47,804 nt of DNA from a virus: positions 1 to 47,804 of the IMG/VR virus record IMGVR_UViG_3300021425_000057; one strand, given 5' to 3'. Of the stretch, positions 1 through 47,804 are shown one piece after another (position 1 is the stretch's first letter; each line of letters opens with the position of its first letter). The translations under genes and the position numbers were made by a program. Under the pieces are notes generated by a model that saw nothing but the letters and a program-made list of their open reading frames with translations, ran no database searches and had not been told where the DNA came from.

Positions 1-1
1 T

Positions 2-574
2 GATAATAGAGGCTCGAAAGGGGCTTGTCATCTCTACAACAAATTTAGTCTCGCTGCTCCTGCCAATATGTTTGTTGCTGAATACGCTTCTCGCCCTCCT
101 TTGGCACGAATCTTCTACGAAGACGTATTGATGGCTGCCGTGTTCTACGGCTACCCATTATTGATAGAAAATAACAAGTACGGAATTGTGCGCTACTTTG
201 AGTCAAGAGGATATGAGGAGTATGTAATGAAAAGACCGTCTCACCTCAAGACACCCGGATCTGCTAATGTAAAGACTCGTGGCATTCCATCCAACTCCCA
301 AGATGTTATTCAAGCACACGCCCACGCTATAGAAGCTTACGTAGAAGAACACGTAGGGATAAATTCTGAAACAGGAGAAATGGGTAAGATGTATTTTCAA
401 AGAACCTTAGAAGACTGGATAGGATACAAGATAGACAACCGTACAAAGTTTGACCTTACAATTAGCGCTGGTCTTGCACTTCTTGCGGCACAAAAAGTTA
501 AGACCGAAAAGAAAAAATCAGACTTTAACGGTAAGAAGTTCTTTAGAAGATACAGCAAGGAGATAAGACGCTAA
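2..574 (+). CDS. terL: Terminase large subunit, C-terminal part (5' end outside window)
   Basis: The reading frame is open from base 2, so this is the end of a gene that begins before the window; the ATG at 68 is internal. About 190 residues are visible. The segment from GSKGACHLYN through LIENNKYGIVRYF to EEYVMKRP resembles the C-terminal nuclease portion of large terminases from Bacteroidota phages, which cut concatemeric DNA during packaging into the prohead. The tail of the protein is lysine-rich. The ATPase half (Walker A and B) would lie upstream and cannot be checked here. The portal gene follows 52 bases later, the usual terminase-portal order. The assignment rests on sequence resemblance plus position. 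Confidence 0.78.
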   Translation, partial: DNRGSKGACHLYNKFSLAAPANMFVAEYASRPPLARIFYEDVLMAAVFYGYPLLIENNKYGIVRYFESRGYEEYVMKRPSHLKTPGSANVKTRGIPSNSQDVIQAHAHAIEAYVEEHVGINSETGEMGKMYFQRTLEDWIGYKIDNRTKFDLTISAGLALLAAQKVKTEKKKSDFNGKKFFRRYSKEIRR

Positions 575-594
575 AACACAGCGTTTTAATTTCG

Positions 595-602
595 TATATT
601 TG
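595..602 (+). promoter_or_regulatory. Bacteroidota -7 box TATATTTG before portal
   Basis: TATATTTG matches TAnnTTTG exactly and lies 24 nt before the portal ATG at 627. No clear TTG -33 element is present at the usual distance. Confidence 0.6.
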
Positions 603-626
603 CGAGGAAGTATTCTGCGAAACGCT

Positions 627-3068
627 ATGTACAATAATGACAACGACAAAGGGAAGTACGGTAACTTTCCCGATCCATTTGCACACTATTCTGTAAAGAC
701 ATCAAAGTCTTACGGTATGAAATATGCCAAAGCCATTGAAAAGCAATGGGGGCAATCTGATGACGAAAGAAGTCTCTTTAGACGCAGAATGAAAGACTTC
801 GAGACTAATCGTGATTATGCGAATGGTACACAGGATACTTCTATCTACAAGCAGATTCTGAACTCTCTAGACCCTAATAACGGTGACGGTACTTTGTTGA
901 ACCTAGACTGGTCTCCAGTTCCTATCGTTCCTAAGTTTGTAAAGATTGTAGTAAACAACATTCTTTCAAAAAAACCGTATCCAAATGTAAATGCCATTGA
1001 CCCTCTTTCACAGTCTGAAAAGGATCAGAAAAAAGCAGAACAGTTATTTAAGGTTAAGAATAAAGAAACTATTGCTCAGCTAAATAACCTAGGCGTAAAC
1101 ACTGGCATAGACCTCAGCGACATCCCTGAAACACCGGAAGAGGCTGAGATCTTTATGGATGCTAACGTAAAGACAGCTGCCGAGATTGCTGCTCAGGTTG
1201 GTACTAATATGACTCTTGAGTGGACAGATTTTAACCAGAGAGTATACCGTAGAGCGGTAAATGACCTCGTTACCTGTGGTATGGGGGTTGTAAAAAGAAA
1301 CAACGACCCAAACTATGGAATCACAGAAGAGTATATCGACCCAGCGTTCTTCTTTCATAGTTACACCGAAGACCCTACATTTAGTGACCTCATTTATGCC
1401 GGACACGTCAAAAAAATTAGTATCTCGGAACTCAAGCGTATCGCTGGTGATGAGCTTACTGAAGAACAGTATGCAAAGATAGCTCAGGGTGTAAAAAACA
1501 AATATCAAAATAGAGCCGATAAGCTCAGCTATAAATACTACGATGAAACACTAGATCGCACCACATATGGATACGATGAGTTTATCGTTGAAGTAATGGA
1601 CTTTGAATTCCTTTCTACAGATGATATTATTTTTGAGGAGAAGCAGTCTAGATTTGGTAACACAAACTTTTACTACAAGGGCTTTGAGTACAATCCTCCT
1701 AAGGAATCTGTGTACGATAGAAAGCCTGTAAATATGAATATCCAAACTGTGTTCGGGGGTAGCTATATCATAGGATGCGGTTATATTTTTGACTACGGTC
1801 AGAAGAAAAATATTCCCAAGAACGCTCACGACTTAACAAAGGCTAGACTATCTTACTCCGTAGTGGCTACAAACCTACGCAGAATGATGCCTAAGTCTCT
1901 TGTTGGATCGGTAATCGGGTTTGCGGATCAGTTGCAGCTTTCTCATTTAAAGCTACAGCAAGCTATTGCTAAAGCTAAACCTGATGGTCTCATTGTAGAC
2001 ATCGAGGGTCTAGAGAATGTGCAGCTAGGCAAAGGAGGAGAACTACAACCCTTAGATATACAAGACATCTATGAACAAACAGGTGTATTCTACTATCGTT
2101 CGAAGAATCCGGAAGGTGGATTCCAGAACCCTCCAGTTAGGAGCTTGGACAATAGCATCCGTAATATCAATGAGCTTATTGGTATCTACAACCATAATCT
2201 CCGTCTTATCCGTGATACAACGGGTATTAATGAAGTAATGGACGGGACATCTCCTAAGGGAGAGCAGTTGGTTGGTGTACGTCAGCAAGCTATTGCAGCT
2301 GGTAACAATGCTATCTACGACATTACTAATGCATCTATGTATTTGTATGCTAGGGTTTGCGAAGATATTGTCAAGTGTTTGCAGATTCTACCTCAGGACT
2401 CGGTCTTGTATCAAGTGTATACCAAGGCTATTGGTAAAACAAATATGGAGGTACTGTCTTCTTTTGGAGACCTTCCTATGTATAATTTCGGAATCAAGGT
2501 TCAAACCGAGATGGACGAAACAGAAAAATCTTACTTAGAACAGAACATTCAAGTAGCTCTTTCTCAAAAAGAAATAGACTTAGAAGATGCTATTGCTGTA
2601 CGACAGCTCAAAGATGTAGATCAGGCAGAACGACTTCTTATCATCAGACGTAAAAAGCGTATGCGTCAGCAACAAGAGATTGCACAGCAAAACTCTCAGA
2701 TGCAGGCACAGATGAATCAGCAAACAGCACAGGCTGCTTCTCAAGGAAAGATGCAAGAGATTCAAATGCAGTCTCAAGCTAAGATTGCTGAGATTCAGGC
2801 TGAAGCTCAAGCTCAAGCACAATTACTTCAACTAGAGTATCAGCTAAAAGGGCAACTAGAGTCGGCTAAGTCTAATATGGATATTGCTGAAAAAACTCAA
2901 GAAAGAGACTTCCGAAAGAGACTAGAGGATATGAAGGAAGACCGTAAAGACGAGCGTGTCAAGAAACAGGCAGTTGAACAGTCTAAAATGATCTCCCAAA
3001 GACAAGGTCAACGAGGGGAGTTAGAAGATGATTCAAGTGACCTAACACAATTACTTGATAACCAGTAA
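627..3068 (+). CDS. Portal protein
   Basis: This 813-residue protein would form the dodecameric ring at the capsid vertex through which DNA is packaged and to which the tail attaches. It directly follows the terminase. The body is rich in aromatic and acidic residues, and the last roughly 120 residues form a long glutamine- and alanine-rich helical or coiled-coil region (QQQEIAQQN, QAQAQLLQLEYQL), as in the C-terminal barrel of podoviral portals. The frame extends upstream to a TTG at 600, but that codon overlaps the -7 box at 595-602, so the ATG at 627 is preferred. The length is large for a portal but usual for Bacteroidota podovirus-type portals. The call is from position and overall resemblance. 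Confidence 0.8.
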   Translation: MYNNDNDKGKYGNFPDPFAHYSVKTSKSYGMKYAKAIEKQWGQSDDERSLFRRRMKDFETNRDYANGTQDTSIYKQILNSLDPNNGDGTLLNLDWSPVPIVPKFVKIVVNNILSKKPYPNVNAIDPLSQSEKDQKKAEQLFKVKNKETIAQLNNLGVNTGIDLSDIPETPEEAEIFMDANVKTAAEIAAQVGTNMTLEWTDFNQRVYRRAVNDLVTCGMGVVKRNNDPNYGITEEYIDPAFFFHSYTEDPTFSDLIYAGHVKKISISELKRIAGDELTEEQYAKIAQGVKNKYQNRADKLSYKYYDETLDRTTYGYDEFIVEVMDFEFLSTDDIIFEEKQSRFGNTNFYYKGFEYNPPKESVYDRKPVNMNIQTVFGGSYIIGCGYIFDYGQKKNIPKNAHDLTKARLSYSVVATNLRRMMPKSLVGSVIGFADQLQLSHLKLQQAIAKAKPDGLIVDIEGLENVQLGKGGELQPLDIQDIYEQTGVFYYRSKNPEGGFQNPPVRSLDNSIRNINELIGIYNHNLRLIRDTTGINEVMDGTSPKGEQLVGVRQQAIAAGNNAIYDITNASMYLYARVCEDIVKCLQILPQDSVLYQVYTKAIGKTNMEVLSSFGDLPMYNFGIKVQTEMDETEKSYLEQNIQVALSQKEIDLEDAIAVRQLKDVDQAERLLIIRRKKRMRQQQEIAQQNSQMQAQMNQQTAQAASQGKMQEIQMQSQAKIAEIQAEAQAQAQLLQLEYQLKGQLESAKSNMDIAEKTQERDFRKRLEDMKEDRKDERVKKQAVEQSKMISQRQGQRGELEDDSSDLTQLLDNQ

Positions 3069-3073
3069 ATTAG

Positions 3074-3081
3074 TAAATTTG
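3074..3081 (+). promoter_or_regulatory. -7 box TAAATTTG, leaderless arrangement
   Basis: TAAATTTG is followed by CAAT and then the ATG at 3086. With a TAnnTTTG box centred at -7, transcription would start at or next to the ATG. A TTG at 3055-3057 may be the -33 element (spacer 16). The same 17 bases, 3072-3088, recur at 30683-30699. Confidence 0.65.
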
Positions 3082-3085
3082 CAAT

Positions 3086-3469
3086 ATGGCAACCAGCGTA
3101 AACTTAGACATAGCATCAAGAGTAGATATTACCTGTAGAAAGGGCGATACATTCACATTAGAACTTACATTCAAAGACGAAGACGGAGAGGTTATTGACC
3201 TGTCAACTGGATACGACTGGGTGATGCAGGTTCGTGAGTCTGACACTTCAGTAACCGCTGCACTAAGTGGGGATTCTGATGATGATAGCGACAACGACTT
3301 CGGTTTTGTTAGTGATGCAAACGGTGTACTTACAATTACCTCACCAGCCTCTATTATGGCTACTATTGATGGAGGTATCTACGTTTACGATTTACAGTCC
3401 GTTCAAGGTTCAACTATTGTGACTTGGATGTATGGAGTGTTTAAAGTAAACGAAGACGTAAGTGAGTAA
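3086..3469 (+). CDS. Baseplate-upper-protein-like (BppU N-terminal type) appendage protein
   Basis: This 127-residue protein has the RKGDTFTLELTFKD pattern followed by DGEVIDLS, characteristic of the N-terminal domain of phage baseplate upper proteins and tail-fibre adaptors (Ig-like beta fold). It has an aspartate/serine-rich insert around residues 60-72. It probably links receptor-binding fibres to the tail. It opens the fibre block and has its own leaderless-type promoter 4 nt upstream. Its end overlaps the GTG start of the next gene, so the two are likely translated together. Assignment to the family is from pattern recognition of a short protein. Confidence 0.6.
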   Translation: MATSVNLDIASRVDITCRKGDTFTLELTFKDEDGEVIDLSTGYDWVMQVRESDTSVTAALSGDSDDDSDNDFGFVSDANGVLTITSPASIMATIDGGIYVYDLQSVQGSTIVTWMYGVFKVNEDVSE

Positions 3470-3791
3470 CAATATTCAAATACAAAGCGGAGCTTCTACT
3501 AGCATTACCGTAAAGCAGACAGGGTACAACAAGTCAACCGTTGTAAATCAACCTGTTGAGAATACTATTTCCATTCGTGGTCTAAAGGGTGGTGGTGACT
3601 TGAGTTATGTACACACTCAATCTACCGCTGCTTCTGTATGGAATGTAACCCACAGCTTGATTAAGAAACCAGCTGTAACTATTATAGATGACGAAGGCTA
3701 TGAGGTAGAGGCTGATGTCCAGCACTTATCAGATAACGCAGTAACAATAACATTCAGTGAGCCGTTTACAGGAACTGCACACTTCAACTAA
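3462..3791 (+). CDS. Small tail-appendage protein with fibre-type beta domain
   Basis: This 109-residue protein starts with GTG at 3462, overlapping the previous gene by 8 bases; no ATG is available near the N-terminus. The C-terminal half, from YVHTQSTAASVWNVTHSL to FTGTAHFN, matches the short beta-sandwich module seen repeatedly in phage tail fibres and appendages, where a W-x-V-x-H segment is followed by a 'P-x-V-x-I-x-D' strand. The N-terminal half is polar with no recognised motif. It lies between the BppU-like protein and the first long fibre, so it is likely an adaptor or collar component. A precise role cannot be given. Confidence 0.55.
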   Translation: MSNNIQIQSGASTSITVKQTGYNKSTVVNQPVENTISIRGLKGGGDLSYVHTQSTAASVWNVTHSLIKKPAVTIIDDEGYEVEADVQHLSDNAVTITFSEPFTGTAHFN

Positions 3792-3799
3792 TACGACAG

Positions 3800-6700
3800 A
3801 TGGCTAAAAAGTTCTATACCGACATAAACCTTCTAAAGAACGAGCTACAGAATGCTGCTATTCAAAACTTAGCAGAGGCTCCTACAGATCCTGTTGAAGG
3901 TCAGATATACTACGATACTGTAGACGATGAAATCAAGTATTGGAACGGAGCTAACTGGATCACTGTCGGTACTACGGGTAGTGAAGAAGGCGAGGGTATT
4001 ACCATTACTGCGGATAACACAGACCCAGACTTTGGAGACATTGAAATTTCCATTAGAAACGCAGAGAATCTTACTGACGATACGGTAAGCAAGTGGGATG
4101 ATACTAATGCTCAGTTTGTAGATAGTGTTATTACTAGCACTGGTACAAACGTAGGTATCAATAACGATAGCCCATCTGTTGCTCTTGATGTAACGGGAGA
4201 TACTAAGTTCTCTGGAGACTCGGACTTCTTAGACGGAGATTATATCGTTAAAGAGCTTCCTAGCTTTAGTATGGGGGCAGGTGGTGTTAATGATGAGTAC
4301 CTTGTTATCTGTAAGCAAGTGGTGGCTATTCCATCGGAAGAAGAATTAGAGGAAGGCGAAAGTCAATCAGACTACTATCAGGATGCTACAGGTGTTACAG
4401 GTAGGATATACTTCTCACGAGGAAGCGCAGGGTCTTTCAATAACAACGGATATATAGATATTGTTGCTCAAGTATCTAAAGACTCGGGCAACGTAAATAA
4501 CTTTGACCTCAGTGAATTTAGGATTGTTGGTGACAGCTTGTTCTTCACACAGATTGAGGAGATTGACATTGACGGTGTCAAGTATCTTGCGCTAAAAGCT
4601 AGACCTAGCGGTGGCGGATCAATAAACCATTTCTTCTTCGTTGGTAACCTCAGCGATGACGGTGCAGACACCAACATCTTAACACGTGTACGTGCCTCAG
4701 ATGAGACTGTTACTGTTACAGACCCACAGCCTAGCGGATTCCCTATCACTCCATATATCCGTCAGAACGAGAACGGATACACAGGTATCAACAGAACTGC
4801 CCCTATTTACTGGTTAGACATTGATGCCGACAACATTAGAGTTGGACTTCATACCATTGGCTCTGGAGCTTCAGATCAAAAAGACAACATTGCTATTGGT
4901 GAGGGTGCTATGGCAGCGGATGCTGGAGACGGTTCATTGGCGCTTGGTAAAAACTCATTGAATGTATCTACTGGAGCAGCTGTTGTTGGTCTTGGTGAGG
5001 ACACTTTAAGATACTCTGCTAACGCTTCTTATGCACTGTCTGTAGGTACATCTGCGGGGATGCGAGATAACGCCACACAAAACACCTTTATAGGTTCATA
5101 CGCTGGACCATACTATACAGAGCTTACAGGAGGATACAACACAATGTTGGGTTCTCAGGCGGGTATCCAGATGAATGGTGCAGCTGCCAAGAACACGGGT
5201 ATTGGTAATGGTGCATTGTACTACCTAACTACAGGCTCGGATAACACAACTCTAGGTCAAGCTTCGGGTAGTGGTATTACCACGGGTACTGGAAACATTA
5301 TGATCGGTATCGGTAATAATGGAGTTACCACAGGTAGCTATAACGTTGTTATCGGTAAGATTACTGGATTGCCTACCGACCTTTCAAATACGATTATTCT
5401 TGCAGACGGTGAGAGCAATGAGCGTATGCGCATTGACTCTACAGGTAATGTAGGTATCGGTACAACATCCCCAAGTGATAAGCTTGATGTACACGGTATT
5501 ATAGCGATAGACAGCGCTGCGCTTATTGACAAAGACGGGAATAAGGTAATCATAGGTGATATTGACGCTGTTGATGATATCGGTTTCTTAGACCTTAATA
5601 CAGCTGATGCATCTACAAGAGTATTCTTAGACGATAGTGGTCACGTAGGTATCAATACTGACAATCCATTAGTTGATTTACACGTAGTGGGTGAGCTGTT
5701 GGGTAACACAGATGGCGACTCATTAACACACGTTACTATTGAAGGTGAAAGACACCACCTAGACGTTAAAGAGGTAAGAACAGCTACGTTAGAGGAGCAG
5801 GACTGGAAAAGCACTACGCTAAAGCTACAGCTTAGAGTAGATAGCACAAACCATCAGTCTATAGACTTTGTTAGTGACGACAGCTTCCAAGAGCATATTG
5901 ATATCCTTACAGGCAATCAAGTGTTCAATACTAGGTTTACTGCTGACGGTAAAGTTGGGATTGGCACAGATAGCCCAATAGCAAAACTTTCTGTTTTGTC
6001 AGCTAGTACTGGATACTCTTCAGATTCTCAAATAAAAGTTTCTGACGGTTCAACTAGTTATTATGGGGGATTAAGTTTTGATGATGCAGGTTCAACAAGA
6101 CTATCTGTTCGTAATTCCTATGATGGAACAGGCTCAATAGTAGGATTTGGATTTGGAGGTAGCTCTGATAAAGTTCAAGTCATCAATGGAACAGGACTAA
6201 TAGTAAACGAAGGTAAGCTTTTAATAGGCACTACATCCTCAATTCACGGGTCAGCCGACTTACAGATTGTAGGTGCTACGGGTAACTACGCTCGTATTGC
6301 TATGAAAGATTCGGACGGTACGAATCAACTAGCTTTCATTGACGAAATAGGTGGTAGTCTAAACTTCACATCTCAGGACGGCACTTCTAACGGTACTATT
6401 AAGTTAATTGGCTTTGACGGGACTACTAGCACTACAAGAATGATTGTTGATGCTGACGGCAATGTTGGGATTGGTACAACGAGTCCAGCGCAAAAGCTAC
6501 ACGTATCAGGAGGTCATTTGCAACTTGATGATACGTACAAGATTCAATGGGGAGGAACAAATGCAAGAATAGACGGTAGCGATGCATCTGATTATATACG
6601 TTTGTGGACTTCTGATACCGAGAGAATGCGTATTGATAGTAGCGGTAATGTCGGTATTGGTACTACTAGTCCTAATGCATTATTAGAAATATCTAGAGGA

Positions 6701-9700
6701 GATAGCGGGCAGACTACAGCTGTTGCTGGTGGTGATAATTTAATACTTAGCGATTCCTCAAATGGGGGTATGAGTATCTTTACTCCTAGTACTGCGCTGG
6801 GTAGTATATTCTTTGGTGATGAGTCTGATTCAGATGTGGGTTGGATTAGATACAACCACACTAACGACTATATGTTGATTGGTACTGGTGGCGGTACAAG
6901 AGTTACCATTAAGAATAATGGTCTGATTAACCTCGGAGCATACGGAGCGGGATACCTCAAGTCAGATGCTTCTGGTAACATTACTGTAGACTCAGACACA
7001 ATTGAAGATACTTTAGACTCGGTTACTGATAGAGGGAATACTACGACTAATAATATTACTGTAAATGATATCTCTGTATCTGGTGGTATAATTAATCTTG
7101 GCACTGCTAATACTAGTTCTGGTCATATAAACTCATATGAAAATATGACGTTTAATATTGACTCAGATAATGACGATACTAACAGATATTTTGCTTGGTA
7201 TACAAACGGAAATGCTGGCGGAGGTTCTGAGATTATGCGTTTAACTGAAGCTGGTAACATAGGTATTGGCACTACGAGTCCAGAAGTTAATCTTCAAGTT
7301 GGAGATGGTACAGATAATAGCAAGATTAGAAGTTATTTTAGCGATGGCGAATATACTGAGGTAACTGGCTATGGTATAAACTTTAGCCGTCAATACGCTC
7401 AAATCAATCCGGTTAATGATGCTACTCAATATCTTTACATAGGTGATAATTCTTTTAGCTATGCAGGTATATATACTGATGCAGCTAATCATAGGTTTGG
7501 ATATAATACCGATACTTTTGTAACTATAAATTCTTCTGGCAACGTAGGTATCGGAACTACGAGTCCTAACGATAAGCTTGTAGTAGCTGGGATTATTAAA
7601 AGTATAGGAGGCACAAATAACGGTAAGTTTGCTCAGATATATGTAAATGACAGTTATGCTTATTATACCACTAACGCTGGTGTAATTTATATGAGTACTG
7701 AGTTGCAGGTCAATTCTGGTAAAATTGGCTCTTATGATGAAGATTTATCATTAGAAACTTCGGGTACTACTAGAATTACAGTAAGCAACACAACAGGTAA
7801 CGTAGGTATAGGGACTGCTAGTCCAGATTCTACTCTTCACGTAGATGGAACAATTAGATTTGTAAATTCTGGTTTTGCTGGGTTTGAAGCACACAATACA
7901 AACGGCACTTGGGAAAGCTTTATTGGAACCGAGACAGGTGGCGGTGGTAATAGATACAATTCTGCATCAAGTCAACATACTTTCTATAACAATTCTACCG
8001 CTGTAATGCGAATTAACAGTAGTGGTAACGTTGGTATTGGAACCGCTTCCCCATCAGAGAAACTACACGTCTCAGGTAACGTCCGCATTGAAGGTGACCT
8101 CACCGTCAACGGATCATATACACAGATTGATACAGATGTAAACACTACAGAGCAGTGGAACGTAACTAACGATGGTACTGGTCCAGCTGTAACTATCAAT
8201 CAGACAGGTTCACAGGACATTATGGATGTCCAAGACGATGGTACTAGCGTGTTCTACATTGAAGACGGTGGTAATGTCGGTATTGGTACTACAGATCCTA
8301 GTACCAAGCTAGAAATATCTGGGGCTTCAGGTCAAAAAATAAGAATAAAAAGCACAAAAACATCATTAGCTGCTGATGAATTAGTAGGTGCGTTTGAAGG
8401 GTATAAAACTGATGGCTCTACAAATGGTCCAGGTGTTTTTGGTTCTTTAAATATTTATTCTCAAGACCTTGGCGGTGCTTCTTATGTTACTCTTAATACA
8501 TCAGCTAGTGATGGCAATAATGTAGAGCGGTTAAGAATAAAGTCAAACGGAAGTGTACTTTTATCCTCATACGGGAACAATAACTTCACAGGCACAGCTG
8601 CATATGCATTAGCTGTAGATAGTAGCGGAAACGTCATTGAAACGGCTGTACAAGGATCTCCTACAGGTGGTAGCGGTACAGGGAACTACTTGGCTAAGTG
8701 GGAGACTTCAAGTACGCTAACAGATTCCCCTATCTATGATAACGGAGGGAACATTGGTATCGGGACTGCTAGTCCTAGTCATTTATTAAATTTAAATTCT
8801 ACTGATTCTAATTTAGTTGCATTAACAATAGATAATTCCAATACGGACGATAGTGGTGCAGAAACATCTGAAATAAGATTTAGACATTACAGAAGTTATG
8901 TTCCAGGTCAAAATGACGCTGGTAGTATAATAGTGGGTAAAGAGCAAGCTTGGGATCAAGCTGGTGACAGAAACTCTTATATGTCATTTGGAACAAGAAG
9001 AGGTTCTGATGCTGTTGTTGAGAAAATGCGTATCACTTCAGCTGGCAACGTTGGTATCGGGACTACGAGTCCAGGTGAAAAGCTTGATGTAGTAGGCAAC
9101 ATTAAATCTCAATACAACGGTAACAATTATTCTAGATTAGGTCAAAACTCAAGCGGTGGTTATATACAAGCATATAGCGGTGCTGTAGAAAAAATAATGT
9201 TCCGTTCGTATGGAGATTCATTTATTAACGGAGGCAACGTAGGTATCGGGACAACCGCTCCTAGAAGCGGTTACAAACTTACTCTAGACAAGTCTACTAA
9301 TGTTTCTGGAGAATTCGTTGGTATATCTATAGAAGAGGCAGGAGGTACAGGATATGGTTATATTAGATCTGAAGATCAGCTTACTCCAGATACTTCTTTT
9401 GTTATTGGTCATACATCTCGTGTATTAACATTTGAAACAGGTTCTACAGAAAGAGTTCGTATAGATAACTCAGGTAACTTAGGTATTGGGACCACTAGTC
9501 CGCAAACTGAACTCCACGTAAAAGGAAATAATGGATGGGGTGAAGTAAGAATTGAAGGACAAACTTTTGCTAGTGGACACGGTGCTTCTTTAGAGTTTTA
9601 CTCAGAAGGAACAGCATTAGCAGATATTTACGCAAGTACTGACAAGCATTTGTACTTTAGAACTAATGGTACTAATGAGCGTATGCGTATCACTAGTGCA

Positions 9701-11047
9701 GGTAGAGTGGGCATCGGGACAACCAATCCAGCTTACCACATTCACGGATTGTCAGCAGAGTCAGGATGGGGATACTCTTTCCAAAACGCAACAGGCGATG
9801 AAGACGTAAATGTTTATATGTCTCACGGTGCAGGATATGGTATAGCTGTAGACTCTACAGAAAACTCATCTGATAAGTACTTACTTAAACTATCAGGAGG
9901 AACAGGTGGCGGAACTGGAATTGGAACCGCAACCAGAATGATAGTTACAGCAGCAGGCAACGTTGGTATTGGAACGACTAGTCCAGCACAAAAGTTACAC
10001 ATTTTTGGAGGTAATGCGTCAATAGATAACTCAACTGATGTTTCATTGATTTTTGCAAAATCAGGTGTTAGTAAATACGAATGGTATTTAGACAATGCTG
10101 CAAATAATTTTGGTTTATATGATAGGGGCAATTCAGCCTGGAGACTTAACGTAAATAATACAGGTAACGTAGGTATTGGTACTACTAGTCCTTCATCCAA
10201 ATTAGAAGTAAGTGGTTCTACTTTGACAGAATTAAAAGTTACTGAAAGTGGAAGCTCGGTAACAACAATGGTTCAATCGTCTACTTCTTATGGGTGGGTT
10301 GGAACCAAGACAAACCACACTATGTACATTGGCGCCAATGATGGTGCTAAGATAACAGTATTAACTTCAGGCAACGTTGGTATTGGGACTACGAGTCCAG
10401 ATTATAAGCTTGATGTAGCAGGCAACATAAAACTATCGGGTTACATTGTAGACAGTAATAGTGAGATTATTGACTTTGCAGTAAACGACTTAAAAGTTCA
10501 GGGCAAGCATATCAATGCAGAGTTTGGCGTTTGGGCTAGGTCTTATGGCACCACTAGACAAATGGGTATTGATGGTGGAGCATCATATATGGGCTTGTAT
10601 ACTAGCGGTACGGAGAAAGTTCGTATAGACACTTCGGGCAACGTTGGTATCGGGACAACATCTCCTGTGGCTAAACTAGACGTTAATGGTGCTACGAGAA
10701 TCGGTGGTAAGACTACATACACTAAAGGATACGCTTCGCTTAATACAACAGGTAATGCTGTTGCAGGTCTTGGGACTTCTGGTAACGGAGCTTCAGCAAG
10801 ATTTGTATTTGAGATACACGGTGGAGCGGGTGAATACCAGAGAGTAGTATACGCTTGTTACAACGCTAGCGGTAACTGGTATCCAACAAAAGTTATAGAT
10901 GAAGGCACAAATGCATTTGACGTAACCGATTCAGGTAATGGAACGACTGTTACCTTTACATTCAAAGCAAGAACAGCTTCACAGGCTTATAGCCCTTATG
11001 TAACAATAGAACACGTGGGTGCAGCAATAGACACACAATACTTATAA
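3800..11047 (+). CDS. Giant tail fibre 1, repeat-built (2415 aa)
   Basis: The N-terminus (residues 1-60) has the PVEGQIYYDT...YWNGANWI pattern found at the virion-proximal end of many marine phage fibres. Residues about 360-530 contain YadA-head-like repeats (NIAIGEGAM, GSLALGKNSL), which form trimeric left-handed beta rolls in adhesins. From about residue 548 to 2280 there are roughly twenty copies of a G-N-V-G-I-G-T-T-S-P-x-x-K-L-x-V motif, often preceded by ERMRI, separated by 60-150 variable residues. The last ~125 residues form a different C-terminal domain (to DTQYL) with no S74 signature. The protein is probably a trimeric receptor-binding or stalk fibre. Composition varies between modules, suggesting mosaic assembly. 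Confidence 0.82.
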   Translation: MAKKFYTDINLLKNELQNAAIQNLAEAPTDPVEGQIYYDTVDDEIKYWNGANWITVGTTGSEEGEGITITADNTDPDFGDIEISIRNAENLTDDTVSKWDDTNAQFVDSVITSTGTNVGINNDSPSVALDVTGDTKFSGDSDFLDGDYIVKELPSFSMGAGGVNDEYLVICKQVVAIPSEEELEEGESQSDYYQDATGVTGRIYFSRGSAGSFNNNGYIDIVAQVSKDSGNVNNFDLSEFRIVGDSLFFTQIEEIDIDGVKYLALKARPSGGGSINHFFFVGNLSDDGADTNILTRVRASDETVTVTDPQPSGFPITPYIRQNENGYTGINRTAPIYWLDIDADNIRVGLHTIGSGASDQKDNIAIGEGAMAADAGDGSLALGKNSLNVSTGAAVVGLGEDTLRYSANASYALSVGTSAGMRDNATQNTFIGSYAGPYYTELTGGYNTMLGSQAGIQMNGAAAKNTGIGNGALYYLTTGSDNTTLGQASGSGITTGTGNIMIGIGNNGVTTGSYNVVIGKITGLPTDLSNTIILADGESNERMRIDSTGNVGIGTTSPSDKLDVHGIIAIDSAALIDKDGNKVIIGDIDAVDDIGFLDLNTADASTRVFLDDSGHVGINTDNPLVDLHVVGELLGNTDGDSLTHVTIEGERHHLDVKEVRTATLEEQDWKSTTLKLQLRVDSTNHQSIDFVSDDSFQEHIDILTGNQVFNTRFTADGKVGIGTDSPIAKLSVLSASTGYSSDSQIKVSDGSTSYYGGLSFDDAGSTRLSVRNSYDGTGSIVGFGFGGSSDKVQVINGTGLIVNEGKLLIGTTSSIHGSADLQIVGATGNYARIAMKDSDGTNQLAFIDEIGGSLNFTSQDGTSNGTIKLIGFDGTTSTTRMIVDADGNVGIGTTSPAQKLHVSGGHLQLDDTYKIQWGGTNARIDGSDASDYIRLWTSDTERMRIDSSGNVGIGTTSPNALLEISRGDSGQTTAVAGGDNLILSDSSNGGMSIFTPSTALGSIFFGDESDSDVGWIRYNHTNDYMLIGTGGGTRVTIKNNGLINLGAYGAGYLKSDASGNITVDSDTIEDTLDSVTDRGNTTTNNITVNDISVSGGIINLGTANTSSGHINSYENMTFNIDSDNDDTNRYFAWYTNGNAGGGSEIMRLTEAGNIGIGTTSPEVNLQVGDGTDNSKIRSYFSDGEYTEVTGYGINFSRQYAQINPVNDATQYLYIGDNSFSYAGIYTDAANHRFGYNTDTFVTINSSGNVGIGTTSPNDKLVVAGIIKSIGGTNNGKFAQIYVNDSYAYYTTNAGVIYMSTELQVNSGKIGSYDEDLSLETSGTTRITVSNTTGNVGIGTASPDSTLHVDGTIRFVNSGFAGFEAHNTNGTWESFIGTETGGGGNRYNSASSQHTFYNNSTAVMRINSSGNVGIGTASPSEKLHVSGNVRIEGDLTVNGSYTQIDTDVNTTEQWNVTNDGTGPAVTINQTGSQDIMDVQDDGTSVFYIEDGGNVGIGTTDPSTKLEISGASGQKIRIKSTKTSLAADELVGAFEGYKTDGSTNGPGVFGSLNIYSQDLGGASYVTLNTSASDGNNVERLRIKSNGSVLLSSYGNNNFTGTAAYALAVDSSGNVIETAVQGSPTGGSGTGNYLAKWETSSTLTDSPIYDNGGNIGIGTASPSHLLNLNSTDSNLVALTIDNSNTDDSGAETSEIRFRHYRSYVPGQNDAGSIIVGKEQAWDQAGDRNSYMSFGTRRGSDAVVEKMRITSAGNVGIGTTSPGEKLDVVGNIKSQYNGNNYSRLGQNSSGGYIQAYSGAVEKIMFRSYGDSFINGGNVGIGTTAPRSGYKLTLDKSTNVSGEFVGISIEEAGGTGYGYIRSEDQLTPDTSFVIGHTSRVLTFETGSTERVRIDNSGNLGIGTTSPQTELHVKGNNGWGEVRIEGQTFASGHGASLEFYSEGTALADIYASTDKHLYFRTNGTNERMRITSAGRVGIGTTNPAYHIHGLSAESGWGYSFQNATGDEDVNVYMSHGAGYGIAVDSTENSSDKYLLKLSGGTGGGTGIGTATRMIVTAAGNVGIGTTSPAQKLHIFGGNASIDNSTDVSLIFAKSGVSKYEWYLDNAANNFGLYDRGNSAWRLNVNNTGNVGIGTTSPSSKLEVSGSTLTELKVTESGSSVTTMVQSSTSYGWVGTKTNHTMYIGANDGAKITVLTSGNVGIGTTSPDYKLDVAGNIKLSGYIVDSNSEIIDFAVNDLKVQGKHINAEFGVWARSYGTTRQMGIDGGASYMGLYTSGTEKVRIDTSGNVGIGTTSPVAKLDVNGATRIGGKTTYTKGYASLNTTGNAVAGLGTSGNGASARFVFEIHGGAGEYQRVVYACYNASGNWYPTKVIDEGTNAFDVTDSGNGTTVTFTFKARTASQAYSPYVTIEHVGAAIDTQYL
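5444..10670 (+). repeat. Dispersed coding repeat, about 19 copies, in fibre 1
   Basis: Copies of a roughly 25-30 bp sequence close to GGCAACGTAGGTATCGGGAC followed by TACTAGTCC encode GNVGIGTTSP. DNA identity in the core is far higher than in the intervening segments, and many copies carry ACTAGT. Spacing is irregular, about 180-450 bp. Confidence 0.85.
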
Positions 11048-11056
11048 TCATAAACA

Positions 11057-14000
11057 ATGGCGGAAAATAAGAACATTAATGCTCAGTTAACTATAAAAGC
11101 TAACTCAACTAATTCTATCAGCTTTGCTGATGATGGAGCGTTTACAGTATTAAACGCAGATGCTGTATTAAGGGTTAATCAAAGAATAGAGGTGTGGGGT
11201 GGAGGTTCTGGTAAACAGTACCTTGATGTAAGAGATCAGAGCGGTAATGTTAAAATAATGCTTAACGCTGAAGATAATTCTTACTTCGCAGTTAACAACG
11301 TTGGTATCGGGACAACTAGTCCAGGGGCTAAACTTGAGGTTAATGGCGATGGGACAAATACTGGTGGTATTGCATTAAGAGAAGGAACTAATCAAGTTCA
11401 TTATATATATACAGACGGTCCTTATCAGTACAACCTTATTGGTTCATCATCTCCTAATTGGCGATGGGGGCAACAAGGCGGTGATGTTAAAATGGCTCTT
11501 AATAATAATGGCTTAGGTATCGGGACTACTAGTCCAGATGCTCCTTTAACTGTACACAGCTCTACAGACCCTGAGATTAGATTCGGTTACTCTTCTAGTC
11601 AAGACCACAGAATAGTTTGGGACAGCTCTAAGGTTTATATCCACGCAGATCCTGAAAATGCAAATGCGAGTTCAGCTATAGGTCTAGGGGTAGACGGCAC
11701 TATAGGGTTGCTTATGGACAATGAACACGATGTGGGTATCGGAACTACTAGTCCTAACACTAGACTTCACGTAGCAGATAGTACTACTGGAGTTATTATG
11801 AGAATTCAAAACTCTAGTGCTGGGGAAGAATCCTCTTTGAGGTTCCAAGCTTTGAGCAGTACTTCTACACAAGAGTACGCTGATATTGCTTTAGACCCAC
11901 AAGCAGGTTCAGGGGCATTAGTGTTCAGAAACCCATACACTTCTGAACGTATGCGTATTGATGGTAGTGGCAACGTAGGTATCGGGACAACTAGTCCTAG
12001 TACTTCTTTACACGTTGTTAAGGACGCTTCTTGGGAGGTAGCTAGATTTGAAGCGGATTCTTACCCAACAGCTACAGTATACTCTCAAGCGGCAGCCAAG
12101 TACGCACAGCTTAACATTTACGACACTAGAATCAATTCTGAGCCTACGATGGAGTTGCGTGCTGACACACCGCATTTTAATATAAGACTTGATGATACGG
12201 GTAACGTTCTAACTATACTTGACGGAGGCAACGTTGGTATTGGCACGACTAGTCCATCATATAAATTAGATGTTGCAGGTGATATTTATATTAGTAATGG
12301 CGAATCACTATACTTAGGCAACGCTAATAGCAGAATATCCTCTAACTCTTCAAGCGACATACTTTACTTCCCTAATAATGACCACATTTTTGGTTCGGTA
12401 ATTAGTGGAGCTGACGTAGAGCGTATGCGAATTACTGAAGCTGGCAACGTAGGTATTGGAACTACTAGTCCAGACGAAAAGTTTGTAGTATCGGATGGAG
12501 CAAATATTAATTTTAAAGTTGGTCAACTATCACATCAAACAGTAGCTAATCCAGGGGTAGGTTTTACTTTTAGTAGAACAAGCTCAGATGCTCCTTTAAT
12601 GGCTATGGGTGTACTAGAAGATGACGACTTAGGGGTAATGTCTAGGAATACTATACAGTTCCTTACTGGAGGTACTAATAATTATCAATATACTACCGAA
12701 CGTATGCGTATACACGCAGACGGTAATGTTTCTGTAGGTACAACGAATGCATATGCTAGATTCAGCGTAAAAGCTACTTCGCATAACAACGGTATATCTG
12801 TAAACAGACAAGCAGATAATACAGCAGCAATTTACATTGGTAATGATGGCGGTAACAATCCAATATTAGCAGCTAATAATGCTGATATGCTGTTCGGTAG
12901 AGATTTGTCAGGTACGTTTACAGAACGAATGAGGCTTACTAATGATGGTAATCTAGGTATCGGGACGACTAGTCCACAAGCTGCGTTACACATTAATAAT
13001 TATAATCTTCCTCAATTACTATTAGATGGTGGTGATGATTCAACTGGTGATATTGTAGTTCCTAATGGAGAAATCTTACAGATAGGGCATTGGAATACTG
13101 GGACTTCTACCTATACTGATAGATTTAGGATTATAGCCAACGGTAACGTTGGTATTGGTACTACTAGTCCAGGGGCTAAGCTGGATGTTGCAGGGTCTAT
13201 AGGCGTTACATCCGGAGATACCTTTGGATATGACAATAGTGGCGCTGCTATTTATATGAATACGGCAGGGGTAGGATTGTCTGGTAAGTTTGCAACAAAT
13301 GGATATTCAAGAAATCTTATTAGGTCTGACGGCTCTGCTACTATACAAATAGGGGATAACACATCTCTGATTAGCCTTATTAAAGTGCAAGCAGGTAGTA
13401 GTGGTGTAGATGGTGTAGTATCATTCTTGACTAAGAACTCTGAAAGAATGCGTGTCCATCACGATGGCAACGTAGGTATTGGTACTACGAGTCCGTCTTA
13501 CAAATTAGATGTATCTGGAGACGCAGGGATTGGAGGTACGCTATACAGCAATGACATTGAAGTAGACGGTGGGAATCAAATTGTAGTAAACAATTCTGCA
13601 TCTGCTGGGCATATTACTATCGGTGGTATTCAAAACGAAGCTGAAAACGGATATATGCGTGGTAACGTGCGCTTTAGCCGTGATGATGACCAAATAACTT
13701 ACGACAATGTAAACAACGTGTTTGTACACGCTGGAGGCAGTTCTACTGATTGGTCTATGATTGCTCACCATAGCGATGGGATGAGAATATATAGCGGTGC
13801 GTCTGACTCATCTGGATGGTCTAAGTCTTACACAGACTTTAAAACCGACTATATGTCTATTTATATAAATAACAGCGGTAACGTAGGTATCGGCACTGAT
13901 AGTCCTAGTCAGAAGCTTCACGTTGAAGGAGGAAATATATTAGTTGGTACTGATAGTGGTGACCCTTTCAATGCTAGTGCATTGGTAGGAATACAAGGTA

Positions 14001-15214
14001 CAACAGCTGCATACTTTCAAGCTAAGACAAATACTAGTGGTACCGCGGGGTTGTTATTGGGGGATACAGATGATGATTATCACGCTGGGTTAATATATAA
14101 TAATAGCACTAGCGCATTTACATTTAACGCTGGCAATAGTACACGTTTAACGATTGATGGGACATCCGGTAACGTAGGTATCGGGACTACTAGTCCTACT
14201 TACAAGCTAGATGTAAACGGTGGAATAAGGACATCATCAGTAACGGGTCCAGGTATATTAGATTTAGTAGCACCTACTAGTTTTTTAAGATTTCAAGCAA
14301 ACGCTAATAACATTTTTTATGATGCTGGTGGTAACCACTACTTCAGAACAGCCTCAGGAGCTTCTACTTCTATGATTGTTACCTCAGCAGGCAACGTTGG
14401 TATTGGTATCGGAACTACGAGTCCTTCTAGTAAGCTACACGTACAAATACCAACATCAAATAATGGAAGCAGACAAGAAATACAACGTTGGGTTAACACA
14501 GGACAAAACAGCGTTAGTCTTTTTGCATATGGAGGATCTATAGATTTAATACAAATAGGCGCTTGGAACTCAGAGCAAAACATTGCGATTGTAACAGAAG
14601 CTCTAACTTCTATGTCCGCCACAACCGCTAAGGGCATTTATATCAAATCTGGAGGCAACGTAGGTATTGGTACTACTAGCCCTTCTCATAAATTAGATGT
14701 AAACGGAGACATAGCTGTTAAAGGTGCATCAATTATAAATAAAGCCTCTGCTGCACTAGTTATAGGAGACATAGCAGGTACTGATTCCGTAACAAACTTA
14801 ACGCTTACTACAGCTGGTAGAAACACTGAAGTATTCTTAGACGATGCTGGTAATGTCGGAATCAACGACACCACACCTTCATACGCCCTTGATGTAACTG
14901 GAACTATCCGTGCTACAGGTGATGTAATTGCTTACTCGGATGCTCGTGTTAAAGAAAACGTAGAAACGATCCCTAACGCACTTGACAGGGTTAAGGCTAT
15001 GCGAGGTGTCGGATACAACAAGATAGGCTCTGAGGAGCGTTCTATTGGTGTTATAGCGCAAGAGATGCTTGATGTTATGCCAGAGGTTGTACATACAGAC
15101 GACCAAGGAATGCATTCTGTGGCTTACGGCAACCTTGTAGGTGTACTCATTGAAGCGATGAAAGAACAGCAACAACAGATTGACGAACTAAAAGCAATTA
15201 TTGCGAACAGATGA
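11057..15214 (+). CDS. Giant tail fibre 2 with C-terminal S74 self-cleaving chaperone
   Basis: This 1385-residue protein carries about fifteen GNVGIGTTSP-type repeats from residue 80 onward, paralogous to those of the preceding fibre. It ends in an intramolecular chaperone domain of the peptidase S74 (endosialidase-tail) family. Ser1294 and Lys1299 in the segment YSDARVKEN have the same spacing as the known Ser-Lys catalytic dyad, and GVIAQEM and a final coiled coil (EQQQQIDELKAI) follow. In this family the C-terminal part guides trimer folding and then releases itself by cleavage before the Ser; here about 92 residues would be removed. The gene starts 9 bases after fibre 1 and ends in an ATGA overlap with the endonuclease gene. 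Confidence 0.88.
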   Translation: MAENKNINAQLTIKANSTNSISFADDGAFTVLNADAVLRVNQRIEVWGGGSGKQYLDVRDQSGNVKIMLNAEDNSYFAVNNVGIGTTSPGAKLEVNGDGTNTGGIALREGTNQVHYIYTDGPYQYNLIGSSSPNWRWGQQGGDVKMALNNNGLGIGTTSPDAPLTVHSSTDPEIRFGYSSSQDHRIVWDSSKVYIHADPENANASSAIGLGVDGTIGLLMDNEHDVGIGTTSPNTRLHVADSTTGVIMRIQNSSAGEESSLRFQALSSTSTQEYADIALDPQAGSGALVFRNPYTSERMRIDGSGNVGIGTTSPSTSLHVVKDASWEVARFEADSYPTATVYSQAAAKYAQLNIYDTRINSEPTMELRADTPHFNIRLDDTGNVLTILDGGNVGIGTTSPSYKLDVAGDIYISNGESLYLGNANSRISSNSSSDILYFPNNDHIFGSVISGADVERMRITEAGNVGIGTTSPDEKFVVSDGANINFKVGQLSHQTVANPGVGFTFSRTSSDAPLMAMGVLEDDDLGVMSRNTIQFLTGGTNNYQYTTERMRIHADGNVSVGTTNAYARFSVKATSHNNGISVNRQADNTAAIYIGNDGGNNPILAANNADMLFGRDLSGTFTERMRLTNDGNLGIGTTSPQAALHINNYNLPQLLLDGGDDSTGDIVVPNGEILQIGHWNTGTSTYTDRFRIIANGNVGIGTTSPGAKLDVAGSIGVTSGDTFGYDNSGAAIYMNTAGVGLSGKFATNGYSRNLIRSDGSATIQIGDNTSLISLIKVQAGSSGVDGVVSFLTKNSERMRVHHDGNVGIGTTSPSYKLDVSGDAGIGGTLYSNDIEVDGGNQIVVNNSASAGHITIGGIQNEAENGYMRGNVRFSRDDDQITYDNVNNVFVHAGGSSTDWSMIAHHSDGMRIYSGASDSSGWSKSYTDFKTDYMSIYINNSGNVGIGTDSPSQKLHVEGGNILVGTDSGDPFNASALVGIQGTTAAYFQAKTNTSGTAGLLLGDTDDDYHAGLIYNNSTSAFTFNAGNSTRLTIDGTSGNVGIGTTSPTYKLDVNGGIRTSSVTGPGILDLVAPTSFLRFQANANNIFYDAGGNHYFRTASGASTSMIVTSAGNVGIGIGTTSPSSKLHVQIPTSNNGSRQEIQRWVNTGQNSVSLFAYGGSIDLIQIGAWNSEQNIAIVTEALTSMSATTAKGIYIKSGGNVGIGTTSPSHKLDVNGDIAVKGASIINKASAALVIGDIAGTDSVTNLTLTTAGRNTEVFLDDAGNVGINDTTPSYALDVTGTIRATGDVIAYSDARVKENVETIPNALDRVKAMRGVGYNKIGSEERSIGVIAQEMLDVMPEVVHTDDQGMHSVAYGNLVGVLIEAMKEQQQQIDELKAIIANR
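11294..14682 (+). repeat. Dispersed coding repeat, about 14 copies, in fibre 2
   Basis: The same core as in fibre 1 (encoding NVGIGTTSP) recurs through fibre 2. One copy, at 14399-14410, contains a tandem 6-base unit (GGTATT GGTATC) that adds an extra Gly-Ile. Confidence 0.82.
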
Positions 15215-15825
15215 TTCACTTGTATTTAAAGATATCACCAAAAGGTAAAAAATACTTAGGCAAAACAATTAAAGATCCATATACATATATGGGTAGCGGA
15301 AAAGTATGGAAGAGACACATAACTAAGTACAGCTACACAAAAGATGATATAGATACATATGTTCTTTATAGTGATTCAGATTCAAAAAGATTTGCTTACT
15401 ATGCCAAAAAAATATCTTTATGTTTAGATATTATTAATGATTCAACTTTTTGTAACATAACTATTGAAGAAGGTCAAGGAGGAACAACTTGGAATTGCAT
15501 TTCAGAACAAGGTAAAAGGAATTTTATAGAATCCACAAAAAGACCTAAAACGGAAGAACACAAAAGAAAAATAGGGTTATCCTCAAAAGGAAGAGATGGT
15601 TATGGACATAAACCAGTTTGTCAATACACACTTGAAGGTGATTTAATTAAAGTTCATAGATCAATATCTGATGCTCTTAGATATATAGGGAAAAACCCAA
15701 GAAACGCATCTGAAATAAGAGAGGTTATAAACGGGGGGAGATACAGAAAAACTAGAGGTAAAAGAATATTTGTAAAAAGAACCAAAGCTTTTGGCTATAA
15801 ATGGAGAGACTATGTTACAAAGTAG
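15211..15825 (+). CDS. Free-standing homing endonuclease, GIY-YIG-like with NUMOD3 and NUMOD1
   Basis: This 204-residue protein begins HLYLKISPKGKKYLGKT, a divergent GIY-YIG-type nuclease start (YLGKT at 15-19 in the YIG position), followed by DPYTYMGSGKVWKRHI, as in phage homing endonucleases. Residues ~105-127 (RPKTEEHKRKIGLSSKG) match the NUMOD3 DNA-binding repeat, and ~135-190 (VCQYTLEGDLIKVHRSISDAL) match NUMOD1. Base composition is markedly more A/T-rich than in the flanking fibre and collar genes, a sign of transfer. The start overlaps the fibre 2 stop (ATGA) and the end overlaps the next gene by 14 bases. It probably cuts related phages at this fibre-collar junction and spreads by repair. 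No intron is evident. Confidence 0.78.
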   Translation: MIHLYLKISPKGKKYLGKTIKDPYTYMGSGKVWKRHITKYSYTKDDIDTYVLYSDSDSKRFAYYAKKISLCLDIINDSTFCNITIEEGQGGTTWNCISEQGKRNFIESTKRPKTEEHKRKIGLSSKGRDGYGHKPVCQYTLEGDLIKVHRSISDALRYIGKNPRNASEIREVINGGRYRKTRGKRIFVKRTKAFGYKWRDYVTK

Positions 15826-16294
15826 TGGAGAGATAAAGATGTCTCAGATAAACACAGAGTTGGGGCGGTCTAGTACCGCTACCATCTCTCTTGATGACGC
15901 AGAAAACGGCACATACGCTACGATAAATACCGCTTCCTCTTCTTATCCTAACGCTAGTAACCCTGCGGCTATGAGTGAATGGTACAGCTATGACCATAGT
16001 GCAGCTTCAGGATACGAAGGAAGAATTTCAGGAAGAGCAGAAAGCGCTAGTAATGAAGCTTGTGAGGGACTTGAGGTAGAAACAACTGTTTACAAGAACG
16101 GTACTTCTTCAACTCCAGCTATTGGTGATCAGTTATTTACAAATACAGGGCTAACTACAGATTTAATTCCTGGTGACGGCTTTGGAGCTTGGTACAAGTA
16201 CGAAGATGTTGATGGCGGTAATGTGCCTTATGCTGTGTATCTGCTAGAGGGTTCTAACGGAGAGTGCTACATTGAGTCTGTATCAGCTTGTTAA
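15812..16294 (+). CDS. Tail/collar-type structural protein
   Basis: The N-terminus MLQSSGEIKMSQINTELG is the standard opening of many phage tail or collar proteins (often L-Q-S-S-G-x-I-x-x-x-x-I). An upstream ATG at 15791 lies inside the endonuclease gene; the conserved opening places the true start at 15812, giving about 160 residues. The rest is Ser/Asn/Gly-rich with a W-Y-K-Y segment and two conserved-looking cysteines near the C-terminus (GECYIESVSAC). It probably decorates the tail or collar. It must have been adjacent to fibre 2 before the endonuclease gene arrived. Confidence 0.6.
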   Translation: MLQSSGEIKMSQINTELGRSSTATISLDDAENGTYATINTASSSYPNASNPAAMSEWYSYDHSAASGYEGRISGRAESASNEACEGLEVETTVYKNGTSSTPAIGDQLFTNTGLTTDLIPGDGFGAWYKYEDVDGGNVPYAVYLLEGSNGECYIESVSAC

Positions 16295-16301
16295 AATTAA
16301 T

Positions 16302-16309
16302 TATCTTTG
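16302..16309 (+). promoter_or_regulatory. -7 box TATCTTTG
   Basis: Exact TAnnTTTG match, 29 nt before the ATG at 16339. The downstream leader (GTAACGTTATAAC) resembles the one after the next promoter at 16727-16734. Confidence 0.6.
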
Positions 16310-16338
16310 TAACGTTATAACATAAAACATTTTTAAAA

Positions 16339-16704
16339 ATGCCTAACACTTACACTTGGGACTGTCGCACAGTAGACACGTACCCATCTCACACAGACGA
16401 ACAAGATCCTGCAAACACAGAGTCAGACGTAGTATACAACGTACACTGGCGAGTAACAGGTTCGGACGGTACTAATTCAGCTACCGTAATCGGTACACAA
16501 ACTCTAGAGACTTCTGACCTAGGGGCTTTTACTGCTTTTGATTCAGTAACACATCAGAATATGATTGACTGGACCAAGGCTGCTATGGGTACTGAGCGTG
16601 TATCTGAACTAGAGGCTTCTCTAGATTCACAGCTGACAGAATTGGCTAGCCCAAGCTCTGTAACACGCACTATTGCAGAACCAGAAGAGGAAGCTGCCGA
16701 ATAG
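16339..16704 (+). CDS. Small conserved phage protein (DUF7936-like), probably virion-associated
   Basis: This 121-residue protein begins TYTWDCRTVDTYP, then has a strand-rich segment VVYNVHWRVTGSDGTNSAT and a helical MIDWTKAAMGTERVSELEASLDSQL. That order is typical of a small family widespread in marine phages near fibre genes, which I associate with DUF7936; this naming is from memory. The C-terminus is acidic (EPEEEAAE). It has its own promoter and is followed by another separately promoted small gene. Its role is unknown, but the position suggests a minor structural or assembly protein. Confidence 0.55.
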   Translation: MPNTYTWDCRTVDTYPSHTDEQDPANTESDVVYNVHWRVTGSDGTNSATVIGTQTLETSDLGAFTAFDSVTHQNMIDWTKAAMGTERVSELEASLDSQLTELASPSSVTRTIAEPEEEAAE

Positions 16705-16726
16705 TCAGGTAAATAGATATTTGCAT

Positions 16727-16734
16727 TATCTTTG
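16727..16734 (+). promoter_or_regulatory. -7 box TATCTTTG
   Basis: Exact TAnnTTTG match, 31 nt before the ATG at 16766. The leader contains the palindromes GTTAATTAAC (16741-16750) and TTAAATATTTAA (16751-16762), both A/T-rich. Confidence 0.6.
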
Positions 16735-16765
16735 TACCACGTTAATTAACTTAAATATTTAAACT

Positions 16766-17023
16766 ATGGCTGACAAAGCTAAACTCACGGAAGAGGAACT
16801 AAAGTCTATCCAGACTGCGGTATCTAACCTCAATCAAGCTAAGACTATTCTTGGCGATTTGTCTAACCAAGCGTACAAAGCACAGCTTCAAGTAGTCTCT
16901 ATGGAAGAGGCTATGGCTGCTGCACAGAAGTCACTTGAAGACACTTACGGATCAATCTCTGTAGACCTCAACACTGGGGAGTACGAAGAGGTTGTAGAAG
17001 AAGCCGAGACAGTAGAAGAATAA
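16766..17023 (+). CDS. Small acidic coiled-coil protein, unknown function
   Basis: This 85-residue protein is not recognised. It is predicted to be helical for most of its length (KLTEEELKSIQTAVSNLNQAK, AQLQVVSMEEAMAAAQKSLED) with an acidic tail rich in Glu (EEVVEEAETVEE). A small helical acidic protein could be an assembly chaperone, but nothing in the sequence shows this. It is a single-gene transcription unit with its own -7 box at 16727 and a terminator at 17050-17080. Confidence 0.6.
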   Translation: MADKAKLTEEELKSIQTAVSNLNQAKTILGDLSNQAYKAQLQVVSMEEAMAAAQKSLEDTYGSISVDLNTGEYEEVVEEAETVEE

Positions 17024-17049
17024 CTTCACTCGCAACACACTTACAATGA

Positions 17050-17080
17050 GAGGGTTACAGAAATGTAGCCCTCTTTTTTT
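17050..17080 (+). terminator. Intrinsic terminator running into a promoter
   Basis: The 9-bp stem GAGGGTTAC / GTAGCCCTC (one G-T wobble) with loop AGAAAT is followed by seven T. The -7 box of the next gene begins two bases after the T tract. It shares the 12-base core TACAGAAATGTA with the terminator at 20840-20869. Confidence 0.85.
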
Positions 17081-17081
17081 A

Positions 17082-17089
17082 TATCTTTG
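17082..17089 (+). promoter_or_regulatory. -7 box TATCTTTG, leaderless arrangement
   Basis: Exact TAnnTTTG match fused to the preceding terminator's T tract. Four bases (TCAA) separate it from the ATG at 17094, so the mRNA probably starts at or next to the start codon. It is the only promoter seen for the operon 17094-20273. Confidence 0.65.
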
Positions 17090-17093
17090 TCAA

Positions 17094-17387
17094 ATGAAAG
17101 CAAAGAAGAAAGACTCAAGACTTGCACGTGCTGGGGTATCTGGTTTTAACAAGCCTAAGCGTACACCCAACCACCCTAAGAAGTCGCACATCGTTGTTGC
17201 TAAGGTAGGCGATAAAATAAAGACTATACGCTTCGGAGAGCAAGGTGCAAGCACAGCTGGAAAGCCTAAGGCTGGTGAGTCTTCTCGTATGAAAAAGAAA
17301 CGTGCATCGTTCAAAGCACGTCATCGTAAGAACATCGCCAAAGGCAAAATGTCTGCTGCGTATTGGGCGAATAAGGTTAAGTGGTAA
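17094..17387 (+). CDS. Small basic protein, probably DNA-binding or virion-associated
   Basis: This 97-residue protein is extremely basic, with many Lys and Arg, and includes SGFNKPKRTPNHPKKSHIVVAK and, at the C-terminus, MSAAYWANKVKW. I recognise this as a small conserved family of marine and aquatic tailed phages found near structural genes; no function is established that I know of. The open frame extends upstream to 17046, but that region is the terminator and promoter; the ATG at 17094 lies 4 nt after the -7 box and gives the conserved N-terminus MKAKKKDSRLARAG. Its stop overlaps the ATG of the next gene (TAATG), so it heads the signalling operon. Confidence 0.65.
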   Translation: MKAKKKDSRLARAGVSGFNKPKRTPNHPKKSHIVVAKVGDKIKTIRFGEQGASTAGKPKAGESSRMKKKRASFKARHRKNIAKGKMSAAYWANKVKW

Positions 17388-17542
17388 TGACTGAAACTGA
17401 CATCAAAGTAATGCTCTTAAACGCAAGTACGTTTGCAATAACTTTCTCACAAGTTGAGATGGCTCTAAAGATTATGCTGCTTATTATATCTATAGGCTAC
17501 ACAGCGCAACGCTGGTATTTCTTACGCAAGAAAAATGAATGA
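17387..17542 (+). CDS. Small single-span membrane protein, holin-like
   Basis: This 51-residue ORF reads MTETDIKVMLLN...QRWYFLRKKNE. A short polar N-terminus is followed by a hydrophobic segment at about residues 26-40 (ALKIMLLIISIGYTA) and a basic tail, the pattern of small phage holins and other one-span membrane proteins. Its start overlaps the previous stop (TAATG) and its stop overlaps the histidine kinase start (ATGA). Position beside a sensor kinase and a second membrane protein supports a role at the inner membrane, possibly lysis. There is no homology beyond general resemblance to small marine phage membrane proteins. Confidence 0.6.
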   Translation: MTETDIKVMLLNASTFAITFSQVEMALKIMLLIISIGYTAQRWYFLRKKNE

Positions 17543-18774
17543 ATCGTATAGCAAAAATATGCTTGGGTGTGTCAGCTGTCATTATGCTCACATTCTTTGC
17601 TGTACAAACGTGCATTGTACTAAGGTATTGTGAACCCACATACTTTCTCGCTGAATTTGGTTACGCTTGTGTAATCTTGTTTATGCCACCGTTTTTCTAC
17701 GTGGTATACAGCTATGTTACCTCTACAAAGATTAAGGAAGAAAACATAGACATACAGCTTCGTGCTATTGACAGCTCTAGCATAGTCGTTACTATGGATA
17801 TGGACGGCATCATAAAGTCTGTAAACAACAACTTCTGCAAGTCTACGGGATATACCGCTTCAGCTGTAAAAGGTATGCCACACAGCAGACTGGTTCCCAA
17901 AGATTATGCGGAGAGTATGGAGTACGCTCACTTCTGGAGAAGGTTGGCTAGCGGTGAAACCATCAGCGGGGAGTTTGAGCGTGTAGATAAAAACGGTAAC
18001 CAGATATGGGTATTTGGTCACTACACCCCTGTAAAAGGCAGGGACGGTAAGTACAGAAAGGTAATGAAGATCGCCACAGATGTCACTCCACAGCACGAGG
18101 CTGAAGACTTGGTAAACCAAAAGAACTCCTACCTAGAACACGCAGCGAAGATACTCCGTCACGATATGCACTCAGGTATTAACACATATATGCCTAGGGG
18201 ACTCACTTCGCTCAAGCGTAGAATAACAGACGAAGACATTAAGAAGCTCAAGATACAGGCTCCCTTAAAGATGCTTGAAGAAGGGCTAAGACACACCCAA
18301 AAGGTATACTCAGGAGTCAAGGAGTTTACCAACCTCGTCAAAGAAGATGCACAGCTTGATAAAGAAGTGTGCAATCTTACAGAGATACTTACCGAATATC
18401 TAAAAGCCACATCTTATATAAAGCAAGTGAAAATAGGTTTGTTACCTTCTATATCGGTAAACGAGCCTTTGTTCTGTACAGCTATTGACAACTTGATCCG
18501 CAACGGTTTAAAGTATAACGATAGCTCCACTAAATTTGTATCTATATATATGCAAGACAATAACCACCTATGTGTTGAGGACAACGGGCGTGGGATGAGT
18601 CAGCAAGACTTTGTAGAATACTCTAAGCCGTACACCCGTAAGAAAGGGCAGAGGGAGCAGGGGAGTGGACTCGGTTTAAACATATGTCTAGCAATATTGA
18701 AAGAACACGGATTTACAATCCGAGCAGATAAACAGGAACACGGAACTAAACTACTTATAAAGATTAAACAATGA
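17539..18774 (+). CDS. Membrane-bound PAS sensor histidine kinase
   Basis: This 411-residue protein has two membrane spans at about 5-28 and 37-60 with a very short outside loop, a PAS domain at about 72-190 (VNNNFCKSTGY; WVFGHYTPVKG), a dimerisation and phosphoacceptor region with LRHDMHSGIN (candidate His208), and a HATPase_c domain with an N box (DNLIRNGLKYN, 317-327), a G1 box (VEDNGRGM, 346-353) and a G2 box (GSGLGL, 375-380). All catalytic motifs look intact. It would autophosphorylate and pass phosphate to a receiver, most simply the one encoded next by ATGA overlap. The minimal loop means the signal is likely sensed in the membrane or by the cytoplasmic PAS domain. The H box is unlike the common HE-x-R-x-P type. 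Confidence 0.92.
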   Translation: MNRIAKICLGVSAVIMLTFFAVQTCIVLRYCEPTYFLAEFGYACVILFMPPFFYVVYSYVTSTKIKEENIDIQLRAIDSSSIVVTMDMDGIIKSVNNNFCKSTGYTASAVKGMPHSRLVPKDYAESMEYAHFWRRLASGETISGEFERVDKNGNQIWVFGHYTPVKGRDGKYRKVMKIATDVTPQHEAEDLVNQKNSYLEHAAKILRHDMHSGINTYMPRGLTSLKRRITDEDIKKLKIQAPLKMLEEGLRHTQKVYSGVKEFTNLVKEDAQLDKEVCNLTEILTEYLKATSYIKQVKIGLLPSISVNEPLFCTAIDNLIRNGLKYNDSSTKFVSIYMQDNNHLCVEDNGRGMSQQDFVEYSKPYTRKKGQREQGSGLGLNICLAILKEHGFTIRADKQEHGTKLLIKIKQ

Positions 18775-19208
18775 TAAACTCTATACTACTTATAGACGAT
18801 GAAGACCTATTCCATTTGGTGTTTGAAGATGCGTGCAGCATCCTAGATATAACACTGTCTCTAGAGGCACTAGACTCCTCAGACGAGGCAGATAAAAAGT
18901 TCAAGGAATGGTTCCCTGACGACCCTAACGATGAACGCCCAGAGTGTGTATTCGTAGACCTCAACATCATAGGCTCTAGCTTTGACGGCATTGAAATGAT
19001 TCGTAAGATAAACTTTGACTACGGCAACGGCTGTGTGATTGGTATCATCTCTTCTTCTGACGACAACCAAGAGATTGAGAAAGCTAAGAAGGCAGGCGCA
19101 CAGTTTTGGATTATCAAGTCTGACGACATTGAGCCAAGACTAGAGGAGTTTAAAAAAGACTACGAGGGGTATAAGGACAAAACAAATCCGTTCAAGGTAT
19201 ATAGATGA
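18771..19208 (+). CDS. CheY-like single-domain response regulator
   Basis: This 145-residue receiver has acidic residues at positions 9-10 (LLIDDED), candidate phosphoacceptor Asp63 (CVFVDLN), a conserved Ser at 94-95 (GIISSSDD) and Lys116 (FWIIKSDD), the full set needed for phosphorylation. No DNA-binding or enzymatic output domain follows; only a ~30-residue charged tail remains. It would therefore act by binding a partner when phosphorylated, as CheY does. The gene overlaps the kinase (ATGA) and the following membrane-protein gene (ATGA), which makes those products the likely partners. The long acidic insert DDPNDERPE before the phosphoacceptor strand is a small peculiarity. Confidence 0.9.
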   Translation: MINSILLIDDEDLFHLVFEDACSILDITLSLEALDSSDEADKKFKEWFPDDPNDERPECVFVDLNIIGSSFDGIEMIRKINFDYGNGCVIGIISSSDDNQEIEKAKKAGAQFWIIKSDDIEPRLEEFKKDYEGYKDKTNPFKVYR

Positions 19209-19750
19209 TAAGCTCTAAGGACACGGTAAAGGAGGCTATAATAAAGGCTAAAGCTAAGAAAGTTTACATAGAAGGAAACTTTGTCAAGCTATTGGCTGAC
19301 ACTTCCGATCCCGATGTCAGGGCATACATTGACGATTGTAAACGCAAAGACATAACAGCTAGGAAGAAACGCCTACAGATTACCAAGCAAGTCCAGAAGC
19401 AAAACAAAGAGCTTGAAGAGGCAGCTGTGGTAAAGGAAGCGTTGGTGCTAGAGTTGCAGAATTCCCTAGAGGAGACAAAGAAACTGCGTGACGAGGCGCT
19501 AGAAGACCTAGAGGTGATGCAGAAGCGTACACAGTTTGAACTCATCAGCACTATTGTAAAGGTAGCCTTGTGGGTGATTGTAGGTGTGGGTGTGCTTACT
19601 ACCCTGATGTACGGCTGGGCGATAGCCTCAGGTACAGACACACAGATTATAGGCAGTACCTGGTCTAATATGTTTGGTATACTGCTAACTAATGCGTTTA
19701 GTATTGTAGGTACTATTATGGGTGTTAAGTATGCGACAGATAAAGACTAA
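19205..19750 (+). CDS. Coiled-coil protein with two C-terminal membrane spans, candidate output of the two-component pair
   Basis: This 181-residue protein is not recognised as a known family. Residues 1-50 are a soluble, charged N-terminal part (KAKKVYIEGNFVKLLADTS), about 53-112 form a long coiled coil (KQVQKQNKELEEAA, ETKKLRDEALEDLE), and two hydrophobic segments follow at about 115-137 (IVKVALWVIVGVGVLTTLMY) and 154-175 (NMFGILLTNAFSIVGTIMG). The topology places a large cytoplasmic head on a membrane hairpin. Start overlaps the response regulator stop (ATGA). It could be a regulated holin, a membrane anchor, or a partner that binds the phosphorylated receiver; this is inference from operon structure. 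Confidence 0.7.
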   Translation: MISSKDTVKEAIIKAKAKKVYIEGNFVKLLADTSDPDVRAYIDDCKRKDITARKKRLQITKQVQKQNKELEEAAVVKEALVLELQNSLEETKKLRDEALEDLEVMQKRTQFELISTIVKVALWVIVGVGVLTTLMYGWAIASGTDTQIIGSTWSNMFGILLTNAFSIVGTIMGVKYATDKD

Positions 19751-20273
19751 ACATATAAAAGAAAGAGTAGGTCTAGAAACATACTACCGACTCATAGGAC
19801 TGCCTTTTGACTCTAATATATCAAGTCCTTCGCAGGTAGTTACAGCTATAGACTTTAACAATTTAAGGAAAGAGTTGCAGGATGTAATTATGTCTTTACC
19901 GATTGTAAAGTTCACGGGTCGCTTTGATGCGGGTGGTCTAGACAAGAGACAGCAGTTCTACATAATGACTACACTCAAGGAGAATTTCATTGTAGACACA
20001 CAGGGAAGAAACTATGCTAGGTATGTATCTAGATTAAACAACCTACCAGACATCAGTCACAAGAATATAGAGAAGGTGTTTGAGTCTAACGAAGATATCG
20101 CTATGCTAAGGAGAATAGAGGTGTTTGAGGTAAACTACGATGGGGTGGTATACAAGGTGGAAATTGTAGAAGAAGGTGAGGGAACGTTTGCTAGTGTTGA
20201 GTATGAGGGTAATTATGTGATGGATGCAAAACTTGAGGAGGAGATAATGGAGTACTTCAATAAGCATAGATAA
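19731..20273 (+). CDS. Hypothetical protein, last gene of the signalling operon
   Basis: This protein of about 180 residues is not recognised. The frame opens at a GTG (19722), but the ATG at 19731 is preferred; it overlaps the preceding gene by 20 bases. The sequence is mixed alpha/beta with no membrane segment, no cysteines and an acidic C-terminal part (VEIVEEGEGTFASVEYEG). The N-terminus is basic. It follows the two-component cassette without a terminator and is followed by a new promoter at 20280, so it is likely cotranscribed with the kinase and receiver. Function unknown; a structural or adaptor role is equally possible. Confidence 0.6.
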   Translation: MRQIKTKHIKERVGLETYYRLIGLPFDSNISSPSQVVTAIDFNNLRKELQDVIMSLPIVKFTGRFDAGGLDKRQQFYIMTTLKENFIVDTQGRNYARYVSRLNNLPDISHKNIEKVFESNEDIAMLRRIEVFEVNYDGVVYKVEIVEEGEGTFASVEYEGNYVMDAKLEEEIMEYFNKHR

Positions 20274-20279
20274 AATCAG

Positions 20280-20287
20280 TAAATTTG
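20280..20287 (+). promoter_or_regulatory. -7 box TAAATTTG
   Basis: Exact TAnnTTTG match, 35 nt before the ATG at 20323, beginning 6 bases after the previous stop codon. Confidence 0.55.
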
Positions 20288-20322
20288 TAACTCGTTTTTG
20301 TCTAACTTATAAATACTTACCG

Positions 20323-20424
20323 ATGAGCGACAGCTTTGCAGATTTCGTCAACGAACTAGAAACAGCAGAACAACCAACTTGTAACCTTGAAAATCCCGAA
20401 GACTGTATCGCCTGTGGCAGCTAA
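20323..20424 (+). CDS. 33-residue Cys-containing mini-protein
   Basis: A short ORF begins MSDSFADFVNELETAEQ and ends CIACGS. It contains three cysteines (C20, C28, C31), the last two in a CxxC pair, and is acidic. It lies 35 nt after a -7 box and 7 nt before the next gene, so it is well placed to be translated. Not recognised; the cysteines suggest metal binding. A non-coding leader is the alternative. Confidence 0.5.
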   Translation: MSDSFADFVNELETAEQPTCNLENPEDCIACGS

Positions 20425-20431
20425 GTAAACT

Positions 20432-20821
20432 ATGAGTACCGCTAAAAAGACAAACCCGGCAAAATGGAAACGAATTGTAGCAGCAGTAAAAGCTGGTACT
20501 AAGGGTGGTCGTGCAGGACAATGGAGCGCACGTAAGGCGCAAATTGCTACAGCACGATATAAGAAGTCTGGAGGCGGGTACAAAGGGGCTAAGAAAGCAT
20601 CCAACAGTCTGTCTAAATGGAGTAAGCAAAAATGGAGAACCTCGGACGGTAGTAAATCCGAAGGAAAGAAGCGTTACTTACCAGATGCAGCGTGGAAAGC
20701 ACTAAGCCCATCAGAAAAAAGAGCTACCAACAGAGCTAAAGCAGAGGGAAACAAAAAAGGCAAACAGTTTGTAAAACAACCTAAAAACATCGCACGTAAA
20801 GTAAAACGTTACCGATCATAG
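20432..20821 (+). CDS. Basic protein of the DUF5872-like type
   Basis: This 129-residue protein is strongly basic. The core pattern, AGTKGGRAGQWSARKAQ, then KKSGGGYKG, then WRTSDG, RYLPDAAWKALSPSEKRAT and GNKKGKQFV, is a conserved arrangement found in viruses and some bacteria that I associate with DUF5872; the name is from memory. No enzymatic motif is evident, and the Lys/Arg content suggests nucleic acid contact or packaging with DNA. It lies just upstream of the scaffold and capsid genes and ends before a strong terminator at 20840. Confidence 0.65.
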   Translation: MSTAKKTNPAKWKRIVAAVKAGTKGGRAGQWSARKAQIATARYKKSGGGYKGAKKASNSLSKWSKQKWRTSDGSKSEGKKRYLPDAAWKALSPSEKRATNRAKAEGNKKGKQFVKQPKNIARKVKRYRS

Positions 20822-20839
20822 GTTAAACAACTGACTAAC

Positions 20840-20869
20840 AAAGGGGTACAGAAATGTATCCCTTTTTTT
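20840..20869 (+). terminator. Intrinsic terminator running into the scaffold-capsid promoter
   Basis: A 10-bp stem AAAGGGGTAC / GTATCCCTTT (one G-T wobble) with loop AGAAAT is followed by a T tract. The next -7 box starts four bases on. It shares TACAGAAATGTA with the terminator at 17050-17080. Confidence 0.85.
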
Positions 20870-20872
20870 GTG

Positions 20873-20880
20873 TAATTTTG
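20873..20880 (+). promoter_or_regulatory. -7 box TAATTTTG for scaffold and capsid genes
   Basis: Exact TAnnTTTG match, 23 nt before the ATG at 20904; the leader is A/T-rich, as expected for highly expressed Bacteroidota genes. Confidence 0.65.
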
Positions 20881-20903
20881 TACAGAATTATAATTTATTT
20901 AAA

Positions 20904-22040
20904 ATGAGCGACTTAAACAAGGACTTGGAAGCATTAGTCGGAGATATGGGAATGTCTGTATCAGACGAAGCTCCAGTAGTAGAAGAACAGACTCAGGAGG
21001 CTCCTGTTGAAAATGTACAAGAACAGGTACAAGAAACTGTACAAGAAGAGGTACAACAAGAACCGGTTCCAGAGGTAGTTCAAGAAGCAACACAGCAAGA
21101 GGAAGCTGTAGAAGAAATGCCTCAAAGTTCTTTACAAGAAACAGAAGAGTTTTCCGAGGAAGAGTTGGAGGCTACGATGCTTGAATACCTAAGCGAAAGG
21201 CTAGGTCGACAAGTTAGTAGTTTCGATGAAATCCAAGGAACTCAAGATACGTCTGTAGAAATTGATGAGCGTGTAGCTGCGATTAATGAATTCGTCAGCA
21301 AGACAGGTCGTGATCCCCAAGACTGGTTTAGATACCAAGCTATGAACCCATCCGAAATGGATGATGTAAGTGCGGTTAAAACACAGCTACGGAATCAGTA
21401 TGGTGATTTGTCTGATAGCGATTTAAATCTTCTCATTGAAAATAAATACAAACTGGACGCAGATTTGTACGAGGAGAATGAAGTTCGTTTGTCACAGATT
21501 CAGCTCAAGATGGATGCAGACAAAGCTAGACAAGAGATTGAAGGCTTGCGCTCTCAGTATGCTGCTCCTGTTCGTCAAGAACAGCAACAGCCTCAAGAAG
21601 AGTACGAAGGTATCGTAAATGATGAATGGCTAGGCACTATGTCTGCCGAGGTTGATGCACTGGATGGCATTGAGTTTCAGGTAACAAAAGACAAAGCGTT
21701 TACATTCGGATTGGAAGATAACTACAAGTCTCAGCTTAAGTCTAAAAATGAGAAGATTGAAGACTTTTTCTCTAGCTACGTCTCAGACAATGGACAGTGG
21801 GACTTTGAAAAGTGGAATATGCATCAAGCGGTTCTAGATAACATCGAAACGATCGTTAAGACTGCTTATCAGCAAGGACTTGGAGAAGGACAGCGTGGAT
21901 TGGTTGATAAAGCTGCTAACGTACAGTACCAACAGCCAAACGAAACCGCTAATACTGGACAAGGTCAAGGACCAAGCATAGAAGAACAAGTACGCCAAGC
22001 TCTCGGATTAAATGATAACGGACTTACGTTCAAGATTTAA
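20904..22040 (+). CDS. Scaffolding-type capsid assembly protein
   Basis: This protein of 378 residues lies immediately before the capsid gene. Residues ~15-110 are a low-complexity region dominated by Glu, Gln, Val and Pro (VEEQTQEAPVENVQEQVQE), and the remainder is charged and helical with another Gln/Glu-rich stretch, ending in a short conserved-looking tail (GLNDNGLTFKI). Acidic helical proteins directly upstream of the major capsid gene are typically scaffolds that guide procapsid assembly and are lost on maturation. The open frame extends to 20868, inside the promoter; the ATG at 20904 after the -7 box is preferred. No protease domain was seen here. Confidence 0.68.
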   Translation: MSDLNKDLEALVGDMGMSVSDEAPVVEEQTQEAPVENVQEQVQETVQEEVQQEPVPEVVQEATQQEEAVEEMPQSSLQETEEFSEEELEATMLEYLSERLGRQVSSFDEIQGTQDTSVEIDERVAAINEFVSKTGRDPQDWFRYQAMNPSEMDDVSAVKTQLRNQYGDLSDSDLNLLIENKYKLDADLYEENEVRLSQIQLKMDADKARQEIEGLRSQYAAPVRQEQQQPQEEYEGIVNDEWLGTMSAEVDALDGIEFQVTKDKAFTFGLEDNYKSQLKSKNEKIEDFFSSYVSDNGQWDFEKWNMHQAVLDNIETIVKTAYQQGLGEGQRGLVDKAANVQYQQPNETANTGQGQGPSIEEQVRQALGLNDNGLTFKI

Positions 22041-22053
22041 AAAATAAAAGAAA

Positions 22054-23406
22054 ATGGCTACATTAGGTAATGTAACGTATGGGTTGGCTGGTTCTAACCC
22101 TGCTGGCAACAACTTTGAGTTGCAAAAATTAGATGCAGCGAAATACATTTCGTTGTACGACTTGGTAAACAAACCAGATAACCGTGATGCACTTATTAAG
22201 ACTTACGGTAATCAAGGTATCACTGGCTTCTTGCAGTTGGTAGGCGCTACTAAAGCGGTTGCTACTAACGATGAAGTACAGTACTGGGAAGAAGAGCGTC
22301 TGCACAAGAAGCAAGCTGGCTCTATGGCTGCTATCACTGCTGCTGATGCAACTGTAGTATTGACTGCTGCTTCTGCTGGTGATGTAATTGTACGTCTACA
22401 AGACGTAGTATTGGTTAACGGTTCTGAGCGTGCTTTGGTAACAGGCATCTCAAGTGCTGCTATCACCCTTACTGCACTAAGCTCTGACGGTTTCTCTGCT
22501 GCTTCATTGAACGCTTCTGCTTCTGTACCTGTTATCGGTAACTTGTACTCACAAGGCTCTGACCAACCAGGAGAATTCATTGAAAGCGGTATCACTAAGC
22601 GCACGAATCCTTTTATGATTATGAAGGAAGTATACAGTGTGACTGGTTCTCAAGCTACCAACATCGGTTGGATTAACTTGGGTAACGGTGACTACCGCTG
22701 GTACTTGAAATCAGAAGGTGATACTCGTCAGCGCTTTATGGATAAGCGTGAAATGATGATGTTGTTGGGTGAGAAAGTAACTGCTTCTGGTATTACTGAC
22801 ATCGATGGTTCTGAAGGTTACTTCGCTGCTATCGAAGATCGTGGTATCGTACAGTCTGGTCTTATCAACACAATCGCTGAGGTTGATGACATCGTTAAGG
22901 TATTCGATAAAGAAGGTGCTGCATCTGAGTACGCTCTTTACGTAAACCGCGCGCAAGACTTGGCTATCGATGATATGTTGGCTGCTGGTCAGTTGGCTTC
23001 TGGTACATCTGCTACTACTGTAGGTGCTGCTGCATTTGGAGCATTCCAAAACAGCCCAGAAACTGCGTTGACTCTTGGTTTCCGTAGCTTTGCTCGTGGT
23101 GGTTACACATTCCACAAGCACGACTGGAAGTTGTTGAACGACCCAACATTGTTGGCTGATTCAGACTTCTACGGTGTTGCTGTACCAATGTCTCAAGTAG
23201 CTGATGCTAAGACTGGTGAGAAAGCTCCTGCTTTGGAAATGAACTACAAAGCTGCAAACGGCTACTCTCGTGAAATGGAACACTGGATGATCGGTTCTGT
23301 ACTTGGTGCGTCTAACGCTACTAAGGATAACGTGGAATTCCACTACCGTTCTGAGTGTAACTTGATCACTCGTGCTGCTAACCGCCATATGTTGATTAAG
23401 GCGTAA
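22054..23406 (+). CDS. Major capsid protein (probable)
   Basis: This 450-residue protein follows the scaffold by 13 bases. It shows the most biased codon use in the window, with a narrow set of codons such as GCT, GGT, CGT, GTA and TTG, as expected for the most highly expressed virion protein. An Ala/Ser/Val-rich insertion at about residues 88-170 looks like a surface beta domain. The core includes FARGGYTFHKHDWKLL and ends in TRAANRHMLIKA. A strong UUCG-loop terminator follows. No specific family signature can be quoted, so the identification rests on position, size, expression bias and general resemblance to HK97-fold capsid proteins of Bacteroidota phages. Confidence 0.8.
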   Translation: MATLGNVTYGLAGSNPAGNNFELQKLDAAKYISLYDLVNKPDNRDALIKTYGNQGITGFLQLVGATKAVATNDEVQYWEEERLHKKQAGSMAAITAADATVVLTAASAGDVIVRLQDVVLVNGSERALVTGISSAAITLTALSSDGFSAASLNASASVPVIGNLYSQGSDQPGEFIESGITKRTNPFMIMKEVYSVTGSQATNIGWINLGNGDYRWYLKSEGDTRQRFMDKREMMMLLGEKVTASGITDIDGSEGYFAAIEDRGIVQSGLINTIAEVDDIVKVFDKEGAASEYALYVNRAQDLAIDDMLAAGQLASGTSATTVGAAAFGAFQNSPETALTLGFRSFARGGYTFHKHDWKLLNDPTLLADSDFYGVAVPMSQVADAKTGEKAPALEMNYKAANGYSREMEHWMIGSVLGASNATKDNVEFHYRSECNLITRAANRHMLIKA

Positions 23407-23422
23407 GCATAGCTTTATAATA

Positions 23423-23450
23423 GGGCTGCCCTTCGGGGCGGTCCTTTTTT
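23423..23450 (+). terminator. Terminator with UUCG tetraloop after the capsid gene
   Basis: The 9-bp stem GGGCTGCCC / GGGCGGTCC (two wobble pairs) closes a TTCG loop and is followed by six T. UUCG loops are exceptionally stable, which fits isolation or step-down of capsid transcripts. Confidence 0.88.
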
Positions 23451-23481
23451 ACTTTTTTAATTTTATTTAATACAAAACAAA

Positions 23482-24333
23482 ATGGCTACAACAGCTAATA
23501 CCCAAAAGAAAACAACGGGTAGACCTTCTAAGTCTGCCCCTAAAGCCGCTCCAAAGGCTTCTCCTGTATCAACAGTATCCGCATCACCTACAAAAGTTAA
23601 AAGAAACGTAATAGACGATTCTAAAAAAGATAGGGTGTATACTATCAATAAAGGCGGTGGTATTTGGTACAAACTCAAGCAAAACAACATCACAATCTTT
23701 GATGAGGAAACTCAGTCTGTTAGACAACTGCGTTACTCTCCTAACGAGATGTCTGTATGGGCTGACGAACAATCAGAGAACATTATCCGTGAACAGGTTG
23801 TATTCATCAACAAGAACCTTCTTGTACAATACACAAAACCGAATCTACAGAGATACCTAGATTTACACCCGGACAATATTGCTAATGGTGGTAAAGTATT
23901 TCATTTAGTAGATACTGAAAAGAAAGCTACTGTAGAGCTAGACAAAGAGTTTATGGCTCTTGATGCCGTAGGTCTGGTTCGTGACAAGTCTATTGATGAA
24001 TTGCTACCTGTAGCTATGTATCTAGGTATTGATACAGATCAAAAGAATATGGAGATTAAGCGTGAGCTTCTTCGTGAGGCTAAGGCAAATCCAAAACGAT
24101 TCATTGAGATGTTTGACAATCCTGTGGTGAAAGTAAAGAGTACTATTATGAGTGCTGTAGACTTTCAAATTCTACGTGCAGACAATGATGGCTTAAAGTG
24201 GTACGACAGTAACCGACTCATCGTTGCTACACCAGCAGGTCAAGATACCATAGATATTGCCACTCGTTTCTGTCTATCAGAAAAAGGTGCAATGGTTTTA
24301 GAAGAGATTGAATCTCAGCTAGACAAAATCTAA
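23482..24333 (+). CDS. Structural-region protein of unknown function downstream of capsid
   Basis: This 283-residue protein has a basic Ala/Pro/Ser/Lys-rich disordered N-terminus (about 1-45), then a folded part with many charged residues (RELLREAKANPKRFIEMFDNP, AVDFQILRADNDGLKWYDSN). Similar proteins of comparable layout occur beside capsid genes in other Bacteroidota phages, where they remain unassigned. It may be a head or neck protein or an assembly factor. It lies between the capsid terminator and a second terminator at 24359. No convincing TAnnTTTG box precedes it (only TAATTTTA at about 23458-23465), so it may depend on read-through of the UUCG terminator. Confidence 0.6.
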   Translation: MATTANTQKKTTGRPSKSAPKAAPKASPVSTVSASPTKVKRNVIDDSKKDRVYTINKGGGIWYKLKQNNITIFDEETQSVRQLRYSPNEMSVWADEQSENIIREQVVFINKNLLVQYTKPNLQRYLDLHPDNIANGGKVFHLVDTEKKATVELDKEFMALDAVGLVRDKSIDELLPVAMYLGIDTDQKNMEIKRELLREAKANPKRFIEMFDNPVVKVKSTIMSAVDFQILRADNDGLKWYDSNRLIVATPAGQDTIDIATRFCLSEKGAMVLEEIESQLDKI

Positions 24334-24334
24334 G

Positions 24335-24350
24335 GTAACTTATAAGTTAC
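24335..24350. promoter_or_regulatory. 16-bp perfect palindrome GTAACTTATAAGTTAC
   Basis: The sequence equals its own reverse complement over 16 bases and starts one base after the upstream stop codon. It could be a protein-binding operator or an additional hairpin before the terminator at 24359. The role is unknown. Confidence 0.45.
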
Positions 24351-24358
24351 TGTATCAG

Positions 24359-24389
24359 AGGGGGTTGCAATAGCAGCCCCTTCTTTTTT
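24359..24389 (+). terminator. Intrinsic terminator running into connector promoter
   Basis: Stem GGGGTTGC / GCAGCCCC (one wobble) with a 4-base loop AATA is followed by TTCTTTTTT. The next -7 box starts at 24391. Confidence 0.82.
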
Positions 24390-24390
24390 G

Positions 24391-24398
24391 TATCTTTG
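24391..24398 (+). promoter_or_regulatory. -7 box TATCTTTG for the connector-tail genes
   Basis: Exact TAnnTTTG match, 19 nt before the ATG at 24418. TTG at 24365-24367 is a possible -33 element (spacer 23), lying inside the terminator stem. Confidence 0.65.
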
Positions 24399-24417
24399 CC
24401 TATAGAACAGAATTATT

Positions 24418-25158
24418 ATGGCATCTGTAAACGAAGTTTATTCAGCACTTAAAAATCTGGCTAACAAAGATGAGCGTGGATTCATTACACCTAAGGTGTT
24501 TAACACGTTTACTACTGTTGCTCAGAATAAAATATTTAACGACCTATTCAACGAGTTGACAAAAGCACAAACATTACGTGCTAGAAACGTTGATGCAAAA
24601 ATGCACCACTCCTACACCAAGCGTTTGGAGGAAGATCTGGCATACTTCTCTAAGGAGTCTAATATTAGCCAAGCTAACGGTGTATTTGCTAAACCAGATG
24701 ACTTGGCACGTATTATATCTATGAAATCTTCAGGGGCTTACGTGTTCGGAACATCTACTTCAACCCCTATTGATGTTATGTATGATGAATCAAAGATTGA
24801 GTATATACTTCAATCTGATTTATCCGCTCCTTCAGCTAGCCATCCCGTGGCGATAGTATCAAATGACATTGAAGTTTTTCCAACTACGGTAAAAAAGATA
24901 AAAGTTAAATACTATAAGTATCCAGAAGGAAGAAATGTAAGTACAGGAGCCAGAACAGCTCTATCTCCTAGATACAATGCAACCAACCTAGGTGGATCAA
25001 ACGAAGTGTTTGACCCTACCACATCTGTAGATTTTGAATTACCAGACCACTATGTACCGACTCTCATTTTGGAAATCGGTAAGATGATTGGTATTAATCT
25101 ACGTGACCAAGAAGTATTTGCCTACACAAGCGGAGAGGCTCAACAACAAAAGCAGTAA
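24418..25158 (+). CDS. Head-tail connector / ring protein (probable)
   Basis: This 246-residue protein starts with a helical N-terminal half (VYSALKNLANKDERGFITPKVFNTFTTVAQN, AQTLRARNVDAKMHHSYTKRLEEDLAYF), followed by a beta-rich part (IEVFPTTVKKIKVKYYKYPEG) and a Gln-rich C-terminus. Proteins with this layout sit between capsid and tail-hub genes in Bacteroidota short-tailed phages and form rings below the portal. The next gene begins three bases after its stop. The role is inferred from position and general architecture. Confidence 0.6.
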   Translation: MASVNEVYSALKNLANKDERGFITPKVFNTFTTVAQNKIFNDLFNELTKAQTLRARNVDAKMHHSYTKRLEEDLAYFSKESNISQANGVFAKPDDLARIISMKSSGAYVFGTSTSTPIDVMYDESKIEYILQSDLSAPSASHPVAIVSNDIEVFPTTVKKIKVKYYKYPEGRNVSTGARTALSPRYNATNLGGSNEVFDPTTSVDFELPDHYVPTLILEIGKMIGINLRDQEVFAYTSGEAQQQKQ

Positions 25159-25161
25159 TAG

Positions 25162-25974
25162 ATGGCAAGAGATACAGTTTCAGTAGACCAAATAGTAAAC
25201 GACTTCCTTTTAACCTCGGATGGAGATGACTATGTAAACAATGCCAATGGCGTTGTTATACGCAACTATGCGCTGCGAGGTATCCGAGAGATGGGCTTTG
25301 ATATACAAAAACGCATTAAATCATTAAAGCTTACGGTAAACACCGACAACGATACAATTGAGCTTCCCGATGACTTTGTAGACTACACTAAGATTGGTGT
25401 AATAGGGGGAGACGGTTTGATATATGTTTTTGCAGAAAACAAAAATCAAGCAGCTCCTATGAAATACAAGTTGGATGCAGCCGGAAACAGAATTGACTCA
25501 GACAACGATGGCGTGTTTGATCGTGAAGACGCTAAAGATGAGGTAGGAAGCCGAGCTTCTTTGTCTGATTACGAGAGCTACACCTTTAGAAATTTCTTGT
25601 ACGAGGGCAATATTGGACGTGCCTACGGTATCGGGGGTGGTAAGTACTCTGGTGAGTTCCGCATTAACTACGAACAAAATCGTATTGAATTATACAGCAC
25701 AGCTGGATACAGTGAAGTGATTGTAGAATATATAGCTGATGAAGCAAGAAGTACTAATCCATCCATCCATATTTACGCAGAGAACGCCCTGCGCTCTTAT
25801 ATCTATTACAGACTTGTGGAGCGTAAAGCTAACGTACCGATGGTTGAGAAATCGAGAGCAAGACAAGAGTACTACAATGAAAGAAGACTAGCCAACGCTC
25901 GTCTAAAATCATTTACTAAAGAAGAAGCTCTCAAGACAATTAGAAAGAATTACAAGCAAAGCCCTAAGGGTTAA
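25162..25974 (+). CDS. Second head-tail connector / tail adaptor protein (probable)
   Basis: This 270-residue protein opens with a helical segment (NYALRGIREMGFDIQKRIKSLKL) and a beta strand pattern TVNTDNDTIELPDDFVDYTKIG, typical of tail tubular or adaptor proteins that join the portal to the tail hub. Near residue 112 the segment DSDNDGVFDREDAKD fits a Ca2+-binding loop of the D-x-D-x-D-G type. The C-terminus is strongly helical and basic. It lies directly between the first connector and the 1566-residue hub gene, with 3-base gaps on both sides. The family call is tentative. Confidence 0.6.
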   Translation: MARDTVSVDQIVNDFLLTSDGDDYVNNANGVVIRNYALRGIREMGFDIQKRIKSLKLTVNTDNDTIELPDDFVDYTKIGVIGGDGLIYVFAENKNQAAPMKYKLDAAGNRIDSDNDGVFDREDAKDEVGSRASLSDYESYTFRNFLYEGNIGRAYGIGGGKYSGEFRINYEQNRIELYSTAGYSEVIVEYIADEARSTNPSIHIYAENALRSYIYYRLVERKANVPMVEKSRARQEYYNERRLANARLKSFTKEEALKTIRKNYKQSPKG

Positions 25975-25977
25975 TCT

Positions 25978-28900
25978 ATGGCTATCGATAAACTCATACC
26001 TCAGTATTTAACCTCAGATACTGACCAGAAGCTTATAAAGTCTGTTGAGATGACAGACAACCTCAACGTCAGAATAAGTAACGATGACGAAGGTACTGCT
26101 GGTGTTGTAAAGAACGTAAAAGGAACTACAGCTATAACAGGTAAGGGGAGTGCTGATATCATACCTGCAGGGGATAACAGAGTTATTGGATCTGTAGCCA
26201 ACGAGAAAAATAAAGAGGTACTGTTTCTGTTATGGAACTCTAACGGGAATCACGGTATCTACAAGATAGACCTTACTACAAATAAATTTAGAAGACTATA
26301 CTTTGATTCGGTTTTAAATTTTAGTGAGAAATCTTATGCTAAATGTGATGTAGTAATCAATGAGGATGAGGAGACATTGTTGTACTTTACAGACAATCTA
26401 AACCCTCCAATGAAGGTCAACATCAACAGATTAGAAACCTTTGATTACCCTTCATCTTTATACAGTGGTACAGACGAGGAAAAATTACTCTCTTTAACAG
26501 CAGCAAAACAACCGCCTCTAAGTCCTCCTACATTTACATTGGTAAATAATCCAGATGTAAAACACAACTTAATCAAAGAGAAGAACTTCCAGTTCGCATA
26601 TAAATATGTATATGTAGACGGGGAGCATTCTGCGCTATCACCGTATAGCTCTTTAGCTTTTGCATCAAATCAGTTTAAGTATGGGTTTATTGACGATGGT
26701 GCTAAAAACTTTTTCAATCAGATCAACGTATTTGTAAGGAACACAAAGGCTGATGTTAAGGAGATTGTACTTTACGCTAGAGAGGGAAACAAGGGTACTT
26801 TCTACGAAGTTGCTAGTATAGACAACAACGATGCTAATACCAATGCTCGTACAATCAACTTCATAAACGAAACTATAGGGAAGCCTTTGTCGGACAACGA
26901 CCTCAACAGAGTGTATGATAACGTGCCTCAGCTAGCACGTGCGCAAGCATTTGCGGGTGGACGGATTATGTATGGCAACTACACCGAGGGCTACGAAAAC
27001 ATTGACACAGACACGGAGCTTCTCACTAACTACCATAAGAAGGAAGATATATACAGCATAGATGTAACTATCAAAGACCCTACAAGCGAGGAGGAATTTT
27101 CTAAACCAGTACTCCAGTTTGACTACACCTCACTGCCTTCTAGTGTTCCTAGTGGATCTAAAATACTATTAAACTTTGTAGTAGAGCTTGATGACATACA
27201 TATAGGTGGCAACGACTATGGTGTAGAAAACATCGTCCTTGATGACGGTGATTTAGAGATTCAGTACAATAAGATTGACGATGTAACCGCACTGGAGACA
27301 AAGACTATTGATGTAGAGAAAATTAAGGGCGAATCCTTCTTCTCTGCTAACTGGAGTTCTTTCCTGGGTGCATTGGGAGTTTGGTGGACATATAACGACA
27401 CTTTTGTTCCTGCACTAACTATGCGCTCAGAAGGCGTTTATTTTAGAGAGGTCATTGATGTATCCACTACAACCACTTTAGCTGGAATCAAAACTCTTGT
27501 AGAGAATAGGATTACTAGCAAAACATATGATTGTTTCTTAAATCCAAGTCAAGGTGTAAGAAGGCTGAGTGTGCTAGAGCATACCGTTGTGAATCTTATA
27601 GCAGAAAAAGGCGCATTCAAAGGCAGCGCTAAGTTCAAGTTGTTCACTACAGGTACTACTGACGAGTATGAACTCTCTATGCAGTATATCGACCTAGAGC
27701 CTTTTGAGTTTTTTAAAAACGGTACAAAGCCTACGGAAATACTATCTACAAACCGATTCCGACTTAACGTTTTTTCGGGCACTAGAAAGGCTACTCCTTA
27801 CTTCACTGACCCGGAGATTATTATGGGGGCTACAGGAGTGTTTGAGGACCTTGATGGATACAAGTCTTTTAAATCTGGAGCTTCTCATAGACTCGGTGTT
27901 GTGTACTTGGATGACCGGGGGCGAGCTTCAGGTGTTCAGGAACTAGGCAGCTCTTTTGTGGAAAAGCTAAATAATAGAGGTAGCGAGAATGAATTGTTTG
28001 GTCAGGCTTCTATAGTTATGAGACTAAAGCACTCAGCACCATCTTGGGCTAAAAAATGGCTGCCTGTTTACACGGGTATGGGTGATAATGAGATGAAGCT
28101 TATGTACGGTGTGAACGGTGCTTTCATACCTACAAATAATCTTGAGCGAACCACAAGCCTAGATACTAAAAACAAGATATACATATCACTAAACTCAATA
28201 TTCGGAGACAGTGGGTACAATAAATCTTTTGGTGCTGACATCAACTATCAGTACGAAAAGGGGGATAGGCTTCGTATCATACGATATGACGGAGACGAAA
28301 CTTACAGAGACGAGTTCAATGTTCTTGGGTTTGAAAGACTAACGAAAGACGAGTCAACAAATCCGATATTTGACAAAGTAAATGAAGACGCTAAGAGTGT
28401 AACCTCTGGAGACTTTTTGATTTTAGAGGACAACGGTGTATTCCCATTCAGCTACTCAGCTGTAGCAAACAACAACAGCAAATGGTTCGGAAAATGTATT
28501 GTCGAGGTTTACAGACCACTAAAACAGCCTGACGAATTTGTTTATTATGATTTTGGTAAAGCTTACGATATATCGTCTGGCACTCACTCTGACGAACGAG
28601 GCACAACTACTCCTACAATCAACATTACTAGGAGAACAGGTACTATTGAATTTAACAGTAGCGATATCATATTTAAGGGAGATGTTCTTTCTGGTACAAA
28701 CATTGATTTAACTGTACTCAATGTGTACGAGGAGGATGGAACTTACTATGCGTATGCACAAAACAATGCAGCAGTAGCCCCTCCATCAGGAAGCTCTGCT
28801 GTCACGGTAACCAATCCAGATTCGGTTATTCAGATTGATCAAGGGGATGTCTACTTCAGACCGCATCTCATTTATGTGTCAAACAAACAAATCGACAACA

Positions 28901-30678
28901 TTTCCTATAAAGGAGCCGGGTCTACACCTTCTATAGTTGACTTCCTTGAGAGCTATTCTATTTGCGACTTCTTTGAGTCTAAGGACAGATCTCAGGGCAA
29001 GCCATATGGATATATACCTGAGGCTAAAACAATACGTAGAATCGCTTCTGTGACCTATTCTGATGCATTTGTATCAGACTCAGAAGTGCTTGGACTGAGT
29101 GCATTCAACTTGAGCCTGGCTAACTGGACCGACCTAGACATTTCTTACGGTCAAATAGATGCTTTGATTCAGCGTGGCGATGCACTCACTGTATTGCAAG
29201 ACAGCAAGGCTTCTCAGATGCCTATCGGCAGAAACTTGATTGAATACACTGGTGGACAGGCAGGAGTAACTGTCTCTAAAAATGTATTAGGCGTACCTTC
29301 TTATTACGCAGGTGATTACGGAACATCAGGAAACCCAGAGTCAGCTGTTGAAAGGTTTGGTGTTGTTTACTACACAGATGTCAAGGCAGGAAAAGTTATA
29401 CGCATCAGCGCAGACGGAATTACACCTATTAGCGAAAAGGGAATGTCTAGCTTCTTTGAGAAAACATTCAAGGAGCTGGTTTCAAACTCATCATCTCCTT
29501 TGGTGGTAGGCGGGTTTGACCCCGACAATGATGAGTATCTAATATCTATAGAAGGTACTAGCTCTGCTGAAATAACTATAGGTAGCGACAACTATGATCT
29601 TCCTACGGATGGAAGCGGTAATATTGTAGTTTCCCCTACATTTACATCTCAAACTGTTCTTTGGAACTTGGCTGGATTTAACTGGGATGAGTTCTGTGGC
29701 GACTGGGATGAAGTTGGCAATGGGGTTGTATTTTTAGACAACATACTTCAGTCTAACGGAGTTCTAGTAGATATTGCATTTATGGGTACTACCGGAACTA
29801 TAGATGTAATAGTAACCGATTCTGATTACTCGTTTACCACAATAGGTCAGTTGAACCTATCTACAGGGGTTCTCACAATTCCTAGCACAACTTGTACAGG
29901 AACGGCTATTACCATAGGAGACTCTTCAGCAAACACAACAGGAGTCACTATAGCATACAAACACAAAGAAGGGGTTTGGGGAAGCAAGTATAGTTTCGTA
30001 CCTTCAAACTACGTATCTGTAAACAACACACTGTACGGATTCTATGACAACGGTACAGACATTGTTTGGGAACACAATGTGAATGCAACTAGAAATAATT
30101 TCTATGGAACTCAATACGACTCTATGTTTGAGGTTGTGTCAAACTTTAATCCTTCTATGATTAAAACGTTTGAAGCTCTTGGTGTTGAGGGGAATGGTAC
30201 TTGGACATCTACACTGACCACTTCTGATCAGCAAACCAGCATATCTGAATTTGATGAGAGAGAAAAGCATAGATACGCACTTATACCTAGAGATACACTG
30301 GTATCAACATCTCATAAGATTTTTATCGGTGTTGTTGATTCTGTATCTGGTGATAACATTACATTCACCACTCCTGTTAACAGACTTCCTTTTGTAGTAG
30401 GAGATACACTAAACACCGTATCGGGTAGCACTATTACCTCGCTAGGTGTTACAGTTGCATCTCTAGTAGACAGAAAGACGATAGAATGTAGTGCAACGCC
30501 ATCTGTAAACGCAGGTGACCACATTGTTGTACAGCATACCGCTTCTGTAGATGGTGACCCTATGAGAGATGTTTTCTTAAAGATTAAAATGGAGACCAGT
30601 GATACTAGTGCATTTGAGGTTCACGCAATATCTGTGAACTACGACAGGTCTAGGCTACACAACGATAGAGTGAACTAA
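25978..30678 (+). CDS. Large tail hub / tail stabilisation protein (1566 aa)
   Basis: This very large, beta-rich protein follows the two connector genes. Its N-terminal ~330 residues look like a beta-propeller: after IPQYLTSDTDQ come repeated strand patterns such as VIGSVANEKNKEVLFLLWNS and GIYKIDLTTNKFRRLYF. Tail stabilisation proteins of short-tailed phages (P22 gp10-like) show the same pattern and position. The middle and C-terminal parts are Gly/Ser/Thr-rich, with no enzymatic motif seen. It would form the lower tail hub to which fibres attach. Assignment is from context and fold pattern. Confidence 0.65.
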   Translation: MAIDKLIPQYLTSDTDQKLIKSVEMTDNLNVRISNDDEGTAGVVKNVKGTTAITGKGSADIIPAGDNRVIGSVANEKNKEVLFLLWNSNGNHGIYKIDLTTNKFRRLYFDSVLNFSEKSYAKCDVVINEDEETLLYFTDNLNPPMKVNINRLETFDYPSSLYSGTDEEKLLSLTAAKQPPLSPPTFTLVNNPDVKHNLIKEKNFQFAYKYVYVDGEHSALSPYSSLAFASNQFKYGFIDDGAKNFFNQINVFVRNTKADVKEIVLYAREGNKGTFYEVASIDNNDANTNARTINFINETIGKPLSDNDLNRVYDNVPQLARAQAFAGGRIMYGNYTEGYENIDTDTELLTNYHKKEDIYSIDVTIKDPTSEEEFSKPVLQFDYTSLPSSVPSGSKILLNFVVELDDIHIGGNDYGVENIVLDDGDLEIQYNKIDDVTALETKTIDVEKIKGESFFSANWSSFLGALGVWWTYNDTFVPALTMRSEGVYFREVIDVSTTTTLAGIKTLVENRITSKTYDCFLNPSQGVRRLSVLEHTVVNLIAEKGAFKGSAKFKLFTTGTTDEYELSMQYIDLEPFEFFKNGTKPTEILSTNRFRLNVFSGTRKATPYFTDPEIIMGATGVFEDLDGYKSFKSGASHRLGVVYLDDRGRASGVQELGSSFVEKLNNRGSENELFGQASIVMRLKHSAPSWAKKWLPVYTGMGDNEMKLMYGVNGAFIPTNNLERTTSLDTKNKIYISLNSIFGDSGYNKSFGADINYQYEKGDRLRIIRYDGDETYRDEFNVLGFERLTKDESTNPIFDKVNEDAKSVTSGDFLILEDNGVFPFSYSAVANNNSKWFGKCIVEVYRPLKQPDEFVYYDFGKAYDISSGTHSDERGTTTPTINITRRTGTIEFNSSDIIFKGDVLSGTNIDLTVLNVYEEDGTYYAYAQNNAAVAPPSGSSAVTVTNPDSVIQIDQGDVYFRPHLIYVSNKQIDNISYKGAGSTPSIVDFLESYSICDFFESKDRSQGKPYGYIPEAKTIRRIASVTYSDAFVSDSEVLGLSAFNLSLANWTDLDISYGQIDALIQRGDALTVLQDSKASQMPIGRNLIEYTGGQAGVTVSKNVLGVPSYYAGDYGTSGNPESAVERFGVVYYTDVKAGKVIRISADGITPISEKGMSSFFEKTFKELVSNSSSPLVVGGFDPDNDEYLISIEGTSSAEITIGSDNYDLPTDGSGNIVVSPTFTSQTVLWNLAGFNWDEFCGDWDEVGNGVVFLDNILQSNGVLVDIAFMGTTGTIDVIVTDSDYSFTTIGQLNLSTGVLTIPSTTCTGTAITIGDSSANTTGVTIAYKHKEGVWGSKYSFVPSNYVSVNNTLYGFYDNGTDIVWEHNVNATRNNFYGTQYDSMFEVVSNFNPSMIKTFEALGVEGNGTWTSTLTTSDQQTSISEFDEREKHRYALIPRDTLVSTSHKIFIGVVDSVSGDNITFTTPVNRLPFVVGDTLNTVSGSTITSLGVTVASLVDRKTIECSATPSVNAGDHIVVQHTASVDGDPMRDVFLKIKMETSDTSAFEVHAISVNYDRSRLHNDRVN

Positions 30679-30684
30679 AAACAG

Positions 30685-30692
30685 TAAATTTG
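30685..30692 (+). promoter_or_regulatory. -7 box TAAATTTG, leaderless arrangement
   Basis: TAAATTTG then CAAT then ATG at 30697, identical over 17 bases to the site at 3072-3088. No TTG element is evident upstream. Confidence 0.65.
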
Positions 30693-30696
30693 CAAT

Positions 30697-31977
30697 ATGA
30701 AGGCAAAAAAGGATAATACAAAAAAATACGCAGTTGGCGGATTCATACAGGCTGGGCTAGGGGCTGCTCAGGCTATTTATGGAGCCAGTCAAATACCAAG
30801 GGCTAATGCTGAATTTGCCGCAGCTCAAGCAGCAGCTCCTTCACTGGAGACACCTGCTCAGTTTTACGAAAACTATCGTAACGCCTATGATGCCGAGATT
30901 GCAAGAATGGAATCTGAAAGCATTGACCGTAACATCGGAACATCTGTGCAAGCCCTTCAAGGCGCAGGTGGTCGTGCATTGGTCGGAGGACTAAGCGCTG
31001 TTACAGGACAGGCTCAAAATGAACGTAACAGAATGCTCGCTCAAGAAAGAGCTGTAAGACTACAGGCTGGTTCAGAACTCGCTAGAGCAGAAGAAAGATC
31101 TGTTCAGATGAGAGAAAGACGCAGTCAAGCTCAAATGGATAGAGCTAGTCAGGCTTACCAAGCCGCATTAGGTAATATAGGCGGTGGGCTTAGCTCTATG
31201 GCTACAGGTCTTACGGAAGGTTTTGCTGCCTTAAAAGACAAAGAAGGTGGAAGTGGAGACAAACGACCAGGAAGTCTTCTAGAGAGAGCTAGGGCTAGAT
31301 TCGGGGGATTAGACGGAGAAGGTTCTGAGGCTAAAGTGGCTGATGTTCCTAGTCTCAAAATAGACACTCCTGAAATGGATTTTGCTAAGAACTATATGAG
31401 TCGCTTTGAAAGACCTTCTGTAGGTGATTTAGGTGAATCGTTTAAGCCAGCTCAGCCACAGTCTTACGACTTCGCTACAGAGAGAGATAAGTTTGTATCT
31501 GGAGCGCCTAAGGGTCGTTTTGACGAGCTTTTAGGAAGGTCTACTAATCCAAACGCTATGAGCTTTGTGCCTACGATAGACCAAAATGGGTATCAGGCTA
31601 CGCCAGAGAACGAGGCAATCATCAAGAGATACAGAGACAAGATGATGCTGGAGCGTGGATACACTAACTCTGACTACAAGAAGTCACAAGAGATAACATT
31701 CACACCAGAAGAAAATAAAATCATTTCCGCTTACGAGAAAGGAAGACCAAAGAGAAACGGTTATCCTGTATTCGAGCAAGGGGGTATGAAGACTAAAGGA
31801 GCTTTTAACCACGACACAAACCCTATTCATTTAGTACAAGACGGTCAGAAGGTTGGTGAAGCTACAGGTGGAGAATATATACTGAATCCAGAACAAGCAA
31901 AGGCAGTTGCTAAAGAAAGCTCTTATGCACGTAAACTGTTCAAGAGATTTGAAAAGAACGCTAAAAAGAACAAGTAA
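30697..31977 (+). CDS. Internal virion / ejection protein (probable)
   Basis: This 426-residue protein has a basic N-terminus (MKAKKDNTKK), a Gly/Ala-rich hydrophobic segment (FIQAGLGAAQAIYGASQI), a long Ala/Gln/Arg-rich helical region through about residue 155 and a Gly-rich hinge. The C-terminus (HDTNPIHLVQDGQKVGEATGGEYILNPEQ) is a motif I recognise from internal virion proteins of other Bacteroidota phages. Such proteins are packed in the head and enter the cell envelope with the DNA. It is first in a three-gene unit with 1-base stop/start overlaps, all of the same likely class. The leaderless-type promoter lies 4 nt upstream. Confidence 0.62.
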   Translation: MKAKKDNTKKYAVGGFIQAGLGAAQAIYGASQIPRANAEFAAAQAAAPSLETPAQFYENYRNAYDAEIARMESESIDRNIGTSVQALQGAGGRALVGGLSAVTGQAQNERNRMLAQERAVRLQAGSELARAEERSVQMRERRSQAQMDRASQAYQAALGNIGGGLSSMATGLTEGFAALKDKEGGSGDKRPGSLLERARARFGGLDGEGSEAKVADVPSLKIDTPEMDFAKNYMSRFERPSVGDLGESFKPAQPQSYDFATERDKFVSGAPKGRFDELLGRSTNPNAMSFVPTIDQNGYQATPENEAIIKRYRDKMMLERGYTNSDYKKSQEITFTPEENKIISAYEKGRPKRNGYPVFEQGGMKTKGAFNHDTNPIHLVQDGQKVGEATGGEYILNPEQAKAVAKESSYARKLFKRFEKNAKKNK

Positions 31978-33566
31978 TGTCAGGACCGCTAGGAACAACA
32001 GTATTTAAAGTACCAGAGCTAGGAGCTTTGGAGAGACAGTTACGTGAAAAGCAAGAGGCTAAAGACGAGAAAGAGCGTATGCGCAGAGAGCGTGAGATCA
32101 ACGCATCTGGTGCTGAGGCTCTGTATAGCAAGAATGCGTATAAGCTAAAAGCTGGGTACGATGGACCTGCACTAGGGGCTTTTTCTGAAATGATGAAGGC
32201 TGGTGTTGAATACGAAAAGACTGGTAGCGCACAGGCTAAGTCTGATTTTGACAAATGGAATCAAAAGCTCAATCAGATTATGAACGTTGGCGTAAGTGTC
32301 AGCGGGACTATGCTTCAAGAATATCAAGGTTTCTATGCAAATCAAGGTGAAGGGTATGCTTCAACACAAGAAGATGTAGACAGATCTTTCTCGGAAAAAA
32401 TGAATAGAAATGTAAACTGGAAGATTCAGAACGGAGAGATTATGATTGAAAGCGGTACGGGATATGTTCCCTTTGCTCAGCATACTATGTTCTCAGACAA
32501 AATCAATCCAGACAATTCATTCATAATCCCCAGAGAGGCAAAGACTGGTCGCTATGTAGCACCGACTTCATTCATTATGGATAGAGAAAACGTTGGCGTG
32601 CTTTCTAGGTCTAAAGATGCAAACGAAGCTTATCTAAGACTTGACAAACAACTTAGATACAAGATTGAGTCAGACAAAAACTTCCTAGAAGATGTAGCTA
32701 TCTACGCAGAAATTGCAAGAGGTCACATCAGTGGTACTGAGCCTATCTCTGTTCAGATGAAGAACGAGGCTGTGAAGAAGATGCAGAAAGAAGAAAATCT
32801 TGAGGAGGCTCTCGATTTTTATTCTGCCGCAATAAAAGATAGAATCGATGATGTTTACAATCAGTTCAGAGAAGAAAAGGTAGACCCTACTTCTGCTGAG
32901 GCTCTTGCTGGCAGCGAAACAGAAACTGAATCAGAACCTACTCAAAAAGCTGTACCTGTAAATGTAACCGAATCTCTAGCTCAAGAAAGACGTGTGAATA
33001 TGGAGGGCGCTTTAAATCAAGCTCCTGTGACAATGAATAGAGACTTTGCTGTGAATCAAAAGGAGATTCAGTCTTACATTGAAAAATACTCAGACGGAAA
33101 CTCCCCAATTACAGCACAAGACGTTATTGATGTATCAGCCAAGTACGGGGTTCCTATAGAATTCATTCTAGCTCAAGGTAGACTGGAATCAAACTTTGGA
33201 ACTAAAGGTCGTGGCGCTAGAACAAAGAATATTTACAACGTAGGCAACTACACATCTGGCGATACAATGCGTAAAGACTCAGCAGAGCAAAAAGCCGTGA
33301 GTCGTGAGATGACTGATTGGGTTGGAGGCTTAGAAGCTTACGCTAGATTGTTACAGCAAGATTATATGCCTGAAGACGGAAACTGGAACAGGTTGTTAGA
33401 GAATGAGTTCGTAAATAAAGACGGTAACAGATATGCTACTGACGATAAATACGAAGGTAAGCTAAAAGACATCATATCAGGCATTTACAAATTAAACACT
33501 GAAAAATCCGTATCTTCGCAAGAACAGTTCGATGCTAAATCTGCACGACAAAGATACAATTACTGA
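31977..33566 (+). CDS. Internal virion protein with C-terminal muramidase-like domain
   Basis: This 529-residue protein has a charged helical N-terminus and middle, an acidic Ser/Thr/Glu-rich linker near 308-330, and a C-terminal domain from about 365 to 510 with SAKYGVPIEFILAQGRLESNFGT and NIYNVGNYTSGD. That arrangement resembles glucosaminidase or lytic transglycosylase domains, with Glu404 (in RLESNFG) the likely catalytic acid. A wall-cutting activity in an ejected virion protein would open the peptidoglycan for DNA entry, as in T7 gp16. It overlaps its neighbours by one base on each side (TAATG, TGATG). A dedicated lysis enzyme is a less likely reading given its neighbours. Confidence 0.72.
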   Translation: MSGPLGTTVFKVPELGALERQLREKQEAKDEKERMRREREINASGAEALYSKNAYKLKAGYDGPALGAFSEMMKAGVEYEKTGSAQAKSDFDKWNQKLNQIMNVGVSVSGTMLQEYQGFYANQGEGYASTQEDVDRSFSEKMNRNVNWKIQNGEIMIESGTGYVPFAQHTMFSDKINPDNSFIIPREAKTGRYVAPTSFIMDRENVGVLSRSKDANEAYLRLDKQLRYKIESDKNFLEDVAIYAEIARGHISGTEPISVQMKNEAVKKMQKEENLEEALDFYSAAIKDRIDDVYNQFREEKVDPTSAEALAGSETETESEPTQKAVPVNVTESLAQERRVNMEGALNQAPVTMNRDFAVNQKEIQSYIEKYSDGNSPITAQDVIDVSAKYGVPIEFILAQGRLESNFGTKGRGARTKNIYNVGNYTSGDTMRKDSAEQKAVSREMTDWVGGLEAYARLLQQDYMPEDGNWNRLLENEFVNKDGNRYATDDKYEGKLKDIISGIYKLNTEKSVSSQEQFDAKSARQRYNY

Positions 33567-36500
33567 TGGCAGAAGAATTATTCTTAAACGAGCAGGACAA
33601 GACTAAACTAGATGGTATTGTCCAGGAGATGCAATCAAACGGAGAGACACCTGATTATATTCAAGCCGTTGTAGACGATTACAAAGGTAAATACGGTAAA
33701 AAAAAAGAGTCTACGGATTCTCAATCTTTGGAATCGACTTCGGGTTCTCTATCAGCTGGAGATAACCTCGTTAACAACATTAACAATGTCTGGTATCAAA
33801 TACAAGGCATTCCTCAACGTGCTGCGTTAAGTATTGTAACTGCTGCGGAAAAGACCCTCGGAGATGAGGTTGGAGAGTTCGTAGCTGATGCTATATTCTC
33901 ATCTAACCCAATCACAGCTGGACTTGCTGCCACAGACATTAGCAAGGAGCTGCTTCAGATGAATGCTTTAAGCGACCTCAAAGAGCTTGAAGGCAAGATG
34001 GTTGAAACCAATCCTCTTACAGAAGCAGAAAGCTGGAACAGCATATCTAAATCAGCATCAAACATCGCAGGCGCTGTGATGCAAATCATTCCTACAGCTG
34101 CTGCCGGGGCTTTGGTTCCTGGAGTCGGTATATATACTGATATGGTTGGGTATGGTCTTTATGACTACAATGCAGAGGTTGCTAAGAAAAAGGGTAAGGA
34201 TATCGAGCAACTTTATTTTGATGGAGAGGACGAGTTTTTAGCACCTGCTGTTATTGGTGCTACTGCCGGTTACCTAGAGAAAAAAGGTTTTAAGGGAGCT
34301 ACCAAGACTATGACTAAAATGCTAGGTAAGTCTGGTACAAAAGAAGTGCTTAGATCGATGGCAGAGAGTGGCTTCCAAGAGGGGTATACCGAGTGGCTTC
34401 AGTCCGGTATGGAAGAGGCTAACCGTGCTATCGCAAGAGGTGAAGACGAAATCTCTGGCACACAGTGGGACTTTATGTTCTCTAAGCAAGGTTTGGAGAA
34501 TCTTTTAGTTGGTGCTATTTCTGGGGGTGTACTTGGGGGTGGTGGTGTAGCTCTAAGAAGAAACTCTGTTGTTGGGGATACCGAGAACGCAGAGGTAAAA
34601 GCTAAGGTTAAGCAAGAGATTATTGATCTTGACGAAGCCGCAAAAGACAAGGCTCTCGATGAAGAAGAAAGAGAGGAATACAGAAAACTTCGTGACGAGA
34701 AGGTAGAAGAATACAAAGAGGTTCAGAAAAAAGAAACCGAGTTCTACGATAAGTTCACCGAAGAGGATTATGAAGAAGTAAAAGGACTAGACAGTGAGAT
34801 TGTATCTGTACTAGACAAGATCGATAAATTCAAGTCCGAAAAAGCAAAACCGGCTCTAGAAAAGAAAGTAGAGCAACTTGTAGAACGCAAGAAACAGGTT
34901 GAGCAGAAATACCGTGTTGATGATAGTGAACCACAGGTAGCACCACCTGCACCTAATCAGGAACAAAAAGCACCTGCTAAACCTGCACCTGTAACCGAAC
35001 CTGTAGCTGAAGAAGTAGTTGCAGAAGAGCAGAGAAAAGAAGACCTAGCCGCACAGAAGGCGCAGGCTATAAAAGCAGGGCTTGGACCAACAGTTCAGAA
35101 TCTTAAAAAAGCTATTCAAGCATTTGAGGCTGAGAAAGCTAAAGCTGCTAAAGAAGGTGACGATACAAGCGAGTACGACTCTCAGATTAGTGAGATTCAA
35201 GGTATGGTTGATCGTATCGAACAATCAGTCCAGCCCAAGGTAGAGGAACAGACTGTTGAAGTTCCTAAGAAAAAAGTTAAACAACAAAAGCCTAAGAAAG
35301 AAGCTCCAAAGAAGGCGTTTACCATTGAATCAGCAAATATTGTAACCGAGTCCTCTCCTACAGCAACTAAAGAAGCTGCTAACAAGAAGTTTACTCAAGA
35401 GTTCAAGAAGTCTCTAGGCAATGCTACATCTATGACTGAGTTCATCGGAACGTATGGTCAGCAGGGAGATAGATTTACTATTGATAGAGCTACATATGTA
35501 GTACAAAATGTAGAAGAAACTGGAAACAAAAAGAGAGTATCCTTCTCTCTAATTGACTCAAAAGGTAACAGAAAGCGTAACTACACAGCTACTATTGAAA
35601 ACGGAAAGCCTGTTACTATTCGTAACGCTAAAGGCTTGATTGATGTATTCGCTAAACGTAAGAAGGCAACATACGACCGATTCAAAGCTGTATCTGACGC
35701 TAAGAAGGTTGAGGTTGAAGTCAAGAAGGAAAAGGGCAAGAAGGATCAAAGAATATTTAAGCCTAAAACCAAGAAGGGTATTCGTTATGCTATGGCTAAA
35801 GCATTTGGCTTGAAGGATAGTCAAGCTGAAGCTGCTACTGAAATCATTTATCGTGGTATGAAGAACCTTGCACTTCGCAAGGGCATCGAGATGAGTGATG
35901 TAATGAAGGGGATTCAGTATGTAAAAGGTACTGAGACTGATGCCGTACGTCTTCTAAAACAATCTAAACATAGTGCAATAGACAGTAACAAGATTCACGA
36001 TGAATCTATGACGCTGGCTCAATTAAACCCTATTGAACACAAAATTTTAGAAAAGCACACAAGAGAAGGTATTGATGACCCAATAATAGTAGAAGGAATC
36101 AATATACTAAATAAAATTACTGGGAAAAACATTCTCAGGAGAAAGGAAGGTGTAAGCTTTTCTGAAGCTGTGAATACTGCTTTGGATTTTTATTACGATA
36201 AAAGTTCTGGTGTTTTTCGTGCGATGGAAGAATCTAAAGTTATATCTCTTGATCCTAAAGATATATCAGAAAACAAAAGTTTAGATGCTTTAATGAGAAT
36301 AACTGCTGCCGGTGGACTTGGTATAAAACTGGAAAAAGGAAAACCTTTGTCTGAGCAGGTTACTGACGAACAAGCCGAAAATTTTTATCAAAGCTCAGTT
36401 CAGGAAGCAAAAACAATTATTGCCGATCACATAAAACAAGATCAAATAGAAACTATACGTCAATGGGGTGAATTTCTGTATAACCTTCCTGATACAAAGC

Positions 36501-39500
36501 AAAAACTAAGAGCATTGGTTCTTTTTGACAAACTTGTTTCATTTAGATACGACTTAAACACAGACAAGGATTACAAAAGAGACAAAAAGAGTACAGCAAA
36601 CCTGACCCCTATGGTACAAAAAGTTGCCTTAGAATGGGTAATGTCTGGAAAATCAGAAGAGCATCCTCTAAAGTCGTATATCAAGATGCTTGGTAAATCT
36701 AAGCAGGGTGTATTGAAACAGGATGATAGGGTTGTATACAATAAGAACGGTTTTAAAGCGTACAAGTTTAAAGGTGTTAGCCGAGATACTTTTGGAGTGT
36801 CAGCAGCGCAAGAAATTGATGATCTTGTTATTATGACTCAGGACACAATTTTTTGTACTAAATACAATGCTAAACAGCACTTAAATAGGGGTGATTTCTA
36901 TTTATTAACAAAAGACGGTAAGGTTGTAACTGCCATTAATATCGATAATGAAACCAGAACCATTGATCAAATAAAGGGAGAAACTCCTACTCAAAGCAGA
37001 ATAGCAAAATATAAAGATGCTGAACACGATTTTATATTAAACTCCGGTGAAATAGAAAATGCTCAAAAATTTATAGAAAGAGAAAATGCATCCGCTGAGG
37101 CTGTGTTTAATATGCCTCAGTCTATTGAAACAATGGAAGCTGCTGAGAAAACTATTAGAGACTTCGTTTCAAACGGAGCCGTAGAAGATGGTGATGGTTT
37201 TATCAGGGAGTTTGAGCAAAAAGGTGGCTGGGATTTACTAGGTGTGACTCCGGAACAAGTTATGCTTGTTTCCTGGGCTGATGATAATTACGATCACAAC
37301 AAGTATTTAACAGATATAGGCAACATAGAACAGCAGTACAACGAGGTCACTGATGATGTTACTTATTTACCTACAAATGAAATAAAAGTAATTATTAATT
37401 TAGACACAGACGGACCGCCTCCAACTATTGTCTACAGAGACACAGATGTAGATATAGAAAAAATATACATAAGAGAAGGTGAGTCTATTAATATAGAATT
37501 CCCTCTTTCTGAAAAATACAATGTAAGAATAGGAGACGTACAAGAAGTTATAAACGCAGAACTTCTTGATGGAGACGGAGATATGTCATCCACCTCTAGA
37601 GTTAATTTAGTTCCATACGGAAGTATAGAAGACTGGCATAATGTAAGATCCAGCACAAGTATAAAGGTAGAAGGGAAAATAGATTCTACACTTCATATTA
37701 AAACTAAAAACGGTATATGGGATTTAGAGGTTGGTGAAAAAGGATATATAGCAAAAACCAGAACAACAAAATCATATCAGGCAAAAACACCTGATAGTAT
37801 GCGATATGACTTGTTAGGGAAAAGTTCACCATTAGTTCATAGTGCTGTTGGACCTAACACTAAACTAGAGTTTATCGATTATTGGAAGGTTCCTCAGTCT
37901 TTTCCTTTATTCCAAGTTTCTGAAATATCTAAAGAGATAAAGAACTTCAAGTCTAAAGACAAGAAAGAGGCAGAAGGTAAAGCTAGAGAGCTTCGTAAGA
38001 AGTACAAGCTGATGAACCTCAAGGTATACAAGTACGGAGGCGAGTACAAGATTAAAGCTATCCGTGACAGCAAGACCGAGGCTAAGAAGATTAAAGGTGC
38101 AATGGTAGTAGAGGATGCAGCGTTTATGATTTACGCCCTCACAAACCCGGATGTAACCACACCGCTTCACGAGTTCTCACACGTATACGAAAGATACTTA
38201 TCCGCAGATGAGATTAAAATTGTAGAGAAATGGTCTGGATTCAAAAGAGGAACAGTAGACTTCTCTGAGGCGTTTGCACGTGGTTTTGAAAGATACTTAG
38301 CTGACGGCAAAGCACCGGTTCCAGCATTGCAGAAAATCTTTGACAATCTAAGAAAATGGTTGAAGAAGATTTACGAGGGTGTACGCTTCAAAGCTATCGC
38401 TAGAGAGCTTACTCCAGAGGTAAGACAAATCTTTGACGATATGATTCTTACGCCTGCTGAGAAAGCTCAGATGCAACAGAACGAAGCCCAGATGGTTGCT
38501 GAAGAAACCGCACAGGCAGAAGAGGTTGCTAAGAAGACTAAAGCCCCTAAGAAAGCTGCTCCTAAAAGAAAGACTTTTACTCAGATAGCAAAAGAGAAAA
38601 ACGATCCGCTCAAGCTGCCAAACGGTAAATTAGACCTTGGAGACGGTAACTCTATTGAATACAAGGGATTGGTAGACGGAAAGCATATGTACTCTTTCTA
38701 CGATGCTATGTTTGGAGATAGCGCTACTATTGATGAGATGGCTGCTAGAGGTATGCTAGATATGGGCAGACAATCCTTGTTCCAAGAGGATGTGGAAGAC
38801 GACTTCGAGTCTATGCCAGATCTAGCAGAAGAAATGCTTAACGATTCAGAAAAGCAAATTCTTTTAGCCGATGCATCTAAAAAAGGACAGCTAAAAAAGA
38901 GATTCACCACAGAATGGTCTGACAGACAAGGTAATATAAGACGTAAGTTAGAAAAGTTAAATTTAGAAGCAGCTGAGTCTCTGATGACCAATCGTGCTGG
39001 ATCTAAAGCCAGGGGGGTGAGTAGATTTCAAAAGTTTGAGAAGGAAATCTATGATGGAATTACTAAGCCTGTAGAAAGATTGATGAACAAGATTCTGCAA
39101 ATGGAGCGTATTGTTCAGATTGAATCTAATCGTAGGGCTAGAAGAAATGTTGCTCAGTCACAACTTGACAAGCTTGTCGAAAACAAGAAAGCTGTAAGAG
39201 AAGGATTGAAGCTAAGACTTTCTAAAGAAGAAACAAAAGAAGTTAAGGGTGTACTCAAGAAGATTGAGCAACAAGAAGCTCAACTTAAAAAACGCATTGA
39301 AGACAACGGTGTAATGAAGCACCCAAAAGGCACTACTGAGATATACGCTAGATGGTGGCTAGAAAACAAGGCTCCAAGATATTCTTATTATCAAGACGCT
39401 AAGAATCGTGCAGATAAGTACTTTTCAGCGATGAACGAAAATTTAAAGAAATCCTACGAAGCTGGACTCATTGATGAACAAACATACAACCGATTCAAGT

Positions 39501-41833
39501 CAGATAAGTACATCACTCGTATGTTTATAGATAAAATATTCAACATTGAGTTAGATGAGAATGGCGAAATGATGGCTGTTTATAAAGATGAGGAGATATA
39601 TGGAGATACCGGTTTAAAAACAGAACAAATAAAAAAATTGAGACAAGGATCTGAATCCTCTTTAATTATGGATTCTAGATACATATTAGACAGCGTTTCT
39701 GTTTCAATCAGTAACCGACAAGCTGTTAATGAAATGAATAAATCATTGGCTGAATCAATGAAAGATCAAACAGCTGTGTCTTGGTATAAAAAAGCTAAAT
39801 ACAAAACCGATAAGGAAGGTAATGTATTGACTGATAAATTCGGTAATGCGATTGTTATGGATCCCGAAATAGGATTTAAAAACGTATACTATCGTGTTAA
39901 TGGCAAGCTGCGTGCTTTCCAAATGCAAACAGAACTAGAACAAGAATGGACCGATTCCCTTAAATCTATCTCTCAACATAGCTTTATAGGCGATCTCAAA
40001 GATGTGGCTGCTGGTGTGAGTTTACTTAAAGCAGGTGCAACTGGCTACAACCCATTCTTCTTTATTTCTAACGTCCCTATGGATATTGCCAACGTATTGT
40101 TCTTTACAGATATTTACGATGACACTATGCTTCCTGTAAGTTTCTTTAAGATATCCAGAAACGTGACTAAGATGACTGCTGGATTGGTTGAAGCAGATGC
40201 TAATATAAAATCTAAAAGAGCCGAAGAAGCTTCTCAACTGCTAGAAGAGTACATTGAGAATGGAGGTATGATGGAATTTTTCTACACCTATGGTCAAGAA
40301 GGTGTTAAAGGTATTGCCAAGAGACTAAAAGGGGATGATTCAGAAAAGGTTTCAAACATAACGAATAAGGTACTTAAAAACGCTGGACTTACACTTCAAT
40401 ATACTGGCGAGAAAACAGAACTCGGTATGCGTCTAGCTTCTTACAAACAAGTAAAAGACAAGCTTACGAGAGAAAGAAAGCAAGGGAAGAACGAGTATTC
40501 TGATGATGAAATCAAAGCTATTGCAGTAGCAAAATCTCGTAAGACAATGGACTTTAACCAAGGGGGTACAGAGGCTAAGAAACTTGATCGCTGGATTCCT
40601 TATCTAAACGCAGCCGTTCAGGGCTTCCGTATATCAAGACAGTATATTGCTAAAAATCCTGAGAAATTTATAACTAAAATATCTCAAGTGTCATTAGCTG
40701 TTATGGGACTGGTTATGTATAACCTCAGCGCAGGAGATGATGAGGATGACTACGACAATATCCCAGACTACATTAAGGATAACTACTTTGTGTTTATGCT
40801 TCCCGGAAAGGATAAAGATGGAAATCCTAGATTCGTAAGAATTAGAAAAACACAATCGCTAGTTCCTTTCTTGACAGCAGCTGAGCTAGCTGGACGTGCG
40901 CTGTATTATGGAGCTAAGGGAGAAAAAGACCCTATATTAACTGAAGATAAAATTCAGAGAAGCTGGAACTCACTTAAAGATGCCTTGCCTGTAGGTATAA
41001 CGCTAGAGGATAATTTAGCAAAACTTCCTCCTACACTTAGCGCAGCTTATAAATACATCAGCAACTACGATGTGTATAGAAGGTCTTTGATTTCTCCAGC
41101 TGATGAGTTTGGAAAAATAAGTCCGTCAGAAGAGGGAAGATATGATATGAACATACCTTTACTTTACAAGGCTATTGGGCAGGTAACAGGGGCTTCTCCA
41201 AGAAGATTAAAAGCTTCTGTAGAAACCATTACTACCTCGCCAAGAACCAATGCTGTTGTAGCTATAGCGTATAGTATAGGTGACTTTGTAACAAATATGT
41301 TATACGACCCTGTTCAGAAAGAAGACTCTATTTACAATGGAAATGTATTGAAAGTATTTAGTGGAATCGGTAAGAGTGCTTTGTCAAGAGTTGTAGGTAC
41401 ATCGTATCCTAAATCAAAACAATACATCAGGTCTAAGGTAAAAGAGATTGAGATGCTAGAGGGTGACGAGAGATACCGAATCAAAGAGACAACTGATATA
41501 TTGGCTAGAGAAAAGAATTTAGAAGAAATGAAAGAATTCTTAAAGACCATTACTGTACCAGCGGATAGAAAGTATGCTATACAACGATACAACAAGATTT
41601 CTACAACAGACTTAAGTAAGATTAAGGATGCTTATAAGATTCTTGATGTTATGTACGCCAGGGATCCAGAGGCAGCCGCTAAGATTTATGTGTACTATTT
41701 TGGTACACCAGATTTCAGCAGCGTAGAAGCCGCTAGGAAGACATCTGAGCAACTTAAATATATGAAGCAGACACTTGACTTTAAACCATCAAAAAGATTC
41801 ATAGAAGAACTAAAAAGACAAGCTAAAAAATAA
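33566..41833 (+). CDS. Giant internal virion protein with HExxH site (2755 aa)
   Basis: The largest gene in the window. The N-terminus (LNEQDKTKLDGIVQEMQSNG, residues 5-24) is a motif shared by Bacteroidota phage virion proteins. Gly/Ala-rich hydrophobic segments lie at about 163-195 and 311-330, then a long charged coiled-coil and EAPKK-type region to about 620. HEFSH at 1535-1539 with a downstream SEAFARGFERYL (Glu1568) fits a zincin-type metallopeptidase site. Around 2366-2450 a hydrophobic helix is followed by DYIKDNYFVFMLPG, as in the LPD38 region of large polyvalent phage proteins. It is most likely ejected into the host with the DNA to build a channel and act on host targets. Base use is noticeably A/T-richer in 36000-37900, suggesting an inserted module. 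Confidence 0.72.
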   Translation: MAEELFLNEQDKTKLDGIVQEMQSNGETPDYIQAVVDDYKGKYGKKKESTDSQSLESTSGSLSAGDNLVNNINNVWYQIQGIPQRAALSIVTAAEKTLGDEVGEFVADAIFSSNPITAGLAATDISKELLQMNALSDLKELEGKMVETNPLTEAESWNSISKSASNIAGAVMQIIPTAAAGALVPGVGIYTDMVGYGLYDYNAEVAKKKGKDIEQLYFDGEDEFLAPAVIGATAGYLEKKGFKGATKTMTKMLGKSGTKEVLRSMAESGFQEGYTEWLQSGMEEANRAIARGEDEISGTQWDFMFSKQGLENLLVGAISGGVLGGGGVALRRNSVVGDTENAEVKAKVKQEIIDLDEAAKDKALDEEEREEYRKLRDEKVEEYKEVQKKETEFYDKFTEEDYEEVKGLDSEIVSVLDKIDKFKSEKAKPALEKKVEQLVERKKQVEQKYRVDDSEPQVAPPAPNQEQKAPAKPAPVTEPVAEEVVAEEQRKEDLAAQKAQAIKAGLGPTVQNLKKAIQAFEAEKAKAAKEGDDTSEYDSQISEIQGMVDRIEQSVQPKVEEQTVEVPKKKVKQQKPKKEAPKKAFTIESANIVTESSPTATKEAANKKFTQEFKKSLGNATSMTEFIGTYGQQGDRFTIDRATYVVQNVEETGNKKRVSFSLIDSKGNRKRNYTATIENGKPVTIRNAKGLIDVFAKRKKATYDRFKAVSDAKKVEVEVKKEKGKKDQRIFKPKTKKGIRYAMAKAFGLKDSQAEAATEIIYRGMKNLALRKGIEMSDVMKGIQYVKGTETDAVRLLKQSKHSAIDSNKIHDESMTLAQLNPIEHKILEKHTREGIDDPIIVEGINILNKITGKNILRRKEGVSFSEAVNTALDFYYDKSSGVFRAMEESKVISLDPKDISENKSLDALMRITAAGGLGIKLEKGKPLSEQVTDEQAENFYQSSVQEAKTIIADHIKQDQIETIRQWGEFLYNLPDTKQKLRALVLFDKLVSFRYDLNTDKDYKRDKKSTANLTPMVQKVALEWVMSGKSEEHPLKSYIKMLGKSKQGVLKQDDRVVYNKNGFKAYKFKGVSRDTFGVSAAQEIDDLVIMTQDTIFCTKYNAKQHLNRGDFYLLTKDGKVVTAINIDNETRTIDQIKGETPTQSRIAKYKDAEHDFILNSGEIENAQKFIERENASAEAVFNMPQSIETMEAAEKTIRDFVSNGAVEDGDGFIREFEQKGGWDLLGVTPEQVMLVSWADDNYDHNKYLTDIGNIEQQYNEVTDDVTYLPTNEIKVIINLDTDGPPPTIVYRDTDVDIEKIYIREGESINIEFPLSEKYNVRIGDVQEVINAELLDGDGDMSSTSRVNLVPYGSIEDWHNVRSSTSIKVEGKIDSTLHIKTKNGIWDLEVGEKGYIAKTRTTKSYQAKTPDSMRYDLLGKSSPLVHSAVGPNTKLEFIDYWKVPQSFPLFQVSEISKEIKNFKSKDKKEAEGKARELRKKYKLMNLKVYKYGGEYKIKAIRDSKTEAKKIKGAMVVEDAAFMIYALTNPDVTTPLHEFSHVYERYLSADEIKIVEKWSGFKRGTVDFSEAFARGFERYLADGKAPVPALQKIFDNLRKWLKKIYEGVRFKAIARELTPEVRQIFDDMILTPAEKAQMQQNEAQMVAEETAQAEEVAKKTKAPKKAAPKRKTFTQIAKEKNDPLKLPNGKLDLGDGNSIEYKGLVDGKHMYSFYDAMFGDSATIDEMAARGMLDMGRQSLFQEDVEDDFESMPDLAEEMLNDSEKQILLADASKKGQLKKRFTTEWSDRQGNIRRKLEKLNLEAAESLMTNRAGSKARGVSRFQKFEKEIYDGITKPVERLMNKILQMERIVQIESNRRARRNVAQSQLDKLVENKKAVREGLKLRLSKEETKEVKGVLKKIEQQEAQLKKRIEDNGVMKHPKGTTEIYARWWLENKAPRYSYYQDAKNRADKYFSAMNENLKKSYEAGLIDEQTYNRFKSDKYITRMFIDKIFNIELDENGEMMAVYKDEEIYGDTGLKTEQIKKLRQGSESSLIMDSRYILDSVSVSISNRQAVNEMNKSLAESMKDQTAVSWYKKAKYKTDKEGNVLTDKFGNAIVMDPEIGFKNVYYRVNGKLRAFQMQTELEQEWTDSLKSISQHSFIGDLKDVAAGVSLLKAGATGYNPFFFISNVPMDIANVLFFTDIYDDTMLPVSFFKISRNVTKMTAGLVEADANIKSKRAEEASQLLEEYIENGGMMEFFYTYGQEGVKGIAKRLKGDDSEKVSNITNKVLKNAGLTLQYTGEKTELGMRLASYKQVKDKLTRERKQGKNEYSDDEIKAIAVAKSRKTMDFNQGGTEAKKLDRWIPYLNAAVQGFRISRQYIAKNPEKFITKISQVSLAVMGLVMYNLSAGDDEDDYDNIPDYIKDNYFVFMLPGKDKDGNPRFVRIRKTQSLVPFLTAAELAGRALYYGAKGEKDPILTEDKIQRSWNSLKDALPVGITLEDNLAKLPPTLSAAYKYISNYDVYRRSLISPADEFGKISPSEEGRYDMNIPLLYKAIGQVTGASPRRLKASVETITTSPRTNAVVAIAYSIGDFVTNMLYDPVQKEDSIYNGNVLKVFSGIGKSALSRVVGTSYPKSKQYIRSKVKEIEMLEGDERYRIKETTDILAREKNLEEMKEFLKTITVPADRKYAIQRYNKISTTDLSKIKDAYKILDVMYARDPEAAAKIYVYYFGTPDFSSVEAARKTSEQLKYMKQTLDFKPSKRFIEELKRQAKK

Positions 41834-41949
41834 TGCCGAAAAGGAAAAAGCCGCAGGATACTAACGCTAAGCGTAAGTACTGCGAGGTGAGACCTGTCGA
41901 GTGTGACGGAACTTGCCAATATGCAAAGAAAAAGAAAGAGGGCTGCTAG
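41833..41949 (+). CDS. 38-residue basic Cys-rich mini-protein
   Basis: ATG overlaps the giant gene's stop (TAATG). The product starts MPKRKKPQDTNAKRKYC and ends KKKKEGC, with four cysteines (17, 24, 28, 38) and many Lys/Arg, consistent with a small metal-binding or nucleic-acid-binding peptide. Its stop codon lies inside the terminator hairpin. Similar tiny 'KRKKPQ...' ORFs are common in marine phages but uncharacterised. Confidence 0.6.
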   Translation: MPKRKKPQDTNAKRKYCEVRPVECDGTCQYAKKKKEGC

Positions 41950-41957
41950 CCCTCTTT
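41935..41957. terminator. Bidirectional terminator between convergent late and early operons
   Basis: A 10-bp stem AAAGAGGGCT / AGCCCTCTTT with loop GCT is perfect. T residues follow it on the + strand, and read from the - strand it is followed by a T-rich stretch. The + strand gene ends inside it (41949) and the - strand gene ends at 41958, so it separates both operons. Confidence 0.88.
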
Positions 41958-42356
41958 TTATTTATAAAACTTTGCGAGATCTATATGAAGCATACCTACC
42001 TCCTTATCTACAAATTGTCTCTGTGAAAAGTGAGATGTCTTAGGCATACCCTTGATAAACCAATCTGGCTCATCTAATTTAGATAAGTTAAATCCGTAAA
42101 TACCTTTGGGGGTTTGGCAGATGTAAACGGCTATAGTAGAATACTTGTCTGCCCTAGACATAAGCTTATCGTACTTATACTTCTCTATAACCAAGTCATC
42201 ATAGTGCTTATTGCGGCACTTTAGTTCTATATCACACTTAAGTAATTCGGAGTAACAGTCGTGATGAGAGTAGCAGTCTTTAGACCAATTTAAATCTTCA
42301 ATGTATAAAGACTTTAAGTGGTCAAACAAAGCGGTTTCTTTAGGCTTCCAGCTCAC
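41958..42356 (-). CDS. Hypothetical protein with possible nuclease-type core
   Basis: This 132-residue protein is not firmly recognised. The stretch LLKCDIELKCRNKHYDDLVIEKYKY contains an E-L-K arrangement, reminiscent of the E-x-K of PD-(D/E)xK nucleases, with a preceding acidic residue and a following conserved-looking 'Y-K-Y-D-K-L'. It ends near the shared terminator and is the last gene of the replication operon, overlapping the previous gene by 4 bases (ATGA). A DNA-processing role is plausible from context, but the missing clear PD motif makes it weak. Confidence 0.55.
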   Translation of the reverse strand: MSWKPKETALFDHLKSLYIEDLNWSKDCYSHHDCYSELLKCDIELKCRNKHYDDLVIEKYKYDKLMSRADKYSTIAVYICQTPKGIYGFNLSKLDEPDWFIKGMPKTSHFSQRQFVDKEVGMLHIDLAKFYK

Positions 42357-42568
42357 AACTTCTCGAAGTGTTCCTCCACCGAAGCTTGTATTAAATCTAG
42401 TTCTTGGCGGATCTTAAAGATGTAAGACTGTTTTATAGACTTGATGTCTACCGGATTAGTCTTTGGCTCTCCTTTGCGTGTGTGTAGCTCCTCGTACAGC
42501 TCGTCAAGCACCTTATGTGCATTAAGTGTCGCAAGACAGTAGAAGTGGCTTAGGTCATTTGCGTTCAT
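42353..42568 (-). CDS. Small helical hypothetical protein
   Basis: This 71-residue protein is not recognised. It is predicted to be almost entirely helical (CLATLNAHKVLDELYEELHTR, IFKIRQELDLIQASVEEHFEKL), with Lys and Glu alternating, and could dimerise as a helical bundle. Its start overlaps the end of the upstream nuclease gene by 14 bases and its end overlaps the next start by 4 bases, which supports it being translated as part of the operon. Function unknown. Confidence 0.55.
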   Translation of the reverse strand: MNANDLSHFYCLATLNAHKVLDELYEELHTRKGEPKTNPVDIKSIKQSYIFKIRQELDLIQASVEEHFEKL

Positions 42569-42944
42569 TTTTTATCAGTTGAATAGCTTCGTTTACCTGT
42601 TTTTGGTTTTTTAATAGGTAGATTCCCCAATCTCCCATACCGTTTCTACTCAAATATGATAAAAATAATTTAAATCTCAAAGGAAAACTGTGTTGACTTC
42701 TTATGTAACCCTTTGTTTCTATGATAATTTGGTCGTCAGGGAGGATAAAGTCCGGGGTATATTTAATACCCCGAACCTTTTTACCAGTCTTATCTATTAA
42801 CCTACCGCTGCCATTAGTCATAGAATGGTAATCTCCCTCGTAGTAGAATTCATCAAGAACGGTGAACGTTTGAGTTTCGTAACCGAAGTTGAATCCTTCT
42901 TCTTCAAGTCTTTTATAACAGTATTTTTCTAGTCCTGATTTCAT
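42555..42944 (-). CDS. PD-(D/E)xK endonuclease, junction resolvase-like
   Basis: This 129-residue protein shows a PD-(D/E)xK core: YTPDFILPDD supplies the aspartate and QIIIETKGYIRS supplies the E-x-K, with an N-terminal helix carrying GLEKYCYKRLEEEG. The same layout is seen in phage endonucleases of the T7 endonuclease I type, which resolve branched DNA during replication and packaging. It is encoded directly after the primase-helicase with a TAATG overlap. The exact substrate is not shown by the sequence, but the nuclease class is well supported. Confidence 0.75.
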   Translation of the reverse strand: MKSGLEKYCYKRLEEEGFNFGYETQTFTVLDEFYYEGDYHSMTNGSGRLIDKTGKKVRGIKYTPDFILPDDQIIIETKGYIRSQHSFPLRFKLFLSYLSRNGMGDWGIYLLKNQKQVNEAIQLIKNERK

Positions 42945-44770
42945 TAAAATATATCGTCTGGATCAATACTAAATGGAATGTCTATAATCTGCTCGGGCTG
43001 AGGCTGAAATGTTTTTGGTTCAAACAAATTCATTTCCCCGTTCAAGCAGTAGAATCCGGTGTTGCTCGTGTTCATCTTGAACATAACAGGATTAATAAGC
43101 GGAGTTGGACCGCCACCTGTTTCAGTCTCACGAATCTTCCTAACGTGGAACTCCATAGTCCTGCGAACCTCGGGGTCTTCGTGCTGAATTTTTCTGTGAA
43201 ACGTCAAGAAATTATCAGCCCTATTCACGAAAAGCCCCCCGCCTTCAGTATCCTCTGCGTACGGAGCCATTGGTAGACCATCAGTACCCTTACGTCTTTG
43301 AGCTTCTGTAACAGCGTGAGTGTTTAACCAAACGGCTTTGTCATACGCTGTAGTGAATGTAAGGAACTCTGAAGCCGCTTCGTAGTGATATTGGTGTACA
43401 CCTATGTTGTTGTTGGAGATAGTGATTCTGAGGGAGTTGTAAGGGTCTATGAAGAAGCCATCAAACTGCTCGTCATTCGCAATCATAATCTCAGCATAAA
43501 CGATGAGGTCTGCGTAGCTTACTACTTCCTTGTTATTGATAATCACAAAGTGTTCCTCAATCCAAGAGTAAGCCATTCTCATAGTCTGGTAGTCTATAGC
43601 GCCAATCGGTCGATCAACTAAGAACTGAAGCAGTTTCATTTTTATTGAAGCGGTTCTGTTCTCTGAACTATAGATAACCCACTTCCAGCCGTGACGGATA
43701 GATGCGTTAACCATTAGATACATAGCAAGTGTAGTCTTACCTACGTTGCTGTGACCATTTATAATAGTAAAGTCTTTCTTGTATCTAAAATGTTTGTCCA
43801 ACTCTTTGTTTCCTGTATCTAAACCTATCTGAATCTCACCGTTTGCGAAAGCTGTAATCCATTTAAAGTCTTCATCGCCTGATGATATGAAAGACATATC
43901 GCCCTCTTCTACCTGTAGCTTTCTACGGGCATCTTTCTCGTCTTGAGCAATCTCAGATAAAGGCATCTGCTTACCAACCTCAATACCGTCTCTAACTGTA
44001 CTATTAGGATTGTAATGCTCATCGTAATCTCTACGAGAGAACTCTCTAACAAGTACACGAATGGCTTCCTCCTCCTCAATACGACCGGCAGCTATATAAC
44101 CACCACATAGCCTGGCAGCTTTAAATAAAACAGCGTGACGCTCCCCATCCTGAGAGTTGCGTACCATTGTAGCTGCAAGGTTGAGTCGGTAGTAGTCTGT
44201 TACATTTTCTTGCTTGACCATTACTTGATTCTGAGACTTCTCAGAAAGCATACCGCCAAACCTTTCGTAACTTGAGTTGACTATGATGTCCGGATCGTAG
44301 GATTCAAAACAAGCACGGGATTCATTGATACCACTAGGGTCTACCTCAATACCGTATTGCTTTTCAAAGTAAGATGTTAAAGAGCGGAAGTGGTCACGGT
44401 GACGCTCGGGGTTAGTCACACGAACCAAAGCTTTTAACCCATTTCCAGATGGAGAAACCCAACAAGAATATACATACTTGTCTGAGCCAATACTTTGCTT
44501 TGCTTGTTCTACGTTATCAAGATTATCGAAGTCTAATACTATGTAACCGCTGTGGTCTTTTAGTAACTCATCCTTACGACCTGTAAAAGTTCCTGAGAAC
44601 ATTACGATTGGTAAATTTTTCTTTACCCGTCCTCTCTCAGAGTCTTCAAGGCTCCTAAGTTCTTCAACCTTGTCCTTGGATTTACCTGTAGCTATACGTT
44701 CCAGAGCATACTCCAAACCGATGTGGTGTATGTCGTTGGTGTATAGCGTTTCTGCTATAGATACCATCAT
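42944..44770 (-). CDS. Fused primase-polymerase and RecA/DnaB-type helicase
   Basis: This 608-residue protein has two parts. Residues ~45-165 resemble the BT4734/VirE N-terminal primase-like domain: D80 and D82 in VLDFDNLD are the likely metal ligands, with SPSGNGLKALV (106-116) and RACFESYDPDI following. Residues ~320-600 form a RecA-type ATPase with Walker A GHSNVGKTT (339-347, Lys345) and Walker B-like FDGFFIDPYNSL (Asp442), then N-T-H-A and an arginine-rich C-terminal part. It would prime and unwind the fork. Proteins of this fusion type are the usual replicative primase-helicase of Bacteroidota phages. It sits in the middle of the - strand operon. Confidence 0.82.
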   Translation of the reverse strand: MMVSIAETLYTNDIHHIGLEYALERIATGKSKDKVEELRSLEDSERGRVKKNLPIVMFSGTFTGRKDELLKDHSGYIVLDFDNLDNVEQAKQSIGSDKYVYSCWVSPSGNGLKALVRVTNPERHRDHFRSLTSYFEKQYGIEVDPSGINESRACFESYDPDIIVNSSYERFGGMLSEKSQNQVMVKQENVTDYYRLNLAATMVRNSQDGERHAVLFKAARLCGGYIAAGRIEEEEAIRVLVREFSRRDYDEHYNPNSTVRDGIEVGKQMPLSEIAQDEKDARRKLQVEEGDMSFISSGDEDFKWITAFANGEIQIGLDTGNKELDKHFRYKKDFTIINGHSNVGKTTLAMYLMVNASIRHGWKWVIYSSENRTASIKMKLLQFLVDRPIGAIDYQTMRMAYSWIEEHFVIINNKEVVSYADLIVYAEIMIANDEQFDGFFIDPYNSLRITISNNNIGVHQYHYEAASEFLTFTTAYDKAVWLNTHAVTEAQRRKGTDGLPMAPYAEDTEGGGLFVNRADNFLTFHRKIQHEDPEVRRTMEFHVRKIRETETGGGPTPLINPVMFKMNTSNTGFYCLNGEMNLFEPKTFQPQPEQIIDIPFSIDPDDIF

Positions 44771-44771
44771 A

Positions 44772-45143
44772 TTATGTAGTGGTTTGGTAGTAACCGTTAT
44801 GACTAATATCTTCCTTATGTAAGATTTCCTCTTGCCAGTCCTGTAAATCAGATTCCTCTTCGGATACAGCTATTTTAAGAAGGATTAAATATCCAATCAG
44901 ATCCTTGATATTATCTTCTCCGTAGCCTCTGAACCCTTGCGTTTTAATACGCATTAGCTTGTCGTCTATTCTAGCACACAGATTATCTACTGCGTTACCA
45001 CTTGCAAAGATGTTAGCGGGTTCAAGCGCTGAGTCTCCATAGCTTTCATTCTTTTCTATCAGCAGGTCTACAACCTCTTTACCTACCGATTTAATCTTGT
45101 CCTGTGTCGTGAGGTCTAACGGGTATCTTTTAAAATTTCCCAT
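44772..45143 (-). CDS. Nucleotide-modification-associated-domain (DUF1599-like) protein
   Basis: This 123-residue protein has the pattern LIEKNESYGDSALEP...IFASGNAVDNLCARIDDKLMRI...DNIKDLIGYLILLKIA, a helical family related to MazG-like nucleotide pyrophosphohydrolases and known as DUF1599 or nucleotide-modification-associated domain 1. The conserved E, D and K residues could bind a metal and nucleotide. Its place just upstream of the primase-helicase fits nucleotide pool or DNA-modification roles. The C-terminal ~25 residues are polar and probably disordered. The gene ends one base before the primase-helicase start. Confidence 0.65.
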   Translation of the reverse strand: MGNFKRYPLDLTTQDKIKSVGKEVVDLLIEKNESYGDSALEPANIFASGNAVDNLCARIDDKLMRIKTQGFRGYGEDNIKDLIGYLILLKIAVSEEESDLQDWQEEILHKEDISHNGYYQTTT

Positions 45144-45144
45144 A

Positions 45145-45378
45145 TTAATTGTAATGAAATGATTTACCTAACTCTTTAATGAGTTCTATCTTCTTGATTC
45201 TAAATCTAACGCCTTTTCTTTTGGTTGGCAAATGTTTTCTGATGTAGTCCATAGAATGAGGGTATTTACTTATTTGAAAAATACTATCAGTAAGTACAGT
45301 CATTTCTATTTGATGTTTAATCCAAGACTTTCTTTGCTCATATTCTACGAGGACATTAGCTAAGTATATTGTTCTCAT
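45145..45378 (-). CDS. Small hypothetical protein of the replication operon
   Basis: About 77 residues from MRTIYLANVLVEYEQRKSW; an earlier start at 45423 is possible but would overlap the upstream gene by 68 bases instead of 23. The product is basic and rich in Ile, Lys and Arg, with RKHLPTKRKGVRFRIKKIEL near the C-terminus. It is not recognised. It might bind nucleic acid given its charge. One base separates its stop from the next start, so it belongs to the same transcript. Confidence 0.5.
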   Translation of the reverse strand: MRTIYLANVLVEYEQRKSWIKHQIEMTVLTDSIFQISKYPHSMDYIRKHLPTKRKGVRFRIKKIELIKELGKSFHYN

Positions 45379-45706
45379 AGAATTCCATTTCGTTTCTATA
45401 TAAAATGTAATCAGCCAACTCATTCATAGTTACATCTTGGGAAAGCAGTTTGTTTGTCCCCTTGCTTGTGATAAGCACTATGTTATTGCCCTTCTTATTA
45501 TTAATATATAGAAACAGATTCGTAACAGGTGTTTTTGCTTCTAGCTTTTTAATCTTGCCGTTAGCGTGTTCAACCTCAACGCACTTAATCTTGTAATGCT
45601 TATCATTTATTACACCAGTCAAAAATGGGGGCTGGATATCAACCCCAACCCCCATATCTAATCTGAGTAACAAGGCAAGCATTTTAGTTAGCTTGTCCGG
45701 TTTCAT
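45356..45706 (-). CDS. Hypothetical protein of the replication operon
   Basis: This 116-residue protein is not recognised. The sequence is mixed: a hydrophobic helix (LTKMLALLLRLDMG), then strand-like segments (HYKIKCVEVEH, TNLFLYINNKKG, NIVLITSKG) and a C-terminal helix with LADYILYRNEMEF. It overlaps the upstream SSB-like gene by one base (TAATG). It is small, probably cytoplasmic, and likely concerned with DNA replication only because of its neighbours. Confidence 0.55.
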   Translation of the reverse strand: MKPDKLTKMLALLLRLDMGVGVDIQPPFLTGVINDKHYKIKCVEVEHANGKIKKLEAKTPVTNLFLYINNKKGNNIVLITSKGTNKLLSQDVTMNELADYILYRNEMEFYENNILS

Positions 45707-45984
45707 TATCCAAATGGATCAGCTTCTACATTCTGAGATGCACGCTTAGCTGCGTTCTCTTTAGCTGCTTCGCTATTTGGGTCGTACACACGACACATAG
45801 CCTTACCTGCTTTAGAGAAGAACATAGTAAAAGACACATTGCCTTTTGCAGTTTGATACTTAGTCAAGTCTGCTACTTGTTCACGGTTCAAGGAGAAAGA
45901 CCAAGATGTGATTTCTCCGTTTTCATTTCTACGTGGGTCTTCTACGTAACCCATCAAAACGCTGTCGTATTTAACGTCTGCCAT
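45706..45984 (-). CDS. Small SSB-like candidate
   Basis: This 92-residue protein has a beta-rich body (YDSVLMGYVEDPR, ITSWSFSLNREQ, VSFTMFFSKAGKAMCRVYDP) and an Ala-rich C-terminus ending ADPFG. The D-P-F near the end is faintly like the D-x-P-F tail of single-stranded DNA-binding proteins, and its placement between the RecE-like exonuclease and the primase-helicase suits such a role. The body is too short and divergent to assert an OB fold. It is preceded by a 58-base gap that contains a 14-bp palindrome and likely its control region. Confidence 0.5.
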   Translation of the reverse strand: MADVKYDSVLMGYVEDPRRNENGEITSWSFSLNREQVADLTKYQTAKGNVSFTMFFSKAGKAMCRVYDPNSEAAKENAAKRASQNVEADPFG

Positions 45985-46019
45985 TTTAATAAAATTTAAA
46001 TTGTTCGTTGTTCTTTTTA

Positions 46020-46033
46020 ATTGTAATTACAAT
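46020..46033. promoter_or_regulatory. 14-bp perfect palindrome ATTGTAATTACAAT, candidate operator
   Basis: Exact self-complementary sequence in the only sizeable gap between 41958 and 47331 on the - strand, upstream of the gene starting at 45984. Palindromes of this form are typical of dimeric repressor sites. Confidence 0.45.
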
Positions 46034-46042
46034 GTAACTACA

Positions 46043-46795
46043 CTAGAGTTGTGCCTCAATCAGATAGTCTTCACTATACTCCCCATCCACAAACAACTGC
46101 TTGTAGAGGTTCATTGCCTTCTCGAACTTATACTTCCCTCTCGCAACAAAATCGTCCGAGGCGGTATACAGGGCTGGTGTATACGGAAAGCTCTTTTCGA
46201 CAGGAACAAACATAAATGCATCAGCACCCGTTAGGTTCAGGTAAAAGTAAGCTTGTCTATCGTAATCAAAACTTCTTGCTGACTTGGAGAAGGCTGTTAC
46301 TTCCTTACCAGTGGTCTTCAAGTCTACAACTACTTTCATCCCATCGTATTCGGTAATGGCATCCACCTTACCTTTGATAGGTATTCCATTCCATTCACTA
46401 ATAAATGGAACTTCACGATCTGCGAAGAGGAACAGCTCCGAGAGCTTATCTCTTCTTTCTATTTGCTCTTGAATAGCTACAGACATCTCGTGTTCAGAAG
46501 CTGTAACCACCCAATCGTAACCATATTTTTTGATGTCCTCTTTAAAAGCAGCTGAGGTTCTTGTTCTCATATTGCTAATATGAAACTCACCGATTTTCTC
46601 AGGCTCTAAGACCATAGTATGTACGTATCTACCGATTACAAAGTTTGAGTTCTTAGGGTAGTCGTACTTGCCCTGCATCCAAAGGTTAAATAGATGAGGG
46701 GAATCCATTAACCTACCCAGCATAGAATTACTTACGTAAGACTTATCTGAGTAGTATTTAGAATCGTCAATAAATGGTTCGTGTACCTTACCCAT
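46043..46795 (-). CDS. RecE/ExoVIII-like PD-(D/E)xK exonuclease
   Basis: This 250-residue protein carries the motif set of the RecB/RecE nuclease clan: GRYVHTMVLEP (His59), KGKVDAI (Asp145), VVVDLKTT (Asp158, Lys160) and DRQAYFYL (Gln171, Tyr175). The N-terminus MLGRLMDSPHLFNLW resembles the 'S-x-L-x-x-L-x-x-S-P' opening of phage exodeoxyribonuclease VIII-type enzymes. It would degrade one strand from double-strand ends to provide single strands for the adjacent annealing protein. Its start overlaps the stop of that gene (TAATG), the usual exonuclease-annealase pair of phage recombination. Confidence 0.82.
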   Translation of the reverse strand: MGKVHEPFIDDSKYYSDKSYVSNSMLGRLMDSPHLFNLWMQGKYDYPKNSNFVIGRYVHTMVLEPEKIGEFHISNMRTRTSAAFKEDIKKYGYDWVVTASEHEMSVAIQEQIERRDKLSELFLFADREVPFISEWNGIPIKGKVDAITEYDGMKVVVDLKTTGKEVTAFSKSARSFDYDRQAYFYLNLTGADAFMFVPVEKSFPYTPALYTASDDFVARGKYKFEKAMNLYKQLFVDGEYSEDYLIEAQL

Positions 46796-47331
46796 TACTT
46801 AACCAAAGCCTTTAGCTTCTTCTTTTCAGCTGCGGTAAACTTATCACCGGCTTTAGACATAATTTGATCGTAGTACTCTTGAGTCGGTTTCTCCGTTAGT
46901 TTCTCTACCGCTTTTTCGTAAAGGGAGGGAGCCTTAGGAGTCTTCTTAGCTTGAGTCTTAGGTGCAGTATTCTTTTGCTTTGCGACCGCCATAGATACTT
47001 CGTTAGAACTTGCAATAGAAGTATCGATACCAATACCGAGATTAGCCAACGCACGCCCCCAAGCAGATGTTTCACAGTTTTCAACATAGCTTGTTTTATT
47101 TATATAAGAAGATGATTTATCTTCTTGAGCATAACCCGTGGCTCTTAGTACCCATTGGTCATCTCTGATTTCTGCTTTCATAATACAAGCTTCGCTGTTA
47201 AAATCTACCAGCTCAGTGTTAAGTGACCAACCCTTGTATTGCGGTGCTGTTCGGAAGTACTTGATACGTTCGTTTACCTCAACGTATTCTTTTCCCTTGA
47301 TGTTTGTAGTCTTAAATTTGTGTTCCGACAT
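46795..47331 (-). CDS. Single-strand annealing protein, Erf/Sak-like (probable)
   Basis: This 178-residue protein has a core with YVEVNERIKYFR, W-rich segments, and ENCETSAWGRALANLGIGID, a pattern recurrent in phage Rad52-clan annealing proteins and their relatives (E-T-x-A-x-G-R-A-L-A). The C-terminal third is Lys/Ala/Pro-rich and looks flexible. It would anneal single strands exposed by the neighbouring exonuclease. The assignment is supported by the exonuclease partner and the A-W-G-R-A-L-A motif but not by a complete family match. The -7 box TATTTTTG lies about 42 bases upstream. Confidence 0.7.
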   Translation of the reverse strand: MSEHKFKTTNIKGKEYVEVNERIKYFRTAPQYKGWSLNTELVDFNSEACIMKAEIRDDQWVLRATGYAQEDKSSSYINKTSYVENCETSAWGRALANLGIGIDTSIASSNEVSMAVAKQKNTAPKTQAKKTPKAPSLYEKAVEKLTEKPTQEYYDQIMSKAGDKFTAAEKKKLKALVK

Positions 47332-47373
47332 ATGAATTGAATTTAGTGCAATTTAAAAAATATTGACAATAAA

Positions 47374-47381
47374 CAAAAATA
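47374..47381 (-). promoter_or_regulatory. -7 box TATTTTTG on the - strand
   Basis: Reverse-strand TATTTTTG matches TAnnTTTG in the gap between the 47388-47651 and 46795-47331 genes, 42 nt before the start at 47331. The region is very A/T-rich, so chance is not excluded. Confidence 0.5.
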
Positions 47382-47387
47382 AATTGT

Positions 47388-47651
47388 TTATAAATCCCAA
47401 TTAAAATCCTCAACCCATACCGGAGTCCTGTCTCCTACATATGCGTTAAAGGTATTGTATTCAAGATAATCTACCGCTTCTTCCTCTGGCATATCATCTT
47501 GTTTCATTAGTATTCTGATGCATTCGTTACGAGAGTAAACAACTTTCCAAGCATTCGGATCGAATCCGATAATTGCTTCATCGAATCCATCCGCAAACAA
47601 GACATCTTCTGTGTCTGCAAAATGCTCTATGATAAGTTGTTTTTTAGTCAT
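47388..47651 (-). CDS. Small conserved phage protein, unknown function
   Basis: This 87-residue acidic protein ends with EEEAVDYLEYNTFNAYVGDRTPVWVEDF, a pattern I recognise from many phage hypothetical proteins (E-x-x-x-E-Y-x-x-Y-N-x-x-x-A-Y-x-G-x-x-T-P). The N-terminal part (DVLFADGFDEAIIGFDPNAWKVVYS) contains the matching 'GF-D-x-A-I-I-G' segment, and RCIRILM-like residues lie between. No enzymatic role is known to me. It begins at ATG 47651, eight bases inside the tiny ORF described upstream, and is presumably part of the replication operon. Confidence 0.62.
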   Translation of the reverse strand: MTKKQLIIEHFADTEDVLFADGFDEAIIGFDPNAWKVVYSRNECIRILMKQDDMPEEEAVDYLEYNTFNAYVGDRTPVWVEDFNWDL

Positions 47652-47706
47652 TCTCTATTCCGTTTTCATCCAAATCTCTTTGGCATAATGCTATTATGTC
47701 TTTCAT
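47644..47706 (-). CDS. Possible 20-residue peptide ORF
   Basis: ATG at 47706 overlaps the upstream stop (ATGA), and the ORF MKDIIALCQRDLDENGIEND ends inside the start of the 47651 gene. The overlaps are what translational coupling would give, but the length gives no independent support; a fragment of a longer ancestral gene is also possible. Confidence 0.3.
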   Translation of the reverse strand: MKDIIALCQRDLDENGIEND

Positions 47707-47804
47707 CTCTCTTTGGTGTTAAAGGCTTTGTTGTAGTATCCTTCTGCAAGAACCCTCATTTCTCCCAGAGATATATCCTTTTCACAAAGTTCTCCTGCTA
47801 CATA
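47703..47804 (-). CDS. C-terminal end of a gene entering from the right edge
   Basis: The frame is open to the window edge on the - strand and encodes a 33-residue end reading YVAGELCEKDISLGEMRVLA and closing NTKER. It is too short to assign. It matches the gene density and direction of the replication operon. Confidence 0.55.
   Translation of the reverse strand, partial: YVAGELCEKDISLGEMRVLAEGYYNKAFNTKER

Follow-up and report, generated by a model that had tools for sequence, protein, structure and literature searches.

We found four overlapping genes at 17387-19750 on the plus strand of the window, by which we mean the whole 47.8-kb stretch analysed, virus record IMGVR_UViG_3300021425_000057. 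The first gene (17387..17542) encodes tm51, a 51-aa one-span membrane protein, and is followed by a gene for a 411-aa membrane PAS histidine kinase (HK, 17539..18774) with PAS, DHp and HATPase_c domains and two spans. Next come a stand-alone receiver of 145 aa (RR, PF00072, 18771..19208) and a two-span protein of 181 aa (19205..19750), here called the effector, which is composed of an N-terminal domain (N-domain, 19205..19414), a long helix and a membrane hairpin. The N-domain also forms the start of a histidine kinase encoded in Bacteroidota (L171, described below). A fifth gene on the same strand, p183 (19722..20273), encodes a soluble alpha/beta protein, overlaps the effector gene and is an optional accessory to the cassette. 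The junctions tm51/HK, HK/RR and RR/effector are three ATGA overlaps, and the junction of tm51 with the preceding gene is TAATG. The open reading frames and internal overlaps agree with the original prediction; its view that the four proteins are made in fixed ratio is unsupported, as ATGA overlaps suggest coupling but not stoichiometry.

The portal, terminase and virion proteins of the window are related to counterparts in known phages. The portal is distantly related (30-34% identity) to Flavobacterium and other flavobacterial podoviruses, and for this reason the host of the phage is probably a member of Bacteroidota. A homing-endonuclease-like gene (15211-15825; NUMOD1 just under the cut-off; phrog_314) overlaps the end of a long repetitive ORF (11057-15214). 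At 31977-33566 lies the gene of a 529-aa protein with a Glucosaminidase domain at its C-terminus (1.6e-11), perhaps a virion lysin, and a very long ORF of 2755 aa follows at 33566-41833, residues 1-1000 of which gave no Pfam match.

The HK has predicted spans at residues 4-22 and 43-61, a PAS domain at 81-183 (PF13426, 2.5e-12) and a HATPase_c domain at 312-410 (PF02518, 1.2e-14). Since Pfam HisKA gave no match in the HK, the H-box was assigned by invariance and position: H208 (codon 18160-18162) lies in the DHp and is followed by the acidic D209. H208, D209 and S212 were found in 193/193 relatives, a count favoured by the fact that part of the loci were found via the H-box motif, a bias of which the RR and effector sites are free. 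Intact N, G1 and G2 boxes are present, and N322, D348, G350, G352, G377 and G379 showed no substitution, with gaps in a few sequences. Solved kinases, e.g. 2c2a, could be aligned to the ATPase and to the later portion of the DHp. Judged by sequence, with a putative phospho-accepting histidine and acidic residue and a HATPase_c domain carrying N/G1/G2 boxes, the protein is a histidine kinase, and the intact membrane sensor kinase of the original prediction stands. It has membrane spans but lacks a large periplasmic domain; a cytoplasmic PAS is usual in the family and is missing in some relatives that keep the spans. Relatives of the HK on plasmids had less than 32% identity among the matches listed.

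The RR matched PF00072 (2.1e-7; 31.5 bits against a cut-off of 30.2) over residues 5-117 of 145. Residues D9, D10, D63 (codon 18957-18959), S94-S96 and K116 (codon 19116-19118) were invariant in 158/158 relatives, in line with the CheY-like receiver with Asp63 and Lys116 seen earlier, and the RR is near-invariant over its whole surface among relatives. An output domain, DNA-binding domain included, is missing from the protein. By these features the RR is classed as a single-domain response regulator, and a transcriptional RR was rejected because the output domain is missing.

In the effector, the N-domain covers residues 1 to ~70 and the predicted spans lie at 113-131 and 156-174, the second of them within WSNMFGILLTNAFSIVGTIMGVKYAT. 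The predicted structure contains one continuous helix at 36-142 (~105 residues) running into span 1, in a model with a mean pLDDT of 78 and a pTM of 0.33, of which the segments are more reliable than the overall shape. The two predicted spans and the long helix fit the coiled-coil protein with two membrane spans that had been noticed after the receiver. Residues W153, T162, N163, S166, G169, G173 and K175 were kept in 161/161 sequences. The effector had no Pfam match above cut-off, and holin families were not robustly matched; phrog_689 was matched by 2/58 effector family members, the best value of 0.006 being no better than noise. Weak Pfam/PHROG matches to phrog_1544, phrog_25036 and a tail assembly chaperone were judged noise or coiled-coil similarity, and these identities were rejected. 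A Foldseek search, limited by the low pTM of the model, gave one real match, the uncharacterised phage protein A0A6J5PRT3, and nothing useful in the PDB.

Scans of IMG/VR gave relatives of all three proteins, at least 593 for the kinase, 182 for the receiver and 264 for the effector. The HK-RR-effector trio was found in hundreds of IMG/VR contigs with podovirus- and T4-like backbones, and the order HK, RR, effector was kept in nearly all loci fetched. Order, overlaps and residues recur in >150 distinct loci, which is far beyond chance. Median dN/dS values were 0.083 for RR, 0.204 for HK and 0.191 for the effector, indicating strong purifying selection, and the protein distances were correlated (HK-RR 0.84, HK-effector 0.59, RR-effector 0.43; 0/999 permutations each). 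Among 50,697 catalogued phage records the HK was matched weakly, and RR and effector had no match. A phage passenger (moron) or remnant was rejected on the dN/dS of 0.08-0.20 and the invariant catalytic sites. A known anti-phage defence system was also rejected, as PADLOC models gave nothing above noise against the cassette except a lone spurious 15-bit Cmr3 match. Among the outcomes that the original prediction had named as speaking against it were the cassette missing from relatives and catalytic residues degraded in homologues; we found wide recurrence and invariant residues. The kinase-receiver pair is intact, conserved and phage-encoded, and co-occurs with the membrane protein across relatives, as had been proposed. 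It is very likely a complete, conserved phage two-component system (TCS), of which no report was found in the open-access literature.

In a tree of HK core and RR, some forks of which are weakly supported, phages with capsid and portal of the window's type were placed in separate cassette clades (L001 with L064; L133, L135 and L138; L131). Because phages of this type are split among clades, the cassette was probably transferred between phage backbones as a unit. The carriers of HK-RR-effector are a large group of uncultured aquatic viruses, the hosts of which are probably Bacteroidota.

In 70/87 distinct loci the gene of a small membrane protein ends shortly before HK, which extends to relatives the earlier observation of a single-span protein preceding the kinase. 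Several families are represented among these proteins: tm51, a two-span type of 62-66 aa and PF05105. The conserved positions of tm51 (19 sequences) are M1, D5, N12, E24, L27, K28, S35, I36, Y38 and T39, and it is possibly an HK partner or a holin-like protein. Two kinases stand ahead of one RR in seven loci. The inputs of the cassette are variable and the core is constant. p183 follows the effector in about half of the loci (81/161), and its fold search matched unnamed viral proteins only.

Other arrangements were also observed. L343, L379 and L392 contain two consecutive histidine kinases with one receiver and one effector, and in L343 and L392 a secreted coiled-coil-like protein is encoded between the kinases. 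A microbial rhodopsin gene is located between RR and effector in L061 (12165-12746) and L062 (12170-12751) (PF01036, 4e-14 and 1e-13), the only two such cassettes found in IMG/VR; helix C (WRYxDWTFT) and helix G (DLTAK) retain the counter-ion and retinal-lysine positions. A 165-aa membrane protein, m165 (L045:2858-3355 and relatives), is encoded between RR and effector in 38 loci.

In genome contigs only three relatives were found, including L171 and L172. The L171 set (CANIVF010000058.1) is located among ordinary Bacteroidota genes, e.g. that of a secretion-tail protein. It is composed of HK-RR and then a 349-aa protein in which the phage-type N-domain (first ~75 residues) precedes HisKA and HATPase_c. 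The identity to the window was 37% for the N-domain, 61% for the HK core and 66% for RR. The L171 operon and the phage cassette share the HK core, RR, gene order, HK/RR ATGA overlap and the N-domain in the third protein; however, the third protein of L171 ends in HisKA/HATPase_c and not in a hairpin, and in its HK there are three PAS domains but a span is not evident. The hairpin was present in 133/133 phage N-domain proteins classified. L172, on a contig of 968 kb, contains HK-RR without an N-domain protein. At L172:7898-9640 an in-frame stop near 8090 severs the span-containing start from the rest of a chromosomal multi-PAS kinase, by sequencing error or in a broken gene. In the HK core and RR tree, L171 and L172 make up one side of a supported branch with all phage sequences on the other. 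Close cellular versions are very rare (N-domain in 1/395 and 1/390 genomes, RR in 1/395), and no further N-domain or close RR of cellular origin was found in searches that covered about 400 genomes each.

Since L171 fuses the N-domain to a histidine kinase after HK-RR, the N-domain is probably the target of RR and the hairpin a swapped output. The simplest reading is an output swap, in which a receiver-target domain would be joined to a kinase in the bacterium and to a membrane hairpin in the phage. This fusion lends independent support to the originally proposed step from receiver to membrane effector, and RR likely acts through the effector N-domain.

Among 189 distinct RR loci we counted 107 recognised lysis genes at up to 1.5 kb from the cassette against 5 at 1.5-9 kb, and 77/189 loci had a lysis gene within 3 kb, in counts biased by a query set drawn partly from cassette neighbours. 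Because of this bias a whole-contig Pfam repeat was run as control. A PF05105 holin was within about 3 kb of RR in 4/4 contigs having one, and M15 or PG-binding endolysin-like genes were near the cassette in 7/15 contigs where about 1-1.6 were expected (P 1e-5 to 3e-4). The contigs of this control are not entirely independent. The hydrolases that adjoin the cassette belong to four unrelated types: M15, amidase/PG-binding, GH19 and DUF5675, the lytic role of the last being assumed. The effector gene overlaps an M15 endolysin gene in L250, a GH19 endolysin begins 24 bases after the effector in L266, and in L358 and L392 a PG-binding endolysin is directly beside it. L343 has the order endolysin, HK, secreted protein, HK, RR, effector and two overlapping genes that are spanin-like in appearance only. 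In L008, whose cassette is a sister of that in the window with an RR ~95% identical, overlapping genes stand in the order DUF5675, holin-like 79-aa protein, tm51, HK, RR, effector and p183.

The lysis linkage is real and lineage-dependent. The link to lysis suggested originally was seen in many lineages, where endolysins and PF05105 holins adjoin the cassette, but not at the window locus: in podoviruses of its clade (G1107, G1108, G1109, G1110 and G1122) the recognisable M15/DUF5675 genes are 22-35 kb from the cassette. About half of the contigs, the window's clade included, have the cassette apart from lysis genes. That the effector is perhaps a holin is unproven; it lacks a robust holin-family match, and many phages have a PF05105 holin of their own next to the cassette, so that the hairpin cannot just be equated with the holin. 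With the clade's hydrolase so distant and a separate holin in many phages, a lysis regulator is as likely as a holin. We give somewhat better than even chances that the cassette controls lysis, for the window's own phage on the basis of its relatives.

We lean slightly towards a phage-encoded TCS that switches a membrane effector and probably sets lysis timing in most lineages. The HK, accompanied in some cases by a small membrane partner, would autophosphorylate on H208 and pass the phosphoryl group to D63 of RR, and the phosphorylated RR would then bind the N-domain of the effector. The change would run along the long helix into the two-span hairpin and alter the membrane state, and lysis timing would probably be set in most lineages by a hairpin that is either holin-like or an antiholin/holin regulator. 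The window phage is assumed to use the cassette likewise, though its endolysin lies elsewhere. A broader and more tentative proposal, to which we give somewhat less than an even chance, is that a widespread class of uncultured phages times lysis by a dedicated phosphorelay with a receiver-gated hairpin, which arose from a bacterial HK-RR-HK circuit when a membrane module replaced the last kinase, and that in some members one receiver takes input from two kinases, or possibly from a rhodopsin.

The same TCS and effector might have an output other than lysis, e.g. superinfection exclusion, control of the membrane potential or a different takeover step at the membrane. We consider this unlikely but worth real weight: each contig checked had a single copy of the cassette, which moves between phage types, and many carriers have no adjoining lysis genes, whereas its non-random position next to PF05105 holins and endolysins of four unrelated types, with operons that often overlap, and the noise-level PADLOC matches point the other way. 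It is less probable again that the effector acts upstream, with the hairpin sensing the membrane, the N-domain regulating or anchoring RR, and a host protein as the true RR output. The almost invariant RR surface could reflect such a further partner and L172 retains HK-RR without an N-domain protein, but in L171 the N-domain occupies the input-domain position ahead of a kinase output, and spans and PAS already provide the HK with inputs.

Transcription is what most known TCS control, and RR might likewise reprogram host transcription via host regulators, with the membrane protein a separate neighbour; this we hold very improbable, because RR is without a DNA-binding domain and is followed at nearly every locus by the effector, which varies together with it. 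The homologues in Bacteroidota chromosomes (L171, L172) would suit a host cassette passing through the phage and functionless there, an explanation that retains hardly any credit against the hundreds of viral loci, the purifying selection, the invariant catalytic residues and the rarity of close cellular versions.

The receiver-gated membrane effector that we favour can be compared with known systems. The cREC receiver of jumbo phages is also a phage-encoded receiver-fold protein, but is described as never found in histidine-kinase systems and is linked to NAD/ADP-ribose enzymes (PMC7824862). Phage phiCDHM1 agrBDC includes the gene of a histidine kinase, and an endolysin gene lies near the agr locus, but the system is of quorum-sensing type, with no response regulator or membrane effector reported (PMC3901668). 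In Caulobacter DivL is bound and switched by DivK, a single-domain RR, in its phosphorylated form (PMC5361649), a precedent that such an RR can switch a kinase-like protein by binding. As in DivJ/PleC-DivK-DivL, the phage RR would act on another protein by binding and not on DNA; DivL, however, is a pseudokinase bound via its kinase fold, and no kinship between DivL and the N-domain is suggested. Phage_holin_4_1 (PF05105) proteins are small membrane proteins of lysis modules that adjoin the cassette in many phages, but no sequence relation to the effector was found.

The usual description of lysis timing is that of a fixed clock governed by the accumulation of holin, and T4 lysis inhibition is the best-known case of environmental input to it. 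The cassette described here is conserved in hundreds of uncultured viruses, with RR and effector absent from the catalogued phages searched, and offers a clear output-swap relation between a bacterial and a viral signalling operon. Its frequent adjacency to host-bursting genes suggests that a phosphorylation signal controls a membrane event such as lysis. If true, a receiver would here act on a membrane module, which is unusual, and with a complete TCS that ends in a membrane effector the idea of sensed lysis would become open to direct testing.
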